Positions 1 through 64,000 of a stretch of 64,000 bases of DNA are shown here, piece by piece. The translations under genes were made by a program, and so were the position numbers. A model generated the notes under the pieces. It was not told where the DNA came from. It was given only the letters and a program-made list of their open reading frames with translations, and did no database searches. Position 1 is the first letter of the stretch, and each line of letters opens with the position of its first letter. This DNA comes from Gemmatimonadaceae bacterium (GTDB lineage: Bacteria > Gemmatimonadota > Gemmatimonadetes > Gemmatimonadales > Gemmatimonadaceae), in the NCBI GenBank assembly GCA_036003045.1, contig DASYSS010000017.1:1-64000 (forward strand). Reading direction: 5' to 3'.

Positions 1-85
1 GACGTCAGCGCTCCTAGGACGTCAGCGATCCTAGGACGTCAGCGCTCCTAGGACGTCAGCGCTCCTAGGACGTCAGCGCTCCTAG
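1..85. repeat. Tandem array of a 17-bp unit, five copies
   Basis: Five head-to-tail copies of GACGTCAGCGCTCCTAG start at the first base of the window. Four are identical and the second carries one C-to-A change. The array may extend to the left. Each unit contains the palindromes GACGTC and AGCGCT, and each junction makes CCTAGG, so the array is almost entirely overlapping 6-bp palindromes. It lies about 40 bp beyond the stop codon of the minus-strand VWA-like gene. There are no spacers, so it is not a CRISPR array. Confidence 0.95.
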
Positions 86-124
86 CAAGCCCTCCCACCA
101 AGTTGGCGCCGTTTCTTCCAAGAC

Positions 125-892
125 CTAACACCGGACCTCCCCCGCATCCGGCACAAACCCCCGATAGTTGTTCGCCGTTAGCGCCGTTCCCGCCGCCGCG
201 AAGTACCGAATCCAAAAATCGCGAATCGTCGCCTCGTGCTGCGTCGTCGACCCGGCGCCGGCGACTAACACGCACACGCCGCGCATGTCGGGAAGTCGGC
301 TCGCGCTGCGCCGAACCTCGATCCAGGCGGGAGACGGAATGCCGCCGGCGCGTTCCATGCGCATTTCGTCCGTCGAATTCTCCATGTCGGACAGCAGGAT
401 CAGCGTCGCCCGCCGACCGTCGGCCACTTTCGCGTAGTCGGCCGCACGTCTGATCGTCGCGAACACGTCGGTGTTGTCGATCCGGCGGACGCGGTTCGGG
501 TCGAACATCGCGCCGACCACCTGATGCGCGACGACCTTGAAATCTTCGAGCCGCCGCTTGTCCGACGCGGTGACGACGCCCGGCCGGCGCAAGCGAGGAA
601 CTGAGTCGATCCACTGATGATCGCCGGTGTCCGCTGTGCCGTACATCTCCAGCAGGACCAGCTCGTCGCCGTTGTGCAGCCGCGTTTCAACCACGTCGTC
701 GAGGAGCCGTCGCGAATCTCTTAGCGCCTCGACCGAGCGACTCTCGGAGAGGTCGATTCCGACGATGAATCGATTGGCGGGGGACGCGGCCGTCTTCGCG
801 CCGGCCGACTCGCTGCAACCGAGTGCGGGCAACGCGAGTCCAACCGAAGCGATTGCGAGTGCCAGCCGCGTCCACATCGTCGCGCCCATCAT
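125..892 (-). CDS. VWA-like domain lipoprotein
   Basis: A 255-residue protein with an N-terminal hydrophobic stretch ending in a lipobox (LPALGC, Cys26), so probably a membrane-anchored lipoprotein. After the Cys comes IVGIDLSES at about residues 43-51, which fits the DxSxS metal-binding (MIDAS) motif at the start of a von Willebrand factor A fold. The strand LILLSDMENS, near residue 170, fits a later VWA beta-strand. Such domains bind proteins through a divalent metal. The start ATG overlaps the stop of the upstream membrane-protein gene (ATGA), so the two are probably translationally coupled and may act together. A second ATG follows directly and a third is at residue 6; both keep the signal peptide. 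The partner is unknown. Confidence 0.72.
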   Translation of the reverse strand: MMGATMWTRLALAIASVGLALPALGCSESAGAKTAASPANRFIVGIDLSESRSVEALRDSRRLLDDVVETRLHNGDELVLLEMYGTADTGDHQWIDSVPRLRRPGVVTASDKRRLEDFKVVAHQVVGAMFDPNRVRRIDNTDVFATIRRAADYAKVADGRRATLILLSDMENSTDEMRMERAGGIPSPAWIEVRRSASRLPDMRGVCVLVAGAGSTTQHEATIRDFWIRYFAAAGTALTANNYRGFVPDAGEVRC

Positions 893-2676
893 ATCGTAGT
901 CGCGTCGCTGGGATTGATCGGAATTCGCGCCACGGCGGCACCGAAATCACGACGGGTCACAGCGAATTCCTCCTTCACCCTCGCGAAGTCCGTCGGCTCC
1001 GGGAAACCGCGCTCCGCTTCGACGATCGGCAGCGACAGGGGCGAATCTCCGGCGAACGCGATAATGCTCGCCGGGTCGATGCCGCGCAGTCGTGCGTTCT
1101 CGCCGCGGAACAACGGAATCACACCCGCCAATCGATCGACCTTGGCGCTCCACTCGGCGAGCGGGCTCGCGGTCATCAGATGCTCGACGCGTGCGATGCT
1201 CGCGCGGGCGCGTGTTTCGGTCGCGCGGCCGGCCTGAACGGCGGCGTGCGCGTCTGTCTGCAACCTTCGCCGATCGGCGCGCAGCTGGATGATCGCCGGA
1301 TGCGCTTCGCCTCCCTCTCCCTCGCTCACTTTCTGGCGATACGTCAGGAATCCCAGGATCGCCGCGCCGAAGACGAGTCCCAAATTGAGGAAGAACAGCG
1401 GCCCGTTGTTGTTCTGGACGGTGGTCGCATAGGCGCGATCGTCGCGATGGATTTCTAGCGTCCGCGTTTTCTCGAGAATCGCCGAGGCGGACCGAGCCAT
1501 CGCGCCCAGGTCTCCCGGCGCGAGCTGCTGTGCTTCGGCCTTGAGCCGTTGCAACTCGAGGCTGTCGGCGCGTACGCGCGACGCGGCCACCGTGGCGATG
1601 CTGCCACGCGACAAATACAGAAACGTCAGCACGGCCGCCACGCCCAACGAACAGACGAGCAGCGCCGCAAGGTGTTGTCGCCGAATGCTGCGAATGGTCG
1701 TCGCGGCGAGCGGCTGGTCCTTGGTCCTGAGCGCGACGAGAACGCGGCCCGATCCTCCCATCGTCTTGCCGAACAAGACCAGAAAGAGCACCGCGATGAG
1801 CGCGACGAAGAGCGCGTCGGCGTGCAGAACGACTTCTTTCATCTGTATCGCCAAACCCGCCCACCAATCGCCGCTCACGGCATCCTGCGCCGCGTCTTCC
1901 GCGGCTTTGGCGAGGGCCGGCTTCATCGGAAGCAGCAGGCGAAACACCGGAAAGTTCGCGAAGAACTCGACGGTTGTGAGCGCGATCGCAAAGAACCAGA
2001 AAAAGACCCAACTCGGGATTATGGGTTCGAATCCGACCCGCGCCGCGACCTCCTTTGCTTCGGTCCGCAGCTCGTGAATTCTGCGATCGGTGCCGGCGAT
2101 CTCCGACTCGAGTCGCTCGATGCGCGTCGTCGACCCGCGCAGCTCGACGAGCCTGTCGCCGATCGCCTCGGCTTCGCGCGCGATCCGGTCGCGCATCGTC
2201 ACGCGAACGTGATCGGTCCACTGACGAAACGTCTCGGTGCACCGGCCCGCGAGGAACTGTTCGACCTCGAGCGGAGCCGTTCGAGGGACGTCGTGCCGAG
2301 GCAGTCCCTTGTGGGCCCAGTCGGCGGCGAGCGAACGCGCGTCACCTTCGAGGGCTGTCACTTCCCGATCGAACCAAGCGTTCGTCGCTTTCGTGATCTC
2401 TTGAATGCCGCCAACCGCGGCGTTGGCGTGCGCGCCCGCGGGCTTGCTCCACGGCCACAGCCGCTTGATCGCGTCCCGCAGCCCACTCAGCCGCGAACCG
2501 GTCTTGCGGACCTGGAAGTCGACGGGCGCTGCGTCAGTGAATGAGCCGAGCGGAACCTCGAGCTCGACTTTCCTCGTCGCGCCTGTCGGGGTCGTTCGAC
2601 CAAGTGACTCGGCCGCTGCGTCACGCAGTCGAGCATGGTCGATCTCACGCCGGGGGCCGCCGTTGGTCGTCTCCAT
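889..2676 (-). CDS. Hypothetical four-TM membrane protein with coiled coil
   Basis: I do not recognise a family. From the chosen ATG the product is 595 residues. The first 220 residues are hydrophilic, with a charged heptad-like segment at about 180-215. Hydrophobic segments follow near 223-241, 288-302, 336-355 and about 430-450; between the last two is a second charged helix-rich stretch that could lie in the periplasm. The frame is open to an ATG at 2772, but the N-terminus beginning METTNGG is preceded by a GGTGG-like ribosome site and looks like the real start. The 3' end overlaps the VWA-like lipoprotein start by 4 bp, which suggests a two-protein envelope complex. The function is not inferable. 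Confidence 0.6.
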   Translation of the reverse strand: METTNGGPRREIDHARLRDAAAESLGRTTPTGATRKVELEVPLGSFTDAAPVDFQVRKTGSRLSGLRDAIKRLWPWSKPAGAHANAAVGGIQEITKATNAWFDREVTALEGDARSLAADWAHKGLPRHDVPRTAPLEVEQFLAGRCTETFRQWTDHVRVTMRDRIAREAEAIGDRLVELRGSTTRIERLESEIAGTDRRIHELRTEAKEVAARVGFEPIIPSWVFFWFFAIALTTVEFFANFPVFRLLLPMKPALAKAAEDAAQDAVSGDWWAGLAIQMKEVVLHADALFVALIAVLFLVLFGKTMGGSGRVLVALRTKDQPLAATTIRSIRRQHLAALLVCSLGVAAVLTFLYLSRGSIATVAASRVRADSLELQRLKAEAQQLAPGDLGAMARSASAILEKTRTLEIHRDDRAYATTVQNNNGPLFFLNLGLVFGAAILGFLTYRQKVSEGEGGEAHPAIIQLRADRRRLQTDAHAAVQAGRATETRARASIARVEHLMTASPLAEWSAKVDRLAGVIPLFRGENARLRGIDPASIIAFAGDSPLSLPIVEAERGFPEPTDFARVKEEFAVTRRDFGAAVARIPINPSDATTI

Positions 2677-2836
2677 CGTATTCGCCCGTCCACCGCTGAA
2701 TACACATGACGGCGCCGTCGCCGTGTTTGTTTCGGTGCCGCCGAGGCTGAAATGCGACACTTTCCGGGCCATCGACGGCGGGAGCCGTCGAGCCTAGTCG
2801 GCGAGGGACGAACGAGTGTGCGGTCGAGCGCGGCTC

Positions 2837-3997
2837 CTATTCTCGCCGCGTCTCCGTTTCGCCGCGTCTCAGCATCGAGTCGTAGCGGCTGTACGCGTAG
2901 CCAACGGCGTCGGTTGTGCCGGCTTCTCCGGCGACGGACGCCGCACGGGCCAATACCCGCGCCATCCTCTCCGCGGGATGCATATAAGAATCGAAATACG
3001 ATCGGCCGTTCAACTGGATCGCGAACAGCGAATCCGGATTGTCGAGCAGCCGATGGCAGGCTTCCACGCACGCTTCGGGCGTCGATACGTGAACGAGATG
3101 AAAGCCATCTTCCAAAGGCTCGGGAAGGATGTGCGTGAGCGGCTCGCCGACGACGGCGCATCCGGCGGCCATCGACTCGGGCAGCTTCCACGCGGTCGAG
3201 CCATGCAGGCCGCGCGTGTAGATCGAGATCGCGCTATTGCGGAGATCCTTGAGATACGCGCGTCGACTACCGCCCGACCGATCGATCAGCTCCGGACACA
3301 TTCGCTGCGCAACGGACGTCGGTAGAAAACCGCCGGTGAACCTTGAGCCCAAGCCATTCTTGAGCCGGCTGATCCATCGGATCCGTTCGTTGTTGACAGC
3401 TTCCGCCGTGTCTTCGCCGCGGACTTCGGTGTCGTCCCAGAGGCGACTGCGCAGCAGGACGCCGTGGGCCCGTTTCCTCGTCGGAGCGGCGATGAGAGAA
3501 GTGTAACCCGGATACTCGATCCGCTCGCGTACGACGCTGATCGCGCGCAGCTGGCCAAGTCCCTGTCGCTTGATCCACGCGCCGAAGATCAGGCGCTTGC
3601 AGGCAGCCGTCGCGACGTTGAACATCGCGCCGAAGGGCACGATACGGTCCGCGGGTGCGCCGGCGCGAATCACTTCGTCGGCTACGTAACTGCGCTTGAA
3701 GTACAAGCCTGCTCGTTCGAGCCCGATCGGAAAAAAGAGGTCGGCGCGATCGTGCGTATCGATAAAAACCCGCATACTTCGGCCCGACGACCAAGTTATG
3801 TCCAACTCGACGTACGGGCGCGACCGCTCACCGGCCAGCAGGCTTGCGTAGTCGATGTCTCGAACGTCCAGCGAGATGCGGCCCTGCTTCGACAACGACA
3901 GCGTCCCGCTGAACGCGTAGCTGTTGAAGTACATCGACTGCTGTGCGTCGACGAACAGCGTGACACGAGGCACCGAGGTCGCGCGAGAGTCAGGCAT
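2837..3997 (-). CDS. Glycosyltransferase-like protein (GT1/GT4 or CgeB-like C-terminus)
   Basis: A 386-residue protein without a signal peptide, probably cytoplasmic. The C-terminal third looks like the donor-binding half of a GT-B glycosyltransferase: KLPESMAAGCAVVGE, then an acidic segment (LPEPLEDGFHLV), then a region like the usual 'gly-rich turn, E, gap, L' layout that ends in a helix with LLDNPDSL. CgeB/spore-maturation-type and group-1 transferases share this pattern. The N-terminal half (SKQGRISLDVRDIDYASLL) is less typical. It starts 24 bp after the stop of the beta-helix lipoprotein gene, so the two may be cotranscribed. The substrate is unknown, and the family call rests on motif resemblance only. 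Confidence 0.55.
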   Translation of the reverse strand: MPDSRATSVPRVTLFVDAQQSMYFNSYAFSGTLSLSKQGRISLDVRDIDYASLLAGERSRPYVELDITWSSGRSMRVFIDTHDRADLFFPIGLERAGLYFKRSYVADEVIRAGAPADRIVPFGAMFNVATAACKRLIFGAWIKRQGLGQLRAISVVRERIEYPGYTSLIAAPTRKRAHGVLLRSRLWDDTEVRGEDTAEAVNNERIRWISRLKNGLGSRFTGGFLPTSVAQRMCPELIDRSGGSRRAYLKDLRNSAISIYTRGLHGSTAWKLPESMAAGCAVVGEPLTHILPEPLEDGFHLVHVSTPEACVEACHRLLDNPDSLFAIQLNGRSYFDSYMHPAERMARVLARAASVAGEAGTTDAVGYAYSRYDSMLRRGETETRRE

Positions 3998-4021
3998 GCT
4001 GGAGGCTACCCATCCGACGAC

Positions 4022-6052
4022 CTACGGCGCGTTTGTGGATCCGAGCGCGTTGTTCGTGAACACGTTCCCCGCCGACGCCAATGGATTGGGAGTAACGATT
4101 CCCTGTAGCTCGACGTACAGCCCCCATCCTGCGCCGTCATGGATAGTCGAGTTGGTGACTTTGACCGCTCCGCCGGCCGTGATCTCTACGTTAGCCGGCC
4201 GAGTTCCGCAACCCGCTCCGCCATCCGCGACTTCGGCGAACGTCAGCTCGCTGGTTCCATTCGACGTCGAGAAGACGAGACCGCACCAGAATCCTGGAGT
4301 CGTCTGCTCACCCAAGAACCGGATGCGAGAGGCGGACGTCCCGATCGCGGTGAGACTGCCGTTCGTAATCGTGATGTTGCCGCCCGCCCGCACGATGACC
4401 GTGGTCCCCGGCACGAGCGTGAGACCGGCGGCGATGGTCGTCTGGCCGCTGAAGCGAATCGGGACTGATGTGATGCGCCATGTCTGAACACTCGACACGC
4501 CCCACGCGGTCGCGTCGAGATACGCAACGCCGTTGCCGGCGGCGTACTCCGACGCCACATCGAGGGAACCGACGAGTTGGTCGGTCACGCGGACGCCGAC
4601 GTCCACGTTGTTGCGGAACGAGTTGCTCGAGAACAACGGCAGCGTCGCCGTGCCGGCGGCGTATAAGCCTACGCCCGCGCTCTGCTCGACGATAGCGTTG
4701 TCGAGCTGCAGCTGGCCGCCGCTCACCACCGCGATGTCGGCCGCGTTCGCGCCGCCACCACCGCCGGCGTACGACACGTTCGCGTAGCTCAGCCGGTTGG
4801 CGGCGTTGGTCTGAATGGTCAACCCGCGCCAATAGCCGCGTTGTTGTTTTTCGGGTGTGAACTGGATTCGGTTCGTCGATGTTCCGATCCCGATCAGGCT
4901 TCCCGTCGTAACGGTCAGCCCCGCATCGGCGCCGAACTGAACTGTGACGCCCGCCGCGATGACGAGATCCGCCGAAACAGTGGTCTGTCCGCTAAGGTGA
5001 ATCGGAGTCGACGTCACCTGCCAAAGCTGAGAGCTCGAGACTCCAACGGCGTAAGCGTCGATGTACGACACTCCATTTCCGCTGGCGAAGCTCGACGCAT
5101 TGTCGAGAACCCCGACGAGGCGATCCGGCAGCTTGATTCCAGCCTTGGCGTTGTTGCGCATCGTATCCAATGCGAACGTGGCGACGGTTGCGATGTCATC
5201 CAGGAAAAGGCCGACGCCGGCGCTCTGCTCGAGAAGAGTATGCGAGATCTTGAGCTGCGCCCCGCCAAGGACCGCCACATTCGCCGCGCTCGCCGTGCCG
5301 TCGCCGCCGGCGTACGAGACGTCGACGTAGCTCAACTCGTTCGCTGCGTTGGGCGTCAGGACGGTGATACCTCTCCAATAGCCCCGCGTGCTCTGGTCGC
5401 CCGTGAAGCGAATCCGTGCGGAGGGCGTACCGAATGCGCCGATGCTTCCCGTCGTGACCGTGAGAGCCGCGTTCGCCCCGAACGAGATGATCGTTCCCGG
5501 CTGAATCGTCAGCGTGCCGGTGACGTTGATGGAACTCGTGATATGGTATGCGACGCAGCCGCCGTTGCCCGTCCAATTCGTCGTGATGCTGATGTCCTGC
5601 GTGACTGCTATCGCCGCCGGGCAGCTCGCCGGCGTCGTCAGGCTAGCGGTGTTGGAATACGCACTGGTCCCCGCACTCCCCACCGCGCGAACTCTGTAGT
5701 TGTACGTCGTACTCGGCGCCAACGACGTGTCGCTGTATGTCGTGGCACCGGCGGCGGTTGTGGCAATGAGATTGAATGACCCGCTGGCCCCATTGGCCCG
5801 CTCGACTTGGAATCCGGTCTCGTTCGAAGAATTCCGTGTCCAGGTGAGCGTGATCGACGAGGCCGACGTCGACGCGGCCGCGAGGCCGGTTGGCGCCGCG
5901 GGGACTGTCGGTGGTGGTGGTGTCGTTGTCGTGTCGGGCGGGGTCGTGGTCTTGACTCCGCCATCGGAGCTTCCACCGCAGGCCGCGAGGTACAGAATCG
6001 ACAGCAGCCCGGTCGCGGTGCGGCTGAGTGAGTGAGTTGGGATAAGGCGCAT
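4022..6052 (-). CDS. Lipoprotein with FN3 domain and three beta-helix repeats
   Basis: A 676-residue surface lipoprotein. The signal peptide ends with lipobox LAAC followed by GGSSDGG, then a Thr/Pro-rich linker (about residues 33-52). A fibronectin type III domain follows (about 53-140; ITLTWTRNSSNETGFQVERA and TTYNYRVRAV are diagnostic). The rest is three imperfect repeats of about 165 residues, each with a GYWRG or GFWCG turn, SYAGG or a similar turn, EQSAGVGL and RNN, the pattern of right-handed parallel beta-helices. Proteins of this type usually bind or cleave polysaccharide or act as surface adhesins. No catalytic residues are evident. The glycosyltransferase-like gene follows 24 bp later. 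Confidence 0.8.
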   Translation of the reverse strand: MRLIPTHSLSRTATGLLSILYLAACGGSSDGGVKTTTPPDTTTTPPPPTVPAAPTGLAAASTSASSITLTWTRNSSNETGFQVERANGASGSFNLIATTAAGATTYSDTSLAPSTTYNYRVRAVGSAGTSAYSNTASLTTPASCPAAIAVTQDISITTNWTGNGGCVAYHITSSINVTGTLTIQPGTIISFGANAALTVTTGSIGAFGTPSARIRFTGDQSTRGYWRGITVLTPNAANELSYVDVSYAGGDGTASAANVAVLGGAQLKISHTLLEQSAGVGLFLDDIATVATFALDTMRNNAKAGIKLPDRLVGVLDNASSFASGNGVSYIDAYAVGVSSSQLWQVTSTPIHLSGQTTVSADLVIAAGVTVQFGADAGLTVTTGSLIGIGTSTNRIQFTPEKQQRGYWRGLTIQTNAANRLSYANVSYAGGGGGANAADIAVVSGGQLQLDNAIVEQSAGVGLYAAGTATLPLFSSNSFRNNVDVGVRVTDQLVGSLDVASEYAAGNGVAYLDATAWGVSSVQTWRITSVPIRFSGQTTIAAGLTLVPGTTVIVRAGGNITITNGSLTAIGTSASRIRFLGEQTTPGFWCGLVFSTSNGTSELTFAEVADGGAGCGTRPANVEITAGGAVKVTNSTIHDGAGWGLYVELQGIVTPNPLASAGNVFTNNALGSTNAP

Positions 6053-6297
6053 GGTCGTTCTCGGGCAGTCAGTGGGGACGCGTCAACGCCCTAGTAGGAC
6101 GCGTAACCGCCCGCCGGAGTCATCCTTAGGTGCTCCGCCCACCGCCGCTGAGGCTGTCTACAATTGTGCGTCCGACTTGTCGTCGAGAGCGGACGGATCC
6201 GACGACTAGTTCAACGCGCGCCGGTCGCTAAGGCGTTGGTCGGCAACCGGTTCTCCCTCAGACCACGGATGGCGCCCTCTATGCCTCGGCCGAGGGC

Positions 6298-6915
6298 ATG
6301 TTCCCGCCCGCGCGCTCGTACCCGCTCGGCGCGATCGCCGTCGCTTCATTGATCCCGCTGTCCGCGTGTACTCCGGCAAGCCTCGGCATCACGCCCGAAT
6401 CCGTCCTCGGGGCAATCATCTCGACCCTTCCCGCCGAGATCCCGACGTCCGATGGACGATCGTCTCCCTCACCGTCCCCGTCCCCCTCGTCACGCGGCAA
6501 GCGCCGCATCCCTGACTCGCCGCCTCCATCCGCCGAGGCGGCGCGTGTGCTACGCACGGCGAGCGACTACGTCGGCACGCGGTACACGTGGGGAGGGAAT
6601 ACCCCGGGTGAAGGATTCGACTGCTCGGGGTTCACGAAATACGTATTCGCGAAGTACCACATCACGCTGCCGAGGACGTCGCGCGAACAGGCGCACGCGG
6701 GGCGTGCGATTCCGGCCGACTTCAGCGCGCTGCGTCCCGGTGACCTCATGATGTTCGCCGAGCCGGGTGGGGCGATCTCACACGTGGCGATCTACGTGGG
6801 AGACGGGCGGATCATTCACTCGTCGACCTCGGGGCACGGTGTGGCGTACACCGACCTGAACGCTGGTGGGGACTGGTTCTACAGCTACTTTGTCGTTGCG
6901 CGACGGGTGTTGTGA
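6298..6915 (+). CDS. NlpC/P60 family peptidase lipoprotein
   Basis: A 205-residue lipoprotein (lipobox LSAC, Cys24) with a Ser/Pro-rich linker at about 55-80 and an NlpC/P60 domain at 84-205. The catalytic Cys is in FDCSGF (Cys109), the His in SHVAIYVGDG (His162), and the third polar residue is probably His174 or His180. The motif YTWGGNTPGEGFDCSG is typical of this cell-wall endopeptidase family, which cuts D-Glu to diamino-acid bonds in peptidoglycan stem peptides. It is likely anchored to the inner or outer membrane facing the periplasm. It is divergent from the beta-helix lipoprotein across a 245-bp spacer in which I see no clear operator. Confidence 0.9.
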   Translation: MFPPARSYPLGAIAVASLIPLSACTPASLGITPESVLGAIISTLPAEIPTSDGRSSPSPSPSPSSRGKRRIPDSPPPSAEAARVLRTASDYVGTRYTWGGNTPGEGFDCSGFTKYVFAKYHITLPRTSREQAHAGRAIPADFSALRPGDLMMFAEPGGAISHVAIYVGDGRIIHSSTSGHGVAYTDLNAGGDWFYSYFVVARRVL

Positions 6916-7030
6916 CTTAGGGCCGTGGCTTAAACGGGACCTCCGCGCGCGGCGAACACTTTGGGCGTCGGGGGCGGGTGGCAGCGACAGAATAGAGCGC
7001 CGCTGAGATGTCGAGGACTTCGATCGAGCC

Positions 7031-7062
7031 GAGACAACCGCGGCGGATGCCGCGGTTGTCTC
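7031..7062. terminator. Hairpin between convergent genes
   Basis: A perfect 14-bp inverted repeat (7031-7044 and 7049-7062) with a GGAT loop lies 8 bp past the stop of the minus-strand BIG2 lipoprotein and 116 bp past the plus-strand NlpC gene. No U-run follows directly on either strand; on the plus strand a run of six T begins about 17 nt downstream. Its place between convergent genes suggests termination or 3'-end protection for both. Confidence 0.6.
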
Positions 7063-7070
7063 GTTTACGG

Positions 7071-7286
7071 CTAGTGTCCTTTTTTGCGGGAACCGCTTCC
7101 GCCGGCGCGTCCGGCGTTCGGCGACGGCTGGCGTTGGCGCTCGCGTGCCTCGATCTCGGCGTCGGTTACGAACTGATCGGTCGGCTCGCGGAACTCGCTC
7201 TGATCCCGATCGCGATCTTGAGTCGAGCGACCATTCTTCGCCTTCGACTTCGTCGTCCGGCTCTGCTTTCGTTGAGATTTCGCCAT
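7071..7286 (-). CDS. Possible nested 71-residue basic protein
   Basis: Within the 3' end of the BIG2 lipoprotein gene, in the same frame, an ATG is preceded by GAGGAGG at a 5-nt spacing, the ideal distance for translation initiation. The 71-residue product would be hydrophilic and strongly charged (MAKSQRKQSRTTKSKAKNGR at its start, SRKKGH at its end), quite unlike the lipoprotein part. The ribosome-site bases are translated as PEEAP in the long product. Either the lipoprotein has lost its stop codon and fused with the next gene, or both products are made. I do not recognise the small protein. Confidence 0.45.
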   Translation of the reverse strand: MAKSQRKQSRTTKSKAKNGRSTQDRDRDQSEFREPTDQFVTDAEIEARERQRQPSPNAGRAGGSGSRKKGH

Positions 7287-8387
7287 TGGAGCCTCCTCGG
7301 GTGAAATCGCAGGCGACGCACCGAACGTGCCGGAAATGCGTGTTGCTACCTCGAATGCCTGTGCCCCTGCCCCGATTCTGATCGTCCAGACAACTCTCAC
7401 TTCGACGATCTCCCCAGCGTGCACCGCCTTCGTGACGGTGCCGTTTCCATAGGTGAGCAGCTCCGATTCGTCGGGTTTGTCGAGCTCGAGGAATGGTGCC
7501 ACGCCTCCGTCACCGGCCGCATTTACGGTGAGCGTGCCGTCGGATCCCGCGACGACATGGAACGAACGGCATAGCGTGTTGGGGATGAGTGCTGGAGCCG
7601 TGTCCAACTCTTGGTACACCGGATCCCCAGGCGAAATCGTCACGGACAGCGAATCGCCCGCCGCGATCTGCTTCATTGTGTGGAGATGCGCGGCCTGCGT
7701 GAACGATGTCGCCGTACCGATGACGAACTGTCGATCCGTCTCGTAGTTCGGTGAATGGGTGATGACATAGGCGTAGGCGTGATTGGCCCCGACGAATCCG
7801 TCCATCGCTTCGGGGTCCGCCGTAAACCCTCCGACGAATGAACCGGCGGAGTTGGTCGCACCGAGAACGAAGCCGCCGTACGGGATGTTGCACGTCACAC
7901 ATCCCGCCGGCCGCGCGCCGTAGTAGATCTGCTGCACGGTCGCTCCCGGGACCGGACTCCCGCTGTCGTTAGTCGTGACGACGGCCAACTGAAACGCGGT
8001 CAAGTTGAGCGCGACCACCTGCACCGGCCGCGAATCTGACTTTCCGTCGCTCGTCGCGGAAATCGTCGCGTCGCCGACCGCCATGGCGGTGACCATCCCT
8101 GTATTGGACACGGTCGCCACGTTCGGCGCGTTGCTCGTCCACACAACCGGGTGCCCGGCCAGCACCGCACCGGTCGAATCGTGAACGGTCGCGGTCAGAC
8201 CAAACTGCTCGTGCACGTCGAGCTTGATCTTGCCGGTGAAACCGTTCGGCTGATCGATCGAGACGTTTGCGGCGGTTGGGCCCGGTGGGGGCGGAGGCAG
8301 CGTCGAGCTAATCGTGCCATCGCCGCCGCAGGCCGCGAGACAAGACAACGTCAGTCCCAAGGAAACCATTCGTGCGGTGGGAATCAT
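7071..8387 (-). CDS. BIG2 Ig-like domain lipoprotein with basic C-terminal tail
   Basis: A 438-residue lipoprotein from the ATG giving MIPTARMVSLG; the longer open frame upstream lies inside the inverted repeat and is not credible. The lipobox is CLAAC (Cys20). A bacterial Ig-like group 2 domain spans about residues 40-125 (VVWTSNAPNVATVSNTGMV). The middle region (about 130-360) is beta-rich, with Cys residues in a CVTCNIPYGGF segment, and is not recognised. The last 71 residues change character sharply: they are rich in Lys, Arg, Gln and Ser and begin MAKSQRKQSR, where a strong internal ribosome site occurs (see the nested entry). The main domain is probably extracellular; the tail looks like a separate gene joined in frame. 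Confidence 0.72.
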   Translation of the reverse strand: MIPTARMVSLGLTLSCLAACGGDGTISSTLPPPPPGPTAANVSIDQPNGFTGKIKLDVHEQFGLTATVHDSTGAVLAGHPVVWTSNAPNVATVSNTGMVTAMAVGDATISATSDGKSDSRPVQVVALNLTAFQLAVVTTNDSGSPVPGATVQQIYYGARPAGCVTCNIPYGGFVLGATNSAGSFVGGFTADPEAMDGFVGANHAYAYVITHSPNYETDRQFVIGTATSFTQAAHLHTMKQIAAGDSLSVTISPGDPVYQELDTAPALIPNTLCRSFHVVAGSDGTLTVNAAGDGGVAPFLELDKPDESELLTYGNGTVTKAVHAGEIVEVRVVWTIRIGAGAQAFEVATRISGTFGASPAISPEEAPMAKSQRKQSRTTKSKAKNGRSTQDRDRDQSEFREPTDQFVTDAEIEARERQRQPSPNAGRAGGSGSRKKGH

Positions 8388-8456
8388 CGCAGTAGGGGTG
8401 CGTTTCCTTGGAAACGAAAAAAGGGATGTAAAGTTGACACTGAGAAAGGGCAGACG

Positions 8457-8658
8457 GCGCAGATGACGACGGCGCGACGGCCAAACGGCGCAACTCCCCA
8501 ACGGCGCAACTCCCCAACGGCGCGAAGTGCGCAGAAGCCGAACCGCGCAGGGGGGCGCGACCAGCCGCGTCGTTTGGCAGTCGCGCCCTTCGCGCCGCTC
8601 GGGAGTTGCGCTCCTCGGGATTTGCGCCGTTCGGCGGTCGCGCCGTCGTCATCTGCGC
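8457..8658. repeat. Long imperfect inverted repeat (about 78-bp arms)
   Basis: The arms 8457-8534 and 8581-8658 are about 85 % identical in inverted orientation; the outer 22 bp match perfectly. The loop is about 46 nt. The left arm contains two direct copies of CGGCGCAACTCCCCAA. The element fills most of the 280-bp gap between the RND/OMF gene, whose stop is 10 bp away, and the BIG2 lipoprotein. There is no coding sequence in it. It could be a MITE-like element, a transcription terminator, or an mRNA-stabilising structure. Confidence 0.85.
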
Positions 8659-8667
8659 AGTTAGCAG

Positions 8668-11600
8668 TTAGTCAGCACCGACAGCACGTCTGAGCTCCGC
8701 CCGTGCAATTCTCATCTGCAGCTCCGCCGCCAGCGCGCGCGCCTCGCTCTCAGCGACCTCCGCCTCCGTCGTCGCCAACGCTGTCGCCGGAATCAAACCG
8801 CGCCCCGCTCGGTCTTTCGCGATCGCGAGCTCGGCTCGATGCGCCTGGAGTGCAGCGTGTGCAACTCCGGCTCCGTGCTCGGCACGAACAGCGGCTCGAT
8901 ACGCGCGATCGACGTCGACCGAGACTTGGTCGCGCGCCAGAGCGACGCCGATCGAGGCTGCATCCTGCTGCGCTGTCCGCTCGCGCGAGAGCGAGCGGCG
9001 TTTTCCCCAATCGAGCACCGTCCACGACCCTTGAATGCTGAGTCCCACGGCGTGTTGCGGCAGGAAGCTCACGCCGTTCAGCATCGTGTACGTGAGTCCG
9101 ATGCCCAGATCAGGGATGTAGCTGTCACGAGCGAGCGACGAAGCGTGCTTCGCTTGCTCGAACGTCGCGTTCGCCGCGGCGACGTCGGGGTTGGACGCGA
9201 GACCCTTCGAGAGATAGACGTCGGCCGCGGCGAGTGGCTCGTTCCGTGACTCGGGGACGACGAGGTCCAACTTTGTACCCGTCGGCAGTGCGAGAACGTT
9301 TCGCAACTGACTCTCGAAGTCGGACGCGGAGTCGGCGGCGGCAAGGCGTACGTACTCCGCGTCAAGTGCGGATGCGGTCGCGCCGAGTCCCTGGGCGGAC
9401 ACGTTGATTCCGGCGGCGACGGCCTGCTCCACGTTTGCGGTCTGCTGCTGCGTTGCCCGCATCGCGAGCTCAGCTGCGTGCTCCTTCGCCCGGGCGATCA
9501 ACACTGCCGCGTACAGGCGCTCGACGGCCAACGTGATGTCCGCCTCGGCGCGAAAGCGGCCGGCGACGGCGCCCATGGTCTGCGCGTTCGCCAGTTGCTG
9601 CGCCTGACGGATGCGCCACAGTTGCGTGACTGGCTGCGTGAACGAGACCTGTGAGTACGTGAGCGCGGCGGCGCCCTGATCGAAGCGCCGGTCGGCCGCG
9701 GGCAGTGGGGCGCCCGACGACTCGTTGCCGAGTGCGCCGCGCGGGACGACGATGGTCGTGCGGCCGCTGCTGCGCAGTTGTGTGCCCGACACCGAGAGCT
9801 GCGGGAGAAGATCGGCCGCGGCGCCGCGCTCGTGGGCTTCCGACGAGTTGAATCGTGCCTCGGCGAGACGCGTCGCGTAGCTCTGCTTTCTTGCCAGTGC
9901 GATGGCGTCGTCGATCGTGAGATGCATGACCGAAGTCGCCGATGGCGTTTGGGCCTCGAGGCGCCGCGATGGAACCAACGCCACGACGATCGAGACGCCG
10001 AGGATCAGCGCGGCGCTCGCTGCCGGGCTTAGCGCGGCGATGCCCGCCGGAATCTTCGCCGAGCTGGGAAGCGCGACGCCGTTGTCGACTTCATCGTGCG
10101 TGCGACGCGCGGCGCGGCGCTCCTGTCGTCGTTCGATCACGACATAGAGGACCGGCACCAGCACCAGCGTGAAGATCATCGACACGACCAGACCGACCGC
10201 GATGACACTCGCCATCGGCGACCAGAGCGGCGATCGTGAGAGAATCATGGGCGTCACGCCGAGTGCGGCGGCCATCGTCGTGAGGAAGATCGGTCGGAGA
10301 CGCCGGCGGCCGGCCAACAGCGCCGCCGTTTCGACGTCGACCCCGTTGCGGCGCAGTTCGTTCGCGTAGTCGACGAGGATGATCGCGTTCCGAACGACGA
10401 CGCCCGTGAGCGCGTTGAGCCCCAAGTTCGCCGTGTAGGTGAACGGATTGCCCGTGATCACGAGACCGATCGCCGCGCCAACCACGGCGAGTGGGATCGA
10501 CGTCATGATGACGAGCGGGTGGCGCACATTCCGGAACTGGAACAGCAGAATCAGGAACACGCCGACGAGCGACGCGAGGAGCGCGATGTTTACCGCGCCC
10601 TGCACTTCGGCGCTTCCTTCCTTTTCGCCGCCGAACTCCATCCGTATTCCCGCCGGCAGCTGGAGGGCGGCGAGCTTGGGCGCCGCGGCGTTGAGGACGA
10701 CGGACGGCAGAACGTTCGGCGCGGCGAAGCTGCGAACCGTGAGCGTTCGGACGCCGTTGCGCCGCACGATGCGGCTTGCACGGAACTCCGGAGCGACGTC
10801 GGCGACTTCGCGCAGTGGAATGCGGGCACCCGTCGTCGGCGACACGAGAGTCGTCGTCGAGACATCGCTCATTCCGGACCGTTCGGCGTCGTCGAGCCGG
10901 AATGTGACGTCGAGGTCGCGCTTTCCTTCCCAGAACGTGGAGATCGGCGCTCCGGCGAACGCACCGGAGAGTTGCATCGCGATGTCGGCTTCGGAGAGTC
11001 CGACACGCGTGGCGACTTCAGGCTTCACGTGCAACCCAAGTGCGAGCTCCTGATCGCGCCAATCGGTGTGGACGTAGGCGCTTCCGGGCGTCCGCTCGAA
11101 GATCTGCGCCACACTGTCGCCGTAGGTGCGGAGCAGGCTCGCGTCGTCGCCGACGAGACGGATCTCATTCGGCGCGGCGAACACGGGGCCCTGTTGCAAG
11201 GGCTTTACGTAGACCCAGGCTTCGGGCGCGACCCTGTCGATGTGTGTCGAGAGCCGCTCGACCAGCGCGTTCGTCGCTTCGGGCGACGCCGTATTGATCA
11301 GAAGCTCGCCGAAGTTCGGCGTCGGCGGCTCGGGGTTGTGATTGTAATAGAAGCGCGGTGCGCCTCCGCCGGTGAATGCGGCGACCGTGCGGACGCCCGG
11401 CTCCTTCTTCACAGCGGCCGACAGTCGCTGAAGCACTTCGTCCGTTCCGGCGAGCCGCGTACCGGCCGGCATCCAGAGGTCGACGATGAGCTGATCGCGC
11501 TCGTTCATCGGGAAGAAGCGGTACGGCACGCGGGACATCAGCGCGAGACCGGCGACGAACGCGAGCACCGCGCCGACCACCGTCCAACGCTTGCGGGGCA

Positions 11601-13182
11601 TCGCCAGGGTCATGACGCGCTCGTACGCGGCCTGCATGACGTCGAGCGGCGTGCGCCGTTGTTTCGTCGTCGACGACGCGTTCGGGGCTTGGTGCAGACC
11701 GGTCTTCACCAGCGTGAGCGCGAGCATCGGCGTGAGCAACATCGCGACCGCGTATGACACCATGAGCGCGATCGCCACGGTGAACGACATGGCGCGAATG
11801 AATTCGCCCGGCGCGCCCGGCAGATAGGCGAGCGGCATGAACGACGCGACGATCGTGAGCGTCGCGGCCAGCACCGGCACGGCGAGCTCCGTCGGCGAGC
11901 GCCACGCGGCCTCGAGCCGGCTCATTCCGTGATCCAGCTTCTCGACGTAGTTGTCGACGACGACGATCGCGTCGTCGACGACGATGCCGAGCGCGACGAC
12001 GAGCCCGGCGAACGTGACCTGGTGCAGCTCGATGCCCACGGCGTTCAGAATCGCCACCGTGATCGCGACCGTGATCGGAATCGCGACGGCGGCGATTGCC
12101 GCGACGCGAAGCGGCAGCAGCAGCACCGTCACCAGAATCACCGCGGCGAGCGTGATGAGGAACTCGCGGCCGAACTCGACCATGCGTTGCTGCACGTGCT
12201 GCGGCTGATCGGCGATCGGCTGAATGATCAGGTCTGGCGGCAGCGTCGTGCGGAGCTGCGCCAGCTTCTCCCGAACCTTGTCGCCGAACTTCACGATGTT
12301 GTGTCCTTCCTGCATTTCGACCGCGAGCAGCACCGTGCTCTCGCCGTCGACGCGAACGACGAACTGCGGATCGGCGTACACGCGGTCCACGGTCGCGAAG
12401 TCGCCGAGGTGCACGGGTCGCCCGTCGCGAGACGATCCGACGAGCAGCTGCGACAACGCGGTCTCGCTCGACAGCAGGTTGTTCGCGGCAATCGGCACTC
12501 GGCCGGCGTCGCCGGCGTCGATGGTGCCCGCGTCGACGAGCGCGGTGCGCGAACGGATGGCGCCGGCAACGTCGAGCGGCGTGATGCCGAAGCCGGCGAG
12601 ACGGGCGTTCGTCGTCGACACCCGAAGCTCCTCGCGCTGCTCGCCGAGGCGGTTGATGCGCGAGACCTCGGGAATCGTGCGGATGGCATCGTCGATCTTG
12701 TCGAGATACTCGCGGAGCTCACGCGAGCCGTAGGTCGGGCCGCGCACGGCGAGGAGCATCGCGACGACGTCGCCAAAGTTGCTGTTGACGATTGGACCTT
12801 GCACCGTCGCCGGCAGCTCCGTCGCGTGCAGCTCGTTCATGTCGTGCCGCAGCATCGCCCAGAACCGATCCGGATCCTTGACCCACTCCTCGAGCTCGAC
12901 GTTGACGACGAGCGCGGCGTCGCGCGACGTCGAAAAGGTCTTGAGCTTGCGAACTTCCTGGTGGCGAAAGAGGCGTTCTTCGATCTTGCGCGTCACCTGA
13001 TCTTCGACCTGCTGCGCGCTTGCACCTGGGTAGCGCGCGAGCACGAGACCGGTGCGGATGGTGATCTTGGGATCTTCACGCCGCGGCATCGTGAACAGCG
13101 CGCCGATGCCGAGTAGAACCGCGAATCCGGTGAGTACGAGCACCACCGAGCGGTTGCGGAGAGCGGAGCGAACCGGGTTCAT
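8668..13182 (-). CDS. RND efflux permease fused to TolC-like outer-membrane factor
   Basis: A 1504-residue fusion. Residues 1 to about 1025 are an RND multidrug permease of the AcrB-like (HAE) branch: first TM near 13-32, EDPKITIRTG and PGASAQQVEDQV in the porter domain, and VVALGIVVDDAIVVVDNY in TM4 with the Asp-Asp pair used for proton coupling. Residues about 1048-1070 form an extra hydrophobic segment ending in LEAQTPSA, which looks like a signal-peptidase-I site. From about 1080 to 1504 is a TolC/OMF domain (LTIDDAIALA start, helical repeats, GLTYTMLNG, LDWGKRRS). Fused CusA/CzcA-TolC proteins are known in Bacteroidetes; here the pump is HAE-type. It follows the MFP gene by 2 bp, so TetR, adaptor and fused pump make a complete tripartite system. 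Confidence 0.9.
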   Translation of the reverse strand: MNPVRSALRNRSVVLVLTGFAVLLGIGALFTMPRREDPKITIRTGLVLARYPGASAQQVEDQVTRKIEERLFRHQEVRKLKTFSTSRDAALVVNVELEEWVKDPDRFWAMLRHDMNELHATELPATVQGPIVNSNFGDVVAMLLAVRGPTYGSRELREYLDKIDDAIRTIPEVSRINRLGEQREELRVSTTNARLAGFGITPLDVAGAIRSRTALVDAGTIDAGDAGRVPIAANNLLSSETALSQLLVGSSRDGRPVHLGDFATVDRVYADPQFVVRVDGESTVLLAVEMQEGHNIVKFGDKVREKLAQLRTTLPPDLIIQPIADQPQHVQQRMVEFGREFLITLAAVILVTVLLLPLRVAAIAAVAIPITVAITVAILNAVGIELHQVTFAGLVVALGIVVDDAIVVVDNYVEKLDHGMSRLEAAWRSPTELAVPVLAATLTIVASFMPLAYLPGAPGEFIRAMSFTVAIALMVSYAVAMLLTPMLALTLVKTGLHQAPNASSTTKQRRTPLDVMQAAYERVMTLAMPRKRWTVVGAVLAFVAGLALMSRVPYRFFPMNERDQLIVDLWMPAGTRLAGTDEVLQRLSAAVKKEPGVRTVAAFTGGGAPRFYYNHNPEPPTPNFGELLINTASPEATNALVERLSTHIDRVAPEAWVYVKPLQQGPVFAAPNEIRLVGDDASLLRTYGDSVAQIFERTPGSAYVHTDWRDQELALGLHVKPEVATRVGLSEADIAMQLSGAFAGAPISTFWEGKRDLDVTFRLDDAERSGMSDVSTTTLVSPTTGARIPLREVADVAPEFRASRIVRRNGVRTLTVRSFAAPNVLPSVVLNAAAPKLAALQLPAGIRMEFGGEKEGSAEVQGAVNIALLASLVGVFLILLFQFRNVRHPLVIMTSIPLAVVGAAIGLVITGNPFTYTANLGLNALTGVVVRNAIILVDYANELRRNGVDVETAALLAGRRRLRPIFLTTMAAALGVTPMILSRSPLWSPMASVIAVGLVVSMIFTLVLVPVLYVVIERRQERRAARRTHDEVDNGVALPSSAKIPAGIAALSPAASAALILGVSIVVALVPSRRLEAQTPSATSVMHLTIDDAIALARKQSYATRLAEARFNSSEAHERGAAADLLPQLSVSGTQLRSSGRTTIVVPRGALGNESSGAPLPAADRRFDQGAAALTYSQVSFTQPVTQLWRIRQAQQLANAQTMGAVAGRFRAEADITLAVERLYAAVLIARAKEHAAELAMRATQQQTANVEQAVAAGINVSAQGLGATASALDAEYVRLAAADSASDFESQLRNVLALPTGTKLDLVVPESRNEPLAAADVYLSKGLASNPDVAAANATFEQAKHASSLARDSYIPDLGIGLTYTMLNGVSFLPQHAVGLSIQGSWTVLDWGKRRSLSRERTAQQDAASIGVALARDQVSVDVDRAYRAAVRAEHGAGVAHAALQAHRAELAIAKDRAGRGLIPATALATTEAEVAESEARALAAELQMRIARAELRRAVGAD

Positions 13183-13184
13183 GG

Positions 13185-14321
13185 CTATCGCGCTCCCTTG
13201 GCCGCGTTCGCGCTCGAAGGAGACGCAACCTGCTGGACCCGCGCGCCGTCGCGCAGCCGCTGCTGACCAGCCACCACGATCTGCTCGCCGGTCGCGACGC
13301 CCGATGTAATTTCGAGCGAATCACCGTGCGCGGCGCCGGTCGTCACTCGGCGCGCGTGCACGCGAGCCGCGTCATGATCGAGCACGTAGACGATCGTCGT
13401 CCCGTTGACGCCGCCGTCGTGTACCACCGCCGGAGCCGGCACCATCATGGCCGACGTCGACTCGCGCGTGTGGATCGTCGCCTCGGCGACCATCCCGGCG
13501 CGCAGCTTTCGCGCGGGATTCGGCACCGAAATTTCTACGGCGTAACTTCGCGTCGCGGGATCGGCGGCGACGCCGATGAGCGACACGCGTCCGGCGAAAC
13601 TCGTGTCCAGAGCCGGAATGCGCACGGTTGCCGTAGCACCTTCGGTGATGTGGCCGACGTCGGCTTCGGGAACGCCGACACGCACGCGAACCGGATCGAG
13701 CGCGACGATCGTGTAGACCGTCTGGCCGGCCGCGACGGTCGCGCCGACTTCTACGACTCGACGCGAAACGATGCCCGGGATGGGAGCTTCGAGCTTCGTG
13801 TCGGCCAAGTGCTTTTTCGCCAGATCCGCGGCCGCCGCGCTCTGACGCGCGCCGATCTCGAGGTGCTCCATCTCGGCCGGCGCGATTCCGCCCGACGCGA
13901 GCAGCGGCTGGTTGCGGTCACGATCGTGCGCCGCGCGATCGGATTGTGCGCCCGCCTGCTCGACGGCGAGTCGGTATTCCGTGGGATCGAGCGACGCGAT
14001 CGGCTGGCCGGCGCGAACGGACTGTCCTTCGTCCGGCCCGATCGTGACGACCTTGCCCGGCACTTGGAACGCGACGTCGACGCTGGCGTTCGCCTGCACG
14101 ATGCCGCTCGCGGTGGCTGACCACCCACGCGCCGAGAGCGAAATTGGCTGAGCGACGACGGGGATCGCACTGTCGGCGGCGTTCGTCGTCTTCGCGGCGG
14201 CGGGTGCGCACGCGGATGCCGCCGCGGCGACGCCGACAAGGGCGAGCGCGAGGAGCGCGGAATGCACTGCTGTGGTGATCGGGTTGGTCGATGCTGCGAC
14301 GGCGGTGCTACGCGATCTCAT
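13185..14321 (-). CDS. RND periplasmic adaptor (membrane fusion protein)
   Basis: A 378-residue HlyD/AcrA-type adaptor lipoprotein (lipobox ASAC). The layout is typical: a first lipoyl half (VVTIGPDEGQSVRAGQPIASLD), an alpha-hairpin of about 60 residues, a second lipoyl half (KLEAPIPGIVSRRVVEVGATV), a beta-barrel with VGVPEADVG, and a membrane-proximal domain. It would link the inner-membrane RND pump to the outer-membrane factor, here both in the next gene, 2 bp away. I chose the ATG giving MRSRSTAV because GGAGG lies 4 nt before it; the frame is open 33 bp further. A predicted TetR operator sits 36 bp upstream of this start. Confidence 0.92.
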   Translation of the reverse strand: MRSRSTAVAASTNPITTAVHSALLALALVGVAAAASACAPAAAKTTNAADSAIPVVAQPISLSARGWSATASGIVQANASVDVAFQVPGKVVTIGPDEGQSVRAGQPIASLDPTEYRLAVEQAGAQSDRAAHDRDRNQPLLASGGIAPAEMEHLEIGARQSAAAADLAKKHLADTKLEAPIPGIVSRRVVEVGATVAAGQTVYTIVALDPVRVRVGVPEADVGHITEGATATVRIPALDTSFAGRVSLIGVAADPATRSYAVEISVPNPARKLRAGMVAEATIHTRESTSAMMVPAPAVVHDGGVNGTTIVYVLDHDAARVHARRVTTGAAHGDSLEITSGVATGEQIVVAGQQRLRDGARVQQVASPSSANAAKGAR

Positions 14322-14356
14322 ACGTCCTCCACGAGTGGTGAACATCGGTATCACTG

Positions 14357-14370
14357 CTAACAGCGTTAAC
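14357..14370. promoter_or_regulatory. Predicted TetR operator upstream of the adaptor gene
   Basis: CTAACAGCGTTAAC is a near-palindrome. It matches the site upstream of tetR (CTAACGCCGTTAAC when read on the minus strand) at 12 of 14 positions. It lies 36 bp before the adaptor start codon; the matching site lies 32 bp before the tetR start. The same motif at the same distance in front of both genes is what an autoregulated TetR repressor would need. Confidence 0.7.
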
Positions 14371-14432
14371 TTCAGGGCCTAAAAAAACGCCGCGTGGGCG
14401 ACTGCTCGATCCTCCTTTTTTTCCCCGCTCGT

Positions 14433-15104
14433 CTAGCGCGCTCGAGACTTCCGAGCCGGCGCGCCGTTCGTGCGAGCGTTGGCCTCGGCTTTCACGAGGC
14501 CGGCCAACGTTGCGTCGATGAGCCGGTGCGCGGTCTTCCGCGCGTCGCGCCATTCGACCCAACTGTTCGGCCCTTTGATGTTGTGCAGGGCCATGAAGCC
14601 ATGCGCGCTTCCCCAACAGATCTGTGCGACCTCTTCGGCGTCCTTGTACTCGGGCCGGAAGACACCAGCGGCGAGTCCGTCCTTCACCGTCTGTTTGAGA
14701 AACGCGTACGCGTTCCGCTCCGGATCGTCCTTCGCGACCTCCTCTCCGTCGGCAATGAACGCGTGCGGCGTGAGAAAGAGGAAACGGAAGTGGCTCGGAT
14801 GATCGACGGCGAAGTCCGAATAGACGTAGCCGATCCGCCGGAGACGCTCGACCGGATCGAGCGCGCCGAAGTTCGCGAACTGCTGGGCCAAGCTTCGGAG
14901 CTGCCTATAGCATAGCTCCTGGATGATGGCTTCCTTGTCGCGAAAGTGCGCGTAGATGACCGGCGGCGAGTACTCGATGGCCTCGGCGAGCGCGCGCATG
15001 GTGACGCCCTGGGCGCCATCCTTCGCAAACACCTCCAGGGCCGCGTCGAGAATCTTCTCGCGGACCTGCGTTCGCTCGCGTTGTCGTCGTTCCTTGACGC
15101 CCAT
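14433..15104 (-). CDS. TetR family transcriptional regulator
   Basis: A 223-residue TetR-type repressor. The N-terminal HTH is clear: KILDAALEVFAKDGAQGVTM, RALAEAIEYSPPVIYAHFRD, KEAIIQEL (about residues 18-65). The ligand domain (70-210) has the helices expected for the family, with AHGFMALHNIKG near the dimer region. It is the first gene of the operon tetR - adaptor - RND/OMF and presumably represses it until a pump substrate binds. A promoter-like TTGACG/17 bp/TAACTA with a near-palindrome inside it lies just upstream, so autoregulation is likely. The C-terminus is Lys/Arg-rich (ARKSRAR). Confidence 0.9.
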   Translation of the reverse strand: MGVKERRQRERTQVREKILDAALEVFAKDGAQGVTMRALAEAIEYSPPVIYAHFRDKEAIIQELCYRQLRSLAQQFANFGALDPVERLRRIGYVYSDFAVDHPSHFRFLFLTPHAFIADGEEVAKDDPERNAYAFLKQTVKDGLAAGVFRPEYKDAEEVAQICWGSAHGFMALHNIKGPNSWVEWRDARKTAHRLIDATLAGLVKAEANARTNGAPARKSRAR

Positions 15105-15133
15105 CGGCTGGTTCCGGTCGAACAGTGTTCCAA

Positions 15134-15162
15134 TAGTTAACGGCGTTAGGCGATTTCGTCAA
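15134..15162 (-). promoter_or_regulatory. Predicted tetR promoter with embedded operator
   Basis: On the minus strand there is TTGACG (15162-15157), a 17-bp spacer and TAACTA (15139-15134), followed about 30 bp later by the tetR start. The near-palindrome 15136-15149 covers the end of the spacer and part of the -10 element, so a bound repressor would block RNA polymerase. The same motif occurs upstream of the adaptor gene. Confidence 0.6.
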
Positions 15163-15220
15163 GGGCTCCGTTTTGGCGGCCCGCCTCTCGGCGGGCCCGA
15201 CTCGGGGCGTGGGCGTTCGC

Positions 15221-15365
15221 GGTGGAACTGTCCTCCGCGGACCGTCGCGCTTACTGAAGCAGCGCCGAGACGGCCCGCGGTCGGGAGCGCGAGCCGAGGC
15301 AATGCTGCCGGGCAGTGTCGGCAGCATTGCACTGGTCGCGCGGAAGACCTCGGCCGGTTCGGCCG
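15221..15365. repeat. Intergenic repeat element, copy 1
   Basis: An element shared with 35621-35742. The left end (GGTGGAACTGTCCTCCGCGG) matches there at 18 of 20 bases. The right 49 bp, from about 15317, match with six differences. Its ends are roughly inverted copies of each other (GTCCTCCGCGGACC against GGTCGCGCGGAAGAC). Inside is a perfect 10-bp stem (15300-15309 and 15320-15329). It lies between tetR and the 3' end of the BTAD/AAA+ gene; no coding capacity is evident. It resembles a REP- or MITE-like family. Confidence 0.8.
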
Positions 15366-15395
15366 CGTGTCTCGTAGGTGGCGGCTCAGCGCGTG

Positions 15396-17627
15396 CTATG
15401 GCGTGCGAACGTCGAGCTCCGCGGCTGCATTGGCGCTCGTCATGCGCGCAGGCGGGAGCTCGCGGCGGACGGAGATCTCGAGGAGCTGTGCGGTCGCGCG
15501 GTTCACCGCGTCGGACTCGGTAGAGGTCGATGCGACGCCGGCGGCGAAGTCGAGCCAGGCGAGTGCGTCGTCGAAGGCGAAGCGGCGTTCGCAGGACTCG
15601 ACGGCCTGCATGGCGAACTTGTAGGCCATGGTTCGTTCGCCCGCCTGCTCGGCGTGTCGCGCGATCTCACCGGGATCCACGTACTCGGCGCGCTCCGACC
15701 CGACGAGCTCCATCGCGAGCGCGAGCCCGCGATGCACTTCGCGCTTGCGGGATTTCCCGAGCTCGTCGCCCATGACGCGCCCGATCACCGGATGCGCGAC
15801 GCGGTACGCTCCGTTGTCCTCGACGACCAAGTGACGCTCGACGAGCGCGTCGCCGATCGCCGCGGCGCGGAGGCGGGAAATGCCGTGCACGTGAGACATC
15901 ACGTCGGTTCTGCAGCCACGCGTCGAGACCGCGATCGTGATCAGCACCCCTTTGAGCTCGTCCGACAGACACTCGATTCGCTCGGCGATTGCTTCGTGGA
16001 CAGAGGGCAGCGTGAGCGCGGGCTCGTCGCCCGAGTCGCTCGGACGGACGATCCACTCGCCGCTCTCGGGCTCGACGGTCAGCCAGCCCTGAGCGAAGAG
16101 CGTCTTGAGCAGCTCGACTATATAGAACGGGTAACCCGCCGTCACTTCATAGATGCGCGACGCCAGCCGGTGCGCTCCGGCCGGTGTGCTCACTCGACCG
16201 AGTCCACGCACGAGCTGCCAGACTTCGTCTTCATTCAGCGGTCGAAGCGCGACGACCTCACACGCCGGCGATCCTCGCAACGCGCGCACCCAGCGCGCCG
16301 CCGCGGAGTCGCGCTCCACGGCGCCGAGCGCGAAGGTGACGAACCAGAGAATCGCCGCGCGCTCGAGCTTGCGCACGAGAAAGTGGAGCAGCGCGCAGCT
16401 GTCGGCGTCGATCCACTGCACGTCGTCGATGAGTACCGTGACCGGAGTCTCTTCCGAAATCGCGAGCAGCATCTGTGCGATCCCCTCGAAGAGACGCCAG
16501 CTGTCCGCGGTAGACGCGGGTCCGACGGCGGGAAGTCCGGCGAAACGTTGACGCAGCTCGGGCACGACGCGCACGATTTCCGTCAGCCACTGGGGGTCAG
16601 TCCCGCTCAGCCCTGGCGCGTCGATCCCCGAGCGAAGCGCTTCGATCATCGCGCCGAACGGCACGCCGACGCGCGCGTCGAATCCGCGTCCGCGAAGTAC
16701 CGTGCCTCCCTCGGCGGTCACCCAGCGCGCGAAGTCGTCGGCGAGTCGGGATTTGCCGACGCCGGATTCGCCTTCGACGATCACGACGCGCGACTTGCTC
16801 TGCGCGACGGCGCGCCACGACGCGCGCAGGCGGTCCCACTCGCGATCCCGGCCGATGAGGCTTCCGTAAAACGATGGCGCGGCTGCGTACCATTCTTCGG
16901 TCGCTTGTCGTTTGGCTTCGCCGCTCGCACGCGAGTCGTGGATCCGTTGCGCCATCTCGACGAGCCGGTGATCCGGACGCTCGTCGGCGTCGAGACGCGA
17001 CCGATAGTCGGCGAACGCTTGCAACGCCGCCGAACGATTGCGCGCGAGAAACTGCGATTCCATCAAGGCGAGCGTCGCGTCGGCGGAGAAGTCATCGACG
17101 GTCACCCATCGCTCGGCGACTCGTACGGCATCGCGCGAACGATTGCTGGCAATCGATTCTCGTACGGCCGCCGCGAGCACGCCGGCGTACCGTCGGAGAA
17201 GCGTGTGGCGCTTTTCATCGGCCCACTCGTCGAATCCAGCCGAGCGTCGCAACTGGAGCCCGCGGAGGAAATGCGGGATGTCGACATCGGCCGCGTCGCG
17301 GGGTGAGCTATCGGCGGCAGCAAGAAACCGGCGGATGTCGCTGTCCGGCTCCGAGACGAGAAAGACCGACGCGCGATCCGTGTAAAGTGCCTCGCCGAGT
17401 GCGTCGCGGAGATGCGCGAGCGCCTGTCGGAGCGAGGCGCGGGCTTTCTCCTCCGGGTATTCGCCCCAGAGCATGGCCATGATCTCGTCCCGGCTATGAG
17501 CTCCCGGCTCGAGCGCCAGAAACGCAAGCAAAGCCAAGCTCTTGTTGCCGAGCGACGCCGCGGGCAAAGGACCACCGTCGAGAGCCGCAGCGACGCGGCC
17601 GCACAACGTGAGTGACAGCGCGGACAT
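15396..17627 (-). CDS. BTAD/AAA+ (SARP-like) transcriptional regulator
   Basis: A 743-residue regulator. The N-terminal part (about 1-90) is an OmpR-like winged helix (KSLALLAFLALEP, RDEIMAMLWGEYPEEKARAS, LRQALAHLRDAL). Next is the bacterial transcriptional activation domain (about 95-235). An AAA+ ATPase follows, with Walker A GESGVGKS (286-293) and Walker B VLIDDVQW (398-405); the rest is a helical sensor region typical of AfsR- or MalT-like STAND proteins. Such proteins activate nearby gene clusters. It diverges from the tandem small-peptide genes across a 194-bp spacer, so control of the peptide/HlyD/M50 cluster is a reasonable guess. The target is not shown by the sequence. Confidence 0.85.
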   Translation of the reverse strand: MSALSLTLCGRVAAALDGGPLPAASLGNKSLALLAFLALEPGAHSRDEIMAMLWGEYPEEKARASLRQALAHLRDALGEALYTDRASVFLVSEPDSDIRRFLAAADSSPRDAADVDIPHFLRGLQLRRSAGFDEWADEKRHTLLRRYAGVLAAAVRESIASNRSRDAVRVAERWVTVDDFSADATLALMESQFLARNRSAALQAFADYRSRLDADERPDHRLVEMAQRIHDSRASGEAKRQATEEWYAAAPSFYGSLIGRDREWDRLRASWRAVAQSKSRVVIVEGESGVGKSRLADDFARWVTAEGGTVLRGRGFDARVGVPFGAMIEALRSGIDAPGLSGTDPQWLTEIVRVVPELRQRFAGLPAVGPASTADSWRLFEGIAQMLLAISEETPVTVLIDDVQWIDADSCALLHFLVRKLERAAILWFVTFALGAVERDSAAARWVRALRGSPACEVVALRPLNEDEVWQLVRGLGRVSTPAGAHRLASRIYEVTAGYPFYIVELLKTLFAQGWLTVEPESGEWIVRPSDSGDEPALTLPSVHEAIAERIECLSDELKGVLITIAVSTRGCRTDVMSHVHGISRLRAAAIGDALVERHLVVEDNGAYRVAHPVIGRVMGDELGKSRKREVHRGLALAMELVGSERAEYVDPGEIARHAEQAGERTMAYKFAMQAVESCERRFAFDDALAWLDFAAGVASTSTESDAVNRATAQLLEISVRRELPPARMTSANAAAELDVRTP

Positions 17628-17821
17628 GGAAGGGGGACGGTCTCCGCGAGAGAACTGCGAGAGGAACCGGCGGCGGGAACTGTAACTGACGAGCGCGACC
17701 GTATTTCACGATCGGCCCAAGAACATTCACGGTCCTTTCACAGACCGGAAGTACCATCTCATCCGTTCCTGACAGCAACCGGCACCCGCCGCACCCCGAC
17801 CTCCTTATGGAAAGGCGTGAC

Positions 17822-17968
17822 ATGAGCAAGGAAAAAGAGATCGTCCGAATCGACCTGACGAAGGCCCAGAAGGAAGTCGTGAAGAAGGAGACGGGGAAGG
17901 ATGCCGAGGCCATCGAGTTGACGGTCAACGAGCTCGAAGAGCGCATTGCCCCAATCATGAATTATTGA
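17822..17968 (+). CDS. Small 48-residue peptide, copy A (putative exported or precursor peptide)
   Basis: A 48-residue ORF starting MSKEKEIVRIDLTKAQK and ending ELEERIAPIMNY. GGAAAGG precedes the ATG at a usable distance. It is 79 % identical (38/48) to the next small gene; eight of the ten differences are conservative or neutral, and three of them form the variable C-terminal tail (MNY against VQW). Such strict conservation between tandem copies shows that both are real genes. The peptide is hydrophilic and helical with no signal peptide. It precedes genes for HlyD adaptors and a PqqD-like/M50 protein, so a role as precursor or export substrate is inferred. I know no named family for it. Confidence 0.85.
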   Translation: MSKEKEIVRIDLTKAQKEVVKKETGKDAEAIELTVNELEERIAPIMNY

Positions 17969-18066
17969 GTAAAGCTGCCGAAACCGATGTTAACTCGCCG
18001 TAAGTACCGCTGAGCCATTAGTTCCGTAGCCTCCTTTCCTAAACAAACTCCCTTATAGGTGCGATC

Positions 18067-18213
18067 ATGAGCAAGGAAAAAGAGACCGTCCGAATCGACC
18101 TCACGAAGACTCAGAAGCAGAACGTGAAGAAGGAAACGGGAAAGGATGTCGAGTCGATCGAGTTGACGGTGAGTGAGCTCGAGGAGCGCATCGCACCCAT
18201 CGTGCAGTGGTAA
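18067..18213 (+). CDS. Small 48-residue peptide, copy B (putative exported or precursor peptide)
   Basis: The second tandem copy starts MSKEKETVRIDLTKTQK and ends ELEERIAPIVQW, exactly the same length as copy A. AGGTG lies 6 nt before the ATG. Sequence shared by both copies: the first six residues, VRIDLTK, VKKETGKD, IELTV, ELEERIAPI; only the last three residues are wholly different. The gene is followed within 25 bp by a strong intrinsic terminator, so the two peptides form their own short transcript. ELEERIAP recalls the LEPR-XLL type of secretion-associated motif, but this is only a visual resemblance. Confidence 0.85.
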   Translation: MSKEKETVRIDLTKTQKQNVKKETGKDVESIELTVSELEERIAPIVQW

Positions 18214-18236
18214 CGCCGTAGAACTGGCGTTAAATG

Positions 18237-18269
18237 GGCGGGGGAGCCAACGGCTCCCCCGCCTTTTTT
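18237..18269 (+). terminator. Rho-independent terminator after the peptide genes
   Basis: A perfect 12-bp GC-rich stem (18237-18248 and 18252-18263) with a 3-nt loop is followed immediately by six T. This is the clearest intrinsic terminator in the window. It ends the two-peptide transcript 126 bp before the GTG start of the GAF-HlyD gene, so the peptides can be expressed at a level different from that of the downstream machinery. Confidence 0.93.
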
Positions 18270-18395
18270 CTTGGGGAAGCGTTCCGCCCTTCCCACTGTT
18301 CCGCATAGCCCGCCGCCGGTCGCCTGTCCCCGTATTGCGGCTGAGACCGGGTCGTACCACGTTTGCCGTCCCTCCCCCGCTGACTCCTTCCTCCG

Positions 18396-20312
18396 GTGAC
18401 GGCGACCGACTTGCCGCTGACGGCAACGCCTGTGGGACAAGCGGCGCTGCCCGACGTTTTCGATCCGCTTCACGGCGCGCTGGTCGAGCTCGCGGCCAGT
18501 CTCGACGCGCGCGAGATCGAGACGAAGACAGTTTCTTTCGCCCGCGCGATTCTTCGAGCGGACCGAGTCTCGGCGTGGATTGAGCGAGACGGTTCCCTGA
18601 CCTGCTGGATAGCGAACGGCGAAGGCGCCGAGCAGGTGACCGGAGCGACGGCGCCGCTCGAAGCGCTGGAGCCGGCGATGGAAGATGAGGAAGGAATGGC
18701 GATCCTCGTCACGCCATTTCGCCCCTCGGAATCGGCACTCGGTGCGCTTCGTGTCGCGCGCGATCTCGCCGCACACGGCGCGTTCACACCCGCGGAGCAG
18801 GTCGCGTTCAGCCGTCTCGCCGAAGTCGCCGGCGTCGCGCTGCGAAACGCCGAGCGTGTCGCGGCGAACGATCGGACGAGTGATCTCGAGCTGATCATGG
18901 AGATGAGCCGCGCGATCGGATCGACGCTCGATCTCGATCGTGTGATGCGCGCGGTGGTGAATCTCGCGATGCGCGCCATTCGATTCGACCGCGGCGCGAT
19001 CGCGCTCTACGAGCGCGGCAAGTGCGACATCCGCGCGCTCGCCGGCGTCGAGAAGTTCGACCGCGAGGATCCGGAGCTCCAGGATCTCGCCGTGCGAGGC
19101 GCGTGGGCCGCCGGCGTCGGCGAAGCGTTCTACCTCTCGGACCGGACCGAAGCCGCGTCGGACGCCGAACGACTCTTTCTCCAGATCTTTGAAGGCGATC
19201 TCGAGGCGGATGGCGTGAGGAGCGGTTTGTACATCCCGCTCAAGGACGACGAGGGCGTGCTCGGCATCCTGCTCTTCGAAGCCGAGCGTCCCGAGTTTGC
19301 GACGGAGCGGCAGCGCGAGCTGGCGACGATTCTCGCGAATCAGGCGACGGTCGCGCTTCGCAACGCGCAGCTCTACCAGCAAGTTCCCCTCGCCGACACG
19401 CTGGGCGCGATCCACGCCAAGAAGGAGCAGCTGCTCGCGTTGCCGGCGGCCCGAAGACTCACGTGGGCGATCGTCGCCGCGGTGGTGATCGCGTCGCTGA
19501 CGCTCATTCAGTGGCCGCTGCGAGTCGACGGAAACCAGCCGGTTTTTCGGCCAAACGTCCGCACCCAGATCCGGCCGCTCGTCGACGGCGTCGTGGAGCG
19601 TGTCTTCATCCGAGAAGGCGCACGCGTGACGCGCGGCGATCCGATCATGCAATTGCGCGACGTCGATCAACGAGCGGCGCGTGACGCGGCGCTGTCGGAT
19701 GCCGCGAGCGCCGAGCGCGAAGCGACATCGGCGTCCGCGCGCGGCGACGCGGCCGAGGAGCGGCTGCATCGAATGCGCGCCGACGCGCTGCGCCGCGAGG
19801 CGGCCGTGCTCGATCAACAAGTTCGCGGGGCGCTCGTGCGGAGTCCGGTCACCGGCGTCGTGCTGACGCCCAGGCCGCAAGAAAAACTCGGTTCATGGGT
19901 GGAGGCAGGGAGCGAATTGATCGTCGTCGGTCGCACCGACACGCTCGAGTTGGACCTCAACGTGGACGAGCGCGACATCGCCCGAATTCGTATCGGCGAC
20001 GAAGTGCGCCTGCGAGTGGACGCATATCCGCAGCGGACGTTCTCGGGACACGTGACGGCGATTTCGCCCGTGGGGGTGGGGGTCGGCGTGGACGGGTCGA
20101 CGGGTGGACAGGTGGTCGGGTCTAACGGCGCTACTGGAAACGGCGCGAGCGGGTTTCCTGTGCGAGCACTGGTTCCGAATGACTCCGATCTGGTGCGCCC
20201 CGGGATGGTAGCGTATGCCCGCGTTCTCACCGATCCGTCATCCGTACTTGGTCGAGTGACGCGTGAACCTTGGCGGAGATTGCGGCTCTTCTGGTGGAGG
20301 ATCTGGTCGTGA
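18396..20312 (+). CDS. GAF-GAF-HlyD fusion protein
   Basis: A 638-residue protein starting at GTG. Two GAF-like domains occupy about 30-155 and 165-325 (VGVALRNAERV and QATVALRNAQLYQQV are their closing helices). A single TM segment spans about 355-373, and an HlyD-type periplasmic region follows (VDGVVERVFIREGARVTRGDPIMQL, a short helical hairpin, VRSPVTGVVLTP, beta-barrel with VDERDIARIRIGDEV). The topology puts sensor domains in the cytoplasm and the adaptor in the periplasm, so export might be gated by a small ligand. No strong ribosome site is visible. Its stop overlaps the next gene's GTG by 4 bp, and a low-complexity Gly/Val segment lies near 555-580. Confidence 0.85.
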   Translation: MTATDLPLTATPVGQAALPDVFDPLHGALVELAASLDAREIETKTVSFARAILRADRVSAWIERDGSLTCWIANGEGAEQVTGATAPLEALEPAMEDEEGMAILVTPFRPSESALGALRVARDLAAHGAFTPAEQVAFSRLAEVAGVALRNAERVAANDRTSDLELIMEMSRAIGSTLDLDRVMRAVVNLAMRAIRFDRGAIALYERGKCDIRALAGVEKFDREDPELQDLAVRGAWAAGVGEAFYLSDRTEAASDAERLFLQIFEGDLEADGVRSGLYIPLKDDEGVLGILLFEAERPEFATERQRELATILANQATVALRNAQLYQQVPLADTLGAIHAKKEQLLALPAARRLTWAIVAAVVIASLTLIQWPLRVDGNQPVFRPNVRTQIRPLVDGVVERVFIREGARVTRGDPIMQLRDVDQRAARDAALSDAASAEREATSASARGDAAEERLHRMRADALRREAAVLDQQVRGALVRSPVTGVVLTPRPQEKLGSWVEAGSELIVVGRTDTLELDLNVDERDIARIRIGDEVRLRVDAYPQRTFSGHVTAISPVGVGVGVDGSTGGQVVGSNGATGNGASGFPVRALVPNDSDLVRPGMVAYARVLTDPSSVLGRVTREPWRRLRLFWWRIWS

Positions 20313-21331
20313 GGAAGATCGGGCAATCGGGATACCGGGCTACCGGGATACCGCGACTCACCGTGGCGGGCAGTGTGAAGTCGGCGTGCCTGACCACAAT
20401 CGTTGCGACGATGATGGCTTGTAGTCGACAGTCGAACGTCGTACCGAAGAAAGCAACGGTTCAGACGGCGGCTGGCATCCTCGTCGACACGACCACGGTG
20501 AGGGTACCACTGCGGTTGCCGGCGCAGCTCTACGTCGAGCATGATGCCGTCGTAGTCGCGCGCGCCGCGGGGAACGTGGACTCGGTGCTGGCCGATTTGA
20601 ACGATCACGTCGCGAACGGCGCACCGTTAGCGTTGTTGGAGAACGCCGATCAGCAGATCGCTCTCGCTCAGGCCGACGCGTCGTTCGAGAATCTGAGTAA
20701 AGTCGTGGCGCGTGCGCGGTTGATGACGAAGGCGGGGGGCATCACCGTCGCCGACTCGGAGCAGGCGGAATTCCAGTACCAGCAGGCGGATCTCGCGCGA
20801 CGGAAAGCGCGGCGGGACATTGAGCTCACCAAGGTCATCGCGCCGTTCAATGGAGTCGTCACGGCGCGATATGCCCGCGCCGGACGCTTCGTGAACGTCG
20901 GCGACACGCTCTTTCGCGTCACCGAGACGTCGCCGCTCATGGCGCGAGTTCGCGTGCCGGAAGCAACGGCGGCGAGCGTGCACGTCGGCGACCATGCGAC
21001 GGTGTCCAATGACGCCGGAGCGACGGCGAGTGCAATCGTGGCCAGCGCCGCCCCGGTCATCGACGCGGCGAGCGGAACGCGCGAAGTCGTGCTTCGGGTT
21101 GGCGAAACGTCGCGGCTCATCCCGGGCGCGAGCGTCACCGTTCGGCTCGGCGCCGAGCGACGGCGCGTCGTCGCGATTCCGCGCGACGCGGTGGCGCCGG
21201 ACGGCTTCGTGCTCGTCGTCGAGGGAGCCGGGACCGCGCTTCGTCCCGTCACGGTCGGCGCAGATCTCGGCGACGGTCGCGTCGAGATCGTGAACGGCCT
21301 GTCGCCCGGCGAGCGGATCGCTCGGCGCTGA
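20309..21331 (+). CDS. HlyD-type periplasmic adaptor lipoprotein
   Basis: A 340-residue membrane fusion protein. The GTG start overlaps the stop of the GAF-HlyD gene (GTGA) and has GGAGG 9 nt upstream; an open frame upstream of it is overlap only. The signal peptide ends in a weak lipobox (TMMAC). The adaptor core follows: first lipoyl half with NVDSVLADLNDHVANGAP, short hairpin (ADQQIALAQADASFENLSKV), second lipoyl half KVIAPFNGVVTARYARAGRF, then a barrel with ARVRVPEATAASVHVGDHA and a membrane-proximal domain ending GLSPGERIARR. It would form part of an envelope-spanning exporter with its two neighbours. No dedicated pump or ATPase lies beside it. Confidence 0.88.
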   Translation: MRKIGQSGYRATGIPRLTVAGSVKSACLTTIVATMMACSRQSNVVPKKATVQTAAGILVDTTTVRVPLRLPAQLYVEHDAVVVARAAGNVDSVLADLNDHVANGAPLALLENADQQIALAQADASFENLSKVVARARLMTKAGGITVADSEQAEFQYQQADLARRKARRDIELTKVIAPFNGVVTARYARAGRFVNVGDTLFRVTETSPLMARVRVPEATAASVHVGDHATVSNDAGATASAIVASAAPVIDAASGTREVVLRVGETSRLIPGASVTVRLGAERRRVVAIPRDAVAPDGFVLVVEGAGTALRPVTVGADLGDGRVEIVNGLSPGERIARR

Positions 21332-21332
21332 C

Positions 21333-23456
21333 ATGGCCACCGCGGCATTCATCGCCGACGCGAGCGGAGCGCGGGGGGCGTTCCTTCCACGGCTTCGACC
21401 GGATCTGACGATCGTCGAGCAGCTCTTCAAAGGTGAGAAGAGCTTCGTCGTCAAGGACCCGACTACCAGAAAGTACTTTCGCTTCGGCGCGGTCGAGATC
21501 GCCGTGATGCGCTGTTTCGACGGCCGACGCACGCCCGACGACATCGCGCGCGCGCTTGCCGACCAAGGAATGAAAGTTCCGTCGCGAGCCGTCGAAGGCT
21601 TCGCGCGGAAGCTTTCGTCGATCGGCGTGTTGGAACGAACGCTCGTCGAGCGCACGACGCTCGAGCTGGAGCGCTTGCGCGCGGAGCGACGAAAGCGGCG
21701 CCAACCCGCGCTGTTCGCCGGCGAGCTGCTGCGGATGCGTTGGTCGATGGGAGACCCCGATCAGTTGTTCAACAGGATTCTTCCCACGATCCGCTGGTGC
21801 TTCACGCCGGCGTTTCTCGCGGCGTGCGTGCTCCTTTTCGCCGCATACTTCGGAGTTCTTGCCGCACGGTGGGACGAGTTCTCGCACACGATCGCTCAAC
21901 TGTATTCATTCGCCAACATCACCTTTGGCGCGGTCGTGGTGCTCTGGTGCACCGCGTTAGTCGTCATTCTCATTCACGAGCTGGGCCACGCATTCACGTG
22001 CAAGCATTTCGGCGGCGAGGTGCACGAGATGGGATTCATGCTCGTGTACTTTCAGCCGGCGTTCTACGCCAACGTCACCGACGCGTGGAGTTTTCCCGAA
22101 GTGCGCTCGAGGCTCTGGGTCACCGCCGCGGGGGCCTGGATTCAATTCGCCGCCGCGGGGTTTGCGGCCCTGGTCTGGTCGGTCGCTCGTCCCGGCACTC
22201 TCGTGGCGGAGATCGCGCTGGCAGCGATGCTGATCGGCGGAGCGACGACGGTTCTCACGAATATGAACCCGCTCATCCCGCTCGACGGCTACTTCGCGCT
22301 GACCGATTGGCTCGAGATCCCGAATCTCCGTCAACGGGCGCTGGCGTACGTCGGATGGTGGCTGCGCCGCCACACTCTGCGGCTGGACATGCCCGAGCCT
22401 CCAGTGAGTGGCCGGGAGAAGCGCGTCTTCCTTGTGTACGGCAGTCTCGCCGTGTGCTACATCGCGCTGCTGTTCGCGCTGATCGGGTCCTGGTTCGTTG
22501 GAAAAGCGCGAGCGGGGCTCGGTGCGTTGGGAGTCACGCTCGCGCTCGCGCTGATCTTCACGCTGGCCCGAAAGACGATCGTCGAATGGGCGCGCGCCGT
22601 CGTCATGGCCGTTCGCATGCAACGGGCCGAGCGAGGACGCCGATGGGGTTGGAAGCGAATCGCCGCCTCCGGCATGGCAGCCGGGCTGATTGCGATAGTA
22701 ATCATGGCGATGATTCCGTGGAATCTCACGGCGTCGGGTCAATTCGTGCTGGCGCCGGTGAGAACGTTCGGCCTCGTCGCGCCAGACAGCGGGATCCTCG
22801 CCGAAGTGTTCGTGCGTGAAGGAACGCGAGTCCCGGCGGGAGCCCCGGTGGCGCGCATCGTGGATCGCTCGCTCGAGCGAGAGCTTTTGTCCGCGGCGCG
22901 AGTCGTCGATTCTCTGAGCGTCGCCGCGCTGCGCGCTCGAGCGACTAATCAATCGGCGACGGCGGCACAGCTCGACGACCAGCGCAGCGCCGCGTCGGCG
23001 CGCCTCTCAGGCTTACAGAAGCGAATCGACGCGCTGACACTCCGCGCGCAATGGAGTGGCGTCGTCACGACTCCGCGCGTCGAGGAACAGACCGGACGCC
23101 GAGTCGACTACGGCACGAGCATTCTGACGATCGCGACAGTCGATTCCCTGGAGGCTCGCATCGCGCTCGACGGTGCGGGATCGACGCGAGTGCGAGCCGG
23201 ACAGGTGGTGAATCTCGTCACGAACGCCGATCCGGCATCGCGCGTCGTCGCGACGGTCGACGCGGTTTCACCGGCTGGACGCGGGCTGAACGGTGTGGCG
23301 GGGGGAACGATCGAGGCGCGTGTCCCCGTCCGCACTGACGGCGCGTGGCGCGTGGCCGCGACGGGTGAGGCGAAAGTGGAAATTCAGCGGTCGTCGCTGC
23401 TCGGGGCGATGTGGTGGACTCTGAGGCAACGCGTGCGCGGCGATATTCTTCTCTAA
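21333..23456 (+). CDS. PqqD-like/M50 site-2 protease/HlyD fusion protein
   Basis: A 707-residue fusion whose ATG follows the adaptor stop after 1 bp. Residues about 20-105 resemble a PqqD/RRE winged helix (RKYFRFGAVEIAVMRCFDGR, then a C-terminal helix SSIGVL), the type of domain that binds leader peptides. Residues about 150-480 form a polytopic M50 metalloprotease with HELGH at 215-219 and MNPLIPLDGYFAL, giving Asp318 as third zinc ligand. The C-terminal part (about 480-707) is an HlyD-like lipoyl/barrel domain (DSGILAEVFVREGTRVPAGAPV, TLRAQWSGVVTTP). All catalytic residues are present, so it may be an active intramembrane protease that binds and hands substrates to the envelope adaptors. 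Confidence 0.87.
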   Translation: MATAAFIADASGARGAFLPRLRPDLTIVEQLFKGEKSFVVKDPTTRKYFRFGAVEIAVMRCFDGRRTPDDIARALADQGMKVPSRAVEGFARKLSSIGVLERTLVERTTLELERLRAERRKRRQPALFAGELLRMRWSMGDPDQLFNRILPTIRWCFTPAFLAACVLLFAAYFGVLAARWDEFSHTIAQLYSFANITFGAVVVLWCTALVVILIHELGHAFTCKHFGGEVHEMGFMLVYFQPAFYANVTDAWSFPEVRSRLWVTAAGAWIQFAAAGFAALVWSVARPGTLVAEIALAAMLIGGATTVLTNMNPLIPLDGYFALTDWLEIPNLRQRALAYVGWWLRRHTLRLDMPEPPVSGREKRVFLVYGSLAVCYIALLFALIGSWFVGKARAGLGALGVTLALALIFTLARKTIVEWARAVVMAVRMQRAERGRRWGWKRIAASGMAAGLIAIVIMAMIPWNLTASGQFVLAPVRTFGLVAPDSGILAEVFVREGTRVPAGAPVARIVDRSLERELLSAARVVDSLSVAALRARATNQSATAAQLDDQRSAASARLSGLQKRIDALTLRAQWSGVVTTPRVEEQTGRRVDYGTSILTIATVDSLEARIALDGAGSTRVRAGQVVNLVTNADPASRVVATVDAVSPAGRGLNGVAGGTIEARVPVRTDGAWRVAATGEAKVEIQRSSLLGAMWWTLRQRVRGDILL

Positions 23457-23457
23457 C

Positions 23458-23760
23458 ATGCCGACCCACAGGACGTTTCCCAATCTTTGGTGCGCCGCGG
23501 CGTTCAGCGTGGCGTTCTCCCCTGCTGGCGCCCACGCGCAAATGAACGAGTGCGCACGTGTGACCGAAGACAGCGCGGCGGGGCGCGAGAATCCTCGCGA
23601 CGTGTGCCGCCTCCTGTCTGCGCTCGCCGCCGATTCCATGGAAGGGCGCGCGGCGGGCACACCGGCCGTAGCGGGCGGCCCACTCGACCCACGTGCGCAA
23701 CGATTGAGGTTAGAGCCCGCGGACTTCGGACGTCAGACCGGGATTTCGCTACACGGCTAA
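23458..23760 (+). pseudogene. N-terminal fragment of an M28-like peptidase
   Basis: The 100-residue frame starts 1 bp after the M50 fusion gene's stop. It has a signal peptide ending AHAQ and then DVCRLLSALAADSMEGRAAG, very like the N-terminus of secreted M28 aminopeptidases. The similarity breaks down after GTP, where the next conserved helix is only faintly recognisable (LRLEPADF), and the frame stops. The zinc-binding domain is absent. I read it as a truncated gene rather than an active peptidase. Confidence 0.55.
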
Positions 23761-24047
23761 CGTCGATCGCGAGACCCGAACCAGCCGAGCTCGAGCCACC
23801 GATCCGCGGCGGCGAGCAGACCCCACGCCGCGAGCATGATGGGCACCACGAACAAGAGCGACAACAACGCTTCGTTTGCGACGTCGCTCAATCGGTCGGC
23901 GTACGCCAATCGCACGCGTGCGACGAAGCTTGCGGTCCACAGCGTGACGAGGAGCGCGACACCGGTCTCGTAACGGTCGACGAGGCGCACCCGCGCGGCG
24001 GGCGTCAGGACAATCGATTCGGGTTCGAGCGATGAAGGCGGGTTCAT
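23757..24047 (-). CDS. Hypothetical small two-TM protein
   Basis: A 96-residue frame with two clear hydrophobic segments, at about residues 28-46 (TGVALLVTLWTASFVARV) and 61-81 (LLSLLFVVPIMLAAWGLL). A charged loop separates them and the tail is basic (GSRDRR). No family is recognised. The 3' end overlaps the M28-like fragment by 4 bp on the opposite strand, and no good ribosome site precedes the ATG. The membrane pattern makes it more likely real than not. Confidence 0.45.
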   Translation of the reverse strand: MNPPSSLEPESIVLTPAARVRLVDRYETGVALLVTLWTASFVARVRLAYADRLSDVANEALLSLLFVVPIMLAAWGLLAAADRWLELGWFGSRDRR

Positions 24048-24157
24048 GCCGGCGAGGACGGGAGTATATCATAAGCACAGGCATCGCGGATGGGATGTGC
24101 GAGCCCTCACGCGACGGACGCTAGCACGCGGACGACTGGCCTTCCGGTCCGGTAATA

Positions 24158-24536
24158 TTACCCTTCGATCCGGGCCGCAAACGCCGCCGGCAAGGGTCCG
24201 GCCGGAATCAGTTCCTTGCCGGTGAGATCCACTCGAAGGTTGAGTCCTTCGAGTCCGTGCGCGCCCAGTAGCACCATGTCCCCATCGCGCGCAAACACGA
24301 CCACCGACGGGCCGGAGTCGTCCGGCCGCGTAGAGCAACGCGAATCCAACTTCATGCTCGAGAATGCGGCCGTCGGTCGTCTCGAACCGGTCGACGCGCA
24401 CCGGAGTGACACCGAGGTCGATCAGGACGTCGCTCGGAATCCAGTTGTACTCACTGCCCGTGTCCACCATGACGGGTGTTGGGATCTTGGGTTGGCATTC
24501 TACCCGAGTATTGCCTCCGTTGGGTAGGATGTCAAC
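24158..24536 (-). pseudogene. Frameshifted retropepsin-like (clan AA) aspartic protease
   Basis: Two frames give the two halves of one small protease. The upstream frame holds PVMVDTGSEYNWIPSDVLID (the Asp-Thr-Gly active site), then VDRFETTDGRILEHEVGFAL. The second frame continues SVVVFARDGDMVLLGAHGLE and ends AARIEG. The break is near 24318-24330. The first part also lacks a credible start codon: the frame runs straight through a TTGACA-like region. Intact members are about 120 residues, cytoplasmic and often next to toxin-like genes. Read as a decayed gene; a sequencing error would also explain the frameshift. Confidence 0.7.
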
Positions 24537-24603
24537 CCGAGTCGCCTTTGTCGGCCGAAGGCAGCGCCGTTCCCGCGGTCTTGACGAGGCTGCTCCGGCG
24601 GTG

Positions 24604-26271
24604 ATGTTCACCGCCATGACCGTCCAGCGCGCGCTCTTGTTGCTCGCGTCTACCGCCTCCCTCGCCGGCGCGCAGGCGCGTCGTCCGCCGCTCGATTCCG
24701 CGGCGATCGCGGATGTCGCTCGATTGCTCCGGCTCGAGGACGTACGGCGCTTCGACACACTCGAGCTCGTTGGCGCGCTCGGATCGAAGCATCCGGAAGT
24801 GCGCCGTCGCGCGATGCTCGCCATCGCGCACATCAATGACAAGCGCGGCGTCGCGCTGCTGCGTGCCCGGCCGCTCGACGCCGACACCGCACTTGCCGCC
24901 ACGGCGGTCTTCGCCGTCGGGCAGCTCCGCGACATGCTCACGATTCCGTGGTTCGACAGCTTGCTCGCGAATCCGAGCACCGCGCCGACGGTGGCGGTGG
25001 AGGCGGCGTGCGCACTGGGAAAAATCAAAACCGCAGCGGCCCGGGAGGTGCTCGCGCGCTATCTGACGCGAGCCAACGTCGCGCCGAATACGCGCGATGC
25101 GATCGGCGAAGCGCTGCTCGCCATCGGTCGCTCGACCGCCCGCGGCAACATCGCCCCGATCGTTCGCTTCACGAGCTCGCCCGACGAAGAGATCCGATGG
25201 CGCGCGACGTGGGCGCTCTTCCGCCCGCGCGATCCCGCGGCGGTCGCCGAGCTGCTGCGACTCAGCGGCGATCCCTCGGCGCTGGTCCGATCGTGGGCCG
25301 TGCGCGGCCTGGTCAAATCGCAAGCCGATTCCGCATCGCTCGGCGATCGCGCCGAAGCGAAGCTGATTGCCGCGACCCGAGACGACGATCGTCGCGTACG
25401 CACGGAAGCCGTGCGGGCGCTCGGCACCTACCCCGATTCGCAGGCAGTCGCGGCGCTGGTGACGGCGCTCGCGGCACCCGACGCATGGCTTTCGGTGAGC
25501 GCGGCCGAAGGACTCGGACGAGCGCGCGGACCGTCTGCCGTCGCGGCACTCGTCGCCGCGAGCGACGGGTCGCGCCCGTGCGCGCTACGCGCGACGGCGA
25601 TTCGTCAGCTGCAACCGTTCGCCAACGCCGAAGCGCGCACCGCGGCATCAGCGCTGGCGAGCGACACTGTGCCCTACTGTCAGAATGTTGCCGCGCAGAT
25701 CCTGCGCGACACGTCGGGCGGGGGAACCGGTCGCGGCGGAGGCAGAGGACGCGGCCGTCAGCCCCAACCGCTCGTCGAGCGACCATTCGGCGAGTACCGC
25801 GCCATCGTGGAGCGGTGGGTGGTCCCGGCGTATGAAGGAAAGCCGCTGCCGCGCGCCGAATGGCAGACGCCGCGCGGCACGATCGAGCTCGAGCTGTACG
25901 CCGGCGATGCGCCGCTCGCCATGGATGCTCTCGCGCGCATCACCGAACGGGGAACGATCGTCGGCACGGAGTTCACGCGCGTCGTGCCGGATTTCGTCGA
26001 TCAGCAAGCGACGATCCGGGACGCCGCCCTACAGCGGGACGAAGTGAATCGCCATCGTCTGACGCGCGGCAATCTCGCGTGGGCGAGTGCGGGACTCGAC
26101 ACGGGACGGCCAGGCTACACGCTCAATCACACCCCGCAGCCGCACAACGAGGGCGACTTCACGTCACTCGGCAGAGTGGTTCGCGGCCAAGAGGTCGTCG
26201 ACCGGATCGAGCTCGGTGATCGTATCACCGCGGCACGCATGATTTCCAACATGCCCCACCCATCATCTTGA
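24604..26271 (+). CDS. HEAT-repeat protein with cyclophilin-type PPIase domain
   Basis: A 555-residue secreted protein. The start gives a signal peptide ending in LAGAQA; a second ATG at 24616 is equally good. Residues about 25-365 are tandem HEAT-like helical pairs (HPEVRRRAMLAIAHIND, APTVAVEAACALGKIKTAAA, DEEIRWRATWALFRP, DRRVRTEAVRALGTYPD). A Gly/Arg-rich linker (GGGTGRGGGRGRGRQ) leads to a cyclophilin-like peptidyl-prolyl isomerase domain (about 415-545; GTIELELYAGDAPLAMDALA, LGRVVRGQEVVDRIE). Several active-site positions of classical cyclophilins are not conserved as I read it, so activity is uncertain. It is probably periplasmic and involved in folding or scaffolding. Confidence 0.85.
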   Translation: MFTAMTVQRALLLLASTASLAGAQARRPPLDSAAIADVARLLRLEDVRRFDTLELVGALGSKHPEVRRRAMLAIAHINDKRGVALLRARPLDADTALAATAVFAVGQLRDMLTIPWFDSLLANPSTAPTVAVEAACALGKIKTAAAREVLARYLTRANVAPNTRDAIGEALLAIGRSTARGNIAPIVRFTSSPDEEIRWRATWALFRPRDPAAVAELLRLSGDPSALVRSWAVRGLVKSQADSASLGDRAEAKLIAATRDDDRRVRTEAVRALGTYPDSQAVAALVTALAAPDAWLSVSAAEGLGRARGPSAVAALVAASDGSRPCALRATAIRQLQPFANAEARTAASALASDTVPYCQNVAAQILRDTSGGGTGRGGGRGRGRQPQPLVERPFGEYRAIVERWVVPAYEGKPLPRAEWQTPRGTIELELYAGDAPLAMDALARITERGTIVGTEFTRVVPDFVDQQATIRDAALQRDEVNRHRLTRGNLAWASAGLDTGRPGYTLNHTPQPHNEGDFTSLGRVVRGQEVVDRIELGDRITAARMISNMPHPSS

Positions 26272-26339
26272 CCACGTCGTTCCTCTTGACAATCGAGTAG
26301 AGCACCCACACCTTCTCTCTGCAACCGAGAGGAGCCGCG

Positions 26340-26681
26340 GTGCCGCAGAACGACCAGTCCGGCGACATGATCCAGGGCATGCTCGACATGCTCATCCTCA
26401 AGGCACTCAGTCTCGCCCCGATGCACGGATGGGGGATCACGGAGCGGATCCACCAGTGGTCCGAGCAAGCACTGGCCGTGAATCAGGGCTCGCTCTACCC
26501 CGCCCTCTATCGCCTCAAGCGCCAGGGGTGGATCGCGTCCGACTGGCGCACCACCGAGAACAACCGCCGCGCGCGGTACTACTCGCTCACGACCGCCGGC
26601 CGGCGTCAGCTTGCCGCTGAGCAACGGGGTTGGGAACGGCTGTCGCGCGGCATCCAGCTCGTGTTGAGGATGGAACCATGA
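26340..26681 (+). CDS. PadR family transcriptional regulator (paired with ADOP 1)
   Basis: A 113-residue PadR-type winged-helix repressor: GMLDMLILKALSLAPMHGWG, then VNQGSLYPALYRLKRQGWI and the wing NNRRARYYSLTTAGRRQLA. The GTG start has GAGAGGAG just upstream. TTGACA at 26286-26291 could be its -35 element; the -10 is unclear. Its stop overlaps the ATG of the following ADOP permease (ATGA), the standard arrangement for this pair in Acidobacteria and Gemmatimonadota. It is nearly the same length and sequence as the PadR at 47645. The ligand is unknown. Confidence 0.93.
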   Translation: MPQNDQSGDMIQGMLDMLILKALSLAPMHGWGITERIHQWSEQALAVNQGSLYPALYRLKRQGWIASDWRTTENNRRARYYSLTTAGRRQLAAEQRGWERLSRGIQLVLRMEP

Positions 26682-29389
26682 GCTGGTGGCGGAGGATCGT
26701 GTCCGAGCTCCGCCGCATTGTCGGCGGGATGACGGCTGAGCGTGAAGATGGGGCGATGCGTGAAGAGATGCAGTTTCACATCGACATGCACGCCGCCAAG
26801 CTGCGGGACCAGGGCGTCGGCATTGAGGAATCGCGCCGGCGGGCGGCGGTCGCGTTCGGCGGGGCTCAGTGGATCGACGCCGCGCGCGACGAATATCGTA
26901 GCCGCCCGCTCGACGAGCTCGCGCGCGACGTCCGGTTCGTGTTTCGCTCGCTCGACAACGCGCCGGCGTTTACGGCCACCGCGCTCCTCACCCTCTCGAT
27001 AGGCATCGGCGCAGCGGCGGCGATTTTTACCGTCGTAAACGACGTCGTGCTGCGCGCGCTTCCGTACGGCCGGCCGCAGCAGCTCGCGTCGATCTCGCAC
27101 GACATGAAGAAGCTGTCGTTCAACAACGCCGGCATCACGCCGAACATGTATTTGACGTATCGGCAACAAGCCCGGTCATTGCGCGGCATCGCGCTCTACC
27201 GCACCACGTCGGTCAACGCGAGCGACGCCGACGGCGCCGGCAACCCGGAGCGGGTCACGTCGGCGTTCGTGAGTGGCAACTTCATGACGATGTTCGAGGT
27301 GCCGGCGGCCAAAGGCCGAGCGCTGTCGGAGGCGGACGACGTGCCGAAGGCGCCGAACGTGATCGTGATCAGCGACGGACTGTGGCGCGCACGGTTCGGC
27401 GCGGACCCGAACGTCGTCGGCAAGAAGCTTCTCATCGCCGGCGCGTTGCGCGAGATCGTCGGCGTGATGCCGGCGTCCTTCCGCGTGCCGGCGGCGAACA
27501 CACAAGTCTGGTTTCCATTGCAGCTCGACACGACCGCCGCGTGGCTCGGCGGCTTCAACTCGCGGGCGTATGCGCGTCTCGCGCCTGGGGCGACCGTCGA
27601 TGCCGTCCAGCGCGAGCTGGCCGCGGCGCTGCCGCGCACGATCGAACGCTATCCGCTCATCGCGCCGGGCGTGACGACCAAGCTCTTGATCGAGCAGGGC
27701 AATCCGGCGCCGACGGTCACGCCGTTGCGCGACGATCTGGTCGCCGGTGTTGCGCCGACGCTGTGGCTCCTCGCCGCGGCCGCCGGCCTTGTTCTGCTCG
27801 TCATGTGCGCGAATGTCGCCAATCTCATGCTCGTGCGCGCGGAAGCCCGGCAACGCGAGATCGCTGTTCGCGCCGCCATGGGCGCGTCTCACGCGCGCCT
27901 CGTGTCGCACTTCCTCACCGAATCGCTCGTCCTCGCGGTCATCGCTTCGGTAATCGGTTTCGTCGGGGCGACCGCCGCGGTCCGGCTCCTCGTCGGAGCG
28001 AGCCCGATAGAGATCCCGCGGCTGGCCGAGGTCCACGTCGATCTGGCGACCGTTGGGTTCATCATCGTGACGAGCGTGTTGGTCGCCGCCGCCTGCGCGA
28101 TCGCGCCCGCCGTTCGCTCGTTGCGAAGCGGCGTCTTTGTGGGGCTGCGCGATTCCGGCCGCGGGTCGACGTCGGGCAGCGCCCGCGCCCGCGCGCGATC
28201 GATCCTCGTCGGCGTGCAGATGGCGCTGGCGCTCGTCGCCCTCGTCGCATCGGGCCTCCTGTTGCGCAGCTTCGAGCGATTGCGAGCAGTGAAGCCCGGG
28301 TTCGACGCCAATGGAATCGCCACGCTGTGGGTGGCGGCGCCGGCGACGCGGTATCCGAAGGATTCGGACGTCGTACGTTTTCAAACCGAGCTCGCGACGC
28401 GCGTCAGCGCGCTGCCGGGGGTGACCGAAGCGGGCATCACCACCGACCTTCCACTCGCGTCGTCGGGCCATAACGGCGATCCGCTTTACGTGGAGGGCAC
28501 GGCCGATCACTCGAAAGCGATTCCGCCACTCCAGATCTATTCGGCCGCGGATGCGGGATACTTCCGTGCCCTGCGCATTCCGCTCGTGAAGGGACGGCTC
28601 TTCGGTCCGCCGCCCACACAGCGATGGGACGAAGCCGTGGTCAGCACCGAAACGGCAAAACAGATGTTCGGGGACTCGACTGGCGCCACCGTTCTGGGCA
28701 AACGCTTCCAGATCCTACCGAGCGGGCCGCTGTACACGGTCGTCGGTGTGGTCGGCAGCGCGCGCGACACGTCGCTCGCCCTTCCGCCGACGCGAACTGT
28801 CTACATGCCACCCGTGGTGAGCCAGGATTCGATCGAGACTCCGACGGGGCGCACCGTCGCGCTCGTCGCGCGCACCGCCGGCGATGTGGACGCGACGACT
28901 CGCGCGATGCGGCGCGTCGTTCACGATCTGGATCCGACGCTGCCGACGTTCGACGCGCGCCCGCTTGCCGAAATCGTGCGCGCCTCCACGGCTCGTCTCG
29001 CGTTCGTTATGGTCATGCTCGGCGTTGCCGCGGGCGTGACGCTGCTGCTCGGCGTGGTCGGGCTGTATGGCGTGATCGCGTTCGTCGTTTCGCTCCGGAC
29101 GCGCGAGCTTGGCCTCCGCATCGCCCTCGGCGCGACCCCGTGGGGAGTCGCCGCGATGGTGGCGCGACGCGGACTCGAACTGGCCGCGCTCGGTGCGATC
29201 GCGGGGACGATCGTCTCGGCCCTCGTCGCGCGATTCCTGAGAGCATTTCTGTTCGAGGTCACTCCGCTCGATCCCGCGATTTTGGCCGCGGCGATCGTCG
29301 TGTTGACGGCGTGCGCGCTTGCGGCGAGTTGGATCCCGGCTCGTCGCGCCGCGCGACTCGATCCGTCGAGCGCGCTCAGGGCCGAGTAG
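26678..29389 (+). CDS. ADOP-type ABC transporter permease 1
   Basis: A 903-residue acidobacterial duplicated orphan permease. The N-terminal ADOP helix region (about 1-70; EDGAMREEMQFHIDMHAAKL, SRRRAAVAFGG) precedes two FtsX/MacB-like units. Each has a first TM (ATALLTLSIGIGAAAAIFTV), a MacB-type periplasmic domain and three further TMs; the C-terminus WIPARRAARLDPSSALRAE is characteristic. The permease would normally work with a MacB-like ATPase, but none is near. The start is fixed by the 4-bp overlap with padR, although the frame is open 48 bp further upstream. Usual roles of MacB-fold permeases are mechanotransmission and export rather than transport through the membrane. Confidence 0.92.
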   Translation: MSWWRRIVSELRRIVGGMTAEREDGAMREEMQFHIDMHAAKLRDQGVGIEESRRRAAVAFGGAQWIDAARDEYRSRPLDELARDVRFVFRSLDNAPAFTATALLTLSIGIGAAAAIFTVVNDVVLRALPYGRPQQLASISHDMKKLSFNNAGITPNMYLTYRQQARSLRGIALYRTTSVNASDADGAGNPERVTSAFVSGNFMTMFEVPAAKGRALSEADDVPKAPNVIVISDGLWRARFGADPNVVGKKLLIAGALREIVGVMPASFRVPAANTQVWFPLQLDTTAAWLGGFNSRAYARLAPGATVDAVQRELAAALPRTIERYPLIAPGVTTKLLIEQGNPAPTVTPLRDDLVAGVAPTLWLLAAAAGLVLLVMCANVANLMLVRAEARQREIAVRAAMGASHARLVSHFLTESLVLAVIASVIGFVGATAAVRLLVGASPIEIPRLAEVHVDLATVGFIIVTSVLVAAACAIAPAVRSLRSGVFVGLRDSGRGSTSGSARARARSILVGVQMALALVALVASGLLLRSFERLRAVKPGFDANGIATLWVAAPATRYPKDSDVVRFQTELATRVSALPGVTEAGITTDLPLASSGHNGDPLYVEGTADHSKAIPPLQIYSAADAGYFRALRIPLVKGRLFGPPPTQRWDEAVVSTETAKQMFGDSTGATVLGKRFQILPSGPLYTVVGVVGSARDTSLALPPTRTVYMPPVVSQDSIETPTGRTVALVARTAGDVDATTRAMRRVVHDLDPTLPTFDARPLAEIVRASTARLAFVMVMLGVAAGVTLLLGVVGLYGVIAFVVSLRTRELGLRIALGATPWGVAAMVARRGLELAALGAIAGTIVSALVARFLRAFLFEVTPLDPAILAAAIVVLTACALAASWIPARRAARLDPSSALRAE

Positions 29390-29430
29390 TCGCTGCAACG
29401 GTGGCGCGGGACGCGCAGCCGCTGAGCCGG

Positions 29431-30678
29431 TCACTCGTATCTCAACGACTCGATCGGATCCAACTTCGCCGCCCGCCTCGCCGGCAGCACGCCAAACACC
29501 AAGCCGATCCCGATGGAGACCGCCAGCGCCAAGACCGTGAGGTCGATCGGCGTCGTTCCATGCACGTTCATCGCGAGACTCGCCACGCGTCCGAGCCCCA
29601 GCCCGGCCACGACGCCGATCAGTCCGCCCGTTCCGGTCAGGGCCGACGCTTCAATCAAGAACTGTTGAAGAATGTCGCGACGCGTCGCGCCAACCGCCTT
29701 CCGGATTCCGATCTCCCGCGTCCGATCCGTGACGCTGATCATCATCACGGCCATCACACCGATTCCCCCCACCAACAGCGCGACGCTCGACAACGATACC
29801 ATCACCAGGAAAAAGACTCCCGTGATCTTGTTGAACGTGTCGAGGATCTGGTCCTGCGTGATGAGGTCGAAGCTGTCGTGATCCGCGGGCCGTAATCGCC
29901 GCGACTCCCGCATCGCGATCGTCACCGCTTCCTCGGCCGCCGTTACGGTCACACCCGCGCGGGGTTTCACTGGAATAAAGACCGCGTTCGCCTTGTCGAC
30001 GAAAAATTGGTGATCCATCGCGCGATAGGGGATTATCGCGTGCGTCGCCTGCCCCGGCGGCTGGAAGATGTTGTCCGCCGCCTGATAGATCCCGATCACC
30101 TTGAACGGACGGCCGCCGATGCGCACTACCTTGTCGATCGGTTGGATCGCGCCGAAGATCTTGTTTGCCACATCCACGCTCAGCACGGTGAGCGACGCAC
30201 CGGCGACTTCCTCCTTGCGCGTGAACCATCGGCCTTCAGTCAGGTCGCCGCCGTAGATCTCGGAATATCCATCGTCCGCGCCGACGATCACGCCGACATT
30301 CGTGTGCGAGCCGCTGAACTCCACCGTGTTGTTGATCTGCCCCCAGATGGCTGCGTACTTGATCTCGGGCAGTCTCTCGATCATGTCCGCCTCCTCCATC
30401 GTGAGCTCCGGACGATTGCGCACCCAGGCCGGAAGATCTTGCGGGTTGATCGGGGTCTCCGAATACACTCGCAGCACGTAGAACGTGGTGGGGCCGGCGA
30501 TCTCGATGGTCTGCACGATTTGATCGCGAATTCCCGAGACGATCGTCGCCATCGCCATCACTGTCGACACGCCGATCACGACGCCGAGCACCGTCAGGCC
30601 GGACCGGCCCTTCGCCGCGTTCAGCGAATCGACCGCGGACCATAAGTTCTCGCGAAGCTGATCGCCGAGCCGGAACAT
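29431..30678 (-). CDS. MacB-like ABC permease B
   Basis: A 415-residue FtsX/MacB permease. The start gives MFRLGDQLRENLWSAVDSLN, followed by TM1 (SGLTVLGVVIGVSTVMAMAT), a periplasmic MacB domain (about 50-280), and three TMs with the GGIGVMAVMMISVTDRTREIGIRKAVGA motif. It ends LPARRAAKLDPIESLRYE. The open frame upstream of the chosen ATG is an extension into the preceding gene. It is 17 bp downstream of the related permease gene at 30696-31937, probably as a heterodimer. No ATPase or adaptor is encoded next to them. Confidence 0.92.
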   Translation of the reverse strand: MFRLGDQLRENLWSAVDSLNAAKGRSGLTVLGVVIGVSTVMAMATIVSGIRDQIVQTIEIAGPTTFYVLRVYSETPINPQDLPAWVRNRPELTMEEADMIERLPEIKYAAIWGQINNTVEFSGSHTNVGVIVGADDGYSEIYGGDLTEGRWFTRKEEVAGASLTVLSVDVANKIFGAIQPIDKVVRIGGRPFKVIGIYQAADNIFQPPGQATHAIIPYRAMDHQFFVDKANAVFIPVKPRAGVTVTAAEEAVTIAMRESRRLRPADHDSFDLITQDQILDTFNKITGVFFLVMVSLSSVALLVGGIGVMAVMMISVTDRTREIGIRKAVGATRRDILQQFLIEASALTGTGGLIGVVAGLGLGRVASLAMNVHGTTPIDLTVLALAVSIGIGLVFGVLPARRAAKLDPIESLRYE

Positions 30679-30695
30679 CGATCTGATCGGCCGCA

Positions 30696-31937
30696 CTAGT
30701 CGGCCCTCATCGCGGCGACCGGATCGAGCCGCGCGGCGCGCGACGCCGGATAGACGCCGAAAATCACTCCGACCCCGGCGCCGAGTCCAAGCGCAACGAC
30801 GATCGACCAAGTCGTGACGCGCGCCGGGAGCGGCGACACCGCGGCGATGAGCGCCGCGAATCCCCACCCACCTGTGGCGCCGATCGCGCCGCCTATCGCG
30901 GCCAGCATGATCGACTCGGCGAGGAACTGGCGCAAAATGTCCGCGCGGCGCGCGCCGACGGACTTTCTGAGCCCGATCTCGTGCGTCCGCTCGCGGACCG
31001 ACATCAGCATGATGTTCATGATCACGATCCCGCCGACGACGATGCCGATGGCGACCATCGCCGGGATCACCGTGAAGAGCACCTGAGTCAGCTGCTTCCA
31101 GAAATTCACCAGCGCGTCGGCCGTCTCGATCGAGAAGTTGTCCGCCTCACCCGGGCGTAATCGGTGCGCGACGCGCATCGCTTCCTCGGCCTGCTGCATG
31201 GCCGGGGCGACGTCCTGCGCTTCGGCCATCTTCACCGAGATCGTCGTCGACTGCCGGCGTCCGTACATCGACTCGAACGTCGTGATCGGCAGCATCACGA
31301 ATCCGTCGAACGACTGGCCGAGCACCTTCCCCTTCGCGGCGATGGTGCCGACGATCAGGATCGGGATGCCATGTACATGGATCGACCTGCCGACGGGATT
31401 GCGGCCGTCGAACAGCTTGTCGGTGATGTCCGCACCCACAACGCCGACGTATCGCCGTTCGCGGGTGTCCACGTCCGTCAGCGGGTCGCCGTACCGGAAC
31501 TTGTAGTCCTGGATCGTCTGATACTCGGGAGTGACGCCGTACACCTGGATGGAGCCGAGCGTCTTGTCGCCCGAGACGACGTCGCTACGCGGCGTGGGGA
31601 AGCCCGATTGCACCGAGATCGCCGTGGCGTTGGGGAGTGCCGCGCGCACGAAGTCCACGTCGGCCGTGCCGAGCTTCGGCCGCCGCTGCATTCGCAGCCA
31701 TTCGGCATCCTCGATCAGGCCGAGGTTGATGGGCAGCCGGCGAATCTGGAAGGTATTCGATCCGATCAGCGCATCGGCGATGCTCTCTTTTACGTACGCG
31801 TTCATCCCCTGGATCACGGCGACGACCGCCACCAGGAACGCCACGCTCACAATGACGCCCAGGAGGGTGAAGAACGAGCGGAGCTTGTTGGCGCGGATCT
31901 GGGTGATCGCAGTCGTCAGGACGTCGCCGAAGCGCAT
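30696..31937 (-). CDS. MacB-like ABC permease A
   Basis: A 413-residue paralogue of the following permease with the same four-TM layout: TM1 LRSFFTLLGVIVSVAFLVAV, MacB periplasmic domain, then VVGGIVIMNIMLMSVRERTH and EIGLRKSVGARRADILRQF, ending YPASRAARLDPVAAMRAD. The frame is open upstream to 32102, but that part is Pro-rich and unlike the family, so the ATG at 31937 is used; it has no strong ribosome site. With the gene 17 bp downstream it forms a two-permease unit. It is divergent from the sortilin-like gene across about 190 bp. Confidence 0.9.
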   Translation of the reverse strand: MRFGDVLTTAITQIRANKLRSFFTLLGVIVSVAFLVAVVAVIQGMNAYVKESIADALIGSNTFQIRRLPINLGLIEDAEWLRMQRRPKLGTADVDFVRAALPNATAISVQSGFPTPRSDVVSGDKTLGSIQVYGVTPEYQTIQDYKFRYGDPLTDVDTRERRYVGVVGADITDKLFDGRNPVGRSIHVHGIPILIVGTIAAKGKVLGQSFDGFVMLPITTFESMYGRRQSTTISVKMAEAQDVAPAMQQAEEAMRVAHRLRPGEADNFSIETADALVNFWKQLTQVLFTVIPAMVAIGIVVGGIVIMNIMLMSVRERTHEIGLRKSVGARRADILRQFLAESIMLAAIGGAIGATGGWGFAALIAAVSPLPARVTTWSIVVALGLGAGVGVIFGVYPASRAARLDPVAAMRAD

Positions 31938-32124
31938 AACGACGGATGGAGAACGAGCGGGGGCCGGCTGTGGAGGTGGGAGCGGGGAGGGGGGGGAACC
32001 CTTCGAATCCTCACGATCGACCTGGTCGGGCGCAAGCATCGGCGGGTGGCCAAGGAGGTTCTCGCCGCCGTCAGCCGCGCGCGCTAGAATCTGGCCACCC
32101 ACAATCGCCTCCTCGGAGCGTCAA

Positions 32125-35100
32125 ATGATTCGCCACGTGAGCCGTGTCGGACTCCCGGCTGCTCTCGTCGTCACCATCGCGGGCCGCTTCGCGTTTGCGC
32201 AGGCCAATGCACCGGTCGCGCAGCAGTTCGAGAAACTCCACTTCCGCTCCATCGGGCCGGCGATCATGTCGGGCCGCGTCTCGGATTTCGCCGTCTACGA
32301 GAAGAACACTTCCATATGGTATGTCGGCACCGCCCACGGCGGCGTGTGGAAGACGACCAGCAACGGAGCGACGTTCAGCCCGCTGCTGCAGAACAAAGGG
32401 CTGCTCGCGATCGGCGACGTCACCATGTCGCAGCAGAACCCCGACATCGTCTGGGTCGGCAGCGGTGAAGCGAACAATCGGCAGACGACGTCGTGGGGCG
32501 ACGGCGTGTGGAAGTCGACCGACGGCGGCAAGACGTTCACGAATGTCGGACTCAAGGACTCCAAGCACATCAATCGCATTCTGATCGATCCGAGCAACGA
32601 CGACGTTGTGCTCGTCGCGGCGGTCGGGTCGATCTTCGGGCCGGGCGGCGACCGCGGCGTCTACAAGACGATCGATGGCGGCAAGACGTGGAAGCGCGTG
32701 CTGTTCGTCGACGACGAGACGGGCGCGAACGATCTCGTGATGTCGTACACCGACCCCAAAACGCTTTACGCGTCCACGTACCAGCGCCGTCGGACGGCGT
32801 GCTGCGTGAACGGCGGCGGACCGGGAAGCGGGATTTGGAAATCGATCGACGGCGGCGACACGTGGACGCGCCTGAGCGGCGGATTGCCGAGTGGTCCGCT
32901 CGGGCGGATCGGTCTCGACACGTATCGCAAGAACGGCAACATCGTGTACGCGTCAATCGAAGCACAGGGACCGCCGGGCGGGCGCGGCGGGCGAGGAGCG
33001 ATCAACCCGGAGAGCGGCGACACGGTTCCCCAGGCCGGTGGACGCGGCGGCGGTCGTGGTGGCGCGGGCGCCGACGCCGGCGAGTCGGGACTCTATCGCT
33101 CCGACGATGGCGGCGCGACGTGGCACAAGGTGAGCTCGAACAATCCGCGGCCGCTCTACTTCAGCCAGGTGCGTGTCGATCCGAACAATCCGGAGCGCGT
33201 ATTCCAGGGCGGCGTGAAGATGTCGCTCACGATCGACGGCGGGAAAACGAGTGAAACGCAGGCCTCGCTCGTCGCACACGACGACGTGCACGCGATCTGG
33301 ATGGATCCCGCCAATTCCGATCACATGATGATCGGCGACGACGGTGGCGTGAGCGTGTCGTACGACGGCGCGAAGACGTGGAACTTCTTCGCCAATCTGC
33401 CGGCCGGCTTGTTCTACCACGTCGGCTACGACATGGCGCGCCCGTTCAACGTGTGCGGCGGCATGCAGGACAACTACGATTGGTGCGGCCCGAGCGCGTC
33501 GCGGTTCTCGAACGGCATCATGAGCTCGGAGTGGTTCCAGATTCAGGGCGGCGACGGCTTCGTCGCCATTCCCGACAAGAGGGATTCGCACTGGATCTAC
33601 AGTGAGACGCAGGACGGCAACATCACGCGCAAGCACACGGTCACCGGCGAGTCGAAGCAGATTCGGCCAAACGCGCTCAACGTGACGCCGGCGCCGAAGC
33701 CCGGCGAGTCGTTCCGCTGGGAATGGGACACGCCGATGATCATCTCGCCGAACGATCCGAGCGCGCTGATCGTCGCGGCGAATCACGTCTTCGTGTCGCA
33801 CGACCGCGGCGACTCGTGGACGATGATCAGCCCCGATCTCACGACGAACGCCAACCGCGACACGATCGTCACGATGGGACTCAAGGGCTCCGAGATCCGC
33901 ATCTCGCGCGACGATGGCGTGTCGCAGTGGCCGGCGATCGTCACGCTCGCCGAATCGCCGAGGCAGCCGGGTGTGTATTACACGGGCAGCGACGACGGCC
34001 TTCTCTATGTGTCGCGTGACGCCGGGAAGAGCTGGCAGAACATCACGAAGAATCTCCCGGGTGCGCCGGCGGGCGGCTGGGTCAGCAAGGTCGCGCCGTC
34101 GGCCTACGACGCCGGCACCGTCTACGTCACGATCGACAATCACCGTCTCAACGACTTCAAGCCGTACGTGTGGGTGAGCACGGACTTCGGCGCGTCGTTC
34201 CACTCGCTCTCCGACAACCTGCAGAGCGACGTGGTCAAAACGTTCACCGAAGACCAGCGCAATCGCGACGTGCTCTACCTCGGCACCGAGACCGGCATCA
34301 TGGTCTCGCTCGATCGCGGCGAGAGCTGGTCGCGTCTCCAGGCGAATCTGCCGAGCGTGCGCGTCGACGAGATGACGCTCCATCCGCGCGACAATTCCAT
34401 GATCGTGGCGACGCACGGCCGGGCGATCTGGGTGCTCGATCACCTCGAGCCGATTCAGGAATACGCCGCGGCGCAGAACGCCGACGCCAAACTCTTCACG
34501 GTGCCGACGGCGCTCGAGTGGAAGACCAAGGACGATCGCAACGACGAGTTCTGGGGACACCAGTACTTCCTCGGTGAGAATCCGCCGAATGAAGCAGTCG
34601 TTCAGTATTATCTGAAGTCGCCGATGACCGACCTCTCGCTGCGCGTCACCGACGCCACCGGCAAGACGGTGCGCAGTGTGACGATTCCGAGCGCGAAGTC
34701 ACAGGCGGGAATCCAGACGGCGTGTTGGGACATGCGCGGCGAGCCGATCACCGCCGCGGCGGACTCCGAGGCCGCCGGTGGCGGCCGTGGTGGGCGCGGC
34801 GGCGGCGGTGGGGGTGGCCGAGGTGGCCGCGGTGGTCAAGCAGTGCCGGGCGTACCGCAGCCTGTGCCGAGCGCGGGATATCTCCCGATGAATCCGTGTG
34901 CGAACCCGGCCGACAGTTCAGGCGCAACGGGCCGCGGCGGCGGGGGCGGGGGCGGCGGATTCGGTGGCGGTGGTGGACTCGGCGGGCCGGCGCCGTACGT
35001 GATGCCCGGTAACTACACGGTCGCGCTGATGTCGGGCACGAAAGTGCTCGACTCGAAGCCGCTCAAGATCGTGTTCGACCCTGACGTGCACTTTGGTCTC

Positions 35101-35598
35101 GGTGAGCACGAACGTTACAACGCGATCGTCACCGACCTGCACGCGATCCAGCGGCGCGGCGTCGCGATGGCGACGGCGCTGAACGCGCTCTATCCGCAGA
35201 TGACGGCGGCCGCGAAGAGCGTGAGCGAGAAGAGTGACATTCCCGCCAACGTGAAGACGCAGTTCGAATCGCTGAACAAGGAGTTCGACGCGATCCGCAA
35301 GAAGTTCGGCGTACCGACGAACGCGGGAGCCGGCGGACGCGGTGGTGGTGGCGGAGGCGGGCGCGGCGGAGCGGCCGATCCGGAAAACGTTCTCGGTCGG
35401 ACGTCGACGCTGAAGAACCAACTCGCCGGTGTGTGGGAAGCGCCCAGCGCGGCGTCGGTGCGGCAGTACAACGACGTCAAGCTCGCGCTGCCGAAGGCAG
35501 TCGCGGACGGCAACGCGTTCCTCGGAAAGGCAAATTCAATGAGTCAGGCGCTCGCCAAGTACGGCGTGACGATCAAGGTTCCCGCTTCGGTCAAGTGA
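32125..35598 (+). CDS. Sortilin/VPS10-like BNR-repeat secreted protein 1
   Basis: A 1157-residue secreted protein with a signal peptide ending FAFAQA. GGAG precedes the ATG by 6 nt. The first 700 residues are BNR/sialidase-type Asp-box repeats in a VPS10/sortilin beta-propeller (SIWYVGTAHGGVWKTTSNG, KSTDGGKTFTNVGL, GDRGVYKTIDGGKTWKRVLF). Gly/Arg-rich low-complexity linkers occur near 340-360, 890-915, 935-960 and again near the C-terminus. The C-terminal part contains a helical segment (FDAIRKKFGVPTNAG) and a NPADSSG stretch. No catalytic motif is seen; related proteins are annotated as glycosyl hydrolase-like. It is probably cell-surface or periplasmic. A paralogue is encoded at 54464-57775. 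Confidence 0.85.
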   Translation: MIRHVSRVGLPAALVVTIAGRFAFAQANAPVAQQFEKLHFRSIGPAIMSGRVSDFAVYEKNTSIWYVGTAHGGVWKTTSNGATFSPLLQNKGLLAIGDVTMSQQNPDIVWVGSGEANNRQTTSWGDGVWKSTDGGKTFTNVGLKDSKHINRILIDPSNDDVVLVAAVGSIFGPGGDRGVYKTIDGGKTWKRVLFVDDETGANDLVMSYTDPKTLYASTYQRRRTACCVNGGGPGSGIWKSIDGGDTWTRLSGGLPSGPLGRIGLDTYRKNGNIVYASIEAQGPPGGRGGRGAINPESGDTVPQAGGRGGGRGGAGADAGESGLYRSDDGGATWHKVSSNNPRPLYFSQVRVDPNNPERVFQGGVKMSLTIDGGKTSETQASLVAHDDVHAIWMDPANSDHMMIGDDGGVSVSYDGAKTWNFFANLPAGLFYHVGYDMARPFNVCGGMQDNYDWCGPSASRFSNGIMSSEWFQIQGGDGFVAIPDKRDSHWIYSETQDGNITRKHTVTGESKQIRPNALNVTPAPKPGESFRWEWDTPMIISPNDPSALIVAANHVFVSHDRGDSWTMISPDLTTNANRDTIVTMGLKGSEIRISRDDGVSQWPAIVTLAESPRQPGVYYTGSDDGLLYVSRDAGKSWQNITKNLPGAPAGGWVSKVAPSAYDAGTVYVTIDNHRLNDFKPYVWVSTDFGASFHSLSDNLQSDVVKTFTEDQRNRDVLYLGTETGIMVSLDRGESWSRLQANLPSVRVDEMTLHPRDNSMIVATHGRAIWVLDHLEPIQEYAAAQNADAKLFTVPTALEWKTKDDRNDEFWGHQYFLGENPPNEAVVQYYLKSPMTDLSLRVTDATGKTVRSVTIPSAKSQAGIQTACWDMRGEPITAAADSEAAGGGRGGRGGGGGGGRGGRGGQAVPGVPQPVPSAGYLPMNPCANPADSSGATGRGGGGGGGGFGGGGGLGGPAPYVMPGNYTVALMSGTKVLDSKPLKIVFDPDVHFGLGEHERYNAIVTDLHAIQRRGVAMATALNALYPQMTAAAKSVSEKSDIPANVKTQFESLNKEFDAIRKKFGVPTNAGAGGRGGGGGGGRGGAADPENVLGRTSTLKNQLAGVWEAPSAASVRQYNDVKLALPKAVADGNAFLGKANSMSQALAKYGVTIKVPASVK

Positions 35599-35910
35599 AC
35601 GTTGCGGGGTGAGGCTCGGGGGTGGGACTGTCTTCCGCGGACCAGCGCAGTATTGCCGACACTGCCCGGCAATACTGCCCGGCGGTATCGGCGGTATCGG
35701 CAGTATTGCGCTGGTCGCGCGAAAGACCTCGGGCGGCTCGGCGTGATTCGCGACCCACGGGTCGGAGCGTGTCTAGTCCGCGCGATCTCGCGGGCGGGCT
35801 GTGACGCTAACGGTTCGTCGGCACGCGCCGTATTCTTCCTTCGTTCCGCCGCCGATCGAGCGGCACCCTCTTCACGGTTAGCCATCACCGGCTCCCCGGT
35901 CCGACGACAT
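35599..35910. other. 312-bp gap holding repeat copy 2, no gene seen
   Basis: Apart from the repeat element at 35621-35742 I see no coding sequence, terminator or clear promoter in this gap. The start of the M14 gene at 35911 is set by its signal peptide, because the open frame upstream reads through the repeat. Confidence 0.6.
35621..35742. repeat. Intergenic repeat element, copy 2
   Basis: Shares both ends with the element at 15221-15365. Its ends are an imperfect inverted repeat of about 30 bp (GTCTTCCGCGGACCAGCGCA against the complement of the right end). Inside, an 11-mer occurs twice directly and once inverted: GCAGTATTGCC at 35647-35657, its complement at 35668-35679 and GGCAGTATTGC at 35699-35709. 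The central arm can pair with either outer arm, so two mutually exclusive hairpins are possible. It lies between the sortilin-like gene and the M14 gene, both on the plus strand. Confidence 0.82.
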
Positions 35911-38900
35911 ATGCGCCTTTCCTCTTCCCTCGCCCGTCGCGGTGTCACCGCGGGCGCCTTGGGTCTCTTCGTCGCGGCCACGCTGGCGTTTGCCGCTCCA
36001 TCTCTCCGCGCCCAAGCGTCCGTCAACGAGACGCGCGATCCGAACCAGCGACAGGATCCCGAGTTCGTCTCCTTCTATAAGATGTGGACGCACCACGGGA
36101 GCCCGCTCGTCGATCACCTCCCACTTGTCTCGGGCGTCCCCACGCCCAAACAGTTCCTCGGCTATTACGTCGGCGCGCCGGCGAAGCTCACGTACTACGA
36201 CAAGATCATCGCCTACTACCGGGCCCTGGCTAAGGCGACGCCGCGCGTCAGAGTCGAGACGATCGGCAAGTCGGACGAAGGCCGCGAACTGGTGGTGGTG
36301 TGGGTGTCGTCGGAAGAGAACATCAAGAATCTCCCGCACAATCGCGCGAACATGGCGAAACTCGCCGACCCGCGCGGTCTGACCGACGCGCAGGTGCGCG
36401 ACCTCATCGCCACGACCAAGCCCCACTACCATTTCCTCGGATGCCTGCACTCGGGCGAGACGGGTCCGTGCGAGATGCTGATGGAGCTCGTCTATCGGCT
36501 CGCGACGGAAACGTCGCCGCTGATCACGCAGATCCGAAACAACGTGGTCGTCTCGGTGTCGCCGGCCGCGGAGCCGGATGGACGTGATCGCAACGTCGAT
36601 TGGTTTTATCACGGGCTCGACATGAAAGCGCAGTTCGGCGCGGCGGATTCGATCGCCGCGGCGGACAGCACGCGCAACGGCGCGGCCCGAACCGACAGCG
36701 CTCATGCGGCCGGCGCCGCACCAGCGGTTCCTCCCGGGGCGGTTGGCGGTGGCCGCGGTGGTCGCGGCGGACGTGGCGGCGGTGGACGCGGCGGCGCTGG
36801 AGCAGCCGCGCCGACTGACTCCGCGGGCGGCGGTCGCGGTGGCCCGCCTGCAGGTGGCGGCGGCGGCGGGGGACGCGGTGGCAGCCTCGAGGGCGGACTT
36901 CCGTACTGGGGGAAGTACGTCTTTCACGACAACAATCGCGACATCAACCTCTCGCAGTTGGAGATGCGCGCGATCACCGATTGGTACTTCACCGCGCATC
37001 CCCCGATCATCCACGATCTACACGAGGCGCAGCCGCTGCTCTACACGTTCAGCGGCGGTCCGCCGCAGAACCCAAATCTCGATCCGATCCTCTTCACCGA
37101 GCTGCCGTTCTTCGCGAACTACGAGCTCGAGCAGATGACGAAGTACGGCATGCCGGGCGTGTACACGTACGCGTTCATGGACGGGTGGTCGCCGGGCTAC
37201 CTCGGCGCGGTCGCGTACAATCACAACGGCATGATGAAGATGTACGAGACCCAGTCGGGTCGAGACATCCCGGCCGACTCGATGGCCGACAGCATCATGT
37301 ACGCGACACCCCGCGGCCGCGGTGGACCGGGCGGCTTCGGCGGCGGCCGGGCGACGATTCCGACCGGCAAAGGCGGAACGCAGGATCGCGAGTGGTATCG
37401 CGGACTGGCGCTCCCACCGAACGGCGTCGGCACGTTCACGCGCCGCGACAACACCAACTACATGGAAACCGGCGTGCTCTCGGCGCTTCAGCTCACGTCG
37501 ATGTTTCCGCAGATGGTGTTGCAGAACTTCTATCTCAAGACGAAACACTCGATCGACGACGGCGCGAGCAAGGCGCCCTATGCGTTCGTCGTACCCGCGG
37601 CGCGGGACATGACCAAGCCCGCCGAGATGATCAACGTCTTCCGTGCGCAGGGCGTCGAAGTCGGCTCGCTCACCAAGGTGACCGTGGCCGGAAAAGACAC
37701 GTTTCCGGCGGGCTCGTACGTGATCAAGCTGAACCAACCGTACGGTCGTCTGGCGAAGAATCTACTCGAGCGACAGGTCTTCCCCGACCCCGCGCTCACG
37801 ACGTACGACGACAGCGGGTGGTCGATGGGTTGGGCATTCGGCGTCGCGGTGAAACAGGTGGACGACAAGTCGATTCTCGACGCGGCCGTGACGCCGGTGA
37901 AAGTGGCCGTCGTGAAAGGCACAGTGGCCGGCAACGGCAACGCGGGGCTTGCCGTGGCGCACCTCGGCTCCAACAACATGATCACCTTCCGCTTCGCGCT
38001 GAAGAGCGTCGCGATGAAGGTGGCCGACGCGGCGTTCACCGCCGAGGGCGTGAAGTTCCCGGCTGGTTCATTCATCGTGACCGGCTCGGCGGCAGATCTC
38101 GCCGCGGCCAGGCGCGAGGTGGATTCGCTCGGACTGACGGCGGCCGCGCTCTCATCGCTGCCGACGGTGGCGTCGCACGACGCGCCCCCGCCGCGCATCG
38201 CGATTTACTCGCAGTGGTCCGGCACGCAGGAGCTGGGCTGGTATCGGTTCACGTTCGACGAGTTCCACATCCCGTACGACCTGATCTTCAAGGAGCGCGT
38301 CGCACAAGGAAATCTCAAGAAGGATTACGACGTCATCCTGATGGCGGCGCAGAACGTGAATCGCTCGGCGGTGTTCGCGCAGAAGGCGAAACACCCGCAG
38401 CCGTACCTGAAGAGCGACAAGTACACGTTCCTCGGCATGTACGGTTCGACGCCGGATATGAGCGGCGGATTCGGCCAGGCCGGCGTCGACGCGATCAATG
38501 CGTTCCTCGACGCCGGAGGAACGTTGATCACCGCCGTGCAGTCCGTGCGCTACCCGATCGAGTTCGGCCTCGCGCGGTCGATAGACACCGAGAGTCCCAG
38601 TGGCGTGGTGGCGCAGAAGCCGCTCGTGACGGCGAAGATCGTTCGCACGGACAGCCCGGTCTTCTACGGGTATCCGGACACGATCCCGATCAAGTTCGGC
38701 CAGGGTTCGCAGGTCTTCCGCGTCGGGATCGCCGACTCGGCGAACGTGCTCGCTGAATACGCCGGCGGCGACGCGTCGGTGTTGAGCGGGCTCATGACTG
38801 GCGCCGACAACCTCCGCAATCGCGCGTTCGCCATCGACATTCCCAAAGCGCACGACGGACACGGACGCGTGCTGATGTTCGCGAACAATCCGATCTACCG

Positions 38901-39015
38901 TTGGCAGAATCATGGGGAGTTCAACATGATCTTCAACGCGATCGTGAACTGGGATGTTCCGACGCCGACGAAGACGGCCGCGCCGGTGACAAGCGTCACC
39001 CCGAGCGGGAGATAG
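35911..39015 (+). CDS. Secreted M14 family zinc carboxypeptidase
   Basis: A 1034-residue secreted protein with signal peptide ending LRAQA. An M14 fold spans about 60-380. The zinc site begins with HSGE in GCLHSGETGPCEM (His and Glu two apart), and a later His is in PIIHDLHEAQP. SDEGRELVVVW is the usual opening of the domain. A Gly/Arg-rich linker (RGGRGGRGGGGRGGAG) is inserted near residues 280-325, and a second smaller one (RGRGGPGGFGG) near 470. The C-terminal 500 residues include a class-I glutamine amidotransferase-like or fold-related domain (GSTPDMSGGFGQAGVDAINA). It probably degrades peptides outside the cell. It is preceded by the repeat element, not by an operon partner. Confidence 0.88.
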   Translation: MRLSSSLARRGVTAGALGLFVAATLAFAAPSLRAQASVNETRDPNQRQDPEFVSFYKMWTHHGSPLVDHLPLVSGVPTPKQFLGYYVGAPAKLTYYDKIIAYYRALAKATPRVRVETIGKSDEGRELVVVWVSSEENIKNLPHNRANMAKLADPRGLTDAQVRDLIATTKPHYHFLGCLHSGETGPCEMLMELVYRLATETSPLITQIRNNVVVSVSPAAEPDGRDRNVDWFYHGLDMKAQFGAADSIAAADSTRNGAARTDSAHAAGAAPAVPPGAVGGGRGGRGGRGGGGRGGAGAAAPTDSAGGGRGGPPAGGGGGGGRGGSLEGGLPYWGKYVFHDNNRDINLSQLEMRAITDWYFTAHPPIIHDLHEAQPLLYTFSGGPPQNPNLDPILFTELPFFANYELEQMTKYGMPGVYTYAFMDGWSPGYLGAVAYNHNGMMKMYETQSGRDIPADSMADSIMYATPRGRGGPGGFGGGRATIPTGKGGTQDREWYRGLALPPNGVGTFTRRDNTNYMETGVLSALQLTSMFPQMVLQNFYLKTKHSIDDGASKAPYAFVVPAARDMTKPAEMINVFRAQGVEVGSLTKVTVAGKDTFPAGSYVIKLNQPYGRLAKNLLERQVFPDPALTTYDDSGWSMGWAFGVAVKQVDDKSILDAAVTPVKVAVVKGTVAGNGNAGLAVAHLGSNNMITFRFALKSVAMKVADAAFTAEGVKFPAGSFIVTGSAADLAAARREVDSLGLTAAALSSLPTVASHDAPPPRIAIYSQWSGTQELGWYRFTFDEFHIPYDLIFKERVAQGNLKKDYDVILMAAQNVNRSAVFAQKAKHPQPYLKSDKYTFLGMYGSTPDMSGGFGQAGVDAINAFLDAGGTLITAVQSVRYPIEFGLARSIDTESPSGVVAQKPLVTAKIVRTDSPVFYGYPDTIPIKFGQGSQVFRVGIADSANVLAEYAGGDASVLSGLMTGADNLRNRAFAIDIPKAHDGHGRVLMFANNPIYRWQNHGEFNMIFNAIVNWDVPTPTKTAAPVTSVTPSGR

Positions 39016-39161
39016 CGAAGCAATCCGCGCTCTCGCCCACACCCCAGATCCACGCCTGTCACAACTCCGCAGCCAATCCTGTCTATATAGCGAATAGCGG
39101 TTCGGCGGCCCGGCCATTGCGGGGGTCGCCGTACCGCGGCTCGCATCGGATTGGAGGAGGA

Positions 39162-39488
39162 ATGCTTTTCAGAAAGGCGCGCACACGACAGACGCGCATC
39201 GCGCGCGCATTCTATTGTGACATCCTGGAAGGCCGACAAGTGTGGGACGGAGAGCGCGAACGGCGCGCGGATCTGTCGTTCATCGTCGAGGGAACGCGCA
39301 TCGACGTCGGTGCGAGCGGGCCGGCCGACGACAGCGAGGCGGTCGTTCTCTCGGTTCCCAACCCGGACGCGGTGGCTGAGCGATGCTGGGATGCCGGCTA
39401 CAGCGTTCGCGTGGCCGATGAGGCCACGGGTGAGACGGCGCTGTCCGTGATCGATCCATTCGGCCGCCGCATCGATCTCGTCCGATGA
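39162..39488 (+). CDS. VOC (glyoxalase/bleomycin-resistance-like) protein
   Basis: A 108-residue single VOC-type module: ARAFYCDILEG is the first beta-alpha unit, LSFIVEGTRIDVG the next strands, and SVIDPFGRRIDLVR the final Asp-Pro-Phe-Gly turn that closes the domain. The metal ligands cannot be assigned with confidence. GGAGGAGG lies directly before the ATG. The gene overlaps the SigJ-type sigma gene by 4 bp, so the two are translated together. A sensor or binding role for the sigma factor is possible, but the family also includes enzymes and resistance proteins. Confidence 0.75.
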   Translation: MLFRKARTRQTRIARAFYCDILEGRQVWDGERERRADLSFIVEGTRIDVGASGPADDSEAVVLSVPNPDAVAERCWDAGYSVRVADEATGETALSVIDPFGRRIDLVR

Positions 39489-40384
39489 CGTCTGTGCCGA
39501 ACCCCAGCGAAACTCGCTCGGATGTCTTCGCGTCGACGCGACCGCTGCTCTTCGCGATCGCGTATCGCATGCTCGGCAGCGTCACCGACGCCGAGGACCT
39601 GGTGCAAGACGCGTATCTCCGATGGCTCGAGGCGCCGGAGAGGGATGTGCGGGCGCCGCGCGCGTATCTCGCGACGATCGTCACTCGGCTCGCCATCAAT
39701 CACATGCAGTCGGCGCGTACCAGACGCGAAACCTACGTGGGGCCGTGGCTCCCGGAGCCGCTCATGACCGAACACGCGCCCGATGCCTCCGAGCCCCTCG
39801 AGCTGGCGGAGTCGTTGTCGATGGCGTTTTTGATGATGCTCGAGCGACTGTCGCCGACCGAACGTGCCGTGCTGCTCCTGCACGACGTGTTCGAGTTCGA
39901 CTATTCCGAGATCGCGCGCATCGTCGACAAGTCCGAGGTGAACTGCCGCCAACTGCTGACGCGCGCGAAAAAGCACATCGGCGAACCGCGCGTGCGCTTC
40001 GACGTCGACCCGGCACAGGGCGACCGATTGCTCCACCGATTCATCGAGGCAACGCGTGCCGGCGACATCGACGGGTTGGTCGGCGTGCTCGCGGAGGACA
40101 TCACGCTCTGGGGCGATGGCGGCGGCAAAGTCACGGGCGCGGCGTTGCGCCCGGTTCACGGCGCGGGATCGGTGGCGAAATTCGTGGTTCAGCGGGCCCG
40201 AAGCGGTGCGTCGCCCGAAAACACGCTGCGTCCGACGCGGATCAACGGGCAACCGGGCTTCGTCATTTACCGCGATGGACAACCGCTCGCGGCGCTCGTT
40301 CTCGATGTCCGCGACGAGCGGATCCACAACATCTACGCGATCGCGAATCCCGACAAGCTCCACGCTCTCGCCTTGCCGGCGTAG
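39485..40384 (+). CDS. sigJ: ECF sigma factor, SigJ/ECF41-type
   Basis: A 299-residue ECF sigma factor. Region 2 (about 12-80) shows LLFAIAYRMLGSVTDAEDLVQDAYLRW; region 4 (about 105-165) shows LSPTERAVLLLHDVFEFDYSEIARIVDKSE. A SnoaL-like C-terminal domain follows (170-299) with the characteristic WGDGGGKV at about 212-219, which in ECF41-type factors controls activity in place of an anti-sigma factor. ECF41 genes usually sit beside a carboxymuconolactone or oxidoreductase-type gene; here the neighbours are a VOC protein (4-bp overlap) and a membrane protein. The symbol is given by similarity of architecture. Confidence 0.9.
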   Translation: MTSVPNPSETRSDVFASTRPLLFAIAYRMLGSVTDAEDLVQDAYLRWLEAPERDVRAPRAYLATIVTRLAINHMQSARTRRETYVGPWLPEPLMTEHAPDASEPLELAESLSMAFLMMLERLSPTERAVLLLHDVFEFDYSEIARIVDKSEVNCRQLLTRAKKHIGEPRVRFDVDPAQGDRLLHRFIEATRAGDIDGLVGVLAEDITLWGDGGGKVTGAALRPVHGAGSVAKFVVQRARSGASPENTLRPTRINGQPGFVIYRDGQPLAALVLDVRDERIHNIYAIANPDKLHALALPA

Positions 40385-40429
40385 CGGGTGGGGGAGGCGG
40401 CTTCACATCGCATCGGAGGATGCTCATCC

Positions 40430-40996
40430 ATGTATTCCATATTTCTGTTCCTGCACATCGTCGGCGCGCTCGGCATTTTCGCCGGCATGGCAATCGAACA
40501 AGCTGCGCTGATCAACCTGCGTCGCGCGAGAACGATCTCGCAGGCCAGCGAGTGGCTGTCGCTGTCGCGCGGGCTGCAGCGCTTCGCCGGACCGTCGGCT
40601 CTGGCCCTGCTCGCCACCGGCGTCTACATGATGGTCACGCGCTGGAGCCATCAGGCGTGGGCGGGGCTCGGGCTCGTCGGCATGATTCTGCTTGCATTGA
40701 TCGGCGCGCTGGTCACCGGGCGACGAATGAAGCCGATTGGACAAGCGCTACTCTCCGGCGACGCGAGCGGACCGCTTCCTACGACGGTGCGCGAGCGACT
40801 CGCCGATCCCGCGCTACGATTGTCGGCGTGGGTGCGCCTCGGGCTGGCGCTCGGAATCGTGTTCAACATGTCCGTGAAACCTGGAACGACAGGAGCCGTC
40901 GCCGCCCTGCTGGTCGGATCGGCGATCGGAGCGCTGGCGGCGCAACTCGCCGGTGGATTCTCACGCCCAATGCGTCGGCCCGCGGCGCAAGAGTAG
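40430..40996 (+). CDS. Integral membrane protein (DUF2269-like)
   Basis: A 188-residue membrane protein with about four TMs: YSIFLFLHIVGALGIFAGMA, SALALLATGVYMMV, LGLVGMILLALIGALV, and two near the C-terminus. GGAGGA is 9 nt before the chosen ATG; the frame opens 42 bp earlier without a ribosome site. It follows the sigma factor after 45 bp, so it is probably its target or in its transcript. Function is unknown. Confidence 0.75.
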   Translation: MYSIFLFLHIVGALGIFAGMAIEQAALINLRRARTISQASEWLSLSRGLQRFAGPSALALLATGVYMMVTRWSHQAWAGLGLVGMILLALIGALVTGRRMKPIGQALLSGDASGPLPTTVRERLADPALRLSAWVRLGLALGIVFNMSVKPGTTGAVAALLVGSAIGALAAQLAGGFSRPMRRPAAQE

Positions 40997-41002
40997 AGGG
41001 TC

Positions 41003-41035
41003 TTGACCAACTATAGCCACTGTGGCTATAGTTGG
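41003..41035 (+). promoter_or_regulatory. PadR operator overlapping a leaderless promoter
   Basis: TTGACC (41003-41008), an 18-bp spacer and TATAGT (41027-41032) form a strong promoter. A perfect palindrome, 14-bp arms around a single T (41007-41020, 41022-41035), covers it from the -35 to the -10 element. The padR start codon is at 41038, only 5 bp past the -10 element, where transcription should begin, so the mRNA probably has no leader. A bound PadR dimer would exclude RNA polymerase. Confidence 0.8.
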
Positions 41036-41037
41036 CC

Positions 41038-41397
41038 ATGACGGTCGATCGCGACGAGGTCGCGGCGCTCCTTCCCCTCCCGCCCGCCACCTTTCACATC
41101 CTGCTCGCTCTTCTGGACGAGGATCGGCACGGCTATGCGATCATCCAGGATGTCGAAGAGCGCACGGGCGGCGAGCTGCGCATGAGCGCCGGAACGCTCT
41201 ACCGCTCGATCGCGCGGATGGTCGAGCAGGGACTCATCAGCGAGGTCGCGAAGCGCCGCCCCGACGATGACGACGCGCGGCGGCGTTACTACCGGCTGAC
41301 GGCCTTGGGCAACGCCGTGGCGCGCGCCGAGATGGGCCGTCTTTCCGACCTCGTGCGTCTGGCCCGTCAACGAGGACTCACGCCGGGGACGACGTGA
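41038..41397 (+). CDS. PadR family transcriptional regulator (paired with ADOP 2)
   Basis: A 119-residue PadR: PATFHILLALLDEDRHGYAI, then MSAGTLYRSIARMVEQGLIS and the wing DDDDARRRYYRLTALG. It belongs to a different subgroup from the other two PadR proteins in the window (longer N-terminus, no GWG motif). The ATG at 41038 is used in place of a TTG 6 nt earlier, which lies inside the palindrome. The next gene starts at GTG overlapping the TGA by 4 bp. Autoregulation through the palindrome is very likely. Confidence 0.92.
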   Translation: MTVDRDEVAALLPLPPATFHILLALLDEDRHGYAIIQDVEERTGGELRMSAGTLYRSIARMVEQGLISEVAKRRPDDDDARRRYYRLTALGNAVARAEMGRLSDLVRLARQRGLTPGTT

Positions 41398-44087
41398 GGC
41401 GCCTCTATCGCGCGCTGCTCCATCTCTACCCACGACGCTTCAGCGAAGAATACGGCGAGGAGCTGTGGCGCGCTTTCGAGCAATCCGCGCGCCACCGCTC
41501 GACGCTCGGCCGGCTCGCGGCGGCGCTGAGCGACGTCATGCCGAACGCGATCGCCGCGCACTGGGATGTTCTGCGGCACGGCGCCGCCGCCGGAACGACC
41601 TGGCCCGCATTCGGGAGCGACATCCGCTTCGCATTTCGACAGATCAAGGCCGCGCCTCTCGTTTCCGGCGTCGTGATCGCCGTGCTTGCGCTCGGCATCG
41701 GGATCAACGCCGGTCTGCTCACCGTTCTCGACATCTTCGTGTGGCAGCCGGCGCCCGGCATTTCGCGCGACGCGTCGCTCGCGCGCCTGCTGCCTCGCGC
41801 GTCACGCCCCAACGGGCGGGGGGAGAAGAGCTCGACTTCCCTGTCGTACCCCGAGATTCTCGAGCTCCGGGAGCGGCGCGACGTCTTCGCGGATGTCGCC
41901 GGTTGGACGAGTCTACCCCTCGGGGTCGATTTGGGCGCCGGCGCCGAATCGATGACGACCTTTTTTCCGACAGCGAATTTGTTCCGCGTGCTTCGCGTGT
42001 CGCTCGCCGCCGGGGCCGGCTTTCCCGACGAAGCCGACCGATCGTACGTGCCATCCGCCATCATTCCGCACTCGATCTGGATGACGCACTTCGGCGGGTT
42101 GCCGGATGTGATCGGAAAGACGATCCGCGTGATGAATCAACCGTTCACCATCGTCGGCGTCGCCCCGCCGCTTTTCAACGGACCCGACATCCAGGCGTTC
42201 GGACAGCCGGCGATCTGGGTTCCCCTGGGCACACGCGGGTCGCTCGCGCCGAGCGATGCTCGAGATGTCTCGGCTCGGCGGACTGTGGCCTTCCGAACAG
42301 TCGCGCGGCTCGCGCCAGGCGTCGCGCCAGACGACGTCGCCCGGATGACGACAGCGACCGCGACGCGACTCGCGCAGCTCGAGCCGACGAGGCATGCGAG
42401 TCTAACGATCGACGCAGTACGACTCACCGCCATGCGCCCCGGTGGCGACCGGACGGAGACGATCGCCGGGATCGCGCTCGTTGCCGCGCTGATCGTCGTG
42501 ATCACCTGCACCAACGTCAGCGCGCTGCTCCTCGGACGCGCGGCGGCGCGTCGCCGGGAGATCGCGGTCCGGCTCGCCCTCGGCGCGACGCGGCGCCGGC
42601 TCATTCGACAAATGCTGACGGAGTCGCTCGTCCACGCGCTGCTCGGCGCCACGGTCGCGCTCGTGTTGTATGCCGTGGTCATCAAGCTCGCGTACGCGAC
42701 CATTCCCGACATCATTTATGGGTTGACGCCGCGGCTGCCGACGTTTCTCTCCGCGGCCGCGCTCGCGCTTGTGACGACGATCGTCTTCGGCCTCGCGCCC
42801 GCGCTGCACGCGACGAACGCCGACATCGGCGAGGCGATGAAGAACAGCGGGAGCGGCTCCATTCAGCGTTCGCGGGTGCAGACGTTGTTCGTCGTAGCGC
42901 AATTGGCGTGCAGCCAACCGGTGCTAGTCGTCACGTCGCTCGTGCTGGCGGACTTACGCGCGTCGGCAAACGAGAACGCGTCACGGGCGCCGGCGTCAGT
43001 GATCACGATGGCGTCGACGTTGATGAGGCCCGAGCATTCTGCGGCGTCTGAGAGTCGCGACGCCGTGGCGGATCTCCGTGCTGTGCAGTCGATTCGCGAC
43101 CGACTCGAGCGCGTTCCGGCTGTGCTTTCGGTCGGCCTCAGCACGGAGGGCGCCGGCGTCAGCGCGGAGGGCGAGGAGGGAAGGTCGATCGTCATAACCG
43201 GGCGAGCGGACGTGGCGGCCGGCGGCGGAGTTCCGACGCGCCTTCATCAACTCTACGTGAGCTCGGGATACCTCGCGACGCTCGGACGGCCGATCACTCG
43301 CGGTCGCGCGCTCACTCCGGATGACGATCGCGCGGGTTCATCGGCCGTCGTCGTCAACGAGGCAGCGGCATCGGCTCTCTGGCCCGGTGAGAATCCAATA
43401 GGCAAACGTCTCTCACGCCAATCCGACGACGGACTGCAATCGACGCCGCTCGAGGTGGTCGGCGTGGTTGGCCGCGCTCCTTACGAGGGTGAAGAGACGG
43501 AACCGACCGCGCTGGTCTACGCGCCGCTTTCGACGGCCTCGGGTTGGTGGGACGCGAGACTTGCCGTGCGAACGGCAGGAGACGCTCGCGCGACGCTGCC
43601 ACAGCTACGCGCCGCCATTCGCGAAGTAGAGCCCTACGCCGCCCTCGGCGACATCTCGACGCTGGCGGAGCGCTACGCGGCGCAGCGGCAAGAGGCGGTG
43701 CAGTCGAACGCCGCCGCGTTCGCGACCGGCGCCGCCGCGTTGGTGCTCGCGTCACTCGGTCTCTACGCGATCATCGCGTTCGCGGTCGCGCAGCGTACGC
43801 GGGAAATCGGCGTGCGCATGGCGATGGGCGCGAGCCCGAAGCGCGTGGTTCAGGAATTCTTCAAGAACGGCGTCCGCGTATCGGCGATCGGTCTCGCGAT
43901 CGGACTGCCGGCGACGGTGATCGGCATCAGACTCGTCAAAGCAAGTCTCTTCGGATTCACGATTCACAACGTCGCCGCGGTGCTCGTCGTCGTGCCGATG
44001 CTCATCGCCGTGGCGGGGGTGGCGAGCTGGCTGCCGGCGCGGCGCGCCGGGCGAGTCGACCCGCTGATCGCGTTGCGGGCCGAATAG
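41394..44087 (+). CDS. ADOP-type ABC transporter permease 2
   Basis: An 897-residue permease starting at GTG in the padR stop (GTGA). The N-terminal helix region is of the shorter kind, MRRLYRALLHLYPRRFSEEYG, unlike the EELRLHIEM-type N-terminus of the other two. Two MacB-like units follow (PLVSGVVIAVLALGIGINAG; LALVTTIVFGLAPALHATNA; then the second half ending SWLPARRAGRVDPLIALRAE). QRTREIGVRMAMGASPKRVV is the family's signature loop. It would act in the inner membrane; the ATPase partner is not encoded here. Confidence 0.92.
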   Translation: MRRLYRALLHLYPRRFSEEYGEELWRAFEQSARHRSTLGRLAAALSDVMPNAIAAHWDVLRHGAAAGTTWPAFGSDIRFAFRQIKAAPLVSGVVIAVLALGIGINAGLLTVLDIFVWQPAPGISRDASLARLLPRASRPNGRGEKSSTSLSYPEILELRERRDVFADVAGWTSLPLGVDLGAGAESMTTFFPTANLFRVLRVSLAAGAGFPDEADRSYVPSAIIPHSIWMTHFGGLPDVIGKTIRVMNQPFTIVGVAPPLFNGPDIQAFGQPAIWVPLGTRGSLAPSDARDVSARRTVAFRTVARLAPGVAPDDVARMTTATATRLAQLEPTRHASLTIDAVRLTAMRPGGDRTETIAGIALVAALIVVITCTNVSALLLGRAAARRREIAVRLALGATRRRLIRQMLTESLVHALLGATVALVLYAVVIKLAYATIPDIIYGLTPRLPTFLSAAALALVTTIVFGLAPALHATNADIGEAMKNSGSGSIQRSRVQTLFVVAQLACSQPVLVVTSLVLADLRASANENASRAPASVITMASTLMRPEHSAASESRDAVADLRAVQSIRDRLERVPAVLSVGLSTEGAGVSAEGEEGRSIVITGRADVAAGGGVPTRLHQLYVSSGYLATLGRPITRGRALTPDDDRAGSSAVVVNEAAASALWPGENPIGKRLSRQSDDGLQSTPLEVVGVVGRAPYEGEETEPTALVYAPLSTASGWWDARLAVRTAGDARATLPQLRAAIREVEPYAALGDISTLAERYAAQRQEAVQSNAAAFATGAAALVLASLGLYAIIAFAVAQRTREIGVRMAMGASPKRVVQEFFKNGVRVSAIGLAIGLPATVIGIRLVKASLFGFTIHNVAAVLVVVPMLIAVAGVASWLPARRAGRVDPLIALRAE

Positions 44088-44109
44088 GTCGCAACGTTCG
44101 CGACGCTGC

Positions 44110-44682
44110 CTATTTCCTGCTCATTCCGATCCGGTTGACGACGGCTTCGTCGAGCTCGATGTCCCAGGCGAGTGTGAGCTGCTCTTCCGGCGTGTCCGCT
44201 CCGGCCGCATAAGTCCCCTTGCTCTCCAAGTGCAGCCGCCCGCCGGCGTACCGATAGTTCGAGAACCACTTGGCGATGTCGGCCTGGAGATACGCCACAG
44301 TGCGCACGACGGTGGTTCCCGGAATGATGTACGTGAGATTCGCCTGTGTGATTCGGTTGTCTTTGTCGAGGAAGAGGACGAGATACGCCGCGCCGGAACG
44401 ATTCAGTGCGGTGTCGTCCCTGTTGTTCTTGACGAGGCGGGCGCGCGCCGTCGCGTCGATCGATGCCGCGTACATCTGGATCGCGAGCGCGTTGACTCGC
44501 CCGCCGAAGAATTCGTCTGTAAGGCTGACGAACGCGCTCGTGGCGTCGACGTGGCTCTTTCCGAGCGTTAGGACCTTCGACTTCTGGACGTCGAGATCAA
44601 ATCGGCCGCGCGGCGGCGCGACCGAGAGCAGCGCCACAGACGCAACTGGAAGCCAAATCCACCGCATCGAATTCAGCCCCAC
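44110..44682 (-). CDS. Hypothetical secreted protein downstream of GH27
   Basis: A 190-residue protein starting at GTG, with GAGGTGG 5 nt upstream. It has a hydrophobic N-terminus (MRWIWLPVASVALLSVAPP) that looks like a signal peptide and no lipobox. The rest is alpha/beta with FVSLTDEFFGGRVNALAIQ and LTLAWDIELDEAVVNR. No family recognised. The start is 10 bp after the GH27 stop, so the two are one operon; the protein may assist the glycosidase or be unrelated to sugar. Confidence 0.65.
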   Translation of the reverse strand: MGLNSMRWIWLPVASVALLSVAPPRGRFDLDVQKSKVLTLGKSHVDATSAFVSLTDEFFGGRVNALAIQMYAASIDATARARLVKNNRDDTALNRSGAAYLVLFLDKDNRITQANLTYIIPGTTVVRTVAYLQADIAKWFSNYRYAGGRLHLESKGTYAAGADTPEEQLTLAWDIELDEAVVNRIGMSRK

Positions 44683-44692
44683 GCTTCCACCT

Positions 44693-46753
44693 CTACTTCG
44701 CGATTCTCACGAAGACGGTCCCATGCCGCGGCACGACGCTCGAGAACCCGCCGTCGAACGCGCCGAGATCCTTTTGCCGCCAGAGATCTCGCACGATGCG
44801 CCGGCCGGTGATTCCCAACTCGCTCCACGACACCGAGACGTTCATGTCCATCTCGTCGCGGTTGAAGAGACCGACGGCAAACGATCCATCAGCGAGCGGG
44901 CGCGCCCACACCTCGAGCATGTCCTTCTTCGAGATGCGGTCCGCGGGTTTGCCGAGCGGGTCTTGGTGCACCGCGAGCACCTCGTCGTTGGTCACGAGGT
45001 TGAGCTCGAAGTCATCCATCTGCGTGAGGTCGTTGCCGAGCAAGAGCGGCGACGCGAGCAGCGTCCAGAGCGTGATGTGCACATACTGTTCGTTCGGCGT
45101 GAGACGCGAATCGCGGAGACGCGGACCCCAGCCGACTTTGCCGATGACGAGCATGTCGGGATCGTTCCAGTGTCCCGGCGACGCGTACTTCGAGTGGCCG
45201 ACCTGCTGGAATCCGATGCCGGCCATGCTCTCCCAGGTGTCGGTGATGTCGCCCGTCGTGCGCCACGAATTGCCGGCGATGCCCGGCTCGGCACCCCACT
45301 CCCAAACGTTGCCCCAACCGTATTGGCACAGTGAAAAGACGATGTCGCGCGACACCTGGTCGAGCGCTGACCGTGCGACTTGATATGGACGCTTGAGGAC
45401 CGGGAGCTGCTGGTTCGTTTCGCCGGGCGCGAGCACGCTCGAGTAGCTGCACCAGTCGTACTTGAGATAGTCCACGCCCCAGTCGGCGTACGTTCTAAAA
45501 TCCTGAACTTCGTGCTGCCAACTCGCCTCGAGGCGCTGACACGTCGTGGGACCCGGTCCGGAGTAGATCCCGAACTTGAGTCCCTTACCATGGATGTAGT
45601 CCCCGAGGGCTTTCATGTTCGGGAACTTCTTGTTCGTGAGCATCGTGCCATCTTCGGCACGCACGGCACCCTCGAACAGCGGATCGGACTCGCGGGCGCT
45701 CCGCTCCCACCCGTCGTCGAGGTTGACGTACGTCCAACCGTGGTCGATGAGCCCCTTCGAGACCATCGCGTCGGCGGCTGCACGGGCGAGTGAATCGCTG
45801 ACCGCGCGGCCGTAGGCGTTCCAGCTGTTCCAACCCATCGCCGGTGTGAGCGCGAGCTGTCCTTCCGCGACGAACGTAAACGGCTTCGACGCGGAACCCG
45901 CGGAATTCTTCGCGGTGAACGTGACGGGATAGCGGCCGCGCGCGGCAATCGTGCCGCGAATGATTCCAGTCGCCGGATCGAGCCGGAGTCCTTTGGGAAG
46001 ATTCGTCGCACCGTAGGCGATCGGCACCGATCCGGTCGCCGGAATCTTGTAGAGAACGTCGTGGCCGGGTGTGACGCCGGTGAGTGACGGACCGTTGATG
46101 CGCGGAGCCGGTCCTGGTTTTGGCGTCAGAATCTCACGCGGTTCGACGGGAATGTCGATCGCCGTCGGCGTGGCGCCATTGACGGTGAACTTGGCGTCGG
46201 CCCAGTTGGCCGTGACGGCGCGGACGACGTCCACCTGCGTGACTTGCAGAACGAGCGTCTTGATGCCGCGCAGGTCGACGTCAAACGGCTCGGGTGCGTC
46301 GCCGCGCGACACCGGCTTGCTGACGTGCAGCACACGTCCGTCGCCCAAGGCGCGGAAGATGATGGGTGTGGGTGGCGGCGGCGCCGGCGGTTGAGCCCCA
46401 GGGGCCGCGTTGGGTGGCGGGGGAATGGGATTGTCATCCGCGCCGACGAGCGCCGAGAAGTGGTCGGCGCCGCCGTTCAGCTGGACGAAGAGGACGCTGT
46501 TGGCGCGTGTGCCGACGCCGCTCGCGAATTCCCTGCCCCCGATGTGAATCGGATTCCCATCGATGCTCTTGTTCGCTTGCGCGACAGTCTGAGGCGTCCC
46601 GCGTCCGCCGCCCGGCTGCACTTTCATCTTCGCGAGGTCGAGCGATGCGAGCGGGACGTCGGCGCGGCGTGGTCCGGCCGCGGCGATGGTGAACAGCAGC
46701 GCGGTTCCGGTGACGAACGACGCGGCCTTCGCCGAGCGTGAGATATTGGCCAT
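44693..46753 (-). CDS. Glycoside hydrolase family 27 (alpha-galactosidase-like) with NPCBM and Ig-like domains
   Basis: A 686-residue secreted glycosidase. Signal peptide, then an NPCBM-like carbohydrate-binding region (about 35-190; PIHIGGREFASGVGTRANS), an Ig-like domain (about 205-300; DPATGIIRGTIAARGRYPVT), and a GH27 barrel from LTPAMGWNSWNAYG to the end. The nucleophile Asp is in YLKYDWCSY and the acid/base Asp in WNDPDMLVIG. The likely substrate is an alpha-galactoside or alpha-N-acetylgalactosaminide. I used the ATG at 46753; the open frame upstream is basic and has no signal peptide. Confidence 0.93.
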   Translation of the reverse strand: MANISRSAKAASFVTGTALLFTIAAAGPRRADVPLASLDLAKMKVQPGGGRGTPQTVAQANKSIDGNPIHIGGREFASGVGTRANSVLFVQLNGGADHFSALVGADDNPIPPPPNAAPGAQPPAPPPPTPIIFRALGDGRVLHVSKPVSRGDAPEPFDVDLRGIKTLVLQVTQVDVVRAVTANWADAKFTVNGATPTAIDIPVEPREILTPKPGPAPRINGPSLTGVTPGHDVLYKIPATGSVPIAYGATNLPKGLRLDPATGIIRGTIAARGRYPVTFTAKNSAGSASKPFTFVAEGQLALTPAMGWNSWNAYGRAVSDSLARAAADAMVSKGLIDHGWTYVNLDDGWERSARESDPLFEGAVRAEDGTMLTNKKFPNMKALGDYIHGKGLKFGIYSGPGPTTCQRLEASWQHEVQDFRTYADWGVDYLKYDWCSYSSVLAPGETNQQLPVLKRPYQVARSALDQVSRDIVFSLCQYGWGNVWEWGAEPGIAGNSWRTTGDITDTWESMAGIGFQQVGHSKYASPGHWNDPDMLVIGKVGWGPRLRDSRLTPNEQYVHITLWTLLASPLLLGNDLTQMDDFELNLVTNDEVLAVHQDPLGKPADRISKKDMLEVWARPLADGSFAVGLFNRDEMDMNVSVSWSELGITGRRIVRDLWRQKDLGAFDGGFSSVVPRHGTVFVRIAK

Positions 46754-46912
46754 GGTGATGCGCTGGGAGAGGCGACGGGCTAATGTAGCCGCCCGTTCCT
46801 GCCGGTCGCAAACAGCCTGGCGCTCCTCTCGCCTCTGACGGCGGCGGCGGTAGGTTAGGTGGCATGCAGGGAGATGCGCTCGTGGTGCCCGCACTCTCGC
46901 GCTGAGAATTCC

Positions 46913-47377
46913 GTGAAGACTTTTTCTCTCGTGTGTCTTCTTCTCATTGCGGCGGCCGGCCCATCCGGTGCGCAAGGACTCGTGCGCCTCGACTCGGCCG
47001 CCCTGGTGCGCGGTGCCCGATTCGGAACGTGGAGCGCGACGAACGGCAAGAGCACGTTCATCGGCACCTGGACCGCGGTTCCCGACACGACGAACGGCAC
47101 CGTCACCGGAACGTGGACGCTCGCCGGCGCGGAAGGAAAGACGGTCGCTTTCGGCGGCTGGTCGGCGATCAAGGCGTCAGACCGATGGACAGGCGCATGG
47201 CGAGCGAACGTGACCGGCCGCGGCGGCGAGTACTCGGGTAGCTGGACCTCGAGCGTCGATCTCAAGCCGACGACGCGGTTCGCCGAAATGTTCGAGAAGG
47301 CGGCGCAGGCGATCGTCAGCGGAACATGGAGCATGGGCACGCAGACGGGAGCCTGGTCGATTCGGGCAGGGAAATAG
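46913..47377 (+). CDS. Hypothetical secreted beta-repeat protein
   Basis: A 154-residue protein from a GTG that gives a clean signal peptide (KTFSLVCLLLIAAAG, ending SGAQG); the frame opens 54 bp earlier with a Cys- and His-rich N-terminus that looks wrong. After the signal come repeated GTW turns (FGTWSATNG, IGTWTAVPD, TGTWTLAGA, YSGSWTSSV, GTWSMGTQTG), like a small beta-barrel or meander. No family is recognised. It diverges from the GH27 gene across about 160 bp. Confidence 0.65.
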   Translation: MKTFSLVCLLLIAAAGPSGAQGLVRLDSAALVRGARFGTWSATNGKSTFIGTWTAVPDTTNGTVTGTWTLAGAEGKTVAFGGWSAIKASDRWTGAWRANVTGRGGEYSGSWTSSVDLKPTTRFAEMFEKAAQAIVSGTWSMGTQTGAWSIRAGK

Positions 47378-47440
47378 CGTAAGAGCGCCTCCCATTCTGG
47401 AATCGCGAGCACTGGAAAGGACGGTGGCGCGCTAGAAATC

Positions 47441-47472
47441 GGACGTCTGATGTCAGACGTCCGACATCAGAC
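47441..47472. promoter_or_regulatory. Two overlapping inverted repeats upstream of padR 3
   Basis: GGACGTCTGA (47441-47450) and TCAGACGTCC (47453-47462) form a perfect 10-bp inverted repeat with a 2-bp centre. GTCTGATGTC (47445-47454) and GACATCAGAC (47463-47472) form a second one with an 8-bp loop. They share bases, so only one hairpin can form at a time. The element lies 173 bp before the padR start and 64 bp after the secreted beta-repeat gene. It could be an operator or a termination/antitermination switch. Confidence 0.6.
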
Positions 47473-47588
47473 GAGGCGTTTCTCGTTCGTCGCTCCGCCT
47501 GACGCTGCTGCCTGACCCTCGCGCCGAGAGTTTACCCTTCCGCAGCGACCCCGTTGAGCCAGCACCCCGCCCAACTCCTCTTCCTCCC

Positions 47589-47641
47589 TTGACCATTCGA
47601 CAGGAACCTCCCTACCTTCCCTAGTCCGTTCGACAGGAGCC
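47589..47641 (+). promoter_or_regulatory. Direct repeat and -35-like site upstream of padR 3
   Basis: TTGACC at 47589-47594 could be a -35 element; the -10 is uncertain. CCATTCGACAGGAACC (47593-47608) is repeated as CCGTTCGACAGGAGCC (47626-47641), 14 of 16 bases the same, with a 33-bp period, close to three turns of the helix. The second copy contains the ribosome site of padR, so a protein bound to both would cover promoter and start. Confidence 0.5.
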
Positions 47642-47644
47642 GCT

Positions 47645-47986
47645 GTGGCGACCTCGGCCGACGTTCTCCAGGGTACGCTTGATCTGCTCGTTCTCAAGGC
47701 ACTTTCCCTCGCGCCGCTTCACGGCTGGGGGATCAGCCAACGCATTCAACAACTCTCGAAGGACGCGCTGCAGATCGGACAGGGGTCGCTCTACCCCGCC
47801 GTCTACCGCCTCGAGCGCAAAGGGCTCGTCACGAGCGAATGGAGCGTCACCGAAAACAATCGCGAGGCGAAGTATTATCGCTTGACGGCCGCGGGGCGCC
47901 GAGCGCTCGCCACGGAGCTCGATGACTGGCGCCGATTCGTCGGCGCGGTCGAGTTGGTCCTCGTCGCGAAGGAGGTGTCGCCATGA
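47645..47986 (+). CDS. PadR family transcriptional regulator (paired with ADOP 3)
   Basis: A 113-residue PadR nearly identical in plan to the one at 26340: GTLDLLVLKALSLAPLHGWG, IGQGSLYPAVYRLERKGLVT and the wing NNREAKYYRLTAAGRRALA. GTG start with AGGAG upstream. The stop overlaps the ADOP start (ATGA). It presumably represses its own operon. Confidence 0.93.
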   Translation: MATSADVLQGTLDLLVLKALSLAPLHGWGISQRIQQLSKDALQIGQGSLYPAVYRLERKGLVTSEWSVTENNREAKYYRLTAAGRRALATELDDWRRFVGAVELVLVAKEVSP

Positions 47987-50607
47987 CCGGCCGCGCGAGG
48001 TTCACCCTGTGGTTGCGGGCTCTTTTTCGCCGGCGTCGCGTCGAATCGGAGCTCGACCGCGAATTGCGGCTGCACCTCGAGCTCGAGACTGAAGAGAACG
48101 TCCGCCGCGGGATGACGCCGGCGGAGGCGCGCCGCCGAGCGCTCGTCGCATTCGGCGGCGTGGAGCGGACGAAGGAGGCGGTGCGCGACGAGCGCGAGAC
48201 GCGCTGGCTGGATGAGATCTCGGCCGACGTCCGTTATGCCGTTCGCGGGTTTAGGCGCCAGCCGTGGTTCACGGTGACCGCCGTGCTACTCCTCGCGCTG
48301 GGCATCGGAGCGAATGTCGCGATCTTCAGCGTCGTACACCGGCTCATCTTGCGGCCGCTGCCGTTTGCCGACGGTAACCGCATGGTCAACCTGCAGGCCA
48401 CGTACGGACACGGCGCGCTGGTGAGCGGATCGAGCCGGCGCTTCATCGACGAGTGGCGTGCGCGCGCGCGAGACGTCGTGTCGATCACGATGGTCGACGA
48501 ACGGCGCTATGCGATCGGCGATACGGCGCGATCGCCGGAAAGTGTGTGGGGCGCGGCGATTCCGCCCGGCGCGCTCGCGTTCACCGGCGCGCATCCGGCA
48601 ATGGGTCGCGACGTCATGGGGCAAGACACGCTGCCGAATGCGCCGCCGGTCGTCCTACTGAGCGACGGCATCTGGCAGCGGTTGTTCGGCGCGTCGACAT
48701 CCGTCGTTGGACGGACGATTCTACTCGACGGAACGCCGCACACCATCATAGGTGTGATGCCGCCGGAGTTCCGACTTCCGTTCATCGACGGGAACGCCGT
48801 GTTCACGGCGCTTCCGGCGGCTGCGGCGAGCGATCGGGAGGTCACCGCCATCGCGAAGCTGGCGGACCGTCACGGCGTCGATGACGCGAACCGAGAAGTT
48901 GCCGGCATCTTCAATTCCATCCCGCGACCGCAGGGGTCGATTAGCGATCCGCCGCGCCTGCTCCGCGCGGTGGATCTGCTCGGCCGGCGATACCGTTTGA
49001 TCGTCGAACTTCTCTTCGGCGCGGTCGGATTCGTTTTGCTCATCGCCTGTGCGAACGTCGCCAATCTCGTTCTCGCTCGGGCCTGGTCACGTCAACGCGA
49101 GTTCGCCGTCCGCGCGGCGATGGGCGCCGGCACCGCTCGGCTCGTGCGACAGGTGTTCACGGAAAGCATTTTGCTGGCGATCGGCGCCGGCGCGTTGAGT
49201 CTCGCTGTCGCCGCGATGGCGCTCCGCCTCATGGTCGCCGCGCAGCCGCCGCATTCGACGGAACTGAACAGCGCGACGTTGAGCGCGCCGGTGCTCGCCT
49301 GGAGTGTCGTCATTTCGGTCGTCGCCGGGCTCCTGTTCGGGCTCGCACCAGCGCTCTTCCTCGCCCGGCGCGACTCGGCCGATGTACTCAAGGATGGCGC
49401 GCGCACGGCGACGGGGTCGCGGGCCGCGAGACATGTCCGTTCGGTATTGGTCGTCGTCGAGGTGGCACTCTCGGTCGTGCTGCTCATCGGCTCAGGACTT
49501 CTCATTCGGACGCTCGTCGCCATGCAGCACATGGATTATGGTATCGAGCCGCGACATCTCGCCGCGGTGAGTCTGCGTCTCACCGACAAGAAGTTCACAC
49601 TGGAGGGAAAACGAGACGCGCTGCGCGCGGCACTGGACCGCGTTCGAGCTGTTCCCGGCGTCGAGCAGGCGACGCTGGCGGAGCGCCTGCCTCCGGACAA
49701 CGTGATCGGAGCGAGCCAGATCGAGATCGAAGGACGTACCGTCGGCGTCGGGGACAGTCTGTCGAGCTTCGTCTTCAACGGCGGCCCAGCCGACTTCTTC
49801 TCGATGCTCGGGATGCACTTCGTCGCGGGACGCGGGTTCACCGTGGACCCGACGCCCACCGACGTACACGCCGTGAGCGAAGTGGTGATCGGCGAAAGTT
49901 TCGCCAAACGGTTCTGGCCGAACGGCGGCGCCGTCGGCGCGCGGATTCGGCCGTTCTCGAAGCTGGGGTGGGCAACCATCGTGGGCGTCGTGCACGACAT
50001 TCGCGAGCCCGGCGACGAACGGCGGGCATGGCATCCGCAACTCTTCATGCCGATGCCGGCATCGTCGCCTCATCCATTTTTGCTTTTTCGTTCGCGGCAG
50101 CCGCTCGACCGCATCCTTCCGTTGATCACCGCGGCGATTCGCGAAGCGAATCCCTTGATCGTGGTCGGGCCGGCCGCCACGGCCGACGCGCAGTTCGCCC
50201 ACGCGATGGTCATGCACCGGTTCACCTTGACGCTGCTCGGCGCGTTCGCGGGACTCGCGCTGGTGCTGGCGATCGTCGGACTTCACAGCGTCGTGGCGTA
50301 TTCGGTCGGCCAGCGGTCACGCGAAATCGGCGTGCGGATGGCGCTCGGTGCGGCGGCGACCAATGTCGTGGGGCTCGTGGTGCGCCAAGCGATGACGCTC
50401 GCGCTCGCTGGTGTGGCGGTCGGAGCCGTAGCGGGCGTCGCCGCCTCGCGAGCGCTGAGATCGATGTTGTACGGCGTCGGAACGACTGACCCGATCACGA
50501 TCGCCGGGGTCGCCGTCGTGCTCGTGGCCGGAGCCCTCGCCGCCGCTTACGCGCCCGCCCGACGCGCGGCCAACGTCAACCCGGTCGACGCACTCCGCTC
50601 GGACTAG
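47983..50607 (+). CDS. ADOP-type ABC transporter permease 3
   Basis: An 874-residue permease with the ADOP N-terminal helix motif (ESELDRELRLHLELETEENV, then AEARRRALVAFGGVERTKEA). Two MacB-like halves follow (TAVLLLALGIGANVAIFSVV in TM1; GLLFGLAPALFLARRDSADV at the end of the first half; QRSREIGVRMALGAAATNVV in the second) and the C-terminus YAPARRAANVNPVDALRSD. It is translationally coupled to padR 3. The partner ATPase is unknown. Confidence 0.92.
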   Translation: MTGRARFTLWLRALFRRRRVESELDRELRLHLELETEENVRRGMTPAEARRRALVAFGGVERTKEAVRDERETRWLDEISADVRYAVRGFRRQPWFTVTAVLLLALGIGANVAIFSVVHRLILRPLPFADGNRMVNLQATYGHGALVSGSSRRFIDEWRARARDVVSITMVDERRYAIGDTARSPESVWGAAIPPGALAFTGAHPAMGRDVMGQDTLPNAPPVVLLSDGIWQRLFGASTSVVGRTILLDGTPHTIIGVMPPEFRLPFIDGNAVFTALPAAAASDREVTAIAKLADRHGVDDANREVAGIFNSIPRPQGSISDPPRLLRAVDLLGRRYRLIVELLFGAVGFVLLIACANVANLVLARAWSRQREFAVRAAMGAGTARLVRQVFTESILLAIGAGALSLAVAAMALRLMVAAQPPHSTELNSATLSAPVLAWSVVISVVAGLLFGLAPALFLARRDSADVLKDGARTATGSRAARHVRSVLVVVEVALSVVLLIGSGLLIRTLVAMQHMDYGIEPRHLAAVSLRLTDKKFTLEGKRDALRAALDRVRAVPGVEQATLAERLPPDNVIGASQIEIEGRTVGVGDSLSSFVFNGGPADFFSMLGMHFVAGRGFTVDPTPTDVHAVSEVVIGESFAKRFWPNGGAVGARIRPFSKLGWATIVGVVHDIREPGDERRAWHPQLFMPMPASSPHPFLLFRSRQPLDRILPLITAAIREANPLIVVGPAATADAQFAHAMVMHRFTLTLLGAFAGLALVLAIVGLHSVVAYSVGQRSREIGVRMALGAAATNVVGLVVRQAMTLALAGVAVGAVAGVAASRALRSMLYGVGTTDPITIAGVAVVLVAGALAAAYAPARRAANVNPVDALRSD

Positions 50608-50661
50608 CCGTTGGCCGCACGGAGTATGCTTCTGTGAGCCATCAGCGCGGCGGAGGCGAGC

Positions 50662-51999
50662 ATGGCGGCGACGTCGAGCAAGGTGAAACGAATCGTGGTC
50701 GTTGGCGGCGGCTTCAGCGGCGTCACGTTCGCTCGCCATCTCGAGCGACGCTGCAGCGGCCGCCAGAACGTGGAAATCACGCTCGTCAGCCGCGACAATT
50801 TTTTCGTCCTCACGCCGCTGCTCTTCGAGGCGTGTTCGGGGAGGCTCGAGCTCCGACATTGCGCGCAGCCGATTCGCCCGGCGCTGAAGCGCGCGCGATT
50901 CATCGAGGCGATGGTGCGCCAAGTGGACGTGGACCAGCGGCTCGTCAGCGCTGTCGCGTCCGATGGCACGAGCTACGAGTTGCCATATGACCACATCGTC
51001 GTCGCGCTGGGCGCGTCGACGAGCGAGAGCGTGATTCCCGGCTCGCCGTTCGCGTTCACGTTCAAGACGATGGCCGACGCGCTCTTGCTGCGAAATCACA
51101 TCATCGAGCAGTTCGAGCGTGCCGACGCGGCGACCGACCCCGAATACCGGCGTCGCTGTCTCACGTTGGTCGTGATCGGCGGAGGACTCGTCGGCGTCGA
51201 GCTGCTCGGGGAGCTGACCGCCTTCGCCGAGGACGTACTGCGGTACTATCCGCGCATTCGGCGAGAGGAGATGTTCGTGCATCTGTTCGAGGCCGGACCG
51301 CGCATCCTTCCGGAGGTCGACGCGGAGCTCGCGGCCGTCGCCGCCGACGTGTTGCGCGAACGCGGCGCGCACATCATGACCGGCACGCCCGTGCGCGGGG
51401 TCGAGCCGACGCGCGTCCACCTCGCCGAGGGCAAATGCATCGACGCGGCGACGATCGTGCTCACGGCCGGCATCGTCCCGTCCTCGGTCGCGGCGGCGAT
51501 GAAGGTGGCGCGAGACAAGAAGGGCCGCATCACCGTCGACGCGACGATGCGCAGCGTGAGTCATTCGGAGGTATGGGCCCTCGGCGACTGCGCGTCGATC
51601 CCGTCGCCCGACGGTCGGCCGTACCCCGCGCTCGCGCAGCACGCGGTCCGCGAAGCCAAACACCTCGCGCAAAACGTGGTGGGAGTGCTCGACGACAGGC
51701 CCCCCACTCCGTTCGTATTCAATTCCCTGGGAACGATGGCGTCGCTCGGTCACACGCGCGCCGTCGCAAAGATCTTCGGCGCGCAAGTCACGGGCTTTCC
51801 GGCGTGGTGGGTTCGCAGAACGTATTACCTACTACAGATGCCGCGCTGGGACCGAAGGCTCCGCATCGTGCTCGATTGGACGATCGCGCTCTTTTTCCGT
51901 CCGGACATCACGAAGGTCGAGTTGGTATCCGAACAGGTCCAGTCGCGCGAAGTCCCGGTCCAAGGCGCTCAAGCGTCAGGAATCCGGCGCGTCGGGTAG
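50662..51999 (+). CDS. ndh: Type II NADH dehydrogenase (FAD-dependent oxidoreductase)
   Basis: A 445-residue flavoprotein. The FAD-binding Rossmann motif is IVVVGGGFSGVTFARHL at the N-terminus; a second dinucleotide fold for NADH is LTLVVIGGGLVGVELLGELT (about 167-186). Further family signs are LVSRDNFFVLTPLLFE, ITVDATMRSVSHSEVWALGD CASIP (broken here as two pieces) and YPALAQHAVREAKHLA. The C-terminal amphipathic region WWVRRTYYLLQMPRWDRRLR would hold the protein to the membrane. It transfers electrons from NADH to quinone without pumping protons. The start follows the ADOP stop by 54 bp. Another FAD-linked oxidoreductase role is possible. Confidence 0.88.
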   Translation: MAATSSKVKRIVVVGGGFSGVTFARHLERRCSGRQNVEITLVSRDNFFVLTPLLFEACSGRLELRHCAQPIRPALKRARFIEAMVRQVDVDQRLVSAVASDGTSYELPYDHIVVALGASTSESVIPGSPFAFTFKTMADALLLRNHIIEQFERADAATDPEYRRRCLTLVVIGGGLVGVELLGELTAFAEDVLRYYPRIRREEMFVHLFEAGPRILPEVDAELAAVAADVLRERGAHIMTGTPVRGVEPTRVHLAEGKCIDAATIVLTAGIVPSSVAAAMKVARDKKGRITVDATMRSVSHSEVWALGDCASIPSPDGRPYPALAQHAVREAKHLAQNVVGVLDDRPPTPFVFNSLGTMASLGHTRAVAKIFGAQVTGFPAWWVRRTYYLLQMPRWDRRLRIVLDWTIALFFRPDITKVELVSEQVQSREVPVQGAQASGIRRVG

Positions 52000-52023
52000 C
52001 CGATCACTCGCTCGAAACGACGA

Positions 52024-52053
52024 GCGCCGTGGCGAGCGAACTCGCCACGGCGC
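52024..52053. terminator. Bidirectional terminator hairpin
   Basis: A perfect 13-bp stem (52024-52036 and 52041-52053) with a CGAA loop lies between the convergent ndh-like and htrA-like genes, 25 bp from the one stop and 27 bp from the other. No long T-run follows on either side, but its place and strength fit termination of both transcripts. Confidence 0.75.
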
Positions 52054-52079
52054 AGTCATCCGTTTCATTGGATCGAGTG

Positions 52080-53687
52080 TTATCCGTTGCCGAGTCGCAC
52101 GCGCTCGATCCGCTTGGTCTTCGCCGGAACGTTGTACACGCGAAGCGTCACGATGCCACCCTTCGCCTCGTCCAGCGCCGCCCGCAATTGCTCGGGCGTC
52201 TGAACTGCCTTGCCCTCGACGGACATGATGATGTCTGGTCCGCCCTCGTCGGGCGTCGCAAGGTGACTTGCCGCCGAGCTTCCATCCTCGACACCCATCA
52301 CCAGTACGCCGCGCACGTCCGACGGAAGCCGCAGTTGCTGGGCCGTCTCCGCGTCGATCGCACTGACGCTCGCGCCCAGCGCGTGCATCGACGAGCCTTT
52401 CGCGTGGTCGCTGTCGCCACGCTCGGTGGACGCAGCCGGATTCTCGCCCGGTGCACGCTGGAGAGGAACGCGAACCGTCGCGTGCTGGCCACCCTTGCGC
52501 GCCACTTCGACGGTGACCACGTCGCCCGGCTTGCGGAACGCGATCATCTCTTGAAGCTGTGCCACGTAGCTGACCGGCTTGCCGTCCACGGCGACGATCA
52601 CGTCACCAGGCTGCAGACCCGCCTTCGCGGCCGGAGAGCTCTTGTCGCTGAAGTCCTCGACGAGCACACCGCCGATCTGCTTCTGACCGACGTACGCCGC
52701 GTCGTCGGCACCGGCGTCGCGAACCGCAATGCCGAGCGCAACGCGCTCCACGCGACCGGACTTGATGATCTGGCCCATGACGGAACGCGCGAGATTGATC
52801 GGCACGGCGAAGCCGTAGCCGGTGTTGTAACCGGTCGGGCTCTCGATCGCGCTGTTGATGCCGATGACTTCACCGCGGACGTTGACGAGCGGACCGCCCG
52901 AGTTTCCGGGGTTGATCGCCGCGTCGGTCTGGATGAAATCCTGAATGCTCTGCGTCACCTCGCCCCCGCCGAGCGCGCGACCCTTGGCGCTGATGATGCC
53001 CTGGGTCACGGTGAACGTGAGGTTCTCACCGAGCGGATTCCCGACGGCGAGCACCCACTCGCCGACGCGCGACGCGTCGCTGTCGCCAAGCGGAGCCGGC
53101 GTCAGGTCGTTCGCGTCGATCTTGATCACGGCCACGTCGGTGCTTGGGTCACGCCCGACGACCTTGGCCTTGTATTCACGCCGGTCGAGCAAGCGCACGC
53201 GAACTTCGCTCGCGCCGTCGACGACGTGATTGTTGGTGAGGATGTATCCGTCGGCGGACACGATGAAGCCGGAGCCGGAGGCGACGGCGCGACGCGGCTT
53301 TTGCGGCGCTCCCTGTCCCTGCCCGTCCGGATTTTCGAAGAATCGCCGGAACTCCGGCGGAATTTGCTCGAGACCCGGCGCCTGCTGCGGTCGCTGGCCA
53401 GTGCCGCGGCGGGCCGCGGCGTTGGCGTCCTGAATGGCAACGATGTAGACGACGCTCGGCTTGATGCGCGCAGCGATGGTCGCGAACGCGTCACTCAAAT
53501 CCTCGAGCTTCGCAACAGCCGGGGTTGGCGCCGGCGCGTTGTGCTTGGCGCTCGACGTATCCACAGGGAAAGACGACGCACGTGCAACGTGCGGAAGTTC
53601 GGCGACGGCCGCGGCGGCGGCGACGCCAATGATCGACAAGGCGACGGCGGAGCCGCGGCCCCATCGATTTCGCCGGAATGCTGACAT
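52080..53687 (-). CDS. HtrA/DegP-type periplasmic serine protease
   Basis: A 535-residue protease with an N-terminal signal or anchor (GSAVALSIIGVAAAAAVAEL). The trypsin-like domain (about 120-300) has the triad in TNNHVVDG (His), STDVAVIKI (Asp) and NPGNSGGPL (Ser). Two PDZ domains follow (about 300-400 and 430-530; GLQPGDVIVAVDGKPV and VEGKAVQTPEQLRAA). It is probably a periplasmic quality-control protease or chaperone. I chose the second ATG because AGAGGA is well placed before it; the first lies 42 bp upstream. Confidence 0.94.
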   Translation of the reverse strand: MSAFRRNRWGRGSAVALSIIGVAAAAAVAELPHVARASSFPVDTSSAKHNAPAPTPAVAKLEDLSDAFATIAARIKPSVVYIVAIQDANAAARRGTGQRPQQAPGLEQIPPEFRRFFENPDGQGQGAPQKPRRAVASGSGFIVSADGYILTNNHVVDGASEVRVRLLDRREYKAKVVGRDPSTDVAVIKIDANDLTPAPLGDSDASRVGEWVLAVGNPLGENLTFTVTQGIISAKGRALGGGEVTQSIQDFIQTDAAINPGNSGGPLVNVRGEVIGINSAIESPTGYNTGYGFAVPINLARSVMGQIIKSGRVERVALGIAVRDAGADDAAYVGQKQIGGVLVEDFSDKSSPAAKAGLQPGDVIVAVDGKPVSYVAQLQEMIAFRKPGDVVTVEVARKGGQHATVRVPLQRAPGENPAASTERGDSDHAKGSSMHALGASVSAIDAETAQQLRLPSDVRGVLVMGVEDGSSAASHLATPDEGGPDIIMSVEGKAVQTPEQLRAALDEAKGGIVTLRVYNVPAKTKRIERVRLGNG

Positions 53688-53990
53688 CGAAGGTCCTCTA
53701 GTAGCTTGGGATTGGAGATGGTGGAACACGTAGAGTCGTACACCACTTGTCCCATTGCGTGCCGCTGTCGCGCCCGCTGTTCTCGCCGCGATTTGCCACG
53801 GCGCTACGCGAAGGCCGACCGAACAGCGACGTCAGCCGATTGCGCGGGGCTAGTGGGCGCTTCCTATTTTTGGCACCCCGCGTGAGCCCAGGCCGCGCAC
53901 GCCGGTGCGAGTCATTCGCCGAGAGCCGACCGACGTCCTGGAGTCGCCGTTGGTCCAGATCGCGACGCGGACAAATGCAGGCTGATCGTC
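53688..53990. other. Gap of about 300 bp, nothing recognised
   Basis: It should contain the promoter of the htrA-like gene on the minus strand. I see no repeat, RNA gene or convincing promoter, and no homology to the upstream part of the aminotransferase remnant that follows. Confidence 0.5.
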
Positions 53991-54308
53991 GTGAATGGCT
54001 TCGCCGCACTGCGAGACGGAGAGCAGTGCGTTTCCGAGCGCCGATCGCATTTCACGGCGCGGCCAACGCAAGTCGTCGATGGGCTGTCGGAGATCGAGGG
54101 TGTGCGAGTGACCGCGCCGGTAGGGAGCTTCTTCGCGTTCTTCACCGTCGATGGCCTCGGCGACTCGGCGTCATTTGCTCTCGACCTGCTTCGCGAGTCG
54201 GGAGTGGCGTTGGCTCCGGGGTCGGCGTTCGGCGAAGGAGGAAAGGATGCGCTGCGGTTGTGGTTTGCGTCGTCCAGAGAGACGATCGATGCCAGCCTCG
54301 ATCGGTAG
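53991..54308 (+). pseudogene. C-terminal fragment of a fold-type I PLP aminotransferase
   Basis: A frame of about 105 residues that matches only the end of class I/II aminotransferases: a helix with AALRDGEQCVSERRSHF, then VVDGLSEIEGVRV, the turn PVGSFFAFFTVDG, the helix FALDLLRESGVALAPGSAFG, and RLWFASSRETI. The PLP lysine and the large domain are missing, and no upstream frame supplies them. GTG is the first in-frame start, but there is no ribosome site. It is most simply a gene remnant. Confidence 0.65.
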
Positions 54309-54463
54309 TTGCATTGGGAACGGCTGGCCCGGTCTTGACGGAGGGGGTTCCCGAGGTTCAGGAGCGCGGAGATAGTGGAGTCGTCGTCAGCGATTTGTAA
54401 GCCGGCCGGAAACCGTCGATCGGTCATCTCGCCGCGGCGCGCGCGGGCCGTACTTTTAGGGCC

Positions 54464-57400
54464 ATGCGCACTCTCGCCCTCTTCGCGTTCGCGACCACCG
54501 CCGTCGCGCAAACGCCAACGGATTCAGTCAAGCTCTCGTCCGTCGTTTCCGGCCTCAAGCTTCGCTCGATCGGCCCCGCGCTGACGAGCGGGCGAATCGC
54601 CGACATTGCCGTGCATCCGACCGACAAATCCATATGGTATGTCGGCGCCGCGGCTGGTGGTGTCTGGAAGACGACGAACAATGGCATCTCGTTCACCCCG
54701 ATCTTCGACGCCGAGGGGTCGTTCTCGATCGGCGTGGTGACGATCGACCCACGCAATCCGAACGTCATCTGGGTCGGCACCGGCGAGAACAACGTGCAGC
54801 GCGTCGTCGCGTACGGCGATGGCGTCTACAAGTCGATCGACGGCGGCAAGAGTTGGACGAACACTGGGCTCAAGGAGTCCGAGCACATCGGCCGCATCGT
54901 CGTCGACCCGCGCAACTCGGACGTCGTGTACGTGGCGGCGCAGGGTCCCCTATGGCGAAAGGGCGGCGATCGTGGACTCTACAAGACGGCCGACGGCGGG
55001 AAGACGTGGACGAAAATCTTGCACGTCGACGACTGGACCGGCGCGAACGACGTGCAGATCGACCCGCGCAATCCGGACGTTCTGATCGCGACGATGTGGC
55101 AGCGCAATCGGCGCACGTTCGGGTTCGTCGCCGGCGGTCCGGGTTCGGGCATCTACCGCTCGACCGATGCCGGCAAGACGTGGACGAAATCGCAGTCCGG
55201 ATTTCCGTCGGATGACCTGGGGCGCATCGGCCTGTCCATGTCGCCGGCGAATCCGAGCGTGGTCTACGCGATGGCCGAAGCGGCGAACGACAAGGGTGGA
55301 TTCTTCCGGTCGAAGGACGGCGGCGCGAGCTGGGAGCGAATGGGACCGACGCAGATGGGCGGCAACTACTACAACCGCATCTTCGCCGACCCGAAGAACG
55401 TCGACCGCGTGTACGCGACCGACGTCAACCTCCAAGTCACCGACGACGGCGGGAAGTCATTTCACAGAGTAGGCGAGCAGTGGAAGCACGTCGACAATCA
55501 CGTGGTGGTCGTCGACCCCGACAACACGGACCATCTGATCGTCGGCTGCGACGGCGGTGTGTATGAGACGTTCGACCGCGGCGCTTCTTGGCGTTTCTCC
55601 GCCAATCTTCCCGTCTCCCAGTATTATCGTGTCGCGACGGACAACTCGCGCCCCTTCTATAGAGTGTACGGCGGCGCGCAGGACAACTTCTCGGTGGGCG
55701 GACCCAGCCGAACACGCAGCAACAACGGCATTCGCAACGCCGACTGGTTCATCACGAGCGGCGGCGACGGCTTCGGCAGCGTCGTCGATCCGGTCGATCC
55801 GAACACGGTCTACGCGGAGTCGCAATTCGGTGGACTGAGCCGATTCAACCTTCGCACCGGCGAAATCACGGCGATCCAGCCGTTCGATTCAGTCGGCGAA
55901 GCGCTGCGCTGGAATTGGGACTCGCCGCTGTTCGTGAGCCCGCACAACCATAACCGCGTCTACTTCGCGGCGAATCGTCTCTTCCGCAGCGACGACCGCG
56001 GTGACAGTTGGCGCGCGGTGAGCCCGGATCTCTCGCGGCAGATCGACCGCAACAAGCTCAAGATCATGGACCGCGTGTGGGGCGTCGATGCCGTGGCGAA
56101 AAACGTCTCGACGACGCTCTTCGGCACGATCTTCACGATCGCCGAGTCGCCGATCAAAGAAGGCTTGCTGTTCGTCGGCACGGACGACGGGCGCGTGCAG
56201 ATCAGCGAAGACGGCGGCACGCATTGGCGCGCGATCGACCATTTTCCCGGCGTCCCCGACACGACGTTCGTTTCGCGCGTCGTGCCGTCGAACCAAGACG
56301 TGAACACGCTGTACGTGACGCTCAACAACCACTGGTCCGGCGACTTCAAGCCATATGTCGTCAAGACCACCGATCTCGGGAAAACCTGGACGAACATCAC
56401 CAGCGATCTGCCCGCGCGGGGCGACGTGTGGTGTCTCGCCGAGGATCCCGTCGATCGGAATCTGCTGTTCGTCGGCACGGAGTTCGGGCTCTTCTTCACG
56501 AATGACGGCGCAAAGAGGTGGACGCAGCTCAAAGGCGGCTTACCGACGATCCAGGTCCGCGACATCACGATCCAACGGCGCGAGAACGATCTCGTGCTCG
56601 CGACGTTCGGCCGCGGCTTTTACGTGCTGGACGACTACACGCCGCTGCGCATGCTGAACGATCAGGCGATCGTGCAGGCGGGAAGTCCGGCCGGCGGCCG
56701 TGCCGCATCGTGCGCCGGCGATCCGTGTACTGGCGCGGACATTCTCTTCCCAGTGCGAGCGGCACCGCTCTACGTCGAGTCGAGCCCACTTGGCTTGCCG
56801 GGCAGGTCCTTCCAGGGCGCCGGCCAGTACATGGCGAGCAACCCGCCCTATGGCGCGGTCTTCACCTACTATCTCAAAGACGCGCTCGAATCGCGCAAGG
56901 ATCGCCGGCGAAAAGCGGAGTCTGCGGCCGAGAAGAAGAACGCCGACACGTTCTATCCGCCGTGGGATTCGCTCAAGGCCGAAGATCGCGCCGAGGATCC
57001 GGCCGTGATCGTGACTGTGAGCGATGCAAGTGGTCAAGTCATTCGCCGTTTCACCGCACCGACGGGCGCTGGCATCAGCCGAGTGGCGTGGGATCTGCGG
57101 CTTCAGCCGGCTGATCCGGTGAACGGGCCGCCGTACCGGCCCGATCCTGACTATCCGTTCACGTCGCCGCCGCTCTCCCCGTTCGTACCCCCGGGCATGT
57201 ATCAGGTCGCGCTCTCGAAGCGGGTCGACGGCGTGTTCACGCCGCTCGGCAGCCCGCAGCGATTCCAGGTGGTGGACGTCGACAGCGTGCCCGGTCGCGT
57301 GATGGCGACGATCGCCGAGCAGCGGAAAGTCGCGGATCTCGAGCGCTCGGTGCTCGGGACGTCGGCGCTGGTGAGCGAGACACTGCGGCGAGTCGGATTC

Positions 57401-57775
57401 TTGAGGCGCGCGATCGACGAGACGCCGTCCGCCGATACGTCTCTCGCCAAGCGCGTGAGGATTCTCGAACAGCGGCTTATCGATGCGCGCGAGGCGCTCA
57501 GCGGCGATCCGACGCTGGCGCGGCGGCAGGAGGCGACCACTCCCTCGCTCGACGGGCGACTTCAGACGGCGATCGGGAATTCGTGGGGCACTTCGCTCTC
57601 GGCGCTCAATCCGTCGCAGACGGCGCAGATTGACATCGTGAGACGGGATTTCGGCGCCGTGCTTTCGCGCGTTCAGCAGTTGGTCGAGGTCGAGCTCAAG
57701 GCGCTGGAGGACGCCGCGGAACGTGCAGGTGTCCCATGGACGAGCGGGCGAATGCCGAGACCGCCGCTCGACTGA
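54464..57775 (+). CDS. Sortilin/VPS10-like BNR-repeat secreted protein 2
   Basis: A 1103-residue paralogue of the protein at 32125-35598. A short signal peptide ends TTAVAQT. Asp-box repeats fill about residues 40-720 (SIWYVGAAAGGVWKTTNNG, YKSIDGGKSWTNTGL, YKTADGGKTWTKILHV, IYRSTDAGKTWTKSQ). The C-terminal part has a beta domain with PGMYQVALSKRV and a helical end. It has no long Gly/Arg linkers, unlike the first copy. The function of this bacterial subfamily is not established; a surface-binding or glycoside-cleaving role is possible. Confidence 0.85.
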   Translation: MRTLALFAFATTAVAQTPTDSVKLSSVVSGLKLRSIGPALTSGRIADIAVHPTDKSIWYVGAAAGGVWKTTNNGISFTPIFDAEGSFSIGVVTIDPRNPNVIWVGTGENNVQRVVAYGDGVYKSIDGGKSWTNTGLKESEHIGRIVVDPRNSDVVYVAAQGPLWRKGGDRGLYKTADGGKTWTKILHVDDWTGANDVQIDPRNPDVLIATMWQRNRRTFGFVAGGPGSGIYRSTDAGKTWTKSQSGFPSDDLGRIGLSMSPANPSVVYAMAEAANDKGGFFRSKDGGASWERMGPTQMGGNYYNRIFADPKNVDRVYATDVNLQVTDDGGKSFHRVGEQWKHVDNHVVVVDPDNTDHLIVGCDGGVYETFDRGASWRFSANLPVSQYYRVATDNSRPFYRVYGGAQDNFSVGGPSRTRSNNGIRNADWFITSGGDGFGSVVDPVDPNTVYAESQFGGLSRFNLRTGEITAIQPFDSVGEALRWNWDSPLFVSPHNHNRVYFAANRLFRSDDRGDSWRAVSPDLSRQIDRNKLKIMDRVWGVDAVAKNVSTTLFGTIFTIAESPIKEGLLFVGTDDGRVQISEDGGTHWRAIDHFPGVPDTTFVSRVVPSNQDVNTLYVTLNNHWSGDFKPYVVKTTDLGKTWTNITSDLPARGDVWCLAEDPVDRNLLFVGTEFGLFFTNDGAKRWTQLKGGLPTIQVRDITIQRRENDLVLATFGRGFYVLDDYTPLRMLNDQAIVQAGSPAGGRAASCAGDPCTGADILFPVRAAPLYVESSPLGLPGRSFQGAGQYMASNPPYGAVFTYYLKDALESRKDRRRKAESAAEKKNADTFYPPWDSLKAEDRAEDPAVIVTVSDASGQVIRRFTAPTGAGISRVAWDLRLQPADPVNGPPYRPDPDYPFTSPPLSPFVPPGMYQVALSKRVDGVFTPLGSPQRFQVVDVDSVPGRVMATIAEQRKVADLERSVLGTSALVSETLRRVGFLRRAIDETPSADTSLAKRVRILEQRLIDAREALSGDPTLARRQEATTPSLDGRLQTAIGNSWGTSLSALNPSQTAQIDIVRRDFGAVLSRVQQLVEVELKALEDAAERAGVPWTSGRMPRPPLD

Positions 57776-57804
57776 ACGCGGGAGGCCGTCAGTTTCTCAG
57801 GCGG

Positions 57805-58359
57805 CTAGAGCTCGAAGCCCGCAATCTCCGGCACTGCACCCAAACGGATCGGCACGACCGACGTGCCGATCCCTCGCGAGACGTACATCGACACGCGATT
57901 CGGGTCGCGATACCACCCGCTGACGTAGCGGCCGCTCCCCCGAGGTCTCCACACGGCGTGCCCGAACGGTGCGAGCTGTCCGCTGTGCGTGTGCCCGGCC
58001 AGCATCATCACGAACGGAATGCGCGCGTTCGCGTCGAGGAACTCGGCGAGCGGCGGCAGCGCGTTGCTTCGGTCGACCTAGTCGCCGGTCAGCGCGATCA
58101 GGTCGGGGCGCAGCGCGTTCGTTCGAGCGGCGACCGCTCGCTCATGATGACCGACGTCGTGGAGGTGGAGGTCGGTCAACTGAACGATCCGAATCGAATC
58201 GTTGTCCGGTCGCGGCGCGAGCGAATGCGACGAAACGACGAGTCGGTTGGGTTCGATCAGCCAGCCGTCCGAGCCGATCGCCGCGACGACTCCGCACTCG
58301 GTGACCGAGAGCCATTGGCGACGGGAAAGGCGAGTCGAACTTCCGCGGGAGTCGGTCAT
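57805..58359 (-). pseudogene. Broken metallophosphoesterase (nonsense codon and internal deletion)
   Basis: The upstream frame has RIVQLTDLHLHDVG (the first metal motif) and ALRPDLIALTGD, then a TAG at 58078-58080 where the family has a large residue. In frame after the TAG the reading continues VDRSNALPPLAEFLDA and then jumps to FVMMLAGHTHSGQLAPFG (the last metal motif) and MYVSRGIGTSVVPIRLGAVP. About 100 residues with the central GNH motif are absent. An intact enzyme would be a roughly 300-residue YkuE-like calcineurin-fold phosphodiesterase. Stop plus deletion point to decay rather than recoding. Confidence 0.8.
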
Positions 58360-58548
58360 CACTTCAATAGTAAGATGCGGGCTCCCGAGACCGGGCGGCC
58401 GGGCTGAACCGCGGCCTCGAGGCGCGAAACCGAAGGCCAAGGTGGAACACGCTCCGGATTACGTTTGGGTGGGGGTGAGGCCGGTGTTCGATGCGGTAAG
58501 GGCGCGGATCTGACCTCCGAGGTGTCAGAGTACATTGAGGAGTAAGAA

Positions 58549-59451
58549 ATGAGGCTCGAGACGATCGTACTCGCGACGGCGCTGCTCGCGTCGCCGGTGG
58601 CGGCGCAAGCTCCGCAGCCCGACGGTGCGGGGCTCGAGCGTGGGACGCTGCCGGAGAGTTGGGCCGAGTCGCCCGAGGGATGCGCGACTCGGCAAGCCGA
58701 TTTCCGAGTGCATGAATACGACGCCGACTTCTACATCCTGCGGCAGTCGGGGTGCACGAACTACGAGAAGCCGTTTCTCTATTTGATCTTCAGCGACGGA
58801 CAGGCGTTGTTGGTCGATACGGGCGCGAAGGGGGCGCGCGTCGCCGACGAGATCGCGGCGGCGTTGAAGCGCTGGGCCGACGCGCACGGCAAACCGCTTC
58901 CGAAGCTCATCGCCGCGCATTCGCACGCCCACGGCGATCACGTTGCCGGCGACTCGGCGCTCGCCGCGATGGCAAACGTCACGGTTGTCGGGACGAGCCC
59001 GGAAGCCGTGCAGCGGTTCTTTGGCCTGAAGTCATGGCCCGATTCGTCGGCGACGTTCGATCTCGGTGGACGTCAACTCGACGTCATACCGATTCCAGGA
59101 CACGAGCGCTCGTCGATCGCCATCTACGACCGTCGAACAGGAATTCTGCTCACGGGCGACACGATGTACCCCGGACGCCTCTATGTCGCAGATGCTGCCG
59201 CGTTCGCGAAGAGCGCGCGAAGGCTGGTGGACTTCACACGAGACCTGCGTGTGGCGCACGTCTTGGGCGCGCACATCGAAGAGTCGAAGACGCCGTTTCG
59301 CGACTATCCCATCGGAACGAAGTTCCAGCCGGAGGAGCATCGCCTGGAGCTCTCCCGCGGCCACCTGCTCGAGCTGTACGACGCGCTCGTGCTGATGGGA
59401 CCGACCGTCGTCAGGCGAGCGATGGCCGATTTCACGATCTGGCCCAAGTGA
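58549..59451 (+). CDS. Secreted metallo-beta-lactamase-fold hydrolase
   Basis: A 300-residue protein with a signal peptide ending PVAAQA. The MBL fold is clear: LIFSDGQALLVDTGAKG, then the zinc motif HSHAHGDHVAG (HxHxDH), a later His in PIPGHERSSIAIY, Asp in LLTGDTMYP, and His in VLGAHIEESK. GAGGAG lies before the ATG. The family includes lactamases, glyoxalase II and lactonases; the substrate cannot be told. It converges with the small LuxR-like gene after 7 bp. Confidence 0.88.
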   Translation: MRLETIVLATALLASPVAAQAPQPDGAGLERGTLPESWAESPEGCATRQADFRVHEYDADFYILRQSGCTNYEKPFLYLIFSDGQALLVDTGAKGARVADEIAAALKRWADAHGKPLPKLIAAHSHAHGDHVAGDSALAAMANVTVVGTSPEAVQRFFGLKSWPDSSATFDLGGRQLDVIPIPGHERSSIAIYDRRTGILLTGDTMYPGRLYVADAAAFAKSARRLVDFTRDLRVAHVLGAHIEESKTPFRDYPIGTKFQPEEHRLELSRGHLLELYDALVLMGPTVVRRAMADFTIWPK

Positions 59452-59458
59452 ACCGCGC

Positions 59459-59866
59459 CTAGAGCAATAACAGACCGCGTCGTACGCCGGCAGCCACGGC
59501 TTCCGCGCGCGACGACACGCCGATCTTCTCGAACAGCAGCTCCAGATGCGTCTTTACCGTGTTGGTCGAGATGCCGAGTCGCGCCGCGATTTGTTTGTTC
59601 CCGAGACCGTCAGCGAGCAACGCGAGAATCTCGCGCTCGCGGTTCGTGAGCAGGGCCCGCGGCTGGCTCACCGCGCCTGCGTCGTCCTCTCCGCTCGGGT
59701 GAGAATCCTCGACGTCGCGCGCGACTAGCACGACGTCAGCCGACGGCGCGACTTCGCCCAGCGACGTACCGACTCCGACAACGTCGAACGCCGGGTCAGC
59801 CGACAGCGCCGCCGCCAACCGAGTGCGCAATTCCTCCGACGCCGCGACGATCGCGATGCGCGTCAC
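59459..59866 (-). CDS. Miniature LuxR-type regulator
   Basis: A 135-residue regulator starting at GTG. The C-terminal 65 residues are a typical NarL/LuxR HTH (LTNREREILALLADGLGNKQ, IAARLGISTNTVKTHLELLF). The N-terminal part is only about 70 residues (IAIVAASEELRTRLAAALSA, then DVVLVARD); it looks like a receiver domain that has lost its second half. Asp in DVVLVARD might stand where the phosphorylated Asp lies, but this is uncertain. It is the last gene of an operon with two trypsin-like proteins, 12 bp after the second. Confidence 0.78.
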   Translation of the reverse strand: MTRIAIVAASEELRTRLAAALSADPAFDVVGVGTSLGEVAPSADVVLVARDVEDSHPSGEDDAGAVSQPRALLTNREREILALLADGLGNKQIAARLGISTNTVKTHLELLFEKIGVSSRAEAVAAGVRRGLLLL

Positions 59867-59878
59867 GAGGACACGCGG

Positions 59879-60496
59879 TCACGCCGCGCGCTTCGCAGCG
59901 ACACGGTCGACGAATCGGCGAACCATCTCCGCCGGCACGGCGACGCCGAGTCCGCCGACGACCATGCTGTTGATGCCGACGAGTCTTCCCTCGGCGTCGA
60001 CCAGCGGGCCTCCGGAATTTCCCGGCGCAAGCCGAATGTCCGCGACGATCCACCTCGGTACTTCCGTTCGTCGGTCGCGCGCGACGCCGTGCAGAACACC
60101 CATCGCCAGGGAATCGCGCATGCCGAGCGGATGTCCGAGGGCAAAGAGCAGCTCGCCGGGGCGCAGCGACTCAGCGTCGCGAATGCGGCTCCACACGTCC
60201 GATGAGCCGCCGGTCCGCCCGGCGTCGAGCAGCGCGAGGTCATGCGGCGGATGGTATGCGACCACCAGCGCCTCGCGCCAGCCTCGCGCATGGCCGACTT
60301 CCATGGTCGCGCCGCGCGACACGCAGTGAGCGTTCGTCACGACGAGACCCGAGTCTCCCCAGATCAGACCGGCGCCGCCACTTCCTGAATTCTGGTTGCG
60401 CACTTGAACGACGGCATGCGTCAGCGACTCGGCGAGAGTCTCCGTCGCCGATCGAACGAGCGCCGCCGCGTTCGAAATCGATGGTATTGCCGTCAT
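59879..60496 (-). CDS. Cytoplasmic trypsin-like serine protease
   Basis: A 205-residue DegP-like protease domain with no signal peptide or PDZ. The triad is complete: VVTNAHCVS (His), HPPHDLALLD (Asp) and LAPGNSGGPLVD (Ser). It lies between a PDZ-containing paralogue, with 4 bp of overlap, and the miniature LuxR gene. Lack of a signal peptide places it in the cytoplasm unless it is carried out by its partner. Confidence 0.87.
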   Translation of the reverse strand: MTAIPSISNAAALVRSATETLAESLTHAVVQVRNQNSGSGGAGLIWGDSGLVVTNAHCVSRGATMEVGHARGWREALVVAYHPPHDLALLDAGRTGGSSDVWSRIRDAESLRPGELLFALGHPLGMRDSLAMGVLHGVARDRRTEVPRWIVADIRLAPGNSGGPLVDAEGRLVGINSMVVGGLGVAVPAEMVRRFVDRVAAKRAA

Positions 60497-61437
60497 CGGT
60501 CGCGCTCCTCGTTCGATGTGCGAGCTCCACGATCGACCGGCGTTACCCTCGATTTGGTGATCGTGTCGCCCCGAAGGTGCTCCAGCTCGAGCGATCCGCC
60601 ATCGGGAACCGACGAGAGCGCATCGAGCAGATCAGTTGGACCGCTCAAGGAACGGCCGCCCGCCGAGAGCAGCACGTCGCCGATCAGCAGCCCCGCCGAT
60701 TCGGCGGGTGACCCGTCGGCGATCGAAACCACGACGAGTCCGAAATCGTGGGAAAGCTTGTGTCGCGAAGTCGTGGCCGCGTTGAGTGACACCTGCTGCA
60801 CCGCGACGCCGATGAACGGCCGGCGAATGTGTCCACGCTCGAGCAGCTCGTCGACGACTCGGTCCACCGTGGCGGCCGGGAGCGCGGTCGGCGTTCCACG
60901 CGCGAGCGCCGAATTGTCGATGCCAACCACCGCTCCGTTCGAATCGACGAGAGCGCCGCCCGAGAAGCCGTCGTAAATCGAAAGGTCGAGTCGCAAGACG
61001 CGCTCGATGCGACCGCCGGCGGCGCCACGCCATCCTTCCGCCACCGCGCTGACGATGCCGAAACTCGCCGTCGTTTTGCGTCCAGGTCGACCGACAGCAA
61101 GGACGAGTGAGCCGACGCGCGCCGCGTCATCGCCCGCTCGCTGAGCGACGGGAACACTGGCGCCGTTCAGTCGGAGCACAACGAGGTCGGAAGAGGGGTC
61201 TCGTCCCACGACCGTTGCCCGAGCGGACTCGCCGCTCGGCAGCGTTACGGCGACTTCGCCGTCGGCACGGACAGTATGGCTGGCGCTGACGACGATGCCG
61301 TCGCGCCAGACGATGCCACTCGACGGAATGCGTCGCCGGGCGTGAATGGCGACGATGGATTTACCGGCTGTCTCGACGGCGTCGGCAAGACTCGCTGATA
61401 GCTCGGTCAGTGGATTCTTCGATTTTGCTGGTGACAT
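60493..61437 (-). CDS. Cytoplasmic trypsin-PDZ protein
   Basis: A 314-residue HtrA-like protein without a signal peptide. His is in VVSASHTVR, Asp in DPSSDLVVLRL, and Ser in DGFSGGALVD (a slightly altered motif, GFSGG in place of GNSGG). A PDZ domain follows (about 215-300; GSPAESAGLLIGDVLLSAGG). GGAG precedes the ATG. It is the first of three genes (PDZ protease, protease, LuxR). The paired proteases may process or sense a cytoplasmic substrate and report through the regulator. Confidence 0.86.
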   Translation of the reverse strand: MSPAKSKNPLTELSASLADAVETAGKSIVAIHARRRIPSSGIVWRDGIVVSASHTVRADGEVAVTLPSGESARATVVGRDPSSDLVVLRLNGASVPVAQRAGDDAARVGSLVLAVGRPGRKTTASFGIVSAVAEGWRGAAGGRIERVLRLDLSIYDGFSGGALVDSNGAVVGIDNSALARGTPTALPAATVDRVVDELLERGHIRRPFIGVAVQQVSLNAATTSRHKLSHDFGLVVVSIADGSPAESAGLLIGDVLLSAGGRSLSGPTDLLDALSSVPDGGSLELEHLRGDTITKSRVTPVDRGARTSNEERDR

Positions 61438-61522
61438 GCGATCTCCAGAGGCGACAATCGCATGTTACCGATGGCGCAGCACCTCGGGCCATCGGATAAA
61501 TGGGGGAGACGCGCGCCGGCGC

Positions 61523-62548
61523 TTACTGATACTGGATGTACAGCGGCCGCGGTCGCAGGCCGAGCACTTCGGCTGGCGTGAGCAACGCGTCGTGATGCTT
61601 GACGTCGTTGTGGAAGAAGATCTTGAATCCCGTGTACTCCACCGGCTCGAGGTCGATGTAGTCGCGGTAGGACTCGAACTTCATCCACGGTGGACCCCAG
61701 CCGTCCATGTCCATCACGATCTGCACGCGCGGATCGACGGCGATCTTGTCGGCGTGGAGAATCATCGGTTTGAGCCACCGATGGACGATGAGGATCTTGG
61801 GCGGAAGGTTCTTCTCGGTCACCAACTGTTGCAATTGCTCCGACACCCAGTTGATGTCGGCGGCCTCGAACTGACCGACCTTCTTTCCCGGCGCCATCCC
61901 CTCTTTGGCGTGGTGCATCGAGAATTCGGCATCCATCGCAAGGTGGACGTCCGGGCGTGAGAGAAATGGCATGAGGCGCGGCAGCTCCTTTTGCATCGTG
62001 CTCTTCGCCACCTGAATGTCGAGGAAGAGCAGCGCGTTTCTCTGCTTCGCCCAGCCATACACCTTCTCGATGAGCGCCGAATCCATACGCAGGCGGTACA
62101 TGCCGTCCTTGCCGGGTGAGCCTTGCGCGACCACGGCGATCAGCTGCAGTGCCGGCTTGACCGGCGTCTCGGGATCCGCACGCTGCCAATCGCGCACGGC
62201 GTCGTCGAGCTTCGTGAGCATTTGCGCCGACGGATACTCGCCGAGCACTCCCATCCGCTTCGAGAGCGGATTGCCGTAGAAGGCCACGATGCGATTCGAC
62301 GGAAGGATCGACCCGGGCAGCGGAGCCGGCGCCGTCGGCCACGTTTTCATTTGGTGCCGGCCGAACGCGACGGTCGACGCGAAGGCGACAGAGTCGTGTT
62401 TTTTGCGCCCGGCAATGAGGTGGGTGCGCACGCTATCGCTCTCGCCGGCCGTCGTCGCCGCCTGAGCCGGAGTCTGCGCAAACGACGGCGCCGCGACGCA
62501 GATCGCGGCGACCAATGCGAACGCCGTCAAATGATCGCGATGCACCAT
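61523..62548 (-). CDS. Conserved secreted protein of unknown function
   Basis: A 341-residue protein from the ATG giving MVHRDHLTAFALVAAIC (signal peptide, cleavage near SFAQT). The body has strands and helices in the order of a TIM-like barrel: NRIVAFYGNPLS, KPALQLIAVVAQG, KQRNALLFLDIQVAK, DVHLAMDAEFSM, LPPKILIVHRW, VQIVMDMDGWGPPW, TGFKIFFHNDVKHHD. It looks like a glycosidase-type barrel with acidic residues at strand ends, but no assigned family. Alternative start 13 residues upstream. Confidence 0.6.
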   Translation of the reverse strand: MVHRDHLTAFALVAAICVAAPSFAQTPAQAATTAGESDSVRTHLIAGRKKHDSVAFASTVAFGRHQMKTWPTAPAPLPGSILPSNRIVAFYGNPLSKRMGVLGEYPSAQMLTKLDDAVRDWQRADPETPVKPALQLIAVVAQGSPGKDGMYRLRMDSALIEKVYGWAKQRNALLFLDIQVAKSTMQKELPRLMPFLSRPDVHLAMDAEFSMHHAKEGMAPGKKVGQFEAADINWVSEQLQQLVTEKNLPPKILIVHRWLKPMILHADKIAVDPRVQIVMDMDGWGPPWMKFESYRDYIDLEPVEYTGFKIFFHNDVKHHDALLTPAEVLGLRPRPLYIQYQ

Positions 62549-62786
62549 GAGACTTGAAAACGACGGACCACCCGACTTCGCAACCACTTCTCGTCCCTCC
62601 TCTGAACCCTGGCGTCTCCCCTATCGACTGACGCTAACGCCGGTCGACCAAAGATCTCCGTTCTACCGCGATCCCGTTCAAGCCAATACTCACAGGTTCT
62701 ACCCCGCCGACCCTGCCTGGTTGGAACCCCCCCGCCACCCCCGCCGTAGGGCTACAAGCAGCCCTCCATCCGGACTTCGCTTCCCT

Positions 62787-63509
62787 ATGCACCAACAGCC
62801 TCAGGCACCGGCTACGCCGCAGGCTCCGGCGCCCACGCCAATCGTCGCCCAGGACGCCGATCTTGGCGCCTTCCGGACTCAGCTTGCCGATCTCAGCGTC
62901 GAGCGCGCCGGGCTCAAAGCACAGTGGGACGGCCTGAAGAGTCAGCTCGACAACATGCTGCGCAACAATCCCGCTCGCCCCGGCGTGCAGCAGCAGTGGG
63001 CCAATGTCGGTGTTCAACTCGCGACTGTGGACGGAAAGATCGCGACGCTCGAAGCCCGCATCGCGTTCAAGCAGGGGCGGCCGTTCAACGTGGCGCCCAG
63101 AGCGAACCCTGGGGTTCCGAACTTCCCCTTCGTGTTTCCGAACCTGGCCGCGCCGGCGGTCTCGGCGCTCGCCATGGTTCTCCTGCTTCCCATTTCGATC
63201 GCGTGGGCGAGGGGAATCGTGCGCCGCGCACCGAGGCCGACTCCCGTGCCGAGCGACGTGACGATGCGGCTGGATCGAATCGAGCAGGCGGTCGACACGA
63301 TCGCTATCGAGGTCGAGCGCATCTCTGAAGGACAGCGATTCGTGACTCGGCTGATGGCAGAAAGGCCGGCGACCCCCGCGGCCGCGGAGGGATCGGCGGT
63401 TGACAAGGCGATGGCGCAGCAACCGCTGATGCTCGGCGCCGGGGCAATGGAGCCGATCGTCGTGCCCGAGCGCGACAGAGTGCGGCAGAGGATAATCACT
63501 CCTCACTGA
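62787..63509 (+). CDS. Coiled-coil single-TM protein
   Basis: A 240-residue protein. The start (MHQQPQAPATPQAP) opens a Pro/Gln/Ala-rich tail, followed by a heptad-like helix (about 24-95; LADLSVERAGLKAQWDGLKS, LATVDGKIATLEARIA), a TM segment (about 125-143; VSALAMVLLLPISIAWA), and a second charged helix with IEQAVDTIAIEVERI. No family recognised. The open frame upstream has no ribosome site. It is divergent from the secreted protein gene across about 240 bp. Confidence 0.6.
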   Translation: MHQQPQAPATPQAPAPTPIVAQDADLGAFRTQLADLSVERAGLKAQWDGLKSQLDNMLRNNPARPGVQQQWANVGVQLATVDGKIATLEARIAFKQGRPFNVAPRANPGVPNFPFVFPNLAAPAVSALAMVLLLPISIAWARGIVRRAPRPTPVPSDVTMRLDRIEQAVDTIAIEVERISEGQRFVTRLMAERPATPAAAEGSAVDKAMAQQPLMLGAGAMEPIVVPERDRVRQRIITPH

Positions 63510-63670
63510 GGGGTAGAGTCGCTCGACAGAGGGCGCGAGGCCCGCGTCGAGCGCGGACCCCACGCCCGTGTTCTTGCCCTTCTAGAATCGGCCCGCACAG
63601 TTTCATGTGAACGGGATCGCTGCTGATCGCGTCTCATGGTTGGTACCGTCGCCCAACGCCGAGGGGCTCG

Positions 63671-64000
63671 ATGAACAGCGATCGCCGCGATTTTCTGAGA
63701 CAGTTGACCTTCGCCACCGCGGCCGTCGGCGGAGGCGCGATGCTCACGCCGCTGAGCGCGGAAGAAACGGACCGGGCGGTGGAGCACCTTGGTACGAACC
63801 CGCCGTGGGATTTGGCTTGGGTGGACCTCGTCCAACGCGCGCAGTACAAGGCCGTCTTCGACTCCACGAACTTGTCCGACGGCGCCGCACTCGACCTCGC
63901 CGCGGGAATTCAGGACAACTTCAAAGAAGTCTATGGTTCCGACGACGGCGTTCGCATGGTCGTCGTCATGCGCCAGCTCGGCCAGGTGATGGCGTTCAAC
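63671..64000 (+). CDS. Tat-signal protein, truncated by the window edge
   Basis: The first 110 residues of a protein that runs off the right edge without a stop. The N-terminus NSDRRDFLRQLTFATAAVG is a twin-arginine signal. The visible mature part (PPWDLAWVDLVQRAQYKAV, then DGVRMVVVMRQLGQVMAFN) has no motif I can name. GAGGGG lies before the ATG. It would be exported folded, which suggests a cofactor-containing protein. Confidence 0.7.
   Translation, partial: MNSDRRDFLRQLTFATAAVGGGAMLTPLSAEETDRAVEHLGTNPPWDLAWVDLVQRAQYKAVFDSTNLSDGAALDLAAGIQDNFKEVYGSDDGVRMVVVMRQLGQVMAFN

What the first reader, a model, noticed from the sequence alone, without database searches (positions are those of the whole stretch)
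17822..23456. Tandem 48-residue peptides with GAF-HlyD, HlyD and PqqD-M50-HlyD genes: candidate peptide-processing and export system
Two 79 % identical peptides of equal length differ most at their last three residues, as in precursors with a conserved leader. Downstream lie three overlapping or abutting genes: two HlyD adaptors (one with cytoplasmic GAF domains) and an intact M50 site-2 protease with a PqqD/RRE-like N-terminus and its own HlyD domain. RRE domains bind leader peptides and M50 proteases cut in membranes. A protein that binds a peptide, cuts it and passes it to an envelope adaptor is a plausible reading. No ABC ATPase, radical SAM, YcaO or LanM-type enzyme is present, so it is not a standard RiPP or T1SS cluster.
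Basis: partly seen in the sequence, partly recalled or inferred. Interest (0 to 1): 0.85.

Follow-up and report, generated by a model that had tools for sequence, protein, structure and literature searches.

The report
Leader-guided peptide cutting and export system
A soil bacterium carries two tiny proteins next to a membrane machine that appears to recognise a tag in them, cut the tag off and pass the rest out of the cell; relatives of the same machine in other phyla sit beside giant proteins that start with the same tag, which points to a secretion route that has not been described.

Summary
Two 48-aa paralogous peptides (79% identical, dN/dS about 0.2) precede genes for a GAF-HlyD protein, a lipoprotein-like HlyD protein and an RRE-M50-HlyD protein. 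A BTAD-AAA regulator is divergent. The same cassette occurs in more than 20 Gemmatimonadota genomes. Peptide and M50 genes co-occur (20 genomes both, 3 peptide only, 7 M50 only, 268 neither; Fisher 2e-22).

The M50 protein's N-terminus folds as a RiPP recognition element (RRE); its best PDB matches are lasso-peptide RREs bound to leader peptides. The protein aligns over RRE+M50 with the daptide leader peptidase (6.8e-60). The peptides end in ELEERIAP plus a variable 3-27 aa core, in register with the daptide leader ELExMEAP|core.

Outside Gemmatimonadota, 23 of 50 such loci hold an ORF with LE[ED]R[IV][AST]P near its N-terminus, on proteins from about 60 to about 1,800 aa. TolC-like genes often lie alongside. 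A paralogous subfamily lies beside LEPR-XLL giant proteins and an extra SecA-like ATPase.

Best reading: the RRE binds the leader, M50 cuts after AP, and the HlyD parts route the product outwards. Cutting, export and product function are inferred. No described family fits.

The parts
15396..17627 (-). BTAD-AAA (AfsR/SARP-like) regulator, divergent from the peptides
   Evidence: Pfam AAA_16 1.8e-24, BTAD 5e-5; divergent from the peptides in most relatives
17822..17968 (+). precursor peptide 1, 48 aa
   Evidence: dN/dS
17930..17953 (+). leader motif ELEERIAP of peptide 1 (residues 37-44)
   Evidence: positions -8,-7,-6,-4,-1 are 97-100% conserved in 67 peptides
17954..17965 (+). predicted core IMNY of peptide 1
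   Evidence: follows P(-1), by analogy with daptide ELExMEAP|core
18067..18213 (+). precursor peptide 2, 48 aa
18175..18198 (+). leader motif ELEERIAP of peptide 2
18199..18210 (+). predicted core IVQW of peptide 2
18236..18264 (+). intrinsic-terminator-like hairpin between peptides and exporter genes
   Evidence: 13-pair stem and T tail, -35.8 kcal/mol, z -2.95; terminator-like hairpins of varying tail quality in 7 of 20 cassettes
18396..20312 (+). GAF-TM-HlyD membrane fusion protein (GAF residues 179-321, TM about 347-373, HlyD about 391-558)
   Evidence: Pfam GAF 7.7e-13, HlyD_D23 3.4e-20; TM
20270..21331 (+). HlyD/RND-type periplasmic adaptor, probable lipoprotein (lipobox MMAC)
   Evidence: TIGR01730 5.7e-45; lipobox-like motif in 9 of 12 relatives by pattern
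21333..23456 (+). RRE-M50-HlyD fusion protein, 707 aa
21387..21641 (+). RRE/PqqD-like domain (residues 19-103)
   Evidence: AF2 pLDDT 91; TbiB1/TfuB1/PqqD matches
21756..22634 (+). membrane-embedded M50 (site-2 protease) core, residues 142-434
   Evidence: NF041824 alignment, AF2 helices
21975..21989 (+). HELGH zinc/catalytic motif (residues 215-219)
   Evidence: H215, E216 and H219 invariant in 39 proteins
22266..22289 (+). NPLIPLDG second M50 motif (residues 312-319)
   Evidence: N312, P313 and D318 invariant in 39 proteins
22716..23402 (+). HlyD/membrane-fusion domain (residues 462-690)
   Evidence: Pfam HlyD_3 3.3e-10; Foldseek MacA 3e-14

Best explanation
The cassette is a leader-guided processing and export machine. 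The cytosolic RRE domain of the 707-aa protein binds the conserved leader of the 48-aa precursors, chiefly through ELEERIAP. The fused site-2 (M50) protease cuts just after the AP, releasing a short C-terminal core (here IMNY and IVQW). The fused HlyD domain, the GAF-HlyD protein and the HlyD lipoprotein form the envelope path, probably joined to a TolC-type outer membrane channel encoded elsewhere. GAF ligand sensing and the divergent BTAD-AAA protein control it. The products are most likely secreted signal or antagonistic peptides. Shown here: gene content, co-inheritance, RRE fold, intact protease motifs, leader motif in daptide register, and the motif at the N-termini of neighbouring proteins in other phyla. 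Inferred: binding, cut site, direction of transport, energy source and product role.
For: Same gene order in more than 20 Gemmatimonadota genomes, with 1-3 peptides directly upstream of GAF-HlyD in most. Genome co-occurrence 20/3/7/268, Fisher 2e-22. The RRE fold's top PDB matches are leader-bound lasso RREs, Z 10.9 and 10.0, and PqqD Z 9.1. The five PDB sequence-profile hits are all RRE-bearing proteins. NF041824 daptide peptidase 6.8e-60 across RRE+M50, and all 39 homologues hit it. The daptide leader is ELExMEAP, with L(-7) and M(-4) essential and the leader assigned to removal by the RRE-dependent peptidase (PMC10036551). Here -8 E 97%, -7 L 100%, -6 E 99%, -4 R 99%, -1 P 100%, and the core is variable, 3-3.7 bits over most positions. 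23 of 50 non-Gemmatimonadota RRE-M50-HlyD loci contain an ORF with LE[ED]R[IV][AST]P near its N-terminus, strict motif 0 in the reversed control. In Magnetococcia, all 10 genomes with the close M50 subfamily and 2 of 38 others have the DNA pattern (1e-8).
Against: No binding, cleavage or transport was tested. The window's M50 and PqqD matches are below the Pfam cut-offs, and the daptide match is below its curated score (203 of 300). Cores of 3-7 residues are very short for an exported product. No ATPase is encoded in this cassette. 27 of 50 non-Gemmatimonadota loci show no leader ORF in the stretch held, though several stretches are short and some genomes carry the motif elsewhere. Seven M50-positive Gemmatimonadota genomes lack a full profile peptide. 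In Magnetococcia at least one of the 10 pattern genomes (G469) has only a doubtful hit. Relatedness inflates the Fisher values.
Confidence: 0.72

Rival explanations
1. The 48-aa proteins are not precursors but regulatory or chaperone subunits of the HlyD/M50 complex. They dock through ELEERIAP and are not cut.
For: The predicted cores are only 3-15 aa in most cases, and the conserved part is about 37 residues, more than a cut site needs.
Against: The same motif sits at the N-termini of very large proteins beside the same machine, as expected of a leader. The core varies and is always C-terminal to AP. The related daptide peptidase is credited with leader removal. Orphan peptides with longer cores exist.
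Confidence: 0.13
2. It is a true RiPP pathway: the core is modified by unlinked enzymes before cutting, and the RRE-M50-HlyD protein only matures and exports it.
For: RRE domains are typical of RiPP pathways. Several orphan precursors in different genera share a conserved NHNET-like core, as if for a common modification.
Against: No modifying enzyme belongs to the conserved cassette in more than 20 genomes. Neighbours of the orphan peptides share no enzyme family. The cassette cores have no fixed residue to modify.
Confidence: 0.12
3. It is an ordinary small-molecule or metal efflux adaptor set, and the peptides are neighbours by chance.
For: HlyD/RND adaptors are common, and an RND pump with its own adaptor lies upstream.
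Against: Strong co-inheritance of peptide and M50, adjacency across the phylum, and the same motif in other phyla.
Confidence: 0.03

Closest known systems
Daptide leader peptidase MpaP/DapP (NCBIfam NF041824) and daptide precursors
   Same: RRE fused to an intramembrane M50 protease, small precursors in multiple copies, leader ELExxxAP in the same register directly before the core
   Different: The M50 protein here has an extra HlyD domain and sits with GAF-HlyD and HlyD genes. No decarboxylase, aminotransferase or methyltransferase, no C-terminal Thr, no ABC transporter. Score 203 against a curated 300.
Epipeptide maturation protease YydH/LiaK (NF058609)
   Same: M50-type protease acting on a small peptide
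   Different: Only the protease core matches (1.1e-9). No RRE or HlyD in the matched range, and no radical SAM enzyme seen here.
LEPR-XLL domain proteins (NF012209)
   Same: Short N-terminal LExR motif on giant proteins. In Magnetococcia these lie beside a paralogous RRE-M50-HlyD cassette.
   Different: Motif LE[ED]RILLSA rather than LE[ED]RIAP. The window peptides and the LEERIAP proteins scanned do not hit the model. Those cassettes carry a SecA-like ATPase.
Type I secretion / tripartite efflux (HlyD, MacA, AcrA adaptors)
   Same: HlyD-family periplasmic adaptors; TolC-type partners next to homologous cassettes in other phyla
   Different: No ABC, RND or MFS inner-membrane pump in the cassette; an RRE-protease takes that place.

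Membership tests
Daptide biosynthesis | RRE fused to intramembrane M50 protease | tested here: met
   NF041824 6.8e-60 over residues 20-423, below the curated score of 300; RRE fold
Daptide biosynthesis | leader ELExMEAP before the core | tested here: inconclusive
   ELExxxAP in register, but R(-4) and I(-3) instead of M and E (PMC10036551)
Daptide biosynthesis | invariant C-terminal Thr and oxidative decarboxylase, aminotransferase and methyltransferase genes | tested here: not met
   Peptides end in Y/W. The annotated genes between 8.7 and 29.4 kb contain none of these enzymes.
RiPP | RRE and leader/core precursor | tested here: met
RiPP | dedicated post-translational modifying enzyme | tested here: not met
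   None in the conserved cassette of relatives; product modification itself not testable here
Type I secretion system | ABC exporter ATPase with HlyD adaptor and TolC | tested here: not met
   No ABC gene in the cassette. TolC-like genes were seen beside homologous cassettes in other phyla.
RRE/PqqD domain | three-stranded sheet plus three helices, leader-binding fold | tested here: met
   E-E-E-H-H-H order; Z 10.9 TfuB1, 10.0 TbiB1, 9.1 PqqD
M50 site-2 protease | HExxH and NPxxxxDG motifs in a membrane core | tested here: met
   H215, E216, H219, N312, P313 and D318 invariant in 39 proteins; Pfam M50 22.7 bits against 27.2
LEPR-XLL domain (NF012209) | match to the model | tested here: not met
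   No hit at E up to 1 for the window peptides or for LEERIAP proteins
NHLP bacteriocin export | TIGR03794 adaptor above cut-off | tested here: not met
   11.6 bits against 156.2

The most novel reading that the evidence does not exclude
RRE-M50-HlyD proteins define an undescribed family of secretion systems of diderm bacteria. A short N-terminal LExR leader (LE[ED]RIAP, or LE[ED]RILLSA in LEPR-XLL giants) is read by the RRE, removed by an intramembrane protease and the product handed to HlyD/TolC parts. A SecA-like ATPase is present in the LEPR-XLL cassettes and absent where the cargo is a tiny peptide. The family would handle cargo from a 3-residue core to proteins of more than 1,500 aa.
Probability: 0.55. 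Interest if true: 0.95.

Novelty: categorically new. Interest (0 to 1): 0.86.

Why it matters
If right, it names the cellular machine that reads the N-terminal LEERIAP-type and LEPR-XLL-type tags. The LEPR-XLL tag is a catalogued domain of giant proteins, mentioned only in passing in the open literature searched here. It joins two fields that have been separate: RiPP leader recognition and protein secretion. It also gives a compact genetic system, of two peptides and three membrane proteins, in which each step can be tested.

Tried and rejected
The chance-neighbourhood idea was rejected by co-occurrence. A shared modifying enzyme beside orphan peptides was sought and not found. The degenerate DNA pattern for LE[ED]R[IV]AP is not useful in GC-rich Gemmatimonadota, where the control pattern is as frequent, so the protein profile was used there. 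An intergenic terminator as a conserved feature is only partly supported: 7 of 20 cassettes, with T tails of varying quality. No N-terminal LExR motif was found beside the Verrucomicrobia and several other M50-HlyD genes. The PDB fold search of the full protein was filled by adaptor domains, so the M50 fold was not independently matched. Literature: no paper in the open library mentions LEERIAP/LEDRIAP, and none combines M50, HlyD and PqqD or RRE terms except, for site-2 protease plus RRE, the daptide paper. Preprints and most subscription journals are not held. A complex model of leader and RRE was not possible with the tools.
Full report
1. Observation. The peptides are 48 aa, 79% identical, and differ at all of the last three residues. 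Codon changes show purifying selection: dN/dS 0.12/0.59 overall and 0.08/0.65 over the leader. The genome holds only these two peptides and one such M50 gene. A BTAD-AAA regulator is divergent, and a strong terminator-like hairpin follows peptide 2, so peptides may be made in excess over the exporter.

2. Domains. The GAF-HlyD protein has a GAF domain, one membrane span and an HlyD part. The second HlyD protein is an RND-type adaptor with a lipobox. The third protein starts with an RRE: AlphaFold2 gives a confident three-strand, three-helix fold (pLDDT 91). Its best structural matches are the lasso RREs TbiB1 and TfuB1 in complex with leader peptides, and PqqD. A profile search of PDB sequences at E up to 1 returned five chains, all RRE-bearing: PaaA, TfuB1, PqqD, TbiB1 and PqqCD. 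HELGH and NPLIPLDG, the two M50 motifs, are invariant at their key positions in 39 homologues. The full model is confident (pLDDT 88.8): RRE, membrane protease core, a last membrane helix, then the HlyD part.

3. Conservation in the phylum. The peptide profile matches 38 of 395 Gemmatimonadota genomes and the M50 profile 27 of 298. For the 298 shared genomes I counted from the listings: both 20, peptide only 3, M50 only 7, neither 268 (Fisher 2e-22). The p value ignores relatedness. The order BTAD / peptides / GAF-HlyD / HlyD / M50-HlyD is kept in most. Genes beyond the M50 gene are not conserved. In three other families of the class the peptide lies downstream instead. Two M50-only genomes have a different 44-aa peptide, KLEERIAP or KLEQRIAP, directly upstream. 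Orphan peptides away from the cassette exist in genomes that carry it, some with a shared NHNET core.

4. Leader and core. In 67 peptides the positions before the core are nearly fixed: E -8 97%, L -7 100%, E -6 99%, R -4 99%, I -3 84%, A -2 85%, P -1 100%. The core that follows is variable, 3 to 27 residues, median 7. Daptide precursors have ELExMEAP in the same register. There L(-7) and M(-4) are essential for RRE-dependent processing by MpaB/MpaC, and leader removal is ascribed to the RRE-dependent intramembrane peptidase MpaP (PMC10036551). The protein here matches the NCBI daptide peptidase model over its whole RRE+M50 length (6.8e-60), as do all 39 homologues. By analogy the cut lies after AP, leaving IMNY and IVQW.

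5. Other phyla. A scan of 84,980 genomes with the M50 alignment found RRE-M50-HlyD genes in Planctomycetota, Magnetococcales, Oligoflexia/Bdellovibrio, SAR324, Alteromonadaceae, Betaproteobacteria, Verrucomicrobia and Acidobacteria. Of 50 such loci outside Gemmatimonadota, 23 contain an ORF with LE[ED]R[IV][AST]P near its N-terminus. The strict motif occurs 0 times in the reversed sequences of the same stretch set. The ORFs range from about 60 aa in Pseudogulbenkiania, with tandem GYEGQPGNQG repeats, to 850-1,800 aa repeat proteins. A 226-aa Planctomycetota protein has both the Gemmatimonadota-like IRISLTEEQ stretch and LEDRIAP and lies just upstream of GAF-HlyD. TolC-like genes recur in these loci.

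6. Two subfamilies. In 48 Magnetococcia genomes, 10 carry a close M50 homologue; all 10 have the LE[ED]R[IV]AP DNA pattern and only 2 of the other 38 do (1e-8). Those 2 look like non-coding matches, and one of the 10 (G469) also has only a doubtful hit. The more distant paralogues, up to 13 matches per genome, lie in cassettes with TolC-like, HlyD, HlyD-type and M50-HlyD genes. In 5 of 12 loci the start of a neighbouring large protein is in view and reads LE[DE]RIL[LM]SA; NCBI's LEPR-XLL model recognises these, four above and one just below its cut-off. A SecA-like ATPase is encoded in 10 of the 12. The window cassette has none.

7. Mechanism. Shown: gene content, co-inheritance, RRE fold, intact protease motifs, leader motif in daptide register, and leader position in neighbouring proteins. 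Inferred: RRE binding, cut after AP, export through the HlyD parts, energy source, and role of the product. A signal or antagonistic peptide fits the variable core, the multiple copies and the regulator, but nothing here separates the two.

8. Membership. It is not a daptide cluster (enzymes and C-terminal Thr absent), not a RiPP in the strict sense (no modifying enzyme in the conserved cassette), not a type I system (no ABC exporter) and not NHLP. It works like the daptide leader peptidase joined to a tripartite adaptor set. No paper in the open library describes it; most subscription papers and bioRxiv preprints were not searched. 'Categorically new' is a judgement by elimination. The parts are known; the combination and its cargo rule are not.

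Noticed in passing
L286-L297 (Magnetococcia): LEPR-XLL giant proteins lie beside a paralogous RRE-M50-HlyD cassette with TolC-like, HlyD and an extra SecA-like ATPase (SecA-like in 10 of 12 loci), a candidate dedicated secretion system for LEPR-XLL proteins.
   Followed up: partly
L022:8783-8965, L023:1851-2906, L093:5607-5876, L095:9324-9518, L096:6325-6573, L103:8855-9115: Peptides with the same leader but a conserved core such as RLASNHNETxL; all but the L022 copy lie away from the cassette.
   Followed up: partly
L190:536-718, L191:2687-2944, L201:8322-8714, L202:8673-8897: Betaproteobacterial precursors with EELEERIA[PS] leaders and repeated core units (GYEGQPGNQG and others) directly upstream of RRE-M50-HlyD.
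   Followed up: partly
L126:10161-10295 and L130:10027-10161: 44-aa peptides KLE[EQ]RIAPDLVGGISIG... with acidic/His-rich tails upstream of a divergent M50-HlyD gene in Gemmatimonadota.
   Followed up: no
L159:5215-8619 and L164:214-3360: Giant proteins beside M50-HlyD with a variant N-terminus KLDEIVAPGALG, a possible divergent leader.
   Followed up: no
window 8668-13182 (-): RND pump (ACR_tran) fused in one ORF to a TolC-like OEP domain, followed by its HlyD adaptor (13185-14354) and a TetR regulator (14433-15104).
   Followed up: partly
window 24364-26271 (+): HEAT-repeat protein fused to a cyclophilin-type peptidyl-prolyl isomerase.
   Followed up: no
window 26340-29389 (+): PadR regulator followed by a MacB/FtsX-type permease without an ATPase domain hit.
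   Followed up: no

Follow-up and report, generated by a model that had tools for sequence, protein, structure and literature searches.

A padR gene whose promoter is overlain by a long palindrome, and whose start codon lies where transcription should begin, raises the question whether the palindrome is the operator of the encoded PadR protein and whether padR is translated without a leader. A sequence-only reading of the locus had predicted both, together with coupling to the downstream ADOP permease gene. We addressed the question in the window, i.e. the whole 64,000-nt stretch of DNA that was analysed, from a soil bacterium, and in relatives of the PadR protein. Judged from sequence comparison, the element as a whole is best explained as a promoter that contains the operator of the PadR expressed from it, and we hold this with high confidence. 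The features are listed in Table 1.

Table 1. Features of the padR locus, with positions in the window
Feature	Position	Strand	Basis
-35 element TTGACC	41003..41008	+	sequence; TTG -35 in relatives
29-bp perfect palindrome, centre T41021; imperfect extension 41000-41042	41007..41035	.	sequence, chance test
19-bp conserved operator core TATAGCCACTGTGGCTATA, putative PadR-dimer site	41012..41030	.	conservation, single genomic copy
-10 element TATAGT, doubles as right half-site of the operator	41027..41032	+	sequence; register kept in relatives
padR start codon ATG	41038..41040	+	sequence, open frame, comparison with relatives
padR, 119 aa, PadR family winged-helix regulator	41038..41397	+	PF03551, AF2 model, fold
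codons 50-61 SAGTLYRSIARM, recognition helix segment tracking the operator	41185..41220	+	correlation; helix 51-63 in model
ADOP-type MacB/FtsX permease gene, GTG start	41394..44087	+	TIGR03434, PF12704, PF02687

The perfect 29-bp palindrome (CCAACTATAGCCAC-T-GTGGCTATAGTTGG) was found as described, with 14-bp arms around one central base, and it extends imperfectly to 21-bp arms that are 90% complementary. No other perfect palindrome in the window has an arm of this length, the runner-up reaching 8 bp, and 30 sequences of 64 kb simulated with a first-order Markov model gave longest arms of 8–13 bp. The promoter elements are all present as well: TTGACC, an 18-bp spacer, TATAGT and, after the 5 nt TGGCC, the ATG, so that its A is nucleotide 6 counted from the end of the -10 element. 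That the palindrome covers the whole promoter holds for the spacer and the -10 element but not for the -35 element, of which only the last two bases lie inside; the entire -35 element is included only in the imperfect 43-bp extension. Since the palindrome lies 10 nt beyond the stop codon of the upstream gene (40994-40996), it might be the intrinsic terminator of that gene, or else a product of chance. However, the hairpin is not followed by a U-run, none of the simulated sequences reached 14-bp arms and the frame is conserved in relatives, which leaves either origin with a practically negligible probability.

Two sets of relatives were compared. For the first, 179 genomes of the family to which the window belongs were searched at the protein level, which yielded 76 matches at E ≤ 1e-20 from 38 genomes, 72 of the matches usable (three were left out, and L103, which starts at residue 40, was dropped). 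For the second, a single genome per species was scanned, and 80 loci were obtained, 79 of them usable (L246 was too short), mostly from Acidobacteriota, with some Gemmatimonadota and Chloroflexi. Each upstream 19-mer was rated for TATA at both ends and a palindromic interior, the maximum score being 13. With the reservation that relatives share descent, so that the counts do not represent independent events, and that the two sets have at least five contigs in common (e.g. L172 and L078), a score of at least 11 was reached by 48 of 72 relatives in the family set (shuffle mean 0.08) and 57 of 79 in the second set (0.17 in shuffles), and a score of at least 9 by 61 of 72 (shuffle mean 2.86) and 75 of 79 (7.1 in shuffles). 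The search for the motif before related padR genes thus returned the 19-bp frame in front of most relatives, far above shuffles.

The conserved operator is probably this TATA-N11-TATA core with its palindromic interior, which overlaps the spacer and the -10 element. The earlier view of the palindrome as operator thereby stands in part: a candidate operator does precede most relatives, but these keep 19 bp, and the promoter-wide 29-bp palindrome was dropped as the conserved unit. The frame is constant and its interior differs by subclade (TATAGCCA, TATATCCG, TATATCGA and TATACCGT, further TATAAACA, TATGATCA, TATAGTCG and others). In 39 of 73 second-set loci (e.g. L170, L176 and L186) an extra half-site of the TATA type is placed precisely 15 bp before the operator, where it flanks the -35 element; it has been lost in the window and may admit a second dimer.

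The palindrome could also act in RNA. If padR were read through from upstream, a hairpin might bring AGAGGG (~40995-41000) close to the AUG as a Shine-Dalgarno (SD) sequence; the strand 41003-41040 does fold strongly (-21.2 kcal/mol), and the SD-like sequence would come to lie ~8 nt from the AUG once the hairpin has formed. Only 4 of 73 relatives, however, have an SD core 3-26 nt before the operator, and relatives preserve the promoter elements and the TATA ends but often break the inner pairing, while the operator sequence tracks the DNA-recognition helix of the protein. We consider an RNA hairpin very unlikely, and return to the palindrome as a DNA operator.

The protein encoded by padR matches PF03551 with 65.8 bits (curated cut-off 27) and is thus a PadR family member; the match to TIGR03433 (padR_acidobact), 54.3 bits, is below the curated cut-off of 101.8. 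The AlphaFold2 model (mean pLDDT 90.6) has helices at residues 5-10, 16-24, 32-42, 51-63 and 89-111, and a fold search with it placed LmrR chains at the top and other PadR proteins among the best solved structures. Length and architecture are those of the small PadR proteins (PadR-s2, LmrR-like), which have ~110-130 aa, a winged HTH and one long C-terminal helix. The window PadR is 82% and 79% identical to L170 and L171, which are labelled Acidobacteriota, and at most 75% identical to relatives in its own family; this suggests cross-phylum horizontal transfer or mis-binned contigs.

Operator and recognition helix vary together. In 61 operator-protein pairs, the correlation of operator distance was 0.62 for the helix and 0.49 for the remainder of the protein; with that remainder controlled for, a partial correlation of 0.47 between operator and helix was left, which none of 999 permutations reached (highest value 0.12). 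Among 76 scanned windows of 12 residues, 50-61 tracked the operator interior best. Where proteins were less than 45% identical elsewhere, the mean operator distance was 0.34 for helices at least 75% alike (n=18) vs 0.77 for helices less than 50% alike (n=333). That the operator interior follows the recognition helix best speaks for binding of each PadR to its own operator, and positions 50, 53 and 57 would be among the strongest residues of the proposed code.

A different regulator might nevertheless occupy the palindrome, the neighbouring PadR acting elsewhere. Apart from the covariation between the interior and the recognition helix of that PadR, the genomic distribution speaks against it: the genome of 5.37 Mb has a single copy of the 19-bp core, even with up to three mismatches allowed, and this idea is hardly credible. 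The exact-class pattern TAYANCCNNNNNGGNTATA occurs at two places, the padR locus and the promoter of the closest paralogue (C33). A regulon beyond the own operon was rejected on the same grounds, and the single core and the two-place pattern fit a dedicated autorepressor. Among the other padR genes of genome G000, which has 68 PadR domains, 61 promoters were surveyed, omitting five PadR genes of the window's clade and two weak matches; repeats, direct or inverted, in which 11 or all 12 of 12 positions match were present in 20 of 61 vs 2 of 183 shuffles. Many of these promoters (e.g. L012, L017, L022 and L060) seem to have private operators, and in L012 the second copy of a direct repeat includes an SD-like GGAGGAG right before the start codon.

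The start of padR leaves little choice. Upstream, its frame stays open no further than 41032, so that ATG 41038 and TTG 41032 are the sole candidates, and since the latter begins within the -10 element the start codon is unambiguous. The -10 element occupies the place where an SD sequence of padR would sit: TATAGT begins 11 nt before the ATG, which puts a -10 box within ~12 bp of the start codon with no SD, as is typical of leaderless genes. The upstream neighbours have the same orientation, and read-through could therefore be a further source of padR mRNA. Those just upstream are a SigJ-type ECF sigma factor gene (39485-40384; TIGR02957 SigX4, 360.8 bits) and a gene for a small membrane protein.

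In the family set, the geometry was counted for the 61 relatives with an operator score of at least 9. Twelve of these, including the window, combine a TTG -35 element, a 16-18-bp spacer, a right half-site that is the -10 element and 5-8 nt to an ATG or GTG, and the TTG stands at 16-18 bp in each of the 11 others; L083, outside this count, is by eye apparently leaderless and has a second operator. The second set gave a sharper picture. In 48 of 79 relatives a -10 box, matching the consensus at no fewer than 4 of 6 bases, is separated by 5-8 nt from an in-frame ATG or GTG; each of eight other 4-nt bins holds 3-7 of 79. The distance is exactly 6 nt in 32 of the 48, the window discriminator of 5 nt being 1 nt below this mode, and 27 of the 48 have a perfect TTGACA. 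No alternative in-frame start occurs before residue 14 in 37 of the 48, and in the remaining 11 no SD core precedes the alternative starts. By phylum, as we assigned it from the record titles, the geometry is present in 40 of 52 Acidobacteriota, 5 of 7 Gemmatimonadota, none of 15 Chloroflexi and 3 of 5 relatives with other labels; the 31 second-set relatives without it include all 15 Chloroflexi.

A spacing held fixed across two phyla is otherwise hard to explain, which argues that the start codon is also the transcription start, and from this comparison the padR mRNA seems to begin at its start codon. Alternatively, the operator might be real and bound by PadR, and a message with a short leader might come from another promoter, so that padR would not be leaderless. 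Many relatives with the same frame do look leadered, with the left half-site at the -10 position and gaps of mostly 19-69 nt (register L), and L082, which is 72% identical, has the operator but its start codon 46 nt beyond the right half-site; the Chloroflexi also lack the short gap. In the window, the two possible starts and a promoter near consensus speak against this, as does the 5-8-nt gap kept in two phyla, and we regard a short leader as unlikely. In the Chloroflexi L230-L232, L239, L242, L243 and L248 the operator frame is kept and the leaderless geometry is absent, and several of them show, by eye, a second overlapping operator copy directly after the first (TATATCC...GGATATATCC...). 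Taken together, the comparison lends strong support to both leaderless translation and autorepression by the adjacent PadR, as far as sequence can.

Leaderless genes seem to be a minority in the window's genome. For the 1037 candidate starts of 293 long ORFs, SD cores are most frequent at a distance of 5-8 nt, and TANNNT lies 5 and 6 nt upstream of 8 and 10 of these starts vs ~3 per position, a small excess that lends weak support to leaderless starts. The accessible part of an earlier survey gives 13.3% leaderless genes for three Acidobacteria genomes (PMC3160421).

The stop codon of padR and the start codon of the ADOP gene overlap as GTGA (41394-41397). The permease scores 593.6 bits against TIGR03434 over residues 3-803 of 803, just short of the cut-off of 622.3, and has the ADOP architecture of MacB_PCD (PF12704) and FtsX (PF02687) in two stretches each. 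In 47 of 73 family loci an ADOP match starts no more than 300 nt from the padR stop, and so it does in 55 of the 78 second-set loci with enough DNA, where the junction is an NTGA overlap in 26 and a close TGATG-like arrangement in 17. The overlap fits the predicted coupling, and the effect on ADOP translation would follow from it. PadR relatives are up to 82% identical to the window protein, but identity to the ADOP of the window is only ~30% for most partners, so that promoter and regulator are better conserved than the transporter; the low partner identity may reflect fast divergence or partner exchange. No ADOP match was found downstream in L086-L090, L097-L099 and L112, which have TATATCGA/TATATCGG-type operators. 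The literature searched yielded almost nothing on ADOP permeases, a single paper using the term.

We propose that RNA polymerase would use TTGACC-18-TATAGT and initiate at A41038 or within one or two bases, giving an mRNA that opens with AUG and would be translated without a leader. A PadR dimer would occupy the 19-bp core with one winged helix per TATAGCC half-site, mask the spacer and the -10 element and so silence both padR and the ADOP permease gene that overlaps it translationally. A ligand presumably relieves this repression, by analogy with the action of drugs on LmrR. For the clade, we think it reasonably probable that there is one frame, TATA-N11-TATA, in which a few recognition-helix residues determine the five inner bases, and that in Acidobacteriota and Gemmatimonadota the operator is fused with a leaderless promoter, the right half-site being the -10 box and transcription and translation beginning together. 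Since about ten operator classes can be matched to recognition-helix classes, a PadR specificity code would be directly testable. If true, this would be family-wide leaderless translation of autorepressors across phyla, with operator, -10 box and start codon fitted into ~40 bp, and would offer a readable natural specificity code with mutually orthogonal repressor-operator pairs as well as a first regulatory handle on ADOP permeases.

In the literature searched, largely outside the subscription journals, we found no leaderless PadR, no TATA-N11-TATA operator of a PadR protein and no PadR helix-operator code. Leaderless autorepressors as such are already known, according to the accessible part of PMC3017554, from AcuR, lambda cI and Tn1721 TetR. 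The closest functional precedent there is AcuR of Rhodobacter sphaeroides (acuR-acuI-dddL), likewise an autorepressor encoded by the first gene of its operon with an inverted repeat over the promoter, and with a transcription start at the AUG by 5' RACE (PMC3017554). However, AcuR belongs to the TetR family and not to the PadR family, its operator is TAATAGAC-n6-GTCTATTA, and its partner genes encode acrylate enzymes whereas the partner in the window is a permease (PMC3017554). The leaderless repressor messages of lambda cI and Tn1721 tetR, cited in the same source (PMC3017554), belong to unrelated protein families and are isolated cases, in contrast to a family-wide promoter design.

Within the PadR family the nearest relative is LmrR of Lactococcus lactis, a small PadR with the same fold, which acts as a repressor of lmrR itself and of an ABC transporter but does so, in the available text of PMC4534193, from separate lmrR and lmrCD operator regions. 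The PadR operators described so far are, in the portion of PMC3506622 that is available, ATGT/ACAT repeats 8-10 nt apart. Neither ATGT nor ACAT of the canonical site ATGT-N8-10-ACAT occurs within 41000-41042, and the window differs from the LmrR motif in having TATA-N11-TATA instead of ATGT/ACAT (PMC3506622). Bacillus cereus bcPadR1, another small PadR, binds in the region of its own promoter and is probably autoregulatory, but its site is a degenerate ATGT-(N)10-ATAA (PMC3506622). By analogy, the window system would work like AcuR and LmrR, with a PadR domain, and differ in its operator frame and in the fusion of the operator with a leaderless promoter.
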